DNA from: Chromera velia
Lineage: Eukaryota; Sar; Chromeraceae
Direction of reading: 5' to 3'
NCBI GenBank assembly: GCA_018398765.1
Contig: JAHBMJ010000214.1
Span: 1 to 53,782 of the forward strand
DNA: 53,782 nucleotides
The notes under the pieces were generated by a model, which did not search any database, had not been told where the DNA came from, and saw nothing but the letters and a program-made list of their open reading frames with translations. Made by a program: the position numbers and the translations under genes. Position 1 is the first letter of the stretch. Every line of letters starts with the position of its first letter. Positions 1-53,782 of the stretch are shown piece after piece.

Positions 1-5
1 GAAAA

Positions 6-79
6 TGAGTTACCTGGGATTTGAACCCAGAACTAGTCGGTTAAAAGCCGAATACTCTACCAGATTGAGTTAGTAACTC
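6..79 (-). tRNA. trnK: tRNA-Lys(UUU), left copy
   Basis: Cloverleaf read on minus: acceptor GAGTTAC/GTAACTC, T-loop TTCAAAT and anticodon loop CTTTTAA, giving anticodon UUU. The same 74-nt gene occurs on plus at 52915 and 53426. The 5' flank with the core GTGAGTAAAAT is shared with the copy at 53426. Confidence 0.95.
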
Positions 80-172
80 GATTTAAGATTTTACTCACAG
101 ATTACGAAAGAAATAGGACGTTTTGAATTCTCTTAGAAAAGGCAGGTTTTATGTACTTAAAGATCCACGATT

Positions 173-1870
173 CTAGTTATTTTGCTTTTGGCTTTGCTTT
201 TCGAGAGCCTCTTCCTCCGCCCGTCTTTTCTGTGCCTCTTCTTCTAAAAAGGTCGCAATTTCTGGAAAGATTTCACCAATTAAAAGTTCCATTTGATTAG
301 AAGGTCCCACTTTGGCTTCCAAAAATTGAATTCCCAGTGCTTGGGCAAAACTTTTCAAATATGCTTTTTGATTTAACGACCCTATCATGAGTAATAACTT
401 CTTTTCCCTACCAACCGAACGACGCAAATTTCTCCTTAAACTGTTAAAATAAGATTCCATCTTAGTGTTTCCACTAGAGTCCACGATTCACTCACTCCAT
501 TGGGAATAAATAAATCACAAATATGTATAGACCACTAGATCAAGTATACGTAAAACAGCCGCAGGTTCGATATTGTTTAAAAATGAATTGACAGTTACGT
601 AGGTTCTAATAAAACTTTGTACTAAATGATAAGGACGCCCTTGTCTTTGAGTTAAAGCTATCTGTAACCTTTCGCCGTTCTGCAAAATCATGGCTGTAGC
701 ATCATCTAATTCAGTTGAGAATTGAGCAAATGATTTTAACTCAATAAATTGTGCCAATGTTATTTTCAAAGGGCCTACCAATTTTTTTATGGGTTTTGGT
801 TGTGCCGCCGAACCAACCCGTGAAACTGATAAACCGACATTTAGAGCTGGTCTTATCCCACTATTAAATAACTCTTGGGAGAGATAAATTTGGCCGTCAG
901 TAATGCTAATAACATTGGTTGGGATATAAGCGGAGACGTCGTTCCCTTGGGTTTCTATTACCGGTAGTGCAGTTAAGCTACCTCCTCCTAGAAAAGACGT
1001 CAACTTGGAAGCGCGCTCAAGTAGACGAGAATGAAGATAAAAAATATCGCCAGGATATGCTTCGCGACCTGGAGGACGACGTAAAATCAGTGATAGCTCC
1101 CTATAAGCTTGAGCGTGTTTTGAGAGGTCATCATAAATAATCAGACAATCATGCCCACTGTACAAAAAGTACTCAGCCTGGGTTGTTCCCACGAAGGGTG
1201 CAATATACTGTAAAGCGGCTCCGGCATCAGAAGCTGCATTAATTAAAACAGTATATTTTAAAGCGCCCCCTTCTTCCAAAACTTTACGAATTTCACCGAC
1301 CGTTACACTTCGTTGTCCGATATTTACATAAATACAATATTCAATGCCGTCAACGCAATTTTGATTAAGTATGGTGTCAATTGCAATTGAAGTTTTTCCC
1401 GTCTGGCGATCTCCTATAATTAATTCACGTTGACCTCGCCCAATAGGCACTAAATTATCGACAACTAAAATACCCGTTAATACAGGTGTGTCCACGGACT
1501 GACGCATAATTATGCCGGGGGAGGCGGTCTCGATTCGTCGATAAGGTAATTTTTTTTTTGATTTTTTGGTGTTAGCCGAAGGTAACTTTAATATAGTTCC
1601 CAAAGGATCTACGACACAACCTAATAATCTTTTACCCACTGGTACTTTTAATAAGTGTTCTGTAGGTCAGATAGAGGTCCCATTAGTCAGTGAAATTAAA
1701 GCTAAGGGTTTTCCGAGTAACAAGATGCAGGTTTCTTTCTGACTTAGGGTAAGGGCGATTCCTTTGTACCCCGTATCAAAAAGAACAAGCTCGCCTAATT
1801 GTAGCTCTGGTAATGTTTTGCTTAGTATGACGCCATCTGACGCTTTACAAAGAGAGGTATTGCTTGAAAT
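173..1870 (-). CDS. atpA: ATP synthase CF1 subunit alpha, C-terminally extended
   Basis: Alpha subunit of the plastid F1 ATPase; it binds a non-catalytic nucleotide and forms the alpha3-beta3 ring on the stromal side of the thylakoid. The frame (566 codons, UGA=Trp) contains the P-loop GDRQTGKT near residue 153 and the conserved [12 protein letters not shown] and [18 protein letters not shown] stretches. A TGA at 515 that would end the standard-code ORF is read as Trp, and the frame ends at TAG 173. The usual 25-30 N-terminal residues are missing: the frame opens right after a TAA at 1871-1873, so ATT 1870 is the farthest possible start and the true start is unsure. The C-terminus is roughly 70 residues longer than usual and ends in a charged [16 protein letters not shown] helix. 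psbH lies just upstream. Confidence 0.93.
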
Positions 1871-1935
1871 TTACTAATTTTGCAAATAATGATTTCTCTC
1901 AAACGCCTAGACCATGTGCCTCTTTAGGAGCAAGG

Positions 1936-2190
1936 TTAGGCTCAGTCGACAGTGATAAAGTCCACTTGTACCGTTTGATTGCAAATTAATAATAATGTTC
2001 ACAAAAAAAGAAAGAGTAAACTAATTAGTGCAACCATTAAAACCGAAGTCCCTCACGGAGCAGCATCGTTGGTACTCCCTAAGCCAGAATAAAGATCCAA
2101 GGATTTCAAAAAAGTTCCTATTCGAGTTGTTTTTTTTAAAGTTACAGGTGTAGGGTCCCCTTGAAAAAAATCACTAAACGTTTTAATCAT
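1936..2190 (-). CDS. psbH: Photosystem II phosphoprotein PsbH
   Basis: Small PSII core subunit with one thylakoid membrane span. The 84-residue frame starts at ATG 2190 and ends at TAA 1936. The family pattern is visible: a basic N-terminal part (KKTTRIGTFLKSLD), then APWGTSVLMVAL leading into the membrane helix, then a short lumenal tail. Three Trp codons are TGA, including the one in the conserved PWGT motif, which directly supports UGA=Trp. It was missed by standard-code ORF calling. It lies between petB and atpA on the same strand, with only about 65 bases to the start of the atpA frame. Confidence 0.95.
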
Positions 2191-2360
2191 CTTAAAGTGA
2201 TTTAAGCGCGAAGAAACTTCTTACTAAAAGATAAAACGTTAGGCGCACTCTGTACAAGCCGCCATTACTCCAAAGTGTGAGAATGGAGAGCCTTCTGTAT
2301 CAATAAGATTACTACGCCCGAACCAACGCCGGCCGCTTATAGGATCTTGGAGAAATGTTT

Positions 2361-2999
2361 TTAAGAAGGGCCAGAAATTCCTTGATTGCGAATCATTAAA
2401 AAATGTGCTAACAGGGCAATGACAACAATAAAAGGTAAAAAAAATGTATGTAAGCTATAAAAGCGGGTTAACGTATACTGGCCAATATTTACATCCCCGC
2501 GTAAAAAAAGGACTAAAACTGGGCCGATGAAGGGAATAACTTCGGGCACACCCGTTACAATTTTACATGCTCAATAACCGACTTGATCTCATGGTAACGA
2601 ATAACCAGTCACTCCAAACGAAACCGTTAAAATAGCCAGTAATACTCCCGTTACTCATGTTAACTCTCGTGGTGCTTTAAACCCGCCCGTAATAAAGACT
2701 CGAAAAATATGTAAGATCATAGATAATACCATCATACTTGCGCTTCACTTATGTAAAGACCGAACAAGTCACCCGAAGTTAATAGAATTCATGATAGCAT
2801 CGACCGAGGATAATGCATCTACAACACTTGGTTTATAATAAAAGGTCATTGCTGCTCCTGTCGCGATCTGGATTAATAACGAAATAAAAGTTATTCCTCC
2901 TAAGCAATAAAAAATATTCACATGAGGGGGTACAAATTTTGTAGAAAAATCTTCTGCTAATTTATTTAAGCCTATTCTTTTGTTTAACCAATTAAACAT
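2361..2999 (-). CDS. petB: Cytochrome b6
   Basis: Haem-carrying subunit of the cytochrome b6f complex in the thylakoid membrane. The full-length 212-residue product starts at ATG 2999 and ends at TAA 2361; the family is about 215. Four membrane spans are recognisable. Conserved landmarks: [13 protein letters not shown] after helix A, RSLHKWSASMM and LHIFRVF with the haem-ligand histidines, [12 protein letters not shown] and [14 protein letters not shown] at the end. Several TGA codons fall in the middle (for example GW at the end of the first standard-code ORF and LHKW), so without UGA=Trp the gene appears as two fragments. The neighbouring genes psbH and petG are on the same strand. Confidence 0.97.
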
Positions 3000-3596
3000 T
3001 TACAGACTTCAAAGATTTTTGTACATTTTTTAAAAACTCGCAACCAACAGAGATTTGAGCTTTATGGCTCAAACCTTTTCCTACAACTAGTAGGCTAGCG
3101 AGGATCCTTGCTATGTGAAAATTAGGACCCGCGGCAGAAATGATATCTCTAAATCTTGTCTCCACTCAGAAAGCGCGTCTTCTAAGGGAACGAGTTGAAA
3201 TACCATAGGTATGAAATGACGAACAAGTTTCAAAGCTTATGTTTATTTAGGGATTCGTTCATTCTGAACTAAATCAGGAACTGTCCTTGGTAGTGTACCC
3301 TCCGCGTACTAAAAGATCCTTGTGTGAGATTATGAGGCGGGTTAAGACTTTCATCCAATAATGTATATCGCTAGAAACCAACCTGCGAAGATGGATTATG
3401 TGTAACCTCCAACCCCTCATGTTTCTCTTAACCGACCTTAATCAACTCCTTTTCGTGTAAAAAGACATTCTGTCTATTCAAGTATTCGGGAACAGATTAT
3501 TTCTATACACTTCCAAAACCAAGGCTATCATAAGCTTCGAAGCTTATTGTGTAAAAACAATAATTAACAACACACCGAACCTATAAACTCCTTAGT
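3000..3596. other. Non-coding stretch between petB and petG
   Basis: No gene recognised here on either strand when TGA is read as Trp. A 95-codon minus frame (2962-3246) overlaps the petB start, has no recognisable motif and could be chance. The petB leader presumably lies at the left edge. Confidence 0.5.
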
Positions 3597-3707
3597 TTAC
3601 CGCAATTTCTTTCCTCGAAAAAGTTGGCCATAAGATAAAATATTTAAGCCCACAAACACTACAGTCAAACACCCTATTATAATGCCAAACAAAAGAGGTT
3701 CGTTCAT
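3597..3707 (-). CDS. petG: Cytochrome b6f subunit PetG
   Basis: One-helix subunit of the cytochrome b6f complex. The 36-residue product begins MNEPLLFGIIIGCLTVVFVG and ends in a basic tail (RGKKLR). The MxEPLLxGI start and the hydrophobic helix are diagnostic, and 37 residues is the usual length. It starts at ATG 3707 and ends at TAA 3597. Too short for usual ORF lists. It lies about 600 bases upstream of petB on the same strand. Confidence 0.93.
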   Translation of the reverse strand: MNEPLLFGIIIGCLTVVFVGLNILSYGQLFRGKKLR

Positions 3708-4108
3708 CTTTTAGTAATGCTTTCGGACGTTCACCCGCACCCGAATAAGCAAAAGTGAGCGTTTAAGGACTCTAGCAGCAAGCTAAAAATTCTTTGATTT
3801 TATCTGACTATGATTTCGCAAAGTTGATGTTTTGTTATCGGCAGAAACAATTAACACCCCTTAAAAACCCTTTTCCTAGATAATTACTTTAAGGACCTCA
3901 GCTATTTACCCCACCCCTCTGAAGGGGTTGTCATGATATAAATCAGAAAAAAAGGTGACCCTAAGGAACCGGACTGATATTTAATTTCCAAATCCTTCAA
4001 GATTATACACAATAGTTATGCTGCGGATCTGTCAGATGAAGCTTAGTTGGTCCCCCATGCGTTATTTTAACATTAACCAATCAACGTGTCAATATTCCCT
4101 TTGGATAT
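3708..4108. other. Non-coding stretch with a small hairpin
   Basis: No gene seen. The palindrome ACCCCT-CTGA-AGGGGT at 3913-3928 would form a 6-bp stem with a 4-base loop downstream of the minus-strand ORF389. It could be an RNA 3'-end stabiliser; there is no T-run. Confidence 0.4.
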
Positions 4109-5278
4109 TTAGGCCGGAAATATAGATAGTAATCATAGCCATCAAGGTATAGGTGTGCGTTTTTTAACGGGGCCTAGAGACGTAGGCTTTAAAAAAGCTT
4201 TGGTTGAAATTTCAAGATCCCAACCTTTGGTTAAAAAAGGAATCTCGTTGGCATAAAGTAGACGAAGATCTTTTACATTGTTTAATCATGATTTGGGAAC
4301 TTGTGCCAAATGTAAAAATGGGATATGATCCACCATTCAAAATCACGGGGTGGGTAGTTTAAATTCTAGAAATTTATCTACTGTAGTCAATGGTATATGC
4401 GCCTGCTTAAACAGATCGTCAGATGGAGAATCAAGCTCCAGATAAAATCCAGGTTTATGAAAGATTCGAAGTTTTTTAATATTTTGGTGTCAAAAAGATT
4501 CGTTTCATGTTAGTTGGCAGTCTTCCGGTTGGTTTTGTATTCCTTTTCTTCACCAGGTTGGCGGGGTGCATTTAAACTGCGTGAAAAAGTTAACTCAGCG
4601 GTCACGCGTTCTAAATATCGCGCGTTCACTATCACATTGATATCATTCGTTATTGAAGTTTAATCAATAATTCGGATAATAAATATCAAAGGTATTTTTT
4701 TTATGGTAAAAAAGCCTTAATTCACTTCTGACTAATGGCGGAAGAAATGCCTTGCGTAGCACCAGTCTAGCAGGGCGTAGTTCATTACTTTGCGTCCGAA
4801 TAACATCTTCCCGTATACGAACGGGCCCCAAAATTCGATAAGACCGGTTTCAAAGTTTCTGCGTAGAAAATCATGCAGCTTCTTCTGCATTTAATTTTTC
4901 TCGATATCCAGTAAGAAGTAAAATTCAATGCTTTTGTTCTGTAGTCACCAGTTCTATTAAAAATCGTGAATCCGGTAAGTTAGCACAATCTCAATCCATA
5001 CCAAGGCCGTAAGTCTGCGGAACGCTCGCCTTATCGCGTGGCAACCCTCAGTCGTCCTTTAGCTTAAAGAGTAAACGATAAGTGCAGTAGGAAAAAAACG
5101 ACCATAAATATTCTGCCTGACACTTACTTCGAACGTTTAAATTAAATATTTGATGATCCATAAGCTTACATTTAACAACCCTCCTCTGAAGCTCGACATA
5201 AAAAGGGAATTTATTGAAGGCCGATTGCTTATACGAATTAAACGCATATGTTGCAGCCAACTTAAGACGAGTTAACAT
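4109..5278 (-). CDS. Unidentified 389-residue protein (ORF389)
   Basis: An open frame of 390 codons from ATG 5278 to TAA 4109, in which more than ten TGA codons must be read as Trp. Its length without TAA or TAG and its place between petG and psaC on their strand make it very likely a real gene. I do not recognise it. The product looks mostly soluble and rich in Trp, Phe, Leu, Arg and Lys, with an aromatic segment about residues 100-140, a patch TPPTWWRK near 210 and a hydrophobic Trp-rich end (IPWWLWLLSIFPA) that could anchor it in a membrane. It shows no CxxCH haem site (so probably not cytochrome f), no di-iron EExxH motif and no P-loop. It could be a strongly diverged plastid gene or a lineage-specific one. 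Confidence 0.75.
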
Positions 5279-5432
5279 TATCTCTAAAAAAATTGTTTGT
5301 TTTAAACAAACTTACAAAAGGTTAATTGAGACCCCTAACTTAAAGCACTTTACGGGGCTTAAATCGTTACAAATCATTTATCCTTACCCACTTATTGGTA
5401 GGTCAATTAACATGCCTCCAATTAAATGGAAA

Positions 5433-5678
<246 letters not shown>

Positions 5679-5757
5679 TTAAAAAATAACTTTTTAGTGA
5701 CTATGCACACAAATAATCTTAATTAATCCAATAGCCTCTCTTAAAAATTAAAATAAA

Positions 5758-5877
5758 TTAGAGCTCTTCATCTTCATACTCAATTTGAGGAATTACTGGC
5801 GTTTCTCTAAAGAGTACAGCAGAAATCAATACAATTAATGTCCCGAAAAGTAACGTACAATAAACAATAGTTTCCAC
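5758..5877 (-). CDS. psbT: Photosystem II subunit PsbT
   Basis: Single-helix PSII core subunit near the dimer interface. The 39-residue product starts at GTG 5877 and ends at TAA 5758. It reads (M)ETIVYCTLLFGTLIVLIS followed by FRETPVIP, matching the family pattern of a membrane helix and an FREPP-like motif. The acidic tail IEYEDEEL is longer than usual. No ATG is available in frame nearby, so GTG is the likely start. Confidence 0.9.
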   Translation of the reverse strand: METIVYCTLLFGTLIVLISAVLFRETPVIPQIEYEDEEL

Positions 5878-5982
5878 AAGTTTAATTTTAAAATTTTAGG
5901 TATAATCGTTAGTAACGGGTATAAAAACGTTCTAATATTTTTTTATTATTCTGTTAAACAGTAAAAAATGTTCTAGGACCAA

Positions 5983-6056
5983 GAGCTTGTAGCTCAATGG
6001 ATTAGAGCGTATGGCTACGAACTATAAGGATGGGGGTTCGATTCCCTCCAAGCTCA
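5983..6056 (+). tRNA. trnR: tRNA-Arg(ACG)
   Basis: Acceptor GAGCTTG/CAAGCTC, D-arm TAGCTCAATGGATTAGAGC, anticodon loop CTACGAA (anticodon ACG), T-arm with GGTTCGATTCC. It is the only plus-strand gene recognised in the left 31 kb. Confidence 0.93.
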
Positions 6057-6980
6057 GAACATTCAAATATAGCTTACCTTAGTTTTCACTAAACATTTCA
6101 AATTCGACTTTTTCTAGTCTATCGTGTGTTTTTAACTTACGCTTTGAATCTTCTGAATTCTTGCTATACTTTTAAAGAACCACCCCTAATGCCTCGAATT
6201 AACAAAGCCAGAAAAATTAAATCCTAGACCTTGCCGGACATGAAAATTTTATTGAGTTTTAATCAGAAACCCAAAAAAACGAACACTAGAGTTTATGCAT
6301 TTCAGAAAACTAGGGTTTGTAATCGTTAACAGCAATAGAAAGTTTGTAACCTTTTAACGATGACTTTTATTCTCCCTAAATTTTAAGGAGCAAATGCAAT
6401 CGCAATAAAGATCGGAACTTATATACTTTCTTTACTTTTTTTGCCTGTTCTAGTTCGAGCCCAGTTGGATGAAATAATCTACTTTTATTTAAATGGGCTT
6501 CTGCTGGATGGAGAGATGTTTCTGAACCCCAACTTCACCACCTTCAAACTCTTAAATCTCTCTGCAACACGCTTAATTTGCATAAAATTTCTGTGAATTG
6601 TAAAAACGGTCTCAAAGTCAAATGAAATAATAGAATAAGTATCGAGATACAGAACAAACATTGATTTAGGTTTTTAATTAAGTTGTTCGAAAACCAAGCT
6701 CATGAATGTCCTGCGGGCAGTTGCGTTCAACTAATTGCCTGTCTTTCCAAAATTCTTTCAGGGCTTGACTTGGTTGGCGGCGGGTAGCTCTGGCGTGAAT
6801 TTCCCGTTTTGAAACGCAGCCAGACTCAAAGCTGTACGACCTAACCAAAGTTTAGTAACAGTGTACATCTTATCTTAAATTTTAAATCTTCTTTTTAGTT
6901 TCTAAGTAAATTCGAAAAATGGTTTAAGGGGCCTATTCTCCGAGGCAAAAGACCCCCCAGAACTAACTCCTAAAAACTGA
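6057..6980. other. Stretch without a recognised gene
   Basis: Nothing recognised in about 920 bases. A 135-codon plus-strand frame (6380-6787, UGA=Trp) is open but has no ATG near its beginning, no motif I know and several Cys. Short minus frames of 40-60 codons around 6660-6870 are likewise unsupported. Treated as probably non-coding or decayed. Confidence 0.4.
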
Positions 6981-7931
6981 CTAAAATCTTCTTCGATAGA
7001 CTTGGCTGATTCGATATTTGAGGCCTAACATCAAACTTATGGTGAATAAGCTAAGAAATAGTTGTACCTTAAGCGCAGGATTGTAAACCAAACGACTACA
7101 AAACAAGCCTCTACTGATTCGAAACCAATCCCACGATTTGCTATAAGAAATAAACCAACTAACCCCATATCCCAGGCAGAGATCATGACGATATAATGCA
7201 CTTTGATCTAAATTACAGTTTATAAAATGTATTCACAATGGAATATAACAAAGTGTCTGGGATAATCAGTTGAAGAGTGCTTCGACATTGGACGCTCGTG
7301 CAATATTTCAGCTAAACCCCCACGGATCAGTATTTCCAGAACTGTCCATTACCAAAATTTTGTGAAAAAATTCGACATTTACGACCGATGAAAAAGTTAC
7401 TGTAAAGGCAAAATTAACCGTAAAAGCGTTCTCTAAACCATAATTCTGAAAAAAACTTGTATATATGAGCGTCTGGTATAAGTAACCTTTTGTTATTTGA
7501 TTAATAAAACTACAAATATGATCGGTATACATGTCCTCGCTTTTTGACCCATAGTCTAAAAATGTTAAGAGGCCTAAGTGAACTAAACTTATATGTACAA
7601 TGCCTGCAAATATTCCGGATAATTGTTCTGACGTTTTGTACATATAATGTTCTTGCAAATTGGTTCGTAGAACGCTTAGAGGCCCCCCTCATTTTTGGCC
7701 CAATAGTTTGATGTAAAAGAATTGATCTAAGAATGTACACGTTACAAAAGCTAAGCACCATAACAATAAAGTTGCATCCGCAGGTCAGGTATAAGGAAAA
7801 AACAGACTTTCCACTAGAACGTGAGTTAAAATAGGCGCTCCGCTGGCCGTAATAATCTTTGGGAAAAACAGTATAAAAAAAGCCGTGCCTATTAATACTG
7901 CAAAAAATTTTATTTGGCTGAGTTTTAACAT
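6981..7931 (-). CDS. Unidentified polytopic membrane protein (ORF316)
   Basis: A 317-codon frame from ATG 7931 to TAG 6981, with TGA read as Trp. The frame stays open upstream to about 8040, so a longer N-terminus is possible. The product has several likely membrane segments: about residues 8-25 (FFAVLIGTAFFILFF), 50-65 (ATLLLWCLAFVTC), a hydrophobic stretch around SGIFAGIVHISLVHLGLLTF, and one near the C-terminus (VQLFLSLFTISLML), with a basic tail. The Trp- and Gly-rich parts DPWGFSW and SWFISYSKSWDWFR faintly recall the Trp-rich region of CcsA, and the length also fits CcsA (about 310), but the diagnostic WGxxWxWD pattern is not present. I leave it unnamed. Confidence 0.7.
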
Positions 7932-8610
7932 ACTTCGATACATTAGATTCAAAACCAATCAGTTGTCGCGGAGATTTCTTGTAAGGATTCCACGAAGGCC
8001 TGCGTTGCAAAATATTCGCGAAATATCTAACCCATGCCACTCCTAAATCTCATCATAGTGTTAAATTTTTCTGGTTTAACTTATTCGGAAAAAGCTTTAA
8101 TTCTCTTGTCGTTCAAAGGCTTAATGACTTGCTGCACCTCCAACGATGTTTTAAATTTCTAAGACACATCTAAATTATAAAATAAAATTTTTAGTCTGCT
8201 TATGATTAAATCCCCAAAAATGGCCCCGCAACTCTTTCTCAGCATTTGAAAGTAAAGTACTTACCTCTACCCCTCCTTTGGTTTTATCCAAATACGGATT
8301 TTGCTATGACATGCTCTTGCTTTTGACAAGTTTAATGTTTGTAAACCTGTGAATCAGGTTAATCTTTTACTATATTTAACTATCTCCTGACAAATTCGGT
8401 AGGTTTTTAAGGTCCGAGTATTTATCGGTACAAATGTTGCGACTGGTTAGACTTCCCAAATACAGTAAAAATTCTACCTTTTATGTAATAAACACCTATT
8501 TTGAGTGAGCTATAAGTACTGGATTGCAATGATTTCTAAGAGAATTTATTTTGTTGTGCTGTGTAAGATTACGAAGGGCGTTAATTTTCGTTCTTCCTCA
8601 TATTTAATTT
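7932..8610. other. Non-coding stretch upstream of ORF316
   Basis: Apart from the possible N-terminal extension of ORF316 (to about 8040), no gene or RNA was recognised before the tRNA cluster. Confidence 0.4.
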
Positions 8611-8693
8611 TATACCTAGATGGATTTGAACCATCGATTCCATTTGGAGCTAGATTATGAGTCTAGTGCTTTCGACCTCTCAGCCATAGGTAT
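8611..8693 (-). tRNA. Class II tRNA with CAU anticodon
   Basis: Read on minus: acceptor ATACCTA/TAGGTAT, D-arm GCTGAGAGGTCGAAAGC, perfect 5-bp anticodon stem CTAGA/TCTAG around the loop CTCATAA (anticodon CAU), a long variable arm (stem TCC/GGA), T-arm GATGG/CCATC. Long variable arms belong to Leu, Ser or bacterial Tyr tRNAs, whereas CAU belongs to Met or lysidine-modified Ile, so the identity is unclear. A normal elongator-type tRNA-Met(CAU) lies in the same cluster. Confidence 0.85.
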
Positions 8694-8721
8694 CCTATCT
8701 TTGGTTTAATACATGCAAAGC

Positions 8722-8804
8722 TGAGTAGAGAAGGAGTCGAACCCACAAGAATTAAACTTCGTTATATTTTGAATATAATGCGTTTACCATTTCGCCATCT
8801 ACTC
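8722..8804 (-). tRNA. trnL: tRNA-Leu(CAA)
   Basis: Class II cloverleaf with acceptor GAGTAGA/TCTACTC, D-arm GGCGAAATGGTAAACGC, anticodon loop TTCAAAA (anticodon CAA), a long variable arm and T-loop TTCGACT. The T-stem has one mismatch. Confidence 0.92.
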
Positions 8805-8805
8805 G

Positions 8806-8878
8806 CGAGACTGGCGGGACTTGAACCCGTAACCCCTACCTTGACAGGGTAGTATTCTAACCATTGAACTACAGCCTC
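8806..8878 (-). tRNA. trnD: tRNA-Asp(GUC)
   Basis: Acceptor GAGGCTG/CAGTCTC, anticodon stem CTACC/GGTAG around loop CTGTCAA (anticodon GUC), T-loop TTCAAGT. It nearly touches tRNA-Leu(CAA), with one base between them. Confidence 0.94.
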
Positions 8879-8893
8879 CTTATTCATAACCCT

Positions 8894-8978
8894 AAGAGAG
8901 AAAGGGGTTTGAACCCTTGACATTGAACTATGTAACAGATTAGCAATCTGCCGCTTTCGACCACTCAGCCACCTCTCC
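8894..8978 (-). tRNA. trnS: tRNA-Ser(GCU)
   Basis: Class II cloverleaf: acceptor GGAGAGG/TCTCTCT with G-U pairs, anticodon loop TTGCTAA (anticodon GCU), long variable arm, T-arm AAGGG/CCCTT. It abuts tRNA-Met. Confidence 0.93.
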
Positions 8979-9052
8979 TGACTCTGGTTGGATTTGAACC
9001 TACGACCTTGGGCTTATGAATCCCATGCTCTAACCAACTAAGCTACAGAGTC
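8979..9052 (-). tRNA. trnM: tRNA-Met(CAU)
   Basis: Class I cloverleaf: acceptor GACTCTG/CAGAGTC, D-arm TAGCTTAGTTGGTTAGAGC, anticodon loop TTCATAA (anticodon CAU), T-loop TTCAAAT. The paired first acceptor base pair suggests an elongator; tRNA-Ile(CAU) cannot be excluded from sequence alone. Confidence 0.88.
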
Positions 9053-9082
9053 TTCGTGAAAACTTGTTAACTAATGTCTCTG

Positions 9083-9156
9083 GGCGAATAACGAGACTTG
9101 AACTCGTGAATCATGGTATCACAAACCATTGCCTTTACCACTTGGCTATACCCGCC
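9083..9156 (-). tRNA. trnH: tRNA-His(GUG)
   Basis: Anticodon stem ATGGT/ACCAT around loop TTGTGAT (anticodon GUG), acceptor GCGGGTA/TATTCGC preceded by the extra 5' G typical of tRNA-His, T-arm ACGAG/CTCGT. Confidence 0.94.
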
Positions 9157-9187
9157 TTGATAGATAAAAAATTTCCACTGAAAATTT

Positions 9188-9258
9188 AGACGATACTCAG
9201 ATTTGAACTGAGGATAGAGGATTTGCAATCCCCTGCCTTACCACTTGGCTATATCGTC
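9188..9258 (-). tRNA. trnC: tRNA-Cys(GCA)
   Basis: Acceptor GACGATA/TATCGTC, anticodon loop TTGCAAA (anticodon GCA) in stem GGGGA/TCCTC, T-arm CTCAG/CTGAG. Confidence 0.94.
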
Positions 9259-9265
9259 TCTGATA

Positions 9266-9338
9266 CTGGGATGGTAGGAATTGAACCTTACGAATGATGG
9301 AGTCAAAGTCCATAGCCTTACCACTTGGCTACATCCCA
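9266..9338 (-). tRNA. trnQ: tRNA-Gln(UUG)
   Basis: Acceptor TGGGATG/CATCCCA, anticodon stem ATGGA/TCCAT around loop CTTTGAC (anticodon UUG), T-loop TTCAATT. The T-stem has mismatches. Confidence 0.92.
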
Positions 9339-9370
9339 AATTTAAAACTTTTAGTATATGCAGATGACCC

Positions 9371-9443
9371 TACCAAAAACCAGAATTGAACTGGTGACAC
9401 GAGGATCTTCAGTCCACTGCTCTACCAACTGAGCTATTTCGGC
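9371..9443 (-). tRNA. trnF: tRNA-Phe(GAA)
   Basis: Acceptor GCCGAAA/TTTTGGT with G-U pairs, D-arm TAGCTCAGTTGGTAGAGC, anticodon loop CTGAAGA (anticodon GAA), T-arm ACCAG/CTGGT. Right-most member of the nine-gene tRNA cluster. Confidence 0.94.
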
Positions 9444-9503
9444 CAAAAGAACAGAGAGTTCAGCAACTTCCGGTTGGGTACACCACCTAGGGTTGTGCTA
9501 ATA

Positions 9504-10676
9504 TTACACTAACAAATATAGTTTTTTGATTGTAAGTAACGTGTCCATAAGGCTGGTGTAAAATAATAAGAGAGAACCAATTATCTGCAGATACAAAGGC
9601 CATAATGGAGCAAAGAAGATGGGTCCGGCATAAAGCAAGGGAATTAAATATATTTGTGACAAAGCATACAAGTTCGTCAGAATTGAATCCAAATAATTGC
9701 GGGTCGGTTTACCTAATTTGGTGCCAGGAATAAATAGCATATTTTTTTGTAAGGTTAAACTGGTTTTAAAAGTGTTAAATGTTCGTTTTTGGGTGAAAGG
9801 TTTATTAATAAATGAGAAACCGATATATAGAAAAAAAAAACTTTCGAGATATAACGACACATTTAACCCCTGGGTTAACAGGTTTAAGATAAAAAAGAAA
9901 ATAAAAATATCTGCAGACAAATTGTTAACCACCGAAATTTTTAAACATTCAAGTTCAGTATTTTTATTAATTAAAGGTATGTATAAAAAAAACAACCTGA
10001 ATTGGTTATTATTTTTATTCGGATTTCATAGTGGAATACGACGATATACCGAGATAAGAAGTAGAGTTATTAACAATAATACAATAAGAAAAAGATACGT
10101 GTTTTGAATCCATATGTATTTCCGCAAATGAAGCAAAAATTCAACACTGAATAACGTTAAAAGGATTTGAGACCCTTTCAACAAACACATTTGATCGATT
10201 TGTTGTACTACTCAATAAAGAATGTATTGGTAGAGAACTAATTGCTCCAACACTAGACTAGCTTCATAAAAACTCAATCCTTGAACAAACTCTTGAGCTT
10301 GTAAAATAAAGCTAATCGCGTAAATGAACACAGCACCTAGTCAAAAACCACGTTTCAAAAAAGCTAAAAAAAGACGTCCTTGAGGCCCATAATAAATATA
10401 ATTTTTTAAACTTGGGCTAACACCCACTACAACCTGTCACAAATTCGTAATATATAATGTTGGTGCAAGTCCTAACTCTAAAACTGAAAAGGTCAGGTAA
10501 GGGGCTTTAATTGGTGCTAAATCAAAGATAAATAAATAATACCCAAACGTTTGATTTATTAAAATAGTAGGGAGTAAATTTAGATATTTTAATACGAACA
10601 AAAGTCCGGTTAAATAACATAGGCGTTGTGTAAAGTTATTGACTTTTCATTTCATATAGCTATTAGGAGTTATCAT
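9504..10676 (-). CDS. secY: Preprotein translocase channel SecY, divergent
   Basis: Pore subunit of the plastid Sec translocase in the thylakoid membrane; the partner motor is SecA, encoded at 33 kb. The product has 390 residues, from ATG 10676 to TAA 9504 with TGA as Trp. Similarity is low but ordered: a weak LAPTLYITNLWQ segment, the YRRIPLWNP motif (family ERRIPVQY) followed by IPLIN, and near the end IPGTKLGKPTRNYLDSIL, matching the IPGIRPGKxTxxYLxxxL segment before the penultimate helix. Many hydrophobic segments are present. Position directly after rpl6 matches the ancestral spc operon order, with rps5 missing between them. Confidence 0.9.
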
Positions 10677-10708
10677 TTTGCCATTCAAGTCTCTTGAAGT
10701 TAGGAACG

Positions 10709-11362
10709 TTATCTCTTCTTACCTATTTTTAACATAACAACTTCATTGCTATATTTTATCCCTTTACCTTTATAAGGCTCTGGTTTACGCAATTGTCGTA
10801 TTGCCGAACTTAATAGCCCCACTAGCACTTTATCAGCACTACTCAACCCAATATTATTATCCCTAAGTTGTAAGTTTAGCGTTTTAGGCAAAATCAAATT
10901 TAAACGATGACTATAACCTAGTTCTAATTGTAAAATTAGAGGTGCGAGATCAGGCGTGAAAACGGATGAATGTAGATAACTAAAATCAAACCATAAACGC
11001 TTTGCTATGGTCTTGCGCTCAGTCGGTAAGCCCGAAACCAGTTTTGCGTTATACCCAATACCATTTAAAATAAGTGTTTCGTTATATGGATTCATACTAG
11101 CTTTAATTCAACTTTTTAATAATTGTTTATATAAAGTTTGATATTGCCCCGAAAAGTCGGCTCACTCAAGCTGAAGAAATCCTTGACGAAAAGGACATCA
11201 AATCGTTGTATGATTGAAATATGTACATGATAAAATTTTATCATATGAAAACACCAGCGAGATATGATTAGTGTGGTAGTCCCAGACCCAATATATTTCA
11301 GTTTTTTTAGGAATCAAATGTTTTAAGAGAGTATGTTTTTTGAGCGTAAATATACGAAACAC
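10709..11362 (-). CDS. rpl6: Ribosomal protein L6, divergent
   Basis: Large-subunit ribosomal protein uL6, which binds 23S rRNA near the GTPase centre. The C-terminal hallmark PEPYKGKGIKYSNEVV is clear, and LILNGIGYNAKL matches the start of the second L6 domain. With TGA as Trp the frame extends upstream through a divergent first domain (LIPKKTEIYWVWDY) that ORF callers cut off. No ATG is near the N-terminus; GTG 11362 is the most likely start (217 residues, against about 180 in the family). Ends at TAA 10709. Confidence 0.9.
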
Positions 11363-11437
11363 TATAAAGGTGTAATTTAACTAAAAAAATGTACCTATTC
11401 TGAACGAGAATTATGAAGACCTTCATACAAGTTTAAG

Positions 11438-12586
11438 TTAAAAAATAGTAAATAATAACTCACCCCCCATATTAATAGTTTGGGCATGCTGTCAATGGAT
11501 TAAGCCTTTGGACGATGATAAAATTACTAGACCAAAAGGGAATTTACGGTTTAAAGTGTGCAATTGCCGTGCTCGAACATGCGGGTGTTTAGTGATCGTA
11601 CTTAATTGTTTAATTTTTATATGGCTAAGGGTTTTTAAGGAAAATCGGGCATCAAATTCTATTACAATAAAACTTTTATGCTCACCCGTAAATCAAGTTA
11701 TTTCTCTCATAAATGGTCACTGCTTTAATATTTTCAATCATTGATAAGTTTTATATGTTGCAGGTAAGAAACAAAACCTTTGATGATTAATGAGTGAGTT
11801 TCTAAAGAGTGTACAAAAATTGGCTAAACTATCTTTAATCAAAGGATTTTGTTGACGCACTTTCGTGGTAATCAACGTGTGAATTTCCTCAGGCTCTTCT
11901 AACATCTGTTGCTTATCCAAGTATTGTTTCTTTTTACCGGAAAGTGGTGGCGATTTAGGAGGTCATAAAGAAGCCTCTCTTAATTTTCTTGCAAGAGAAA
12001 AATTGCGAAACGCAACGGAGGAAAGATCTCCAGTTGTTTTTTTGGTGGCTTTCACCTTATATTGTGTAAAAAAATAACTTGGAAACGAATATCGTGCAAA
12101 CGGTAAAAGAACTGGTAACCAAAAAGGCGAATCCTTAACAGTTATACATCGTTTCTGTATTTTCAGGTTCTTTTTGCTATTACGCTTGTGATAGGTTCGG
12201 TTTTGTAACGCTCAGAACATCGCTTGAGTTAAATAGGAAAATTCAGTCATGTATTTGCGATTCAAGAATCTGTAAGCAATTTGATACGCTCATAAGGGGT
12301 AAGCTAAGACAAAGCCTTCTCCTGCTGATGTTAATGACCGCACCCGACGTGCGGAAAAAGGTTGAAAACTTCTAAGATACCAACGCGAGCTCTTACGACT
12401 TAAAGAAGTATTAAGTTGTAGGCACGGATGTCTATATAAAGTTTTGGGGGTGCCTCCAGCCCCAAAATAGAAGCGCTTTCTTCTAGATCTCACGAATTTT
12501 CGCTTTTTCGACAAAAATTTTTTAAAGATGGGATTCTTTCTATAAAAAAGGGATGAGATACGAGGAAAAAACATAGAAAGTTCCAA
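11438..12586 (-). CDS. rps8: Ribosomal protein S8 with a long N-terminal extension
   Basis: Small-subunit protein uS8, an early 16S rRNA binder. Only the last ~130 of 382 residues resemble S8: DSLANFCTLFRNSLINHQ (family DxIADMLTRIRNA) near residue 250, LSTITKHPHVRA (family ISKPGxRxY), FGLVILSSSKGL (family GIAILSTSKG) and the end NMGGELLFTIF (family VGGEVLCYVW). The preceding ~245 residues are basic, with no known domain. The frame is continuous from TTG 12586 to TAA 11438; TGA codons at 12290 and 11738 are Trp. An internal start nearer the S8 part cannot be excluded. Order rpl5-rps8-rpl6 is ancestral. Confidence 0.87.
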
Positions 12587-12645
12587 GCGCTATTATCACA
12601 TCACGTTTAATACAAAGTTAAAGCTGGACATCTTAGTTGAAGGAA

Positions 12646-13194
12646 TTAAAGATCATCAAAAAAAAAGAACCCAAAAAGCTCAAGTAACCTACGACTACTT
12701 GCATGCGTAGCATGAATGTGAATTGAAATATCTAAGCCGTTGGAATCATTTGAATCGATATTTGTTAATTCGGGAAAGCATTTTTGATTTTTAATGCCAA
12801 TATTTAAATTTCCTTGCTCGTCAAAACTACTTAAACCCAACCCTTTGTAATTAGGTACTTGTGGAAATATAACATGGTATAACTTTTCTAAAAAAGTAAA
12901 CATACGTTTACTGCGTAGAGTGACTTTCATACCTATAGGCATGTTTTTTCGCACTCGAAAGGTCGAGACAGATTTTTTTGCATACGTTAAAATAGGTTTC
13001 TGTCCGGTAATTTGTTGCAGCTCATTTAATGCTTTTTCAAGTGTTTTTTTATCAGTTAATTTGATACCAAGTGATCTATGAACAATAATCTTTTTAATAG
13101 AAGGAATTTGTACCGCATTTAATTTTAATAAATTGCGATACTGAGGGACAATATAGCGTTTATAAAGCGACTTAAAGTCAGGTAACCCTTTCAT
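12646..13194 (-). CDS. rpl5: Ribosomal protein L5
   Basis: Large-subunit protein uL5, which contacts 5S rRNA and helps form the bridge to the small subunit. The 182-residue product has family length. Clear segments: ITGQKPILTYAKKSVSTFRVR and GMKVTLRSKRMFTFLEKL in the middle, and DEQGNLNIGIKNQKCFPEL in the C-terminal half. ATG 13194, TAA 12646. Among the best conserved proteins of this operon, with no large extension. Confidence 0.96.
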   Translation of the reverse strand: MKGLPDFKSLYKRYIVPQYRNLLKLNAVQIPSIKKIIVHRSLGIKLTDKKTLEKALNELQQITGQKPILTYAKKSVSTFRVRKNMPIGMKVTLRSKRMFTFLEKLYHVIFPQVPNYKGLGLSSFDEQGNLNIGIKNQKCFPELTNIDSNDSNGLDISIHIHATHASSRRLLELFGFFFFDDL

Positions 13195-13327
13195 AATGTT
13201 GAAACAAGAATTTCCGCTTCTTACCTAATGCAACCGCACCGCAATCAGTAAAAGAACTTACTTCATTGGGGCGCCAGCCTAGAAATGTTCCTGCTTTTAT
13301 TAAAAAATTTTCAAATCAAAACATCTT

Positions 13328-13696
13328 CTAAATAATATCTGGCGCAAGTGAGATAATGCGAGCAAAATCTTTGCCCCTAAGCTCAGATGCTACAGCACCA
13401 AATATTCGAGTACCTATCGGATTCTTACGATCATCAATCACTACAATTGCATTATCCTCAAATTTTACATATACATTGTTCTTGCGTTTTTGTTTTTTTC
13501 GAGTCCTTACTACAACGCCTTTAACAATACTCGAAGTTTTTATCTTGGCTTTAGATTGAGCATAAGACTTTAATACTACAGTAGTAATAACATCGCCGAC
13601 TTCTGCTCTTTTTTTATTATTAAATAAACCAATGCATTTTACCCTTAACGCCCCGCTATTATCGGCAACTTTTAAAATAGTATTTACCATAATCAT
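13328..13696 (-). CDS. rpl14: Ribosomal protein L14
   Basis: Large-subunit protein uL14 at the subunit interface. The 122-residue product has standard length and strong conservation: LKVADNSGALRVKCIG at the start, GVVVRTRKK, then DDRKNPIGTRIFGAVASELR and FARIISLAPDII at the end. Starts at 13696 (a second ATG lies two codons on) and ends at TAG 13328. The 133-base gap to rpl5 holds no recognised gene; rpl24 is absent there. Confidence 0.97.
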   Translation of the reverse strand: MIMVNTILKVADNSGALRVKCIGLFNNKKRAEVGDVITTVVLKSYAQSKAKIKTSSIVKGVVVRTRKKQKRKNNVYVKFEDNAIVVIDDRKNPIGTRIFGAVASELRGKDFARIISLAPDII

Positions 13697-13775
13697 AATT
13701 CTTTCATATCGCTTCTGTCATTATCTAAATAAAACTGATCAATCCCTAAATAGCCCAATTATTAAGCATGTGTAT

Positions 13776-14399
13776 TTAGAACATGAAGTTATTCATACAA
13801 TCCTTCCTTGCTGTTAGTTTTTGAAGCAAAAACTTATATCATTTATCGATATTAAGCTTATCAAATGTGTAATTGAGGTTGGAATGGGTTTGATTGTTAC
13901 GCGGAATCTTAACCCACTGCATTTTTCATTTTTCTCAAGGTTGCGCAACATCCATATAACGTGATTTAGATAAAAAAAATCTTAACTTAACATATCTAAG
14001 AGGTTGATAGCGCGCCAAATACCATAAATATCAAACGGGATATAATCCAAAGCCCGAAAAATAGCTGGCACTAAAATTGCGAAATCTATAACACAGTTTA
14101 ATTCGAATCAAACGTTTTTGAATCTTAGCTTGTGCACGTTTGATCCTATATTTCCTTTGCTTAGGGCAGGGATAAACATTACAAAATAAAATAAAATGTT
14201 TATACTTACTTTTAGGCCTAGTTTGCCGACCCAATACCACATCCCCAAAATTAACCTCTTGGCGTGGATCATGAATTAAAAATTTTCTATAGGTTATTCG
14301 AGATTTTAATAAAAATGGGTTTTTTATTTCATGAGGCATAAACAGTTTAAACGTATTAGGGGTGCTCTTTTTCAAGACAAACCCAATTTTCAAATACAT
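13776..14399 (-). CDS. rps17: Ribosomal protein S17 with a C-terminal extension
   Basis: Small-subunit protein uS17, a primary 16S rRNA binder. Residues 1-72 carry the family fold: KIGFVLKKSTPNTFKL, the RKFLIHDP segment, NFGDVVLGRQTRPKSKYKHF (family GDxVxIxExRPLSKxKxW). A standard-code ORF stops at the TGA at 14031; read as Trp, the frame continues to a TAA at 13776, giving 207 residues. The added ~130 residues are basic and aromatic without a known motif. Normal S17 is 80-100 residues. Confidence 0.9.
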
Positions 14400-14487
14400 T
14401 TGGCAACACGTGTACGATCAGCTATCTCTAAAAAAATTTATAGTAGGTCAGTTTTACTATGTTTTAATTTATTAAATGTCGTTATCC

Positions 14488-14937
14488 TTACGAGGGTTTA
14501 AACACGATACATGTAGTCGTGGGAAGTTTAAAGGCCGCAGACCTCAAGGCTTTTAACGCTACCCCAATCCGCACTTTAGGTAATTCCAACAAAACCGTAC
14601 CAGATTTTAATGGAGCCACTCAGCCTTCTACAGAACCTTTACCACAACCCATACGTGTATTTAACCCTTTTTTCGTTTTACTTCAATGAGCAAAAACATG
14701 TATTTTTACTTTACTAATCTTTTTGAGTTTTCGATTAATGACACGTCTGGCAGATTCAATTTGATTTGGGGAACAATTATGACCCTGACTTAATTGCAAA
14801 TACATAGATGTCTTTACGGGAGCCTGTGTCTTGACAAACCATGGCGAAAGACTTACTAAAGTTTGGCGAACCCTAGTTTTGACAAATTTAAATCTTTGGT
14901 ACTTTTTATATTTAGTACGTTTCGGTGTTAAGATCAT
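14488..14937 (-). CDS. rpl16: Ribosomal protein L16
   Basis: Large-subunit protein uL16, near the peptidyl-transferase centre. The product has 149 residues, close to family length. It begins MILTPKRTKYKKYQR (family MLSPKRTKFRKxxR), has the QIESARRVINR helix and continues past the TGA at 14683 (Trp) into NTRMGCGKGSVEGWVAPLK, the family RMGxGKGxxExWVAxVKPG motif. TAA 14488. Confidence 0.95.
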
Positions 14938-15037
14938 AAATTAACATAAACGGTATAATCACATGAACACGAATACTTGGTTATAGTTCCTTGCATCCAA
15001 AAACGGATCGACATTGCCAAGTCGGGTCTATCCGCCA

Positions 15038-18000
15038 TTATGAAATGGTATAAGTAGAAACTTTAACGCCAAGTATACCCTGTTTGGTTTTTCAGGGCAA
15101 AGAAGCGTAACCTATCTGATCTGTTAGGGTATTTTTGGGTATGTTCCCTTTAAACCCAACGGCCAATTTTGTAAGCTTCGAGCGATCTGCTTTTTTACTT
15201 AAGCGGCCAGAAATTTTAATCAGAATGTCCGACATGATAGCAAGTCCCACACCTGCGGCCGCATTATACGCTCTTCGTTGTTCATTGACCTGAATTTGCA
15301 ATTCTCTTCCCACTCTTCTATAGGACATTCTATTACGTAGAGTAAAACCTACTTCATGATTAATTGCTACAGGATGTAAAAATGACATTTTAGTTTTTAA
15401 GTGTGAAATTTTTATGAAAATATTGGTTTTAAATTTGTACTCCATGTAAAACTTTCATTGAATAAATCGCCTAATAATCCGGGATCACTGGGTCCTAGCT
15501 AAAGTACCCCTTAATTTTACGGCTCAGGTCTCGAGTTTGGGCCCGATCTGATTCATATTTAACATTATATATTCTCAAAAATGTTGGTCTAATAACTGTA
15601 TTGTTCGAAAATTCAGACTTGGGGTATTGATTCGGAACTTTCTGACGTTTTCTCGCGCTTTTAATCTAGCTTTGTAAAAGTATCTGCGTTTAAAACGACG
15701 TTTCATTTTATATTGCACTAATGTTGTAGGCATCCGGAATGCCAACGGCACACTAATAACTTTAAGATACTTTTTACTTTTCTTAGCGGGCTTTCATGCC
15801 GCGTTACCTAACCCTGTTTTTCTTCCGAAAGAACGATGAAATACTGGGTTCTTATGGTATTGACGTTTAAGCAGCAAGCCGATGTGTCACGATCCTAAAA
15901 ATTTTAGTTTCCGGGGTGCAACCGGTTTTAACGAAATCATCTGAACTTGAAGTTTTCGTTGTAATCTTGTATAAATAACTTGGAGGTTTGTAGTAATAGA
16001 TGTATGATAAAGATCCTTACTTAAATTAAGAACCATTAAACGCCGAAGCATCTGATAAAATTTTCAAACAATAGACGTCCAGGTGGTCACGGGATACCAA
16101 AAACCTAGCGGATCTCAAGCATACCGAGGACTGTTTAAGATGGCTAGAGGAAATCAGGTTGGTTTATGTTGTTTCCCTTGATGGCCTAATTGACTTAAGA
16201 TAATTTTACAAAAAGGTGGGACCGTAGTTGAGCTCATACACCTAGGGGTTTTTTGTACATAAAAAGGACGGCTTGTTAGTCAAGTCCTAAAGTTTAACTT
16301 AGTTTTTTGTTCCAACAAAGGGTGAAAATATTCAATAGTTTCTAACGTACTAACCACTCACCCTCTTGGATCCCTTCCCCTCATTAAATATCGGTTCAAC
16401 CAAATCATTAAAAGTTTGTTTAAATATTTTCGATGTTTAGACTTAGCTTTGGGACCTCACCTAAGTTTATACAACTTGAGGATACCAACCGGAGGCCTCC
16501 ACCCATTGAAAATTAAAATATTTCTGCCGGTTTCATTTCCACTAAGCACTAGCCTTGGTAAATGTGTTACAACGTGGTGCCAGTGAAGCACAACACGCTT
16601 TTGAGGTAATGTTAATACCATCACATCCGCTCAGAGAAAAAGTTGCTCTACGTCAAGGTCTTGATGACTTACCCCTAAAAAATAACGCGTGACTTGACAA
16701 ACTTTTACAGAACCCATTCACAAAAAATTTTGTGATCACAACTCATCGTTACATAATTTCACAAGGATAAAATCAATTTTTAGGCGAAATCCAACTCAAG
16801 GCAAAACGTTTTGTTTTTTCATACATAAGATAAATTTAGATCAAAAAAACCTTCCTACATATTTAGCCCTCGAAGCTAAATAAATCAGTAACGATAAAGG
16901 CACCTCAGCTTTTCGACTCGTCAGAGAAGAAAAATATAGCTTTTTAAAATAATAAAGAGAAGTTTGGAGATAAAACTTTCTTATGTTAAAAATCTCACTC
17001 TTTAGCCCAATGAGCGGTCGTAGGTTTCACACCAAATAATGGGCCAGGGTGAGCGGATTAACATATGCGAATTGAAAAGTAGAGACACCTCGAGAACAAC
17101 TTGACTGAATAGCGCCAACTCAAAAACTAGGCAAATTTTCATACGCACTTTTAGAATCAAATTTTCATCATGATTCTCTAGTTAAACGAAGACACGGACT
17201 TAGGTCTTGATCCACAACATTTTTTTCATCCAACACTTTTTTAGATGAACAAACTTTGAAATTTAACTGCGTAAAGATAAGCCAATTACTTGTGAATCCA
17301 GGATGGAGTCTTCTTTCTCAAAAATAATAACAAAAGAATAGGGATCCGAGTTTTCTAAGAATTTTCATTGGTAATGTTAATACAGCTTGGGATTGTGCCA
17401 CTAATCAATAATCACGACAGGAACGTAGTCTGAAATGAAATCTATGGATTCAGTATCGAGACTTGTCTAGATTCGACTCTGGACCTTTTTTTAAACAAAT
17501 TGTTTTAGAGCAAGCTTCACTGAACCACCAACTTGGCCCAAAAATAAACCATAGTGACTTGCCGATTTTCGCCCGAGCCATTTTACCACCTAAAAGATTA
17601 GGAACCAGAACCTGTCTCAAGTTTAAGGCAGCAATTTTTTTAGCGGAAAGTGGTAACGCATTATGAAGTTTTACTATGTTATGCATCATTAAACACGGTT
17701 TAAGCCGCTTGAATATAGGGCCCTTGAAGGCACCTTGCTTTTTCGATAGGGCCTGTAACTTAAATACATACTGTAAAAGTGTCTTTTTGGATACCTGAAG
17801 TAAGACTCGATGTTTAGCTTGGAACTTTCCTGCGAGCGGAGTAGTTCTGGAAAACCTAGGATTGTTGAAATTTCTTGGGGTACCAAGAACTAAACTTTTC
17901 TGACTTTTACGTACAAACATCTCATGTGCAAAACTACCAGACCTAAAAGGAGCTAACTTTCCTTTTAACCCTTTCAATTCTTGGGTGGATGACACAAGTT

Positions 18001-18040
18001 TGGTTCTATGGTCAGGGAAAAAAACAATATCAGATTTCAT
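15038..18040 (-). CDS. rps3: Ribosomal protein S3 in a 1000-residue frame
   Basis: Small-subunit protein uS3 at the mRNA entry tunnel. I checked every in-frame codon from 15446 to 17449: no TAA or TAG occurs, and with the flanking ORFs the frame runs 1001 codons from ATG 18040 to TAA 15038. The S3 C-terminal domain is clear at the end: DILIKISGRLSKKADRSK near residue 940 and GILGVKVSTY before the stop. A motif like the S3 N-terminus, KKQNVLPWVGFRL (family GQKVNPxGFRLG), follows an internal ATG at 16822, so S3 proper may be about 594 residues with an internal insertion. The first ~406 residues are an unexplained basic part. Usual length is 210-240. Confidence 0.87.
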
Positions 18041-18121
18041 TCTGGATACAAAGAACCACCTAGATCACAAATTACGGCTAAAAAGTTCAAATTTTTTTCT
18101 TGTACTAGGCATAATGTCAAG

Positions 18122-21100
18122 TTAATATTTTTGATGACTTTCAAATTGTGTACCGCTTATAACGCAAGCTTTAGCATCTTGAATTCAGTCAACCTGATTT
18201 CATAATGAGGCTTTTATTAACGTTGCTGTTACTAGTCGAGCACTATATCCCCCGAGAACCCCATTTGCCAAGAGAGTTATCCTCGACATTCCTAAAACTA
18301 AAGGGACTACAAAACAAAGTTTAAATCCTAACTCGCCATAACTACGATTGAGTACTTGAGCTTCAGCCGAGGTTAAAATATCTGTTAGTTCTAAATTGGT
18401 ATCGCCCGGATCAAGTACACGCACCACCGAACTCATTTTTCGCACTAAAAATTCATAGTGCATATAAGGTAAAAAAATTCCACTTCGTTTGTATTGATCA
18501 ACTAACGATTCCAAAATAATCGTCTGTAAATAATGTTGCGAATATTTAAGACTTATAAATAGTGTTGAAAAGTTATAGTGACTATAAAACCTTTTTATGA
18601 CCATGGTTTGAAAATTAAGTGTTTCTGGTACAATATTATCTCCACCTTTCACAATTTCGGTTGGGTTTGGGAGCAGTGTATCAAGATTAGATAGGTGACA
18701 AGGAAGCGTAAAATAATTTCATGTGATCGGTCTGCTAAACGAATCGTTAAAGTGCTCATTTTTTAATAGTGAAAGTCGAGACTCTTTATGAATACTTTTT
18801 TGATCCTGATGGTTTCAAACTCTTTCTGCTAGGTGTTTCTCTGCCACTTTACAAGCATAAACGACTTTTAAAGCTTTTGACATTGATGCTGACCCTTTAG
18901 GTAATGTTCTCAGAAACTTGTATATGGGTTTTATAAATTTAGAGTAAGCCTTGGGGGTTTTTCTGTTTAACGCAGGAAAAGTTTTATTATTATCAGTTCA
19001 ATACCCTTCAGAAACTCCCGTATGTCTCAAATTTTGAACAAAATTATTTAACTGCTTACATTCATGACTATGAGAAGACTTTTGTGTTAGTGGATAAAGG
19101 TTTCTTCACTTCAACAGATTATCTATCTGGACTCGTCGCTGGAACTTTAATATAGGATACGATATTCAATAACCTTCGCTAGTAATCTGCCCGTTGATAA
19201 AACTATGTTCGGGTCTTAACTGATTATAGGATAATAACAATGTTTTTTTATATAACTTGTTATCCTTATCTTTTCATACATACCTAGTATTGTAAAAACA
19301 AAAATGAGTTTTTAACCATAACTCTCAAATCTGGTACCTATGCAACATCACTAACTTAGGATAATATCAAGTAAAAGGTTTAGCAGTTAATGTTTTTAAC
19401 CAAGAAAATTCTATTGTATCTTCTCCAATTAGGAAATTTACTAACTTTGAACCATAGACAAAATCTAAAGGATTGTAAATTTTGTTTCATCTTTGAAGTT
19501 TATTTCAGAAGAGCCGATTCAGAGAGTAGGTTAATAAGTTTTTAATTTCACTTATAAGCGATTGCGAACAGCTGAGATTTTTTAATTTTACATACAGTTC
19601 AAACTTACTAAGATCTTTTCCTAGGTACCGCAAAGAAGCTCGCATCTGCCTAAGTTTTAAACGAATTTTAGGAAGGTTGCTTGGGTCAACTTGTTCTTGT
19701 AACCAGCCTAAGTAAGAATAACTTCGTTGAATTCGATTAGCTACATTATCAGCTTTTCTCGTGCGTAGATAAATTTTAACGTTCTCTCGTGGTTTTCGAT
19801 CTACAACTTGTTTTAAAAAATCACTTCCACTCAATGGTACTTTTTCTGCCGTGGGTGAAGCTACAACTATCTCGTTCTTAGGATTTTGATCTATGACCTT
19901 AGCAGGAGGACATATATTTAGGCTTGAGACTCCTGGGTTCGGCAGCTTTTCATGGACAATACTCTTGAATTGAACGCGAGTCGAAACAAAATTTCTTGCA
20001 TTTTTTGTTGTTGGGAGTTGTCGAGTAGAAAATAATTTGATCTTCTTGTTGTTTCTGTTTATACTAAACGTTTGTGATATAGTGTTTGGCTCATGTAACG
20101 TATCCGAAGCTCCTTTCCTTTGGTCTTGATTTTTGAAAGCGTGATAAAATTTCGACATTTTAGACGTAGATCTTTTTTCCGGAAGGAAACCCACTATGCG
20201 CTTCGCCTTAACTTCTAGTTGGTGACGTTTAGCTTTTAGCTTGTCAACCTGCTTCATTTTACGAACTTTGCTTCTAGTGACACCTTGAAATGCTCCCGAA
20301 GGTCAATTCTTAGAATCCTTTACAGTCCTTTTTAAAGACTTAAGCATTTCTTTACTGCGACCCTTCGGGAACATAAGATCTTTCGATAGCCTACTTTGGC
20401 CGACAAAATTATTTCAGGTCTGCGTTGGTTTCCGTGGAGTAGAGAATATTTTATTTTGACTGTTTAACGTCTCTTGACACCTTGAACTCCTTAGTAGTAT
20501 CACTTTACTTGTGTACTTCGGACCACTTACGACTTCTTTACAGTTTAATTTCTGGCCTGAAACTTGTGCCACTTTCTCAGATTTTCATCTCGAAAAGCTC
20601 TGTTTTGAGTTTTTATAACCTTTATCTTTTGGCAATATAAATTTACCCTTCGACAGCCCCAATTGCTGGGGAGTATAGTCTGACTTAGCGTTTATTTTAA
20701 AGGGCAATTTTTTCTTTTTTGTGGGTTTTCTTTTACGTTTAGCGATCCCAACTTTACTGTCACCATCAGATCTAGAAGACAAACCTTCCTTCCTTAAAGA
20801 CTTGCTAGAATTCAACTTTAGAACCATTTGTGAAGAGGCTTTGACATCAGGCTCCACAGGGCCGAAGGACTGTTTTGATCCGCCCTTGTCCTCATTATCG
20901 CCAGTCAACGAGATTCCTTCTTGCTCATGAACCCAAGGTATAAATAAATCTAAAAACTGTCTAAAACTTTGTGTATTTATTAAGAGGTGAATCTTTCCAG
21001 ATTCATCTTTCTGCAAATGCTTATACTTTAATGGAAGACTTCACATAGCATTTTTTAGGACGAGTTTATATCTTTGATAGTCAGGGATTTCAGGCCAGCA

Positions 21101-24100
21101 AGACGTTTTGTGGGGAGTTGAAAATAAAAACCCTACCGTAGTGCTGAAAGATTTCAAAATAAACGAGTCGTGAACGATTTTATCATTTCAGATTTTAGGG
21201 CATACTAATTTTTTTATTCCCGAAGGTTTTAATAAAAGAGCTAATTGAAGACTGTTTTTGAATATACTACTACTTTTTTGGACCTTGAGTTGATTAGGCG
21301 TAAAGATACTAAGTCAAAGAGGAAGTGCTTCTGGTGAAACAGTCCATATATGGGGGCATCAGTCTGTCACTAAGCCAGTAACATCTGTCACTATAGACTC
21401 GGTACGGCTTTGCCGGGCTTCTACTACATTATCCATGTAACGTAAACCAGCGATTATATCAAAAGTTTTTTCGGGAGCGTCATAAGAAAAGTAATGCTTA
21501 TTGTGATTCCCACCTTCCCAAGGTATATAAGCTAAATAAGGTCAGTTACTTGGAAATGTTCAGGTTTTTAATGCTTTTAAGAAAGATCCTTGATTTTTAA
21601 CAAGTTTGCGTAACCCAGGAGAGCTTGCACTATTAAAATTAGCAACCCATCCGTATATATAAGTTTGAAAAATACCTTCATTTTCTCAAGAAGTTCACAT
21701 TAGTTTAGGAGAAAAGGTTAATTGAGGGTAAATTGACTTTTTATCGCAGTCCTTTTTCATTAAGTGTTGTCACGTGGGCTGCATATTTTGAGGCAGACCT
21801 TTCTCACACTGGCAAAGTTTTGGTACCACTTGTATAATTTTAAAATAATTCATATTTTGAATGCGTTCATTACTTCGGCTTGGTGTCGCTAAGCCTAATC
21901 AAATCTTAGCCTCTATAATAGTTAAGGGTTCCATATAATCACAATTTTGAGGAATGGATAAACGGTTCCCCGAATCTCCCATTACTAAACCCCCTGGACT
22001 AAATTTCCGCAGTTGGAATCTTTGAGTTAAACTATTGAAGGTGTAAGTTCTTGATTCTTTACTTTGCGATGTTCCCATACACCAGGTACCGGGCGTCATA
22101 CGGCGATAGTTTGCGCAAATAGACATTGGTACCTGATGCCCGAGAAAAAGTAGACCTTCAGGCTCCTCCGAGGTTCATCGATTAGAACCCTTAGTTTCAA
22201 TTGATTGTTGATTAACATTGGATATCGCTTCCGGTATGATTTCACTTTGCGATTGCACTCACAACCAAAACCATTTATGAAAAGCAAATGTTCACGAATT
22301 AAATATTTTTTTGCGGTAACTTAAAGTCAAATTATTTCGGTAGTGTAAACTATGGAGTCTAAAATTTAAAGATGAATGACCGTCCAAAATACACCAGGGT
22401 TTCTTTGTAGTGATCTTTAAAGGCGTTAAGATGTTTTCTGACCTTTGGGTGAAAAGATCAGACGTTGAGAGCTTCAAATAATTATAATAATAGAAAAGAT
22501 ACGCCAATGGGAATCAACCGACATTACGTTTAATTGACACGAAGTGTGAAGCCCAAGCCTTATGGTAGGGTCTTTGTTTAAAAGGATTTAAAGCATTAAT
22601 TGTTCCTTGCTTAAAACTTAAGCGTTTAGAAGACTTTTGTCTAAAAATCTCATAAGACAATGTTCAAGAACTAGCATAATAAAATTCTCAACTGAGCCCT
22701 GTTGTACGATCTGGTAAGTATAAGTGCTTGTCTTCCTGGCCAATTTGAAACGCGTTATTTAAAGTAATGCCTCTATATGCGTGACGTTTATTAGACCCGT
22801 CCACGAGATTTTTAAATGTAACATTAATCAGATGCGCACACGTTTTAGCATTACTCGTATTTTTGATTAAACCTGCTAAATTAGGGACGAAAAGTAATTC
22901 TTTGGGATAGGTCGTAAGACCCCCTTCCAAAATTCCATAGCGTTTTCAAAACACTCCTGGTTTTGAGAGTATACTTAAGCATATATTCTCGAATTTAATG
23001 GCTTGTGACTGAGTTGCTTCTAAATGTGTCTCGCCAAAAAGTTGGTCACTATGATAAGTCAAATTCCAGGCACGGAGCGAAGGGCTACTTGGCACACTAT
23101 GGGTAGTCATCAGACGACTTTGCGTAGAGACCCCTATGCCCCATCCTTTTGGTCAATAAGGTAAAGGGCCTGTTACTGATCCTTTTTCCACATCAGACAG
23201 GGAAATAAAAGCACCGTATTCATTTGTCAGAGTTAAATATAAGTTACTAGGACGCACCTTAAATTGTAACCTACTTAACCAGTCAGGAATCCGTGGATCG
23301 AAAGACGAGGAGGGGAGTCTAACAAGGAGATCTAAAAATCTTTGGAGCCATTGTGTGGTTACAGACGCAATATAAGCTCTTTTCTTTTTATACTTAAATG
23401 ATAGAGAATTATTAGCTGGCCAAATGTTATGCTGGGTATATGGAGTTCTTGTATCGGTTTGCTCCAAACCTAATAAATCAAATATTTCTTCTTTGAGCAC
23501 AACACCCCCACTATGAAATGTTCTCAGAACCATTTGAGTACAAGGTTCTCCCACACTTTGCCCAGCTAAAATCCCAATGTTCGTCGTAATCCGGTGGAGT
23601 TGGTCTTTACTTTTGAAACATAAGCCACAGCAAGCTTGACACAAATTAGTAAATCCTCAACATGTCAACGGAGATTTAACATCCAAAAATTCAGCATAGA
23701 GCAATTGCTTTAAAACCAACTTGGTATTCATACGATTTAAAACCGTGTTTCGGCTACAAAGAATTTGGCCGGTTTTTTTATGCATTATAGAGTTAGTTAT
23801 TAGTTTACCGTATAAAAGTAAAAAATCTAATGGCCTACAACTTCCTTGAATCCGGTTTCCTGCTGAAACTTTTAAATAAAAGCGACTGAAACACTGTTCT
23901 TCTTTAATCTTAAAATTATAACTAACTTCTATAAATCGCCTAGTCAAATAGCCTGCGTCCGCTGTTCTTAACCCCGTATCGACAACACCTTTACGGGCCC
24001 CATAAGAGGCTAAAAAGTATTCGAAAGGTTGAATTCCCTCATAAAAGTTATCCATTACCGGTAAACTTCCAATAATCCCTCGAGCATTAGCTGTAAATCC

Positions 24101-24538
24101 TCTAAAGTCAATAATTTGTCGAAGTTGTAAAGGGGTTCCACGGGCCCCCGTCTTTGACATTAAATTAATAGAGGAAGGAAGAATATGTTCTCAACTCGTA
24201 ATATTAAGTAAATTCTTTAAAAATTCTGTACGATCCTCGTAGAAGTTCTGCATATAATAGGCCATATAATCGTGACTGCTTTTGTAACCCTTAATCCCTA
24301 ATAGTAATCCACGATTCGGATCTGTACTTAATGTATCTTCGATTAATTTAGCCCCAATCGATACTTCTAAATCATCTAAATTTATTGAAACAAGATCGCG
24401 TGTACTGTATTCAAACCCCAAAGACATCATATCCTGTAAGTATTGTGGAGCACTTTCTTCCCCCCCGTAATGTTTTAAAAGTAAAATTAAATTTTCTACA
24501 TGCTGTTTGGCTTTTAGATTATTCATAAGTAAAATCAT
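18122..24538 (-). CDS. rpoC2: RNA polymerase beta'' subunit RpoC2, enlarged
   Basis: C-terminal half of the split beta' subunit of the plastid-encoded RNA polymerase. The frame is 2139 codons (UGA=Trp); the parts between standard-code ORFs were checked and hold no TAA or TAG. Conserved N-terminal third: GARGTPLQLRQIIDFRGFTA, SYGARKGVVDTGLRTADAGY, and NIGILAGQSVGEPCTQMVLR with the FHSGGV motif. Residues ~470-1950 are poorly conserved and hold Lys/Ser-rich low-complexity parts. The C-terminus returns to family sequence near residue 1970 (RSGIFLPYMHYEFLVRKMSS) and ends with the W-rich VDWIQDAKACVISG segment. Start ATG 24538, stop TAA 18122, 82 bases before the rps3 start. Confidence 0.95.
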
Positions 24539-24625
24539 CGACTAAAAAATATTATTTTCAAATGACTTTCTTACAGAAATGCTTGTTTTGACAAAAATGT
24601 TCTATCAAGGCGTCACTAAGAATAT

Positions 24626-27600
24626 TTAACAAAGATTAATTATAAAACTATTCCTTCAATTAGGACCAGGAAATCGTTTTCAAACCACAGATGAACTAAT
24701 AATTTCATATGGCGTAAAGCCCGACGAAGATTCTCTCTGTAGATTATGGAGATGAGGCACAGTAGCTTTTATTTTAAACTTTTGAAGTTTTTTTCAAAAG
24801 AGCTGTGTATAGATATACTTCACTAATTCTTTATTTAAATAAATATTTTTTAAAATATGGTTTAATGAAGCACGGTAGGGAGCCACCCGGACAGTATCAT
24901 AGATACTACAGACGAGATTTGGCGCATAAGTCATACAATTGTTTACTAAGATATGTTTCTGTGTAATTAATTTGCGGGCTGCTAAAATAGACGGGGCAAA
25001 ACCGAGCCTATAAATTAAACTATCTAAACGAAGTTCTAATTTGGCTAATAATTTTAATTTAAAATTAGCTTTAACACTATCTCGGCGACGAAGGTAATTT
25101 TTTAATTGATGATCGGTTAGATTATAGTAAAATTGAATTTTTTGTTTTAACTTTAACCGATGCAGAAAAAGTTCTTTTAATTTTAACCCTCAACCTGTAT
25201 CATAAATTAACCGATAGGGAAAACAACTTAATCAGCGTAAAAATCCTAACGGATGAATTAATCCCCGCTTAAAATTAGAGTAAAAAACTAACAGTTTACA
25301 TTTTAACTGATATAATCCTTTAATCCCATTTCGTCAACGTCGTGTTTTCTCATCAGTATGTTGCCCAGGGAGCATAGGCACCCGAAAAGGGCTTGGTATA
25401 GAAGGTTGCTTTAACTTAAGGGAGGACAATTGATTATATTTATACATTTTAGCTCACAGTTGACTAATACTATGCCTGTAGATGTGATAAAATACTTGTA
25501 GCCAACGCCTCATTTTCTGCTCAATAAAAAAACTTGTCCCATTCAAAGGTTTTGACAACAACATCAAACTTTCGGGTTTTGCTGTTAGATGTAAAGGGGC
25601 AAGAAGATCTTTCATTTCATACATCATTGGTTTATTTTTGACAGTTAGTCTAGAAGCCGTTTGGTCTAGAATAGCTAAACGCTCTGCTAGCGGAGACTTC
25701 GTATTCACCACGGGGTAAACTTCCAACCGCGGTTGGGTTAGTGTCTCACAAGAAGGCCTCAAAACTAAATGGTGTACCGGACTCCGCTCTTTGGAAACAC
25801 GCCCATTTCCTACACTATCTAAAAATCTAAAATACCTGTACAAACGTAGATTCTGCTGCCTTTTATATTTAATTTTTTGTGAATTAAGTCAACGATAAAA
25901 AGTAATTTTTTCTTTACACACATAATTCCTTTTCGTCATCTTTATAAAACTAGGAAAAACCGAAATTCAAAGCCTTCGCCCCGGAAAAAACATGTTGCGA
26001 TAACTCAAGGAAGTTTCTGTTCTCGGCACTTTTAAAAGTTTACCAGGGCGCTTATACAATTTTGTACCATCTCTCCTCATTAAATCTCCTCAGACAATTC
26101 TAGACCTGTGTGATGGGCGCTTTGGGAGCCGTGGACGTTTAATCGGCACCTGAAAAATCCCTCGTATACTTCGAGCCCGGCCATGGTGATTTAGTCAGAA
26201 TCGGTTACAATAATATAAAATCAATTTAGCCTGTATTAAATTACGGCTGCGGCAAAATCGAAACTGCGAAGAAAGCTTAGGGATAGGTAGGTCTCAATTA
26301 TGGTATGTTGTTGGGGTCTCGAATTTGTTGAGTCTATAAAGATTCGTGTGGTTAAAATAGAATCTGGGTTCGACGACCTGAGATGAATTCGAAAGCATAT
26401 TTCGACCGGCCTCGAAAAGTAGACGACCTCCAGGAAAAAAGCCATCTTCTTTTCTTACGTAATTGAAAAAGGGTTCTGAATTAGAAAATATAAGTCGCTC
26501 CCGTCCGCATGTGTTAAGGTCGGAAAATTGAGCTATAAAAGTCTTCAAATGCTTGACTGTTCTTCGCAGCACTTGTGATCTTATGAGTGACCCATAGTTG
26601 CTTTCCGAGTTTTTAACTCTAAAAAAGACTTGGCGAGCTACTCGTGATACTTTGTTATTCTGTAACGTCAGATCTAAAACGCCAGAGGATATAAAATCAG
26701 AATTTAATGCATAAAATGTTTTTGCTTTTGCCTGGTAAAAATTGAAAGGAAACGATACTAAACCAATAAAACCACCTCGGTAACGAAATACATTATCAAA
26801 AGTTTTAGTGAGACGATTAACGCTACTCAATATTTTTCCGGATCCAAAGGTGGCAGGCACTCTCTCTATGCACGGAATTTGAAATTTAGTACCTCTGCCC
26901 AAAGACTTGACTCGGTATTTGTTAGCAAACCGAATCTTATTTCAGTAACTAAAAAAGGATAAATCCCGCGTTGTAATACCACCAACTTTTGTTTGGAACT
27001 CCGGTTTTTCTCTACTTTCACACAACGTTTTCTGCGTTTCTTTTCAAGTCTGCAATCAGGAAACTAAAAGTAGATCATCACACAATTGAGGACAAAGCCC
27101 CTGTTTTACTATTTGTAACTGCCAAGTTTTACTTCATAGGTGAGATCATTTCTTAATAAACAAATGTTTCATAAATAAATTAGTCCCTAAAGGTAAAAAA
27201 GGTAGTTGTCGATCCAAATTCTGTTTCTTGTATTTAGAAATACCATGTTGAAAAATGAGGTTTAAATCATGGGCTTTAGATTTACGAGCCGGGTAATGGC
27301 TAAACTTTCGCTGCCAGAAAAAAAACCATGGGCATTTCGGATAAACTTTAGTCTGAAGAGCTTGAAAAATCTTTTGTGGCGTTATTCGCGTTCGTTGAAT
27401 CGGCTTATACTCGACATCTACCATTAAAGTAACCTCTCGGGATAGCCGCTTTCATTTTTTTCACTTAGGTATATCAACCTCATCAAATCTATAATCATAG
27501 AGGGATTTATAAACCGGGTCATAAAGGAGCGTATTTTTATATCTTAAACCAAGATATAAGGATCGGTCAATATCTGCTCAAAAGTTATGTAAGAATTTTT

Positions 27601-30600
27601 GCGGTCGTCACGTTTGAACTCGTGAAGGAAATTCGGACCGTGCCAGTTGTAATAAGTTTGCGTTTGAAAGATGGACTAGGTTGTTTCATTTACGCTGACT
27701 GAGCACAGCAGGTTTACGCGGCGCTTTATACCATCAGTTGGGCATATAAATTTTAGGTCCTTCCAGTCAAAGACTTTTGTTTGTTATCTTTCGAAGAATA
27801 TTCTGAGGGATAGGTTTTCTTGGGTTGATCGGTCAGAAGCGATGAAATCATCAACGTTTCTGCCAAGCTTTATCATCCATTGAATTAACGACTGGTAGTT
27901 CATACATAACTCGAGGTGATATGTGTTTTCATGTTAATAAAGTACTAACATCGTTGGTCTTTCGCCTTACTCGTGAATCAAATCATTGCCCTTGAAATCT
28001 AGGTCCAGGCCAAATTTGGTTTTTACCTTTGATCTGCAACGCCAACGTCATATAGAGTGAATAAGGATCGAAAAGTAACCGGGGCTTATAAACTACCGCC
28101 GAATTCAAAGGTAAACTGGAATCTGCCTTATATGTACTATGAAATAGGATTGGTACAACTGAGGATTTTAACCTGTCCACTTTTCATAGGCTGGAAGTTT
28201 CTGCATCATAGAAATTACCCACTGACTTACGGATCAGGGATTCCCTAGAGTTCATCTTTCGCCTTTTGAAGCTACTCTTATTGGGATTGGTCCGTAATCT
28301 CAGTTTTTCATTTTGAGCAAATCAACTATTTGATTTTAGTATACTATCCAAGACTGGTTGTAAGGATTGAAGAAAACTGTGGAAAGCCTCAAGTCCGTTT
28401 GGAATATATTCTTCTCTCAAAACACAGCCAAGCCTTTTTTTGTTCTTATGCAAGTACTCACGACAGTATATGTCTTTACTATTAAATTTTTTTCAAGTCC
28501 AAAGGACTTTTTGAAGTTTAATAATTTCTCTCTTAACGTTCGGGGTGTAGAAAGATGAGTGCCCAAAACGGCTGGAAAGTCAGGATTTACGACGACTAAT
28601 TTCTCTTTTGACATCTTCCATTAAGTCGCTAATTACTTGGAACCTATGCCAAATATCTTCCATAGGTATAGTATGAGCTTTTAAATTGAAAGGCACAACA
28701 TATCGGTCAGTCATAGAGAATGGTAGTACAACGTGCTTATAAAGATCTATGAGGTAAGCTTTTTGGGGTTTCGATCAATTACGCCAAAATTTCTGAATGT
28801 CCTTAATTCTTCATTTCATAATTAGCTTGTCTTCCTTTTCAAGGAATGAATTCGCTCAGAGCTGTAAGGGACGAGAGTTTCATACTGATCTCTTAAACTT
28901 AGTAGTTTGAGGAGTTTCAAATTCTAATACTTGGTAGGGATAATTTACCGTGTTTCTCATTTGTTTTATGAAGCCTCCAAATCCATACTTCGATTTCTTA
29001 TTGTTAGATATAAATGAGGCAAGCGGAGGCTTATGTATTATTCTTCTTTTCTTTTGCGGTTTTTTGTCCATTTTAAGAAATTTCTTTTCATAGAACTCAC
29101 TCACTCGGTTAATTTTTTCCTGCACTTGCGCTCGAAGTCAATAAAATGAGCTATAGCGCACGTTTTTTCAGTTTTTATTATTTCAGACAGAACGAGCATA
29201 TAGTGATTTATAAAGACTACCTACTTTATGGCTATAATTTTTAAGCAAAGTTCCATAATTTTTTGATGCCGTATTCTTAAGCATTTCTGTATATTCAATA
29301 TTGAGCTCATTAATCTGATGTCCCGGCTTTAATCAATTTTTAGAAAACTTACGCTTCCAATTTTGTCGACGTTTGGAAAACGAACGCTTCAAATGCGTTC
29401 GTCGGTCGAGGACGTAATGATGTGAAGTTTTTGATCTTTTTTGTGGAGAACTATTGTAAGTGTGCAGTAATGTATAAAAAGATCCTACATTATAAATGTA
29501 GTTTTGAAATATTAATGCTTTAATAAGACCAGTCAGTTTTGTTAAAATAAGCCGTGCCATTAATTTCTTGTATAAACGAGGAGCTCTTAGTTTCAGTACT
29601 TTAGAGTTAGCATAGTAAGCCTTGAGTTTGTTAATTGACTGTCCAATACTGAATTTTGGCGAACTATTTATTAGGCATGTTTTTTGAGAGGCCCCGCGAT
29701 AAATTTTTCAGAGATTATACGCGGAAACATTTGCTTGTGAATTTACAAATGTATAATAACGAGGGAGTGTAGGAATATCACGATTGAGTTTCCGATCACA
29801 CATAAACCCATAATTTCTTCCTTTAAAATACTGCGCCGACTTTTTACTATCACATAAAAATTTCGGGAACTGCAGTGTTTGTTTCTTTATAGACCGAAGA
29901 GCAGCTTTTAAACGCTGAAATCTCTTAATCAACTTAATGAATCTTAGGGTTCGTGAGAAGATTATCTGACTCTGGAAAGTCCCCTTACATAGCATCCACT
30001 TTGCGATAGTTTGAGGTAGTATTCACTCGCGCGTATTGTACTTACGCTTGTATAAATATTTTGTAAAGTTGTTATAATTTCTTAAAATTAAAACAGCCTC
30101 CCTATCACCACAGAAGGACGACAAAGTTTGAGCTCCAAAAAATTCTAAATTGTTTGGACGAAGTGTAAAACTCATTAGGGAAGTTTTAACCGCGCTTAAA
30201 TGAATCGAGCGTCGTAAAACTTTAAATAGACGATATTTTATAACGTTATTGATAAAGCTCATTTTATTCGGAAATGTGTAATAACTTTCAAGACCTTGTG
30301 TTTTATGACATCAAGTCTGGGGGCGCAATAGTGGTCCCATAATCTCCTGACGACGTATAGGTGAAGTTTGAGGTAATCGCTTAGATCAAGGAACAGTAAT
30401 TTTTTTTAAAGCTTTTATATTACGTCTATAAATTCTTAACATTGTTAAGCATTCGGGAATGGAAAGTGTTTTTAATCGTTTCCATAGCGCTTGCCAGGCA
30501 AATCTATAATCATATCTTGTTGTAGAAGGGTAACTGTAGATTTTTCCTTGGGCATCGTCAAATGGGTCAGGTCCCACAGGTCCTATGTTAACGGCAATAT

Positions 30601-30847
30601 GACTTATGGAGTAACTACGCAAAACCCAGAAATAAGCTTGTATTCGTTCTCGAAGTTTGCGTATCCTAAGCTTTTCTGGTAAACGCTTAAAGGGAAATTG
30701 CTTTCAGTGTCTTACAACTTTGGGGGTACCTCCAGGTAATAAAGTAAGATGTAACTTTCGTAAAGTTTTTATTACACTTTTATAAGTGTTTTTAGAAGAT
30801 CTTCGGGCAAATTGTTTTTTCTTTACAAATTTTTTAGAGGGTATACT
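24626..30847 (-). CDS. rps4: Ribosomal protein S4 at the end of a 2074-codon open frame
   Basis: Small-subunit protein uS4, a primary assembly protein. The last ~270 codons are S4: the LPGQH motif, KQKIQFYYNLTDHQLKNYL (family EKQKLRxxYGLxERQ) and LELRLDSLIYRLGFAP with KHILVNN, the S4 RNA-binding domain. Upstream of the S4 part, the segments between standard-code ORFs were scanned base by base in this frame: no TAA or TAG from 24629 to the TAA at 30848-30850. The 30847 boundary is the frame limit; no ATG lies near it, so the true start is unknown. An internal ATG at 25447 would give a 273-residue S4. The ~1800 upstream codons are basic, rich in Phe, Ser and Arg, and unrecognised. Confidence 0.82.
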
Positions 30848-31503
30848 TTAATTTAGCTACGTAAAGTCTCTTAAGAAAACAATAAGTCGACAAACATACA
30901 ACAAACTTTGACCAACTTCTTGATTACAAGCGACTTCAAGTATTGCAAAAATGTCCCATTTTATTTTTAATGCTTTTTTCTACGTATTCAGCATGTAAGC
31001 TCTTAGAAAATGTTTTGTTGCTATCATTTCTTTTTTTAGCCATTTGTTTATAACTACTTTTTAAAAAAGATAATTTTCTTTCATTCAATTTTTGCTGAAC
31101 CTAACATGGATATTACCCCTTTTAAATAGACCTACAAGAAACCTCGCAATCAACTTTACATAATTATCAAGGTTTAAGAAGTAGCTTTACGTAAAGACGG
31201 GAAGTAAAATAAAATGGCCACTCACTACTACGGTTAAAGTAACTTCATATCTGTCCTCCCTCCTGTAACTCAGTCTACTTGGGTTGCAAACATAAACCTA
31301 CGAATCACAAACTGTTACGTTATCGACCAATTTATAAGAGCAAATTTAAGCTATAAGATTGACGCGATTGGTTGTTAAAAAGAGAAACAGCTAAACGTAG
31401 CTCTTCACTCGTTGAGTTCCGCCTTAATTGCTAAGTCAAAAAATTTTGCCTTTGATTAAATATCAGATACGCTCTAGTAATTGGCTAGTCAAAGGTTCGA
31501 CTA
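30848..31503. other. Strand-switch region without a recognised gene
   Basis: Minus-strand genes end to the left and plus-strand genes begin to the right, so divergent promoters are expected here. A 39-codon minus frame (MAKKRNDSNK...) near 31040 is too short to support. A His-like anticodon loop (TTGTGAT) in a degenerate tRNA-like context occurs near 31290-31330 but no cloverleaf forms. Confidence 0.45.
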
Positions 31504-31740
31504 GGGAATGTGGTGAAATCGGTAAACACAACGGACTTTTCTTCCCAGCGAGATATTAGCACTCAAGCTTACGAACTAATAAAAACTAATGTAACACACG
31601 TGAGAGCGGCTTATCCCCGGAAGAGCAAGAGACTTAAAAGCTTTATACTACAAAATAGGCCTCCAAGTCCTTTTTATTTCGCACTTATGAAAATCCGTTG
31701 GCTTTTAAAAGCCTTGAGGATTCAAGTTCCTCCATTCCTA
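31504..31740 (+). tRNA. trnL: tRNA-Leu(UAA), intron-containing
   Basis: Exon 1 31504-31538 (GGGAATG acceptor, D-arm GTGGTGAAATCGGTAAACAC, ending CTT) and exon 2 31690-31740 (AAAATCCG, variable arm TGGCTTTTAAAAGCC, T-arm GAGGA/TCCTC, acceptor CATTCCT). Joined, the anticodon stem ACGGA/TCCGT encloses loop CTTAAAA with anticodon UAA. The insertion point after the anticodon U is where the ancient plastid and cyanobacterial group I intron sits. Confidence 0.9.
31539..31689 (+). other. Short intron in trnL(UAA), group I by position
   Basis: The 151-base insertion is preceded by U and ends in G, as group I introns do. Plastid trnL introns are usually 200-500 bases; this one is short, and I can only faintly see core-like sequence (AGAGACTTAAAAG). 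Group I membership is inferred from position. Confidence 0.65.
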
Positions 31741-31766
31741 CATTTAGTTTCTTCAGCACATATAAA

Positions 31767-31840
31767 GCACTCTTAGTTTAAGTGGTGAAAACATAGATTT
31801 TCAAAATCTAGTATTAAGGGTTCGAGTCCTTTAGAGTGCG
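31767..31840 (+). tRNA. trnW: tRNA-Trp(UCA)
   Basis: Acceptor GCACTCT/AGAGTGC, anticodon stem TAGAT/ATCTA around loop TTTCAAA (anticodon UCA), T-loop TTCGAGT. UCA pairs with both UGA and UGG, matching the in-frame TGA codons at conserved Trp positions throughout the window. A standard plastid tRNA-Trp has CCA. Confidence 0.92.
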
Positions 31841-31843
31841 TTA

Positions 31844-31916
31844 GGGAGTATAGCTTAGTTGGTAGAGTATAGCTTTTGCAAAGCTATGGTCCGGAGTTCA
31901 AATCTCCGTGCTTCCA
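31844..31916 (+). tRNA. trnA: tRNA-Ala(UGC)
   Basis: Acceptor GGGAGTA/TGCTTCC, D-arm TAGCTTAGTTGGTAGAGTA, anticodon stem TAGCT/AGCTA around loop TTTGCAA (anticodon UGC). No intron. It is not beside rRNA genes here. Confidence 0.93.
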
Positions 31917-32623
31917 ACTCAAAGTATAAGGGCTATGCACCTAAAAAGGGATCTTTTTCAACGCAAACTTTTCATGTTTAGCGGGGCTTCATGACCGTCT
32001 GTTAAACAACAAAAGAACAAATGTCTATATCATTTACCCGAGCCCTTAACAACACGCTAAGACCAAAAAAGAAGTGTTCGGCAGTAATGGCAAGTGCGAT
32101 GGAATTTCATCCTAGACAATAACTCTCGTCGTAAGTGGCCTGCTCATAATTTTTTAACATATTCCAAGTTCTTTTACATAATGAAAGTCATAGCTTTTAC
32201 AATGAATACTTTTCATTGAAGAATTTTTAATACGCGATTATTAGAGATTTTTTAGCTAAATCTTTAACGTCTGAGCAGCAGAAGCAAATTTTGCCTTAGG
32301 CCTTAAACTTCAAATAATATATGAGCATACAGTCTATGCTATAAAATTGGTGAGTAATAAAGGGAACAAAAAATTCTTGGAACTCCTGCTAAATTGTAAA
32401 CTTAAAAAATCGTAAGCCCTAAGCTTGAGCCTTAGTTAGCCAACATACGCGGTCTAAAGGTAAACTCTTATTTATATAGCATTCTAGAAACGCTTTTCTT
32501 TTGGCCATGTCGCTACATTCCAGACTCACTTTTTTCATTTGTATATTTACTCCACAACACTTTTACGCAATGAATCTGGACTAACTTATTAGATTTGAGA
32601 TGATGATTTGTAAAAACTTGTAG
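31917..32623. other. Non-coding stretch
   Basis: About 700 bases with frequent TAA and TAG as far as I could check; no RNA gene or conserved motif recognised. Confidence 0.4.
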
Positions 32624-32696
32624 GGGTTCATCGTCTAATGGATTAGGACAGAAACCTTCTAAGTTTCTAATGTAGGTTCGATTCCTACTGAACTCA
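32624..32696 (+). tRNA. trnR: tRNA-Arg(UCU)
   Basis: Acceptor GGGTTCA/TGAACTC, anticodon stem GAAAC/GTTTC around loop CTTCTAA (anticodon UCU), T-loop TTCGATT in stem GTAGG/CCTAC. Confidence 0.94.
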
Positions 32697-33077
32697 GTTT
32701 CTAAAAAGTATAAGCCACAGAATAGAACGATGAAGTAGGTATCCTTCAACCGCCAATTCGCACATACAGTATAACGGCTTAGGGGGTAAGTTAGAACGTC
32801 CTGACTTTGGTATCAATTCCTATAGCTGGGCTTTCTTGGGCAATCGGACTATTGAACGTTAAGATCGTAACGACTGTTACTAAGTCATAGATATCCTAGT
32901 AACATATATCTTTTTGTCTTTTATTGAAAGCTGCCTACATTCACCTAACGTATTTCATGAGACCAAGCCTTTAGCGACTCTTAGGTCTACCCGTGGAAAA
33001 CTTTTAGCGACGACGAACCATGAGCCAAAATAGCTCGCGCGGGACCTGGGGAAACCTAAGTAAAACTAACTCAAGAA
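32697..33077. other. Non-coding stretch upstream of secA
   Basis: No gene recognised. Around 32770-32830 a tRNA-like fragment (GGCTTAGGGGGTAAGTTAGAAC) does not fold into a full cloverleaf. GC-richer sequence lies at 32960-33060. Confidence 0.35.
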
Positions 33078-35585
33078 ATGAAATTAAAAACTATATTTGC
33101 TGCGCTGGAAGTCTATAAGTTGTTTTGACAAAATCTACCCAAAACCATCTTTACACATCTTTCTCTCAGATCTCCTAAACCAATGGTGTATCTTTCGACC
33201 AAAATAATTTTAAGTCAACTTAGCTATTATAGACACCTACTTAGACAAACTAGTAGGTATGATTTATACGAAACCCAATTACTGGGTAGTTTATATCTTT
33301 ACACTGGACAAATTTTAAATATGCAAACAGGTGAAGGGAAGACACTTACAGCAGTCTTACCATTATTATTACATGCAGAAATGAATCAAAGTACTCATAT
33401 GTTGACTACCAATGACTACTTAGCAAAACGTGATTTCAATTGATTTACAGAAATCATTAAAGTCCTACCTTTTACAACGGGCTTAATCTTGACAAGTACC
33501 TCCTTGAAAGGGAGGTATACTCAATACCTAAAAAATATAACGTACTTAAATAATACAGAAGTAGGATTCGATTTTTTAAGAGAATTGATTCAACTTAGTC
33601 CAGGTGGGGTGCGGTTACCATCTTTTTATTTTGGATTAGTCGATGAAGTTGATAGTGTATTGTTAGATAGTGCTAATACACCTATGCTTTTGAGTTCCGC
33701 CATATATTCACAGCACAAATCGAATAGTTTAACTGAAATTGTCATTGATGAGCTAGTTAAATTTTTCCGCTTTAGACAAGATTTTTTAGTGGATCTTACA
33801 ACCAAAGGAGTCTTTGTTACCAACTGTGGTTTAAGATTTATTGCAGCTTTTTTAAACTTAAGCCATCTTCCATCTTTTAAAACACTATTGCGACAAATTA
33901 TCGAGTTTGTACCTTTCTTAATTAATTCACTTAGAGCTCGTTTATTTTTTAAACGCTTAAAAGACTATTTAATCTTGAATAAGGGCTTACAAATAATAGA
34001 TAAACTAACCGGAAGAGTTCTTCCGGGAAGACGCTGAAATAAGGGTTTACATCAAGCCCTTGAAAGTAAAGAATGTTTGAAAATTAATCCTGAAACTATG
34101 ACTTTAGCCACTATAACCTACCAAAATTTATATAATTTATATCCTATCTTAAGTGGGATGACAGGTACGACGAGTGGTACCTACAAGGAATTCAGAGAAA
34201 TTTTCGGATTAGAAATAAAACAACTTCCCAACTTTAGAGCTTCATTCCGTACTTACAGCCAAACCCAAATCCTACAATCGGAGTTAACAAAATGACGATT
34301 AGTTGCTGTCAGTACAAAATTACAGAGTCTTCAATGTGGTATTCCAACTTTAATTATTACACCTACGATAGATAAATCAGATTTAGTTTCCGAACTCTTT
34401 CTTTATAACCGGCTTCCTCACCAGTTATTAAATGCAAAGCCGGGGTATGCCCGCTATGAACAAAAAATTCTTAATATTGCAGGTCGTAAAGCAAGTGTAA
34501 CACTCAGCACTCGAATGCTTAGTCGTGGAATTGATATTAATCTAGGGGGAGAAGCTGCTTATATGTTAAATCGAGAAAAAAGTTACCTGACTAATACTTA
34601 TCAGCCTAATAATATAGCTTTAATAATTTTCTGAAAAAATTATAAGTTAAAGGCTTTAAGCAAAGCAGGTTTTCAAAACTTATTACTGCGATCCTCTATC
34701 CAACTATGAAAAAAAAGCCCCTTACCTAAACTTCCAAGATTCTATTATGAACGTTATGCCGCAATTAGATTTACCTTACTTTTTAATAAATTTTATCTGT
34801 ATAAACTTTTACAAGAAGTTGAACTTCAAGCTTTATTAAAATCTAAGGGCTTATTTGTATTAAATACAGAGATTAGTGAAACTAAACGTATTGATGATCA
34901 AATCGCAGGACGCGGGGCAAGACAGGGGGCTCCTGGACTCTATCAACTTTTTTTAAGTTTAGATGACTATTTTATTAAAGAAAATATCTCCTCCAAACTG
35001 CAGGAGCTATTCCATTTTACACGTGGACGCCAGCCAATCTACCTTAATGAATCTGCTTTTAGTTCAGCCCAAATGTACATAAGTTCCACAAACGCTTTTA
35101 CACGCCAACAAAAATTTAATTGACAAATTAATTATAATAATTATGTAAAAGATCAACTTACAGCCTTTACTGCTTTAGAACAAATACCTTTTCCGTTTTG
35201 TGTTAACTTATCTCGTGAAAATACAAATTACCAAGGAAACGTGAGTAAACTTTTTGTCCGTGATCCCTCACAAAATGTTTTTTGAACGAGACGTAAATTC
35301 TGAATTCAATATGTAATTTTTACACTCTACCGAATAAATTGAGAAACCACTCATTTTCTCCGATATTTAGATATAAAAAAGCTCAAGCAGTACTGAAAAA
35401 CCCTAGCAGATTATTTTTTAATTTTATACGATCAGTTTGTTGAAAGTAATTTCATATATCAATTTAAAAGTCAAGAACTTTTATTATTATTGGTCGAATA
35501 TTTACATTTTTGACACTTATTTTTAAATGATTTATACAGGCAATATGCCCTTTTGATCTGGAAAGATTTCCACCTACTAGATTAG
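33078..35585 (+). CDS. secA: Preprotein translocase ATPase SecA
   Basis: Motor ATPase that drives proteins through SecY across the thylakoid membrane. The 835-residue product includes the Walker A MQTGEGKT near residue 85, [10 protein letters not shown], the Walker B region [12 protein letters not shown], the LSGMTGT motif, [12 protein letters not shown] (family AGRGTDI) and [12 protein letters not shown] (motif VI). The TGA in AKRDFN-W-F is at a conserved Trp. ATG 33078 is chosen over ATG 33183 because it restores the N-terminal length expected before the P-loop. Ends at TAG 35585. The C-terminal zinc-binding tail of bacterial SecA is absent, as is usual in plastids. Confidence 0.95.
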
Positions 35586-36086
35586 TAAAAAGTTGCGATC
35601 TAAAGAATGGAGGCTTACGTGCCATAAATTTTTAGTGCAAAAAACGTGACTTCCGCAAGTAGTGATGTTGTCAAACTACCGGTGTCAAGCTTGGCTCAAA
35701 ATAGCATAGTGAATTGATCCAAGTGTACCACGCAAATCGTGATTAAAACGTATTAAGCTAGTCTAATTTCCTAATCACCTTATAAAAAAATAACCACTTA
35801 AAAAAATTTGAACTATATCCATAATATATAGTTACCTTGCAATAGTAAGCAAATTCCCTAACGACAAAAGAAAAAAGAAAGATACCGTGGAGACTGGCTT
35901 ACTAACTTTCTCCGTAACATGGTCATTTTTTGTTTCCTATGGTAAGCAAATTCCCTAACGATAAAAGAAAAAAGAAAGATACCGTGGAGACTGGCTTACT
36001 ACCTTTCTCCGTAACATGGTCATTTCAAAAGCCTCCTTTGTTAACTTTGTCTGTTTTACAAATAAAAAAGAAAACTAAAAATCAGT
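35586..36086. other. Non-coding stretch with a tandem direct repeat
   Basis: No gene seen between secA and rps14; the main content is the two-copy repeat listed separately. Confidence 0.5.
35845..36026 (+). repeat. Two tandem copies of an ~84-base unit (period 97)
   Basis: Copies start with GTAAGCAAATTCCCTAACGA at 35845 and 35942 and end GTAACATGGTCATTT. They differ at only two or three bases, so the duplication is recent or maintained. Each unit contains a purine-rich run and GGAGACTGGCTTACT. No coding potential is evident; a regulatory or recombination role is possible. Confidence 0.93.
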
Positions 36087-36380
36087 GTTGCAAAAATCTC
36101 TAGAGCGAATAAAGCCAAAATTATTCACAACAAACATATAAATAAAACAAAGCACATAAAACAAAATCTTGCAATACAACCTTCATGAGGACATATGTAT
36201 CAAGCTTTTTGACTTTTACATAAGTCTCCTACAAATAAAAATGCTAATAAGAAGCAACGTCTTTGTCCCGGTTCAAACTATTCGCGTGCTTTTAATAGAT
36301 TTACCGGCTTATCTCGACATTATCTAAAAAAAATGATTCATACCCAAAACTTACCGGGTTTTCGTTTATCTTCTTGATAA
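36087..36380 (+). CDS. rps14: Ribosomal protein S14
   Basis: Small-subunit protein uS14 of the 30S head. The C-terminal half is clear: FTGLSRHYLKKMIHTQNLPG followed by FRLSSW, the family GLSRxxLRExAHxGLLPGxxKSSW. The N-terminal part is open and matches the expected length and basic character (AKISRANKAK), but no ATG lies there. ATG 36195 would give only 61 residues; a GTT or ATC start near 36087 gives about 97, the family length, so the start is uncertain. TGA as Trp at the penultimate codon, TAA at 36378. Confidence 0.88.
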
Positions 36381-36447
36381 ACACCAAATTCCTTTGAGCC
36401 ACTTAACAAAGATTGCTTAATTTTCATTAGGTTCGAAATTGATCCCA

Positions 36448-37170
36448 ATGTTTCTAAATTTCTCTATTGCCGTTCATTATTGTTGAAATATTTGTAATTT
36501 TACATTTCATGGAGAAACATTATTAATGCAATGATTATTTTTTAGTCTGTTTAATTATTTCTTTCTAAGGTATTGATATCAATATGATTTTTATATTTGT
36601 AAAAACAAAGGTTTTAATCTTATTTCTTTTTTTTGAGCCTATATTACCTTTCGGTATTTTTATAAACAACAGAACACAAATCTTAATTTGCTACATCCTT
36701 GTAATATGGGTGAAGCTTTTATTTGGAGTACTTATATTTTTGTTTGGTTTAGTTTTATTTTTTTTGAAAATTGAGTAGGTGTAATTTTTCCAAAATTTCT
36801 TTTTCATCTTCCATTAGTCGACTTAACAGCTGCTACCGCAGATATTAATACTACAGTAGGTTTAGCGTTATTGGTTGTCATTAGTTCTTTTTATCAACGT
36901 TATAAAACCGAAGGAATTTGATTTGTAAAAAATTATTTAGAACCATTACCTTTACTCTTGCCATTAAACATTGTCGAAGAATTTACGAAACCTCTATCCT
37001 TAAGTTTTCGTTTATTTGGCAACATTTTAGCGGATGAGTTGACAGGCCTGGTTATAACTTCCCTCATTCCTTTAGGTATACCGATTCCGTTAATTGCTTT
37101 AGGTTTATTTGCGGGATATATCCAAACCATTATTTTCATTAATTTAACGTTTGATTATATTTTTGAATAG
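36448..37170 (+). CDS. atpI: ATP synthase CF0 subunit a
   Basis: Membrane subunit of ATP synthase forming the proton half-channels next to the c-ring. The 240-residue product starts at ATG 36448 and ends at TAG 37170. It shows the family plan of several membrane spans with FFENWVGVIFPK (TGA for the conserved Trp), [12 protein letters not shown], and the channel helix [20 protein letters not shown] with its essential Arg. The N-terminal half is much less conserved. A standard-code call recovers only fragments, including a misleading frame at 36584. Confidence 0.96.
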
Positions 37171-37324
37171 TACAATGGGTCGTTTTTAAATAAAATGCGT
37201 GGCTACTGCTTCTCATTAATAACTTTAAACTTGAAATTCTTAGACCTTATCCTGATTGAATGATTTTTTTTAGTTAACAAACTTTTTTGTCGTTTTTATA
37301 AAAAAGCTTAAAACTCTTTTAAAA

Positions 37325-37714
37325 TTGTCTTTAGAAGCAAAAAAAGCTAACCCATCTCCACCCGTCGGTCCTATTTTAGGTCAATATGGTGTGAATTTAG
37401 GCCTTTTCTGTTCTACCTATAACGATCTTACTAAAAATTTGGAAGGAATCGTGCCTGTAGAAATCTCTATCTTTAATGATAAAAGCTTTACTTTAAATCT
37501 TAAAACCGCACCGACCAGTATTTTATTGCTTAAACAATTAAAAAAAACCAAAGGATCTAGTAAACCCAATTTACAGAAAATTGGCCAATTAAAGATCTCA
37601 GAATTATTCCCAATTGCAGAAACTAAGTTAAAAGAATTAAATACAAAAAACCTAACCCAGGCTGTCTTGAGTATTCAAGGGACCGCTCAAAGTTTAGGAA
37701 TTAGTATTGTGTAA
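37325..37714 (+). CDS. rpl11: Ribosomal protein L11
   Basis: Large-subunit protein uL11 of the GTPase-associated centre. The 129-residue product has the N-terminal motif ANPSPPVGPILGQYGVNL (family ATPAPPVGPALGQ.GVNI) and the C-terminal segment VLSIQGTAQSLGISIV (family xIxGTARSMGIxV). An in-frame TAA at 37310 restricts the start; TTG 37325 is the best candidate, so a few N-terminal residues may be lacking relative to the family. It lies 42 bases upstream of rpoB, an ancestral order with rpl1 lost. Confidence 0.92.
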   Translation: MSLEAKKANPSPPVGPILGQYGVNLGLFCSTYNDLTKNLEGIVPVEISIFNDKSFTLNLKTAPTSILLLKQLKKTKGSSKPNLQKIGQLKISELFPIAETKLKELNTKNLTQAVLSIQGTAQSLGISIV

Positions 37715-37756
37715 AGTTATTTAATACGTATATTCTAGGCAAAGCCTTTTAAGAAA

Positions 37757-40700
37757 GTGATATCTTTGACAGCCTTACCTAAAGCTTTGGATTTATCCAA
37801 TAGTGTAGCGACTACCTTTCATCAATTTAATAGTGAAGGATTGTTAAGAATATTAGAAGATTTAATTCCGTCAGCTTTCTATTTAGATTCCTGCGTTATT
37901 TATTGCTTCCCCGAGTTATGTTCTTTTGAAATCAGTAGTGCAAATCCGTCACATTTAATCGAAGTTTGATTACCTATTTGTTGTAAACTTTGTACTAACC
38001 GACACACAAATACGACAATTCAGTACGCTAGCAAAACTACGGAATGTTACACAAAATTACATCTTTTAGATGTTCCTACCACCTCATCTACCCACACTTT
38101 AACTTTAAATAATTTAAAACGTATAGCCATAAGCCAATTTATGGCAAAAAAAAGTCCGTATGTAAAACCAGGATATCTGACAGAAACACTTTGAAAAGAA
38201 CCTGAAACCTCTTCTTGATCTAAGAACGTTCGGCCAAAAAATAGTTTGACCGAATGAAAAACGAGAAAAAAAAAGAAATCTAAGATAAAGGCCAAATATA
38301 AATTATTTAAAAGAAAAAAGAATATTAAATTAAAGAATTTAAGCCTAAAGCGACCAAAAGCATTTCTGCAAGAAAAATGATTGCATACAAAAACAAAAAT
38401 CTTCACGCGTAACTTAGTTTTTCAACCAACAACAGATATAAGTTACACTCATCCCACTTCTAAAGCGTTTGATTGTTTAATGTTAACTGGGATAAGCAAT
38501 CTTATGTTTTTGACCTTCCAACAGCACAAAATTGTTACCTACTTAGTGAAAAAACAAATTACTCGATCTGCTCTACGCTTATATCTGATAGGTAGAAATT
38601 ATGTACAGGTCGAACTTGATAATATGAAAGTAAAGCCGAGGCTCACTCTGTTAGTCTCATGAAATGGGTTTCGTTATCAGTTTCAATGACCTTTATTTAG
38701 TCATTTATATAGTGGCACGACAATATCCATCGAAGCGTTTTGGTATTTATGAAATCTCCCTCCCAATAATAGGCTAACCCATTCAGTCCAGTGGCAATTC
38801 AAACCTCAAAATCGTCAGATTCAATATGCTCTGACTAATTGATATGCTTTGGCATGAACTAATTTGTGGTTTAAGTCATCTTGATCTAGGCAACTAACAT
38901 CAAGTACTATAGATTCCAAACCTTTGTGGAAATGTGTTTTATTCTACCGATCCGAAAATTGAGACAAAACACAACATTCGAAAGGGAACGCAATTTACCA
39001 AATCGATGGACTCTCAAGATTTTGTATCCGTTATATGAATGTGTTACGTCATCAGTTACGGCCAATGAGACAGAGGTCTGTAGGTTGAGTTCCCGAAATG
39101 TTTTCGTCTCAATCTATCGTCCCATGAGTAAAAAAAAACCCGGTTCAAGATACTCAAGGTCCCTCCGATAAGCAAGAGTTGGTAGCCAAACTTTCACGAA
39201 AACTTGTTCCACCTATTCGGTTATCCGCTATGGATTTAGATTTTCTTTATTATACATTATGAGATATTGCAAGAGTTAAAAAAGATCTTGATTTTACAAA
39301 ACACATTAACTATAAGGGAATTTTTGGTTTTAACGGCCATCTTTGTCGGCATATAGCACGGCAAGGAAAAACCTGAAGTCGAATTTTTTATCAACATGTG
39401 CAAACGTGAAATAAATTATTACAATTTGGCCATTTGAAACGGTGACCATCAGAACAACGCTTGGTAAATGTTGGGATTTTTAGTAGTGATTTATGACATT
39501 GGCGTCTGTATCAGATTCAGACTCGAACGTTGCTTTCAAGGAGCAATAAAAAGCGACAACTAAAACAAAAGATCAAAATAACAAAACCTTTAGTGGCGTC
39601 TCCATATCCACATTTCCCACACGAAGCAAGCCGAGAAGTAAATTGACTACAATCTTTAAGTTTTTATAATCTTGTGCGTAAAACAAGAAATAAAATTCAC
39701 AAATTGAGACCGAAACTGGTCTCAACGAAAAGTTTAGGTTTAAACCATTGATCTTTATTTTTCTGGTTTAGGTTCCTTTTAATAACTAACACAGCTATGC
39801 CAAATTTGTTATATAATCAGTTAAGTTTTGTAACTTTATTACCTACAGAATGAAGCGTAAGAGAATTTTTAATAGAAAGCCCTCTTTTACAGTACTTGGA
39901 TGAAATCAATCCTTTGACCGAAATTGTCCATAAACGGCGTATAAGTGCTCTAGGACTTGGAGGGATATCTGCAAATAGAGAAAGACCGGAAACTGAAGAA
40001 CGGGATGTATATCCAAGTTATTACGGGAAACTTTGTGCAGTGGAAACTTTAGAGGGGGAAAGAGCTGGTTTAGTAGTTTCACATACGATTTTTTCACGTT
40101 TAACTCGTAACCACAATTTAAGTATTGCGCATTTTTCTCTTCTACATGGGCGCCTCGAACCAACCTTAAAATTTTTAAATTTTACCGAAGCCTCAACAAA
40201 TGCTATGCCGTATTACAAAATTGTGAAACGGCGTTCTAAAATTTTCAATGGCCTGCGGCATTTATTTGGAACAGGTGAATACGCCTTCACAAAACTTCAT
40301 CTTCATTTTCGCTATCTTCCTATGAGTCATACAGTGATGTTTTCTCCGGCCGCCGCTTTAACGCCTTTTATGTTTCATAATGATCCTACTCGTACTCTAA
40401 TGGCAGCAAATATGCAACGACAGGCAACCCCCTTACTTTATACTCAACCATCTGCTCTTAGTTTTGGCCTAGAAAGTACTTGAAGTGTTGATACAGCTTA
40501 TACAGCTATTTCACTGAATGAGGGTATTGTTATGACTAGTTCCCCTTGACAAATTGAGGTTCGCGATATAGCTTATCGTGATATTCAATATTTACTCAAA
40601 AATTTGCTTCAAACAAACCAATCTACGGTTAATCAACAAGTCCCGTGCGTTTGACCCGGGGAACGGATTTTTCCTGGTCAATTATTGACTTCGGGATACG

Positions 40701-42022
40701 CTCAAAAAAATTATGAATTAGCTTTAGGCATAAACACTCGAGTTTGTTATGGTGTTTATTATGGTTATACTTTTGAAGATGCTATCCTGTTAAACAGTAC
40801 ATGTATACAAAAGCATATGTTTACGAGTCTTCAGTTGTATGAAAAAAAATTATTGTTAGGTAATCTCTCTCATACCTCTTTAATGTCTTTATTACTCCCT
40901 CAAGAAAGTCTTATAAACGTATCTTCACACGGAATGTTAAAACCAAATTCGTTAATTTATCCTTCTCAGCTACTTATAAGTAAAATTGAGGATACGCGCC
41001 CCAACTTCTTAACTGAAAAATCGTGAAAAACCGTACCAAAACATTACCATAAAATTGATTCATATATTTATGATCAACAACGAGAATTCTTTGAGAATGC
41101 TTCGATATACGCCTTAGAATCGGATCAAGGTAGGCTTATCTCTTTATCACATTGACAAGATGGTTGATTACAAGAACCTCAGATTACTTTTTTAGTAGGA
41201 CATTTAATGCTGATGCAGTTAGGTGATAAAGTGTGTGGTAAGCATGGCAATAAAGGCATTGTTTCGGCTCTGTTGGATACCCCTGATATGCCATATTTAG
41301 AAGACGGAACCTCTCCAGACATGATTGTTAGTGCTTTAGGGGTTCCTTCTCGAATGAATATCGGACAGTTGTATGAATGTATTTTAGGATTGACGGCTGA
41401 ATGATTAAATAGTCGCTTGAAATATAGCCAAGACGATAAATTATTTTGCGGCGAACAATATTTAAGGGAAAACATATATAATTTAATGAAACAAGTGGCT
41501 CTTTTTACAAATAACGCTTGATTTTATAATCCTTATAATCCTGGTAAAATATTACTTCGGGAAGGGGCATCAGGGCAGTTAATTCAGGGCGGGGTGTTTT
41601 ATGGCATGACTTATTTATTTAAGTTAATCCATATGGTAGAAAAAAAAATTCATACGCGTCCTGTCGGTCCTTATACCCTGATTACGCAACAGCCACCACG
41701 TGGTCGTCGCCAGGAGGGAGGTCAAAGATTAGGAGAGATGGAAGTCTGAGCAATTCAAGCTTTTTCTGCAAGTTACACTCTAAAAGAACTACTAGTCCTA
41801 AAATCAGATGATCTATTTTATAGACAACAAATTCATGATCGCTTAGTTTCAGCTGAAAAACTTAGTTTTGGCTATTCCGAAACTTTCAAATTGTTAATCC
41901 GAGATTTAAATATTCTCGGCGTAGGTGTCTCCTTTAATTTGCCACATACAAGTTGTCAACCGCTCCTCGATGGAGACATAACTAAACAAATTTTTGATGT
42001 ATTTGAAACAAGTGTTAGTTAA
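37757..42022 (+). CDS. rpoB: RNA polymerase beta subunit RpoB
   Basis: Catalytic beta subunit of the plastid-encoded polymerase. The frame has 1422 codons (GTG 37757 to TAA 42020-42022); I checked 38641-39900 codon by codon and found no TAA or TAG. N-terminal residues 1-130 match weakly ([18 protein letters not shown]). Strong motifs follow: [20 protein letters not shown] with the [18 protein letters not shown] segment, [22 protein letters not shown], and [20 protein letters not shown] near the C-terminus. Cyanobacterial and plastid RpoB is 1070-1150 residues, so ~300 are extra, mostly a basic block between residues ~150 and 600. Confidence 0.95.
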
Positions 42023-42191
42023 AAATAAACTGTGAAAAATGGCGTTCGTACTGGACCAATTGTTCGAACAATCTAATATGACGTTTATGTGCAGGAGCAA
42101 GTTGTTCGTTAACTTGAAGAATGGATTCATGCTTTTGTAAAAGCCTAGATATATAAGGTTAGAAGACAAACTTAACAAAAGAATCATAGAT

Positions 42192-45100
42192 TTGTGTAAG
42201 ATAGATTTTTGATCGATCCCTGATTTAGAAGATTATCTGCCACCAACGGTCATATCCCCTTTTCATCTTGATGGGGGACTAGAAAGTTCGAAAGGCTATG
42301 TATTTGGTTCTTCTACTATACGGAAAACTAGTTTCGAATCTTTATCGTTTGCTCTTTTATCTCCGTCTAAAGTTTTAGCCTGATCCATTAGGATTCTTCC
42401 TAATTTTTGATCAAAATTCGATCCGGCTTGAAAACAGACCAAATCGTATTTACTGCACGGGGAAGTATCTGATCCTAGGTTAATGAGTCGATTTTCTATA
42501 TTCGAAGATGCAGTAATCGCTATTGAAAGAGTGTCGCTACTTCCTCTTTATACCATTTTATATAGACTTAAAGGAATTTTATTTGAATATGGGCTTGACA
42601 AACGTCTTATTTCATTTAGTAACAGCACTTGAGTTGAAAATAACGTTTCTGGAGCTCATAGATATTGAGAAATTAAAGATAACTGATTACAATTTCGACC
42701 ATTTATTCCAGAACTTGTTAAATTATCAATTTTACAAGAATTAAGTATGTATGGCTGTAAAGGAGAAATTTCGGTACCTTTACCTAAACAGAAGACAAAG
42801 ACTTTTAGTGAAAAAGGGCTTTATTCTGAACAAATTTTTGGCCCTTTAACGTCATTTTGTTGTGCTTGTCATTTAATTCAAAATTTTAGTGCCGATGAAA
42901 TTAGTGCCCTGTCTATTGATCCCTTCAATAATTTGTGTCCCATTTGTTATGTTGAAGCCACAAATACTGAAGTTCGTCGACATCGACTCGGTATTATATC
43001 ATTTAAATCTCCTATGGTGCATCCTTGGTATGTATATAACAATCCTTCTTATTTAGCCTTATTCCTCAATATTCCGACACAAATGCTATTTGATATACTC
43101 AATTTGGAACCAATTTTAGGCGAGTTAGCTTTACCCAAGCATGCTTTATATTTACCTAGCATTTTTCTTAATAGTTTTGAAAATGTTAAGGGTTTTCAGA
43201 ACTGACATGAAACTTATGTAGAAAAACCTACCTTATCAGGACGAGAAAAAAACTTAGCTTTACGAAAGTGAAACCGTACATATTGACATGAAAAAGTTTT
43301 CCCAGTTTGATTAAAATCCAAAAAAGTTTCGCACAAGTATTTTAGTTTTTTTTATAATAATTTATTTAAAGATTTTACCAATATTTTATATATTCAACTT
43401 TTACCATTAGAATATTTGTATACGCTTTTAAATTTGATTGAAAGATTTTTATGTACACCGGTACACATTTTTTCTCGTTACACTAAATGAACAAGACTTT
43501 TTCAAGACTTATTTTTACGTACTTATGTAAATTATAGTTTTATTGTCGAAAGTCTATCTGTACGCTTAGATTATGCACCTTTTATTAAATTATGTTTGTT
43601 TACAAAGAAACAACCCGTGTCGATACCCACGTATGCTAAATCTCGATATATGTTAATCAACAAATTGGGTGGAAGTGTTTTGGATATGAGGCGTCAATTA
43701 GTACAACTTATTGCGAGTGAAGAATTTAATATGGACGGAAACTCTACACTTTATGACGCCTCATTGCCGCCTTTCTCTTTTTTTCATTCGAATTTTGCTG
43801 GTTGAGAGGGATTTATACCTCAATTTAATAATATTAAAATACAATCATGTAAGTTATTAGGACATCTTAATAGTACCCATGCTATGCGCTCCGTTTTGGG
43901 ATCACATATTTTTTATAAAAATCCTATTTCTCTAGTTATAAAAAGTTTAAAAAGTATGTTCTACAAGGTATGTTTACAATATACCTTTCTAATTACGGAT
44001 ATTCAACCCTTCGATGGTATTATTGAACCAATTATGCAGTATCGGGATTGACCCAATTATAAAGTTGAAACAACGAGGAGTAACAAACAACCAGCGTCTA
44101 TTATTTTTAAGGGAGAATACACTATTTCTCGAGACTCATTATTAAGTTACTGGCAGCATTGATACACTATATGACAAACATTACAAGTTTTTCGTGTGAC
44201 TGAAGAAAATTGATTTCATCATTTAATTCAGCGTTATTTAGTTCCCTTACTTTTATCCCGTATGCCCCCACTCAATCCTAAGCAAGATAAACGTCCAGTT
44301 TCTACTCTTCTTACTCAACGGTTGGATAAATTTTATCTTCAAGAACCGAAAAAACCAGTGCTCTCAATTCTCCCGCATACCAAAAAAAGACGGTTAAAAA
44401 AACAAAGGAAAATTTTGTATTGATTTATGACTCACAAAGAGGAGTGATTAAACTTTTTCTTTGAGTCTAAACTACACAAGCACAATTTAGTAGAGGATTT
44501 TACTTTAATACCCCCACCATATGATCTTCATTTGATGACGTTTCAAGCGTTGATGAATGAACGTAGAAAAGTTCCTTATTGTAAGTATCGTTGAAAGTAC
44601 TGTACTTTGGGAACTTACCTCCCTAAATTTTGATATGTGTTTACCAGTTTTCATTCTGTCACAACGAATGACCATATGCTCCAGACTTATGGCCAGTTCC
44701 GTAGAAATCGAACATTAACACATACACCGCCCTCTATTGCTAGTGGAGCGACGGTAATTTTTGATTATCTAGGGCGCAAGTATACGCCGTACCGATATAG
44801 TTGAAATTTAAATAGTCCTTTATTTTTTAAAGCGCGGACTTCAACCCATAATTCTGGCATTTCTTGAACATTTAGAACAGTCCAATGAATGCAGAAGCGA
44901 TTATGTTTTATCTTTCATCTATTAAAACTACATCCTAGTTGGTTTTTTTTTGTGTATTTGCCAGTGTTACCTCCTGGATTAAGGCCTATTTATCAGGTAA
45001 GTTTTTTAACTTATACACTCTCAGATTTAACAAAACAATATCGGTCTTTATTGATTCGAAATCAACGTCTTTGTGAACCTTTAAACACCACCTTAAATTT

Positions 45101-46205
45101 AACTTTATACAATAACTTATTTTTACAAGAGAGTATTAATTTTTTATTTAACCACTTCGGGCCACGTAGTTCATGAAATTCGTCGAGATGACGGCCTTCA
45201 AAAGGATTAGTTCTTTTAAAACAATACCAAGGTAAATATGGACGGTTTCGATTTAATTTATTAGGCAAACGAATTGATTATTCCGCGCGTTCAGTGATTA
45301 CTTCAGGATCTGGTTTACCCTTTTCTTATTGTACAATACCATTACAAATGGGCTTTAAATTGTTGGAACCTATGTGGGTAAATCGCATGTTAGAATTTTG
45401 TTTAGTCCAAGAAGAAAATTTAGAGGAAGGATATGTCGATCCATCCTTGTTAAGTGAGCAGGACAATTGAGACGACCTTCAAGTCTATGACGACCTTTTA
45501 GACGAAGACGAAACCTCAGAGGAAATAAATTTAGAACAATCATTGGTTGCCAACGAACAAATGTTATGACCAGAAACCCTTTCACGAAACTTACTTCAGG
45601 AGTTAATTCAAAATCGATTAATTTTAATTAATAGGGCCCCTACGCTACACCGAATGAATTTTCAAGCTTTTCACGGCTTACCAAATTTGGCTCGCAATTT
45701 GGGGTTTTATCCTGTTGCATGTAGTTCATTCAATGCGGATTTTGATGGAGATCAAACTGCTATCTTTATGCCTTTATCTTTTGAAGTACTCTCAGAAGCT
45801 TACCATATCTTGCAGTTTAAACAAAATTTAATTTCGCCAGCCACTCAAAAATTACTTGGAAATGCCTCCCAAGATATAGTACTAGGAATGGTAAGTTTAA
45901 ATTCACCTAATGAAACACGCTATAAATCGTTAAGCCTATATTTTAGTAATTGAAATGACTTTAAAACCACGGCAAATCATGGCTTATTACCCTTACAATC
46001 GAAATCGTGAGTACGCATTATGTATAACTGTTTAACTCTGTCCAAAACCATCAATTATCAACACCTATTTTTACAAGATTTGTCGCTATATTATACATGA
46101 AACACCTGACAATGGAGGCTGAAGACTCATCAGTTGTCTCCAGATTGAAACAATTTATGAACAACATATTTGTACATACCACCCACTAACGCGTTAGAAT
46201 TTTAA
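42192..46205 (+). CDS. rpoC1: RNA polymerase beta' subunit RpoC1, about doubled in length
   Basis: N-terminal half of beta', bearing the catalytic Mg site. The frame (UGA=Trp) ends at TAA 46203-46205; the sampled gaps between standard-code ORFs are open. The catalytic motif NADFDGDQT is near residue 1182, preceded by INRAPTLHR and DYSARSVITSG. The N-terminal zinc site is partly visible (FCCACH near 226, CPICYVEATNTEVRRHRLG). About 1337 residues against 600-700 usually; the extra length is in several blocks, including one between the zinc region and the catalytic core. No ATG at the N-terminus: the frame opens after TAA 42136-42138 and TTG 42192 is a guess. Confidence 0.92.
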
Positions 46206-46374
46206 AAACAGTCTAAAGTCCTTGAATTACGATTTTTTTATATCTTAAAGTTATTTAATACATGTATGCAGGATTCACTATAAAATTTTATTATATCGAC
46301 CTAATCTAAAATCATCTTGAGAATCTACGATTGATAAACTTTGAGGGACCAATTTTAAGCATCGGTTCTCACTT

Positions 46375-47145
46375 ATGTCTCGATTTAGATTTCTGCGGGA
46401 TCCGGTTTGTGCTCTGTCTCCACTGGATCGTGAAGAAATTTTTTTATTTCGCAATCGGCCAACCTTCGTTTTGTTTAATGTGTTTAATAATTATGGTGGA
46501 TTAAAAACTAGACGTGAGACTCGCTTTTCATGAGCACAACAGAAAAAATTACGGAGGGCGGTTTTGAGGCATCGTCTATGTGCAGCATTACCATTTAGAT
46601 CTTTGAAACAAATTCAAGCAGACCAGGTAATTGCTTGTCGCCCTGAAACTCAACAAAGTGTGAGTTTAACCTCCACGCCATTTAGATTAAAAGAAGAATG
46701 AGAACAATTAAAAAAAACTTATCAAGAAGAAGCTGCCAAAAAGGAAGCACAAGCTGCATTAGACGAGTTGGCTGAAGGGGCCGTTCAACAAGTCGAAGTT
46801 AGTTCAAATTCTGAGCAAAATACAAATATAAATCGCAAGTCTTCTGTTATATCTGAAGTCTCTCCCGATCCCGGGGTAGTTACTTCCTCGCAAAGAAAGG
46901 TTCCTGGAAAAAGGAAATTTCCACCTAAAGAGCAGTTCAATCAAACTTCGCTAACAAACGTGACTCCGCCAAAAAAATTGTCGCACAAAATGACGGGATC
47001 CATTGAGGTTAGTGGAAAAAATATGCCTCTAGAAAAAAAGACGACACCATTACGAAAAGCCAAGCTTTGAAAACGCAAAGTATTTAAACGAAAGATATTT
47101 AAGTCTAAATTGAAAAATCCGAAAGCGTCAAAGAATAATAACTAA
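46375..47145 (+). CDS. rps18: Ribosomal protein S18 with a long C-terminal extension
   Basis: Small-subunit protein bS18, partner of S6 on the 30S platform. Residues 1-80 follow the family: SRFRFLRDPVCALSPLDREE, NNYGGLKTRRETRFSWAQQK (family GKILPRRxTGLSxKQQRxL), RRAVLRHRLCAALPF (family IKRARxLALLPF). The remaining ~175 residues are a Lys/Glu/Ala coiled-coil-like stretch (YQEEAAKKEAQAALDELAEG) followed by a basic Lys/Ser/Pro-rich tail. ATG 46375, TAA 47143-47145. Standard-code ORF calling sees only part of the tail. Confidence 0.88.
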
Positions 47146-47504
47146 AGTTCCATTTTTTTAATTACGCACATCTCTACGTAACATAATTTAGAGTGGTTTT
47201 TTCTTACAAAGTAGAAAGTTAAGTTTTAAACTAGTATGGTCCATAATTAACATGCGCGGAGATTGTGGCAACCTTAACTTGTGTTTTGGGCTTCCAAACT
47301 AATGAGTTTAGTTTCCTTATGGTATGCAAATAAAATCTTACAGAAAAGCCAAACACTTTTAATGACAAAATGTATTCTTTTGCCGTCGTAAATATGAAGA
47401 ACGACCTCTTAAATCAGTTTTTACTTCGTCTGTCAAAATTCAGTTTATGTCCATCTAGTATTAGCGTGGTGTGTGTATCTTATTATTGGTAACCAAAGTA
47501 GAAT
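47146..47504. other. Non-coding stretch between rps18 and rps11
   Basis: No gene recognised. TAA and TAG occur in the rps11 frame just before its first ATG (47490-47498). Confidence 0.45.
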
Positions 47505-49196
47505 ATGTCAATACCTTCCGATTTTGAACGTAACCAGTGATCAAACCTGCCCAACCGCAAAGCATCTTCACGACACAAAAAGGTTAGAGATAATCGTCCT
47601 ACTACCTCTAAAACTACTAATTTTAGTGTTTCCCAGAAACCTTTGGGTAAGCAAATACCAGAATCGAGGACGGTAGAAGGTCCATTTAAGAAGCGGAAAC
47701 CTTATAAATGAAAGAGCAAAAGGTCTGAAGTGAGAACAGCTGATACAAAGGCTTCTTCTTTGGGTTTAACATCGTTCAAACTAACAAAAACAAGGAACTT
47801 TAAGACACTGTCGGGGCAAAAAGGACCAGAATTGAGGACGGCTGACGTCCCATTTAAGAAGCTTAAACCTTATACACCAAAGAGCAAAATTTCTGAAGAT
47901 AGACCAATGGATAAAAAGGCTTTTTCGTCCGTGGCCGCACCGTGAAAACCAACCAAAACTATGACCTATAAGGTCTCTAAGAAACTTTTCGGGAAAAAAG
48001 GGCCAGAATTGAGAATGGTCGACGTCCCATTTAAGAAGCCTAAACCTTATAAATCCACGAGCAAAATCTCCGAAGGAAGACCAATAGATAAACCTTCGGG
48101 GGCGACATCGGTCAAACTAAACAAAACTAAGAATTTTACTGTCTCTGAGACCATATTAAGTCAACAAAGATCAGAATTGCCCGCGTTAAAAAGCCCAGAG
48201 AAGAAGGAGGAAAGGTATGAACCAAAGAGCAAAATTTCGGAAGGTAGACCAAATGATCAAACAACGGCTTCAGCGGGTAATTCATCTTTAAAATCCACAA
48301 AAAATATGAAAATTGACGTGCGCGGCGCAAAAAAAAAGAAATCCTGGGATCATGTTAGTCGAATGATTCAAATGTATAAATCTACCGTGTGACGCCCAAC
48401 GCCTAAAGAGTTATATAAAACGAATTATTTTACGGATTTTTTTGATGCGTATCCTGCCTTTAGACGAATTTTAAAACAGGATCAAATGGCAATCATTATT
48501 TTATACTTTCAACTGTCAAGAAAGAATACTAAGATTAGTATAATTCAGTCTAATGAAGCGATTCACTTAAAAGTTATTCGAACCATTGATGCTACCACTC
48601 CTTTGTATGGAGAGGTAGCAGTTTTTAATTTAGAAAAACGATTAGAAGGACTAAGATTTTTACCTCAGACGGTCAGCTTTAATGAATTATATATTCAAAA
48701 ATATGCTATTTTAGCAAAGCTAAAAACCTTTATCACTTATTATTCGCAAAAATGAGCAAGTGAAACGTTTTTAAACTGAAGTCATCCAAAGACATACTAT
48801 TTTTTACATAAGTATAACGTACCATATGATTATTTAAAAACGTTTAATTTTGACGATTTAACACAAGCATTTCGTTTACCAAAAAGAAAATTTGTTCGAC
48901 GTTATGAACGATTACTAACCTGTTTTACTGCTGGAATGCTACGTTTAGTAGGTAAACGCCGGAGTACCCCTTTTGCTGCAAGAGAAATTACATCTAAGGC
49001 TATTCGTTATATACGAAAACATGATTTTGTTTATGTAAGAGTCTTTTTTCGTGGAGTTTCAGCTAATCGAACTTACATTATTAGGACTTTATTTTCGACA
49101 AGTTATTTTGGATCAGCTTTAAAAATTCTATCTTTAGCGGATATTACTTCCGCTCCTTATAACGGCTGTCGTCCAAAAAAATATCGTCGCCGGTAA
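47505..49196 (+). CDS. rps11: Ribosomal protein S11 with a repeat-bearing N-terminal extension
   Basis: Small-subunit protein uS11 of the 30S platform. The C-terminal ~90 residues are S11: FTAGMLRLVGKRRSTPFAAR (family SSAGxxGFKGxRKSTPFAAQ), ITSKAIRYIRKHDF, and the end DITSAPYNGCRPKKYRRR (family DVTPxPHNGCRPPKRRR). The frame is continuous from ATG 47505 to TAA 49196 (563 residues; usual 130). Residues ~50-260 contain four degenerate repeats around GPELRxxDVPFKKxKPY and SKISExRPxDK. A further ~100-residue insert seems to split the S11 core before the STPFAA part. TGA codons at 47943 and 48390 are Trp. Confidence 0.87.
47640..48275 (+). repeat. Degenerate in-frame tandem repeat inside rps11
   Basis: The anchor CAGAATTG/CAGAATCG recurs at 47659, 47827, 48004 and 48172, spaced 168, 177 and 168 bases (multiples of three). 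At protein level the unit is roughly GPELRTADVPFKKLKPY plus SKISEGRPIDK with a variable linker TSxKLTKTxNF. Confidence 0.88.
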
Positions 49197-49287
49197 TTGA
49201 CCTTTTAGTGAATTTAAACTTTTCCCTAAACGTAGACCCCATTAGCGAGGTTTTTTTTAGTTAATAAGATGACGAATCTACTGATTT

Positions 49288-49506
49288 ATTGCTAAGGTAA
49301 GTTCTATATCATGGTTTAAAAAAGTTCCCGTATTTTGTGACGGGACCCTTATTTTATTTACTCAATCAACTAAACCTCAACTAATGGTTGATAATTGATC
49401 TGGGATACATAATGCTTATAAAAAATATCGAGGCGAGATTGTGGATGGAGAGAAAATTGATTATTGGCAATCTAAAATCCGCCGTTACAGACCAGGAAGG
49501 ACATAA
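49288..49506 (+). CDS. rpl31: Ribosomal protein L31
   Basis: Large-subunit protein bL31. The 72-residue product contains KVPVFCDGTLILFTQSTKPQ and VDNWSGIHNAYKK, matching plastid L31 (VYCDGxLxxxxGSTKPEL.VDxWSGxHPFYTG), then a basic end (SKIRRYRPGRT). There is no ATG; the frame opens after TAG 49258-49260 and ATT 49288 (read MAKVSS) fits the family start. TAA at 49504. A hairpin TCCCGT/ACGGGA at 49326-49345 lies within the coding part. No ORF of this frame is seen with the standard code because of an internal TGA. Confidence 0.87.
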
Positions 49507-49539
49507 GGTTAGAACTATTGATACGGAACTCTTCTATCT

Positions 49540-50256
49540 ATGTTCAAATTTTATGTTGCCCCGAAGATTCGGGTCCATCAACATTATATGTATGCACATT
49601 TTTTTTTTCATAGTTGAGCTCAAGATTTTATGTTAATTGGTATTAACGCTTTACGAAGAACATTTTACAGTAGAACAGGTGGTTATCAAGTTTCTCGAAT
49701 AAAAACTTCTAGTCATTTAAATGAATATTTACCTTTATGAGGGTTTCAAGAATCAATTTTTGATTTTTTAGCGGCCTTGAAAATGTTAATATTTAGGGGT
49801 AAAGATTATAATTCTTATATTGGTTCGTTACAAAGCTCTGGTCCCATACTTCTAATAGCAGCATTTATCCAATTACATCCCAATATTTGTTTAGTGAATA
49901 AAAATCACTATTTAGGCACGTTACTTCCTGGATTTAAATTTAGGTTATATTTAGAAATTGTATTTGTATGGCAGCGACCGGTTCATCTCCACCATTTAAC
50001 ACAACGAGTTTTTTCTAGTTTTTGAGCTTCTCGAGCCGAAGGACGTTATCTACCCAAACTGCATATTCAAAGCTCGGTAAAAGGTTTAACATGAAAAATG
50101 TTAACAGAAGTATTACTCTTAACTGTTTCAAGTCCACCAGGCGGTTCCCCTCCATTAGAAATTTTACAAGGGATAGAAATAATTTTGAGAATTAATGCCT
50201 TAGCATTAGTTGGTCTGCTTAAAGGAGAAAGTCATTTAGTAAATACAGCTTTTTAA
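49540..50256 (+). CDS. rpoA: RNA polymerase alpha subunit RpoA, short
   Basis: Alpha subunit, whose dimer scaffolds beta and beta'. The product has 238 residues (ATG 49540 to TAA 50256). GINALRRTFYSRTGGYQVSR with IKTSSHLNEYLP matches the dimerisation core (family GNALRRxLLSxxxGxAVxxxxI.GxxHEF), followed by the SSGPILLIAAFIQ segment and HPNICLVN (family NPDxxIATL). Usual alpha is 310-340 residues; this one ends after the N-terminal domain and the DNA-binding C-terminal domain is missing. Confidence 0.88.
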
Positions 50257-50264
50257 ATAGAATA

Positions 50265-50609
50265 ATCGGAGTCACTGTTTTTTTAACATCTCGCAATTCT
50301 GTCTTTAAGACACGGTATCTTGTCAATGTAGCCTTTTGAACGTGGGGTCGGTTAATCTCGATATTAGTTCAATTTCTGTTACATAAAACGAGTATTTACC
50401 GAGTCGTTAATTTATTTTCAATTATTTTAGTAAATTTACACGAAATTAAATACCCGAAGTATAATTGAATTAAGCAGGAAGTCATCGCGGGTAAAGCTCA
50501 TCATGGAGGATGACGATTTTTTGTTAGATTGATAGCAGACGTTTGGCACAGATTGCCTAAAGGATTTAACAAGAAAAGGCTTAGTAAATCATTGAAATGA
50601 GTCTTATAA
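50265..50609 (+). CDS. rps13: Putative ribosomal protein S13, strongly diverged
   Basis: A 114-codon frame that opens inside the rpoA 3' end and stops at TAA 50607-50609. Similarity to uS13 is weak but collinear: [20 protein letters not shown] against the family AGVDLPxNKRVxxAL, a following WTWGRL (family YGIGR), and [20 protein letters not shown] then KGFNKKRL against GCYRGxRHRxGLPVRGQRTxTNARTR. Position between rpoA and rps12 and the small basic product support the call. No ATG; ATA 50262 or ATC 50265 would be the start. A lineage-specific ORF is the alternative. Confidence 0.5.
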
Positions 50610-50673
50610 TTTCCTTACAAAGGAAAGCTTTTTTAAAAAGTTAAATATTACGTTATTCTGCGGTTTAAAAAAA

Positions 50674-51051
50674 ATTCCAACTTTTGAGCAGCTCAAACGC
50701 GCTGGTCGTTTTCCCAAAAAACGTCGGAGCAAAACCCCTGCTTTACGTGGGTGTCCGCAAAAAAAAGGTGTTTGTTTTAAAGTATTTGTCAAAACGCCTA
50801 AAAAACCAAATTCGGCATTACGAAAAGTTATTCGTGTAAAATTAAGTACTGCAGTTTTTGTTACAGCTCATATACCGGGGGAAGGACATGCTGTACAAGA
50901 ACATAGTATCGTGTTGATTCGTGGGGGACGGGTTCGCGATTTACCAGGAGTTCGCTATCGATTGATTCGTGGAACCTGTGATGCACAAGGTGTCACTAAA
51001 GGACGTTGAAATGCGAGGTCAAAATACGGTGTGAAAAAACCTAAACTATAA
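50674..51051 (+). CDS. rps12: Ribosomal protein S12
   Basis: Small-subunit protein uS12 at the decoding centre. Best conserved protein in the window: [47 protein letters not shown] and [18 protein letters not shown] are all present. 125 residues, family length. There is no ATG or GTG at the beginning: the family start MPTIxQL aligns to ATT CCA ACT TTT, so ATT 50674 is the likely start. No intron and no trans-splicing. TAA 51049. Confidence 0.97.
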
Positions 51052-51113
51052 CCTCATTGTTGGTTTTTAGCCTTTCATCAAATTAGGTAAGAGGGGTTGT
51101 TATAATTGTAACT

Positions 51114-52442
51114 ATACCACGCGTCTATAAAAAATGAACGTTTGTCCATAAAATTTTTTATGATTTACGTCTTTTCACTAAAGAGAACGAAGGTCGTATT
51201 TTACTAACAGGAAAATTAAATTATTTTATGGTTAATCGGATACAGCGTCGAGGATGCAACTCGTTGGCTCGGAAAATTTGAAGTAAAACTTTATTAAAAG
51301 TAGAAAAACAGTTAAACCGGTCTATTAAAGATATTCTAGAAGAGATCTTTAGATTTTTAATTCCTCCAGTTGGAATTACTTTTCTTAAAAAAGCTAACCA
51401 AGTGACAGAATTACCTGTTATACAGCCTTATTATCGAGCGGTTCCTATGGCTATAAATTGAATTTTAGAGGCTGCAAGAAAAAAGAGGGGTGTGAAATTT
51501 GTAAATGCTTTAGTAACAGAGTTTGTGGACCTGTATAATTTTACTGGTGCGGCTAGTTCACAAAGAAATAAATATCTACGTCGAAGTCTAGCTGCAGAAG
51601 AAAACTTTCATCTACTTTATAGATTACCAAGACGTCGGTTACCTACTCAACCAGCTGTTGTAAAAAGGGATACAGTAACCTCAGAAGAGACAAGTAGCAT
51701 AGATTCATCTTACGCTGTAAAACTATCGACGCGCAAGTCTTCTACTTTCTTCCCTGTTCCACGAGCTAAAAGTTTTTCCAAAGAACAACTGAAAAAACAA
51801 AAAGTATTTTATAAAATTCAAGAAAATCGAAGATATAAGTATGGTGGACGATTTTATTGATTAAAGAAATTATACAGGTCATTTCAAAAACTTGTACCGT
51901 ATTCTGTCTTACTATTGATATGACATAGAACCTTGGTTCGAGAATATAGGTTATTTACACCTGAATTGTTAAGCACTTTATTTCTTAGTTCGAGCCAGAC
52001 GTTGGGATATTTTTGAAATTTATATTTTTGGCAAAGTCAGACACTTTTTACGGCTGTCGAGACTACAGCCCTACTATTTCCGGACCGGAAAAAAAAAAGA
52101 AGAGTTAACTGTGCTTCTGTACCTGGCCCTTTGCGGCCGCACATTTCACAATCTGGATCACGGTCGCTAAAATCTTTTATGTTCAAGCAAAAAAAACCTA
52201 GGAATCAAGGTAGAAAAGCTTCGCATATAGAAGATTTAAAAAAAATAGCTGTAGAAAAACCTCCGGTAACAAAAGGAATACCTTTAACAGAAGGAGTTAA
52301 ACTAAACATCATGAGAAGGTTACGTTGGACAAAAGACTCGAAGTCGTTAATCCTTAGAAAAACTGCAACGCCAAAGCCTAAGCGACCTAAACTCCAAAAA
52401 ATACTTCGGTCTACAAGCCGACACCATAAGAAGGATCGATAA
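51114..52442 (+). CDS. rps7: Ribosomal protein S7 with a long C-terminal extension
   Basis: Small-subunit protein uS7 of the 30S head. Residues ~40-175 follow the family: NRIQRRGCNSLARKI, ILEEIFRFLIPPV, QPYYRAVPMAINWILEAARK (family RPxRRxxLAxRWxVxxAR), then RSLAAEENFHLLYR (family REEVHRMAEANRAFAHYR). The frame then continues another ~270 codons to TAA 52442; the gap 51861-52131 was checked and contains only TGA (Trp). The extension is basic, Lys/Arg/Ser/Thr-rich. No ATG at the N-terminus: after TAG 51084-51086, ATA 51114 followed by PRVYKK is the most family-like start. Confidence 0.87.
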
Positions 52443-52914
52443 GGGTGCCATAATTCTCCATAAAATGGCCAATTTAGGTAATGGACTCCGTTTAAAAAAG
52501 ATAAATTAGCAAAACTAACTAAGGTAAATTGATGCAAGCTATGGTATTTATGACAAAGTTTTCTAAACACGTTATACATTAGGAGGCCTAAGCTTTAGAC
52601 CGTTTTTATAGTTTCAAGAAGATTGTTAGTTATATGCATACGTATTCCCTAAAGCCGGTCAACTAGGATTAGCGTACTTTATAAAAACTACAGTGGCTAA
52701 TATTAAGGATTTTCAAAAACTTTCAGTGGGTAACCTCTAGTGCTGCAATAGGATCAATAAAAGGATCTCTTCTCTTTGTACAAATTATAGGTGCTCGTTT
52801 ATCGCCGTAGATTGATTTTAATAAGGTCAAAAATGCCATTCAAAATTTGTGACTCTGAAAAGCAGGTTCAAAAAATTCCGGTTTATTCGTAAGTTGTAAG
52901 TAAAATGTAAAATC
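52443..52914. other. Non-coding stretch
   Basis: No gene recognised between rps7 and trnK. A TAAGTAAAAT-like block shared with the other trnK copies precedes trnK at about 52895. Confidence 0.45.
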
Positions 52915-52988
52915 GAGTTACTAACTCAATCTGGTAGAGTATTCGGCTTTTAACCGACTAGTTCTGGGTTCAAATCCCAGGTAACTCA
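52915..52988 (+). tRNA. trnK: tRNA-Lys(UUU), second copy
   Basis: Same 74-nt sequence as the left copy at 6-79 (inverted) and the copy at 53426. The 3' flank ATTTTC also matches that of the left copy. It lies 78 bases upstream of atpH. Confidence 0.95.
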
Positions 52989-53006
52989 TTTTCTTTGGTC
53001 CTTTAA

Positions 53007-53309
<303 letters not shown>

Positions 53310-53425
53310 CAATGGACAAGGGACACCACCTTAAGAATCATAAGAGATTGTTATTCTTGTCAATCGTTAGAAAAACTTTCGAAAAGTTAAGTTTTATTCT
53401 TAATTTGTGAGTAAAATATAACATC

Positions 53426-53499
53426 GAGTTACTAACTCAATCTGGTAGAGTATTCGGCTTTTAACCGACTAGTTCTGGGTTCAAATCCCAGGTAACTCA
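53426..53499 (+). tRNA. trnK: tRNA-Lys(UUU), third copy
   Basis: Identical cloverleaf to the other two copies. The flanking sequences differ more, apart from the GTGAGTAAAAT block upstream. Confidence 0.93.
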
Positions 53500-53568
53500 T
53501 TTTTTTAAGTATTCTCTAAGGTAAGAGGGTACTATTCGTGGTATGAATCTTAAAAGTTTACATTTTCT

Positions 53569-53660
53569 CGAGAGAGAATTATTGCAGCTTGTTCTGTTTG
53601 AAGTAGTTCTGGGATTCCTATTGGTTTCTGTGCGATGAGAACCAGAATCAAATTACATAA
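53569..53660 (+). pseudogene. Decayed partial copy of atpH
   Basis: Codon by codon, GAG AGA ATT ATT GCA GCT TGT TCT corresponds to the atpH start GAA GGA ATT GTA GCA GCG TGT TCT, and ATTCCTATTGGTTTC to ATTGCTATTGGATTA. The initiator ATG is lost, one codon is inserted and similarity fades past ~53660. It follows trnK at nearly the same distance as the functional atpH does. Confidence 0.85.
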
Positions 53661-53745
53661 ACTTTTTCTTTCTAAGTGTGACATAGGTCGAGAAGGTAAT
53701 TAAAGGTAGCGACCAAAACTCATCTGCAAAATCATGTTAGTTAAA

Positions 53746-53782
53746 CTCTCTAGGTAAGATTTGAACTTACGACCCTTCGGTT
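53746..53782 (-). tRNA. 3' part of a tRNA gene, cut by the window edge
   Basis: Read on minus: T-arm GTAAG-TTCAAAT-CTTAC followed by a 7-base acceptor strand CTAGAGA. The anticodon lies outside the window, so the specificity is not known. Confidence 0.8.

Follow-up and report, generated by a model that had tools for sequence, protein, structure and literature searches.

A reading frame of 6.2 kb that ends in the gene for ribosomal protein S4 (rps4) raises the question of what its long upstream part is: an N-terminal extension of S4, kept or cleaved off, a separate gene that runs on into rps4, or sequence that is not translated at all. The frame lies on a contig of 53,782 nucleotides (C213) from a 177.8-Mb assembly, and this whole contig is referred to here as the window. 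A second plastid contig, C4040 (64,104 bp), overlaps the window; our analysis of C4040 covers its first 30 kb, and bases 30001-64104 read N.

The window carries atpA, petB, secY, secA, atpI, rpoB, rpoC1 and rpoC2, as well as ribosomal protein genes, a content that marks the plastid as photosynthetic. A plastid-encoded secA is a pointer to the red lineage. C4040 holds both rRNAs, as well as a frame of 175 codons that reaches a stop after covering no more than the N-terminal part of chloroplast AtpB; no second AtpB part was seen in readable plastid DNA. Searches of the assembly gave no match to the PsaA/PsaB (PF00223) and photosystem II (PF00421) families, which possibly lie in the part of C4040 that reads N (30001-64104). 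Many conserved genes of this plastid are open solely if UGA is read as Trp, and we infer that the following tRNA does so:

31767-31840, plus strand: tRNA with anticodon UCA, given the label tRNA-SeC by ARAGORN and regarded here as a UGA-reading tRNA-Trp

Excerpts of earlier reports describe a split AtpB, a split PsaA and a linear plastid genome in Chromera (PMC5643376, PMC5404108), and likewise the use of UGA for Trp (PMC6722601). Split AtpB and UGA=Trp together indicate that this is very probably the plastid of Chromera velia, or else of a close relative. Repeats of ~127 nt surround tRNA-Lys at 1-127, 52867-52993 and 53378-53503; they are inverted between the contig ends, with two direct copies at the right end and one copy on C4040, so that copy number differs between the contigs. 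A 92-nt direct repeat (35837-36025, plus strand; spacing 97 nt, 95% identical) lies between secA and atpI.

The rps4 frame and its upstream part are as follows:

24626-30847, minus strand: complete open frame of 2,073 sense codons and a closing TAA, with UGA read as Trp
25448-30847, minus strand: N-terminal extension of 1,800 codons, including any untranslated leader before the true start

Read from 30847 to 24626, the frame contains no TAA or TAG before its closing TAA (24626-24628), and the preceding TAA upstream is at 30848-30850. Under translation table 11 it is interrupted by many TGA codons, the longest ORF being 202 aa; with TGA read as Trp it is open throughout. The other five frames of the same DNA contain 106, 157, 120, 71 and 119 TAA or TAG codons per ~2,073 codons. 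In 200 trials with first-order Markov sequences of the same composition, the longest open run averaged 136 codons and reached a maximum of 254, and the probability of 1,800 stop-free codons is ~1e-40. An earlier, sequence-only reading of this DNA had argued that a frame of 6.2 kb free of TAA and TAG cannot be due to chance, and the contrast between zero stops and the 71-157 of the other frames bears this out.

S4 itself is recognizable close to the 3' end of the frame, and a possible remnant of its N-terminal region precedes it:

24788/24809 to 25168 (approximate), minus strand: recognizable S4 core, uS4 model positions ~45-164, identified by TIGR01017, NF003717, PDB matches and fold
25169-25447, minus strand: possible N-terminal region of S4 in divergent form, beginning at ATG 25447; a PGQH motif begins at 25369

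TIGR01017 and NF003717 match frame residues 1893-2012 with E ~5e-22, both below their cut-offs; searched against the whole frame, TIGR01017 scored 78.4 bits (cut-off 177.2) and aligned over positions 45-164 of 200 only. The S4 RNA-binding domain, PF01479, scored 34.4 bits against a cut-off of 22.8. The best PDB matches of the S4 part were chloroplast uS4 chains. An AlphaFold2 model, built with 33 cyanobacterial S4 sequences, had a confident core, with pLDDT values of 82-92 in ten-residue blocks across residues 141-200 and a mean of 54 over 273 residues, and its two best Foldseek matches were chlororibosome uS4. A TIGR01017 profile search of the assembly found no S4 besides this rps4. Since the core is clear and no other S4 was found by TIGR01017, we class the rps4 product as a highly divergent uS4. 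The sequence-only reading had placed S4 in the last ~270 codons: it was right that S4 sits at the end of the frame, but recognizable S4 covers only ~120 codons, and the figure of ~270 corresponds to the 273 codons that separate ATG 25447 from the stop rather than to a recognizable domain.

The frame has no clear counterpart of the usual S4 N-terminus. The S4 N-terminal domain PF00163 scored 14.8 bits (cut-off 23), over positions 52-95 only, and a PF00163 profile search of the assembly gave no match. Across the whole frame, the top match to the N-terminal profile is the PGQH motif, 26 residues past the Met at 25447 (domain E 0.42, P 0.036). Because an S4-type PGQH follows this Met at 26 residues, 25447 is a candidate ancestral S4 start, in which case ~55 divergent residues would lie ahead of the core; the internal S4 start that had been proposed near 25447 is thereby plausible as the old start, albeit weakly so. 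Placing the S4 N-terminus directly before the core with MAFFT did no better than shuffled sequences (P 0.31). We also considered an insertion instead of an extension, in which the giant frame would open with the S4 N-terminus, and rejected it: the N-terminal profile had no match at that end.

What the upstream part encodes was addressed by homology searches. In Pfam, the matches of six overlapping chunks of the extension, with E allowed up to 5, were all weak and unrelated (SEA, E 0.012 and 0.022; DUF6170, E 0.033; DUF5638, E 1), and neither NCBIfam, searched with three overlapping chunks, nor PDB gave a convincing match. In viral_contigs, the S4 end had eight pattern matches, none of them confirmed, and the extension had none. 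We therefore rejected a hidden second gene upstream of S4 that Pfam, NCBIfam or PDB would recognize, and the earlier statement that the upstream part matches nothing known to that reader holds for these collections and for the assembly. Duplication of plastid DNA as its origin was rejected likewise, with no credible match in the window, in the readable 30 kb of C4040 or in the rest of the assembly. The best outside nucleotide match was 27 bp at C4040:10897-10923 (E 0.004); others were a 28-bp match within the extension of rps7 (E 0.023, found again in the overlap at C4040:177-204) and one of 23 bp at 19492-19514 (E 0.023). We take these matches of 23-28 bp to be chance. The rps4 extension contains no internal repeat, and structure prediction of 1,200 of its residues folded alone (mean pLDDT 31) was informative neither way.

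We then looked for signs of translation in codon use and charge, comparing each segment with null sequences from a second-order Markov model of that segment in which in-frame TAA and TAG were avoided; the codon model was trained on twelve conserved segments of the plastid. The rps4 extension scored 0.076 bit per codon above its stop-free null (z 4.3), with significant signal in the first third (z 2.9) and the last (z 3.1) and none in the middle (z 1.3). The S4 core scored 0.22 bit above its null, and atpA, secA, rpoB, rpl5 and rpl14 scored 0.24-0.27 bit above theirs, values flattered by membership of the training set. Other extensions tested scored 0.10-0.19 bit above null, so that among the segments tested the rps4 extension ranks lowest, with a codon bias about one-third that of conserved genes. 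In a leave-one-out control, in-frame scores were above zero for all 12 conserved segments (+0.05 to +0.26) but slightly below zero for the extension (-0.03 to -0.09). The in-frame score of the extension nevertheless exceeded those of frames +1 and +2 in all four quarters of the extension, in one of them only marginally; in the first two quarters it was about equal to that of one antisense frame.

Net charge of the extension is +13.3% of residues against an expected 8.7% (z 4.4). Charge excess was found in the extensions of S3, S4, S8 and S17 (z 2.0-4.4), and was absent from those of S7 (z 0.4) and S11 (z 0.3), from the S4 core (0.8) and from rpo segments (-1.9 to 0.9). What looked like a second, 95% identical copy of the rps7 extension on C4040 proved to be an overlap of the two contigs, which do not differ before the tRNA-Lys repeat is reached, and is therefore unusable as a test of selection. 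Judged by its codon use and charge, the rps4 extension looks translated, weakly constrained and biased towards basic residues.

These signals bear on the possibility that the upstream part is untranslated, whether as a chance frame, an assembly error, an intron or a recent pseudogene. Such an origin would account for the weak codon bias and the missing homologues, but it conflicts with the signals of codon use and charge and with the chance estimate of ~1e-40. Moreover, sequence errors usually break frames rather than create long ones, and no intron family reached the Rfam gathering score in the window, nor was any found in 30600-31900 at E up to 5. We consider an untranslated upstream part highly improbable.

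If the extension is translated, the next question is where translation begins. The frame contains 33 in-frame ATG codons, the first of which lies well inside it:

30440-30442, minus strand: first in-frame ATG of the rps4 frame, with 135 stop-free codons before it

The chance of 135 stop-free codons before the first ATG is 0.001, so a non-ATG start farther upstream is likely; TTG 30622 and several ATA codons are candidates. The predicted mass of the product would be 239 kDa from TTG 30622, 232 kDa from ATG 30442 and 32.5 kDa from ATG 25447. Two other frames, rpl11 (37274-37714, plus strand) and rps12 (50536-51051, plus strand), contain no ATG at all and have ATA and ATT at the position of the first residue of the family model; both genes likely use non-ATG initiation. 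Around the 3' end of the SSU rRNA (C4040:20301-20460), CCTCC, CCTC and CTCC are absent. The anti-Shine-Dalgarno sequence thus seems to have been lost in this plastid, which makes an internal start within the frame by Shine-Dalgarno pairing unlikely. Excerpts of two studies report that RNA editing was undetected in chromerid plastids (PMC3894158, PMC5404108), and a stop created by editing is therefore also unlikely.

An internal start is central to a reading in which S4 is initiated separately at ATG 25447 (or 25375) and a fast-evolving upstream gene runs on into rps4 without a stop of its own. The S4-type PGQH 26 residues after Met 25447, where the frame also has its best N-terminal-profile match (P 0.036), fits this reading, and a fast-evolving separate gene would show the same missing homologues and weak codon use. 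However, stops between the upstream gene and S4 would then be harmless, yet there are none; no anti-Shine-Dalgarno motif was seen near the SSU rRNA 3' end; and with 33 in-frame ATG codons the Met at 25447 may itself be chance. We regard separate initiation as unlikely. The sequence-only reading had offered two options, a giant S4 fusion or an upstream gene with an internal S4 start. Both were reasonable, and of the two it is translation through the whole frame that the sequence favours; a separate gene that lost its stop is weakened by the lack of any homologue and by codon use far weaker than that of conserved genes.

Through-translation is favoured because nothing else obvious would keep 1,800 upstream codons free of TAA and TAG. 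S4 is presumably essential and is encoded last in the frame; if translation starts near the 5' end, a TAA or TAG anywhere upstream would remove it, and selection would then keep the frame open while tolerating most amino-acid changes. On balance we lean towards rps4 encoding a single very long polypeptide with a weakly constrained, basic N-terminal extension that is retained. According to this model, ~1,800 codons of basic, weakly constrained sequence were fused in frame onto the N-terminus of S4, translation would begin at a non-ATG codon near the 5' end of the frame, the whole frame would be translated as one chain of ~230-240 kDa, and the extension would stay on the ribosome, this last being the least certain step. 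Several results count against a giant chain. The middle third of the extension has no significant codon bias, and the S4 core and the S7 and S11 extensions have no charge excess; the TIGR01017 score is below cut-off, and in two quarters the in-frame codon score is about that of an antisense frame. ATG 25447 also appears to lie near the expected old S4 start, as internal initiation needs.

All evidence for through-translation fits equally well with a precursor or polyprotein, in which cleavage of the one chain would release a near-normal S4 of ~30 kDa along with one or more unknown basic proteins; a product beginning at ATG 25447, at 32.5 kDa, would have about this size. Against cleavage stands an extension in which neither a cleavage signal nor a conserved domain was recognized in the Pfam and NCBIfam searches, and we think a cleaved precursor rather unlikely.

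The preferred reading, a retained extension, can be set beside other oversized genes of the same plastid, two of which follow rps4 directly on the same strand:

18122-24541, minus strand: rpoC2 frame (2,139 codons), immediately downstream of rps4; a large middle part of it is unrecognized
15038-18121, minus strand: rps3 frame of 1,027 codons, with S3 homology at residues ~898-1023 only

The rpoC2 frame and the 1,027-codon rps3 share one reading frame, with a lone TAA between them (18122-18124, minus strand). Long stretches outside the family match also occur in the frames of rpoB (1,427 codons), rpoC1 (1,354), rps11 (564), rps7 (451), rps8 (383) and rps17 (225). With unrecognized stretches in so many frames, rps4 is one case of a feature common across this genome. 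Within the rps11 extension, a unit of 168-177 nt occurs in four in-frame tandem copies (47630-48260, plus strand); their spacings of 168, 177 and 168 nt are each divisible by three, which illustrates one route by which such extensions can grow. On C4040, a frame of 1,570 codons (4568-9280) has a ClpC-like AAA_2 domain near its C-terminus only, following a long unrecognized N-terminal part, and an open frame of 1,186 codons (25432-28992) has no Pfam match at E up to 0.05.

Among ribosomal proteins, frames exceed their family model by at least 100 codons for six of nine small-subunit proteins (S3, S4, S7, S8, S11 and S17, the remainder being S2, S12 and S13) and for none of six large-subunit proteins (L3, L5, L6, L11, L14 and L16), with excesses counted from stop to stop and hence upper bounds. 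The difference between subunits has a one-sided Fisher P of 0.017 (two-sided 0.028), for a pattern that had been noticed before testing. The count comprises 15 ribosomal proteins and includes 8 of 23 N-free frames of C4040 that were scanned; L3 and S13 were matched in part only, and the L3 length used is one that we take to be correct. An rps19-like frame without a long extension (C4040:28908-29357), recognized by eye, was left out, and its inclusion changes the small-subunit count to 6 of 10. The bias of extensions towards small-subunit proteins is a testable lead. The SSU and LSU rRNAs fit their models end to end (1,597 and 3,061 nt). We therefore found no support for the idea that protein growth compensates for loss of rRNA, both plastid rRNAs being full-length relative to their models.

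Should the extension be translated and kept, S4 would be ~10 times its normal size and, in its usual place on the small subunit, would lie close to where the mRNA enters. The plastid would then illustrate how large a core ribosomal protein can become without loss of rRNA, and it would provide a clear case of low-constraint protein kept open by an essential downstream domain. To our knowledge, no single ribosomal protein carries a larger addition. A further suggestion, more tentative than the giant S4 chain and in our view doubtful, is a protein-armoured small subunit, in which up to ~4,000 extra residues would be carried by S3, S4, S7, S8, S11 and S17 alongside full-length rRNA, with no comparable growth of the large-subunit proteins; the figure of ~4,000 is an upper bound from stop-to-stop frames, and nearly half of it falls on S4. 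If true, the added protein would have a mass comparable to or greater than that of all the protein in an ordinary 30S subunit. Extended small-subunit and RNA-polymerase genes beside six unextended large-subunit genes make a specific prediction for the plastid ribosome.

Janouskovec et al. reportedly found in 2013 that transcription in the C. velia plastid supports proteins extended by hundreds of residues, which would make rps4 an extreme case of a known kind. Split AtpB and UGA=Trp indicate the same plastid, and here the unrecognized part is about nine times the length of S4. A giant S4 is not mentioned in titles and abstract openings among the matches listed for the Chromera velia plastid literature on rps4, rpoC2 or the extension of ribosomal proteins, nor is the length of C. 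velia S4 in the corresponding excerpts of the Chromera rps4 literature.

Extended ribosomal proteins are also found in spinach, where the extensions sit on proteins of ordinary size. A study in spinach describes chloroplast-specific N- and C-terminal extensions of plastid ribosomal proteins (PMC5071890). The frames described here are likewise enlarged at the termini, but 1,800 codons fall on one protein and, unlike in spinach, small-subunit proteins are extended while six large-subunit proteins are not. The mitoribosome of Tetrahymena, according to excerpts of its description, has a protein-rich small subunit, mostly through added proteins in rRNA-poor regions (PMC8998825). Both are alveolate organellar small subunits enlarged by protein, in our case as predicted from genes; in contrast to Tetrahymena, the extra sequence in this plastid is fused to the core ribosomal proteins themselves, and the rRNAs are full-length.
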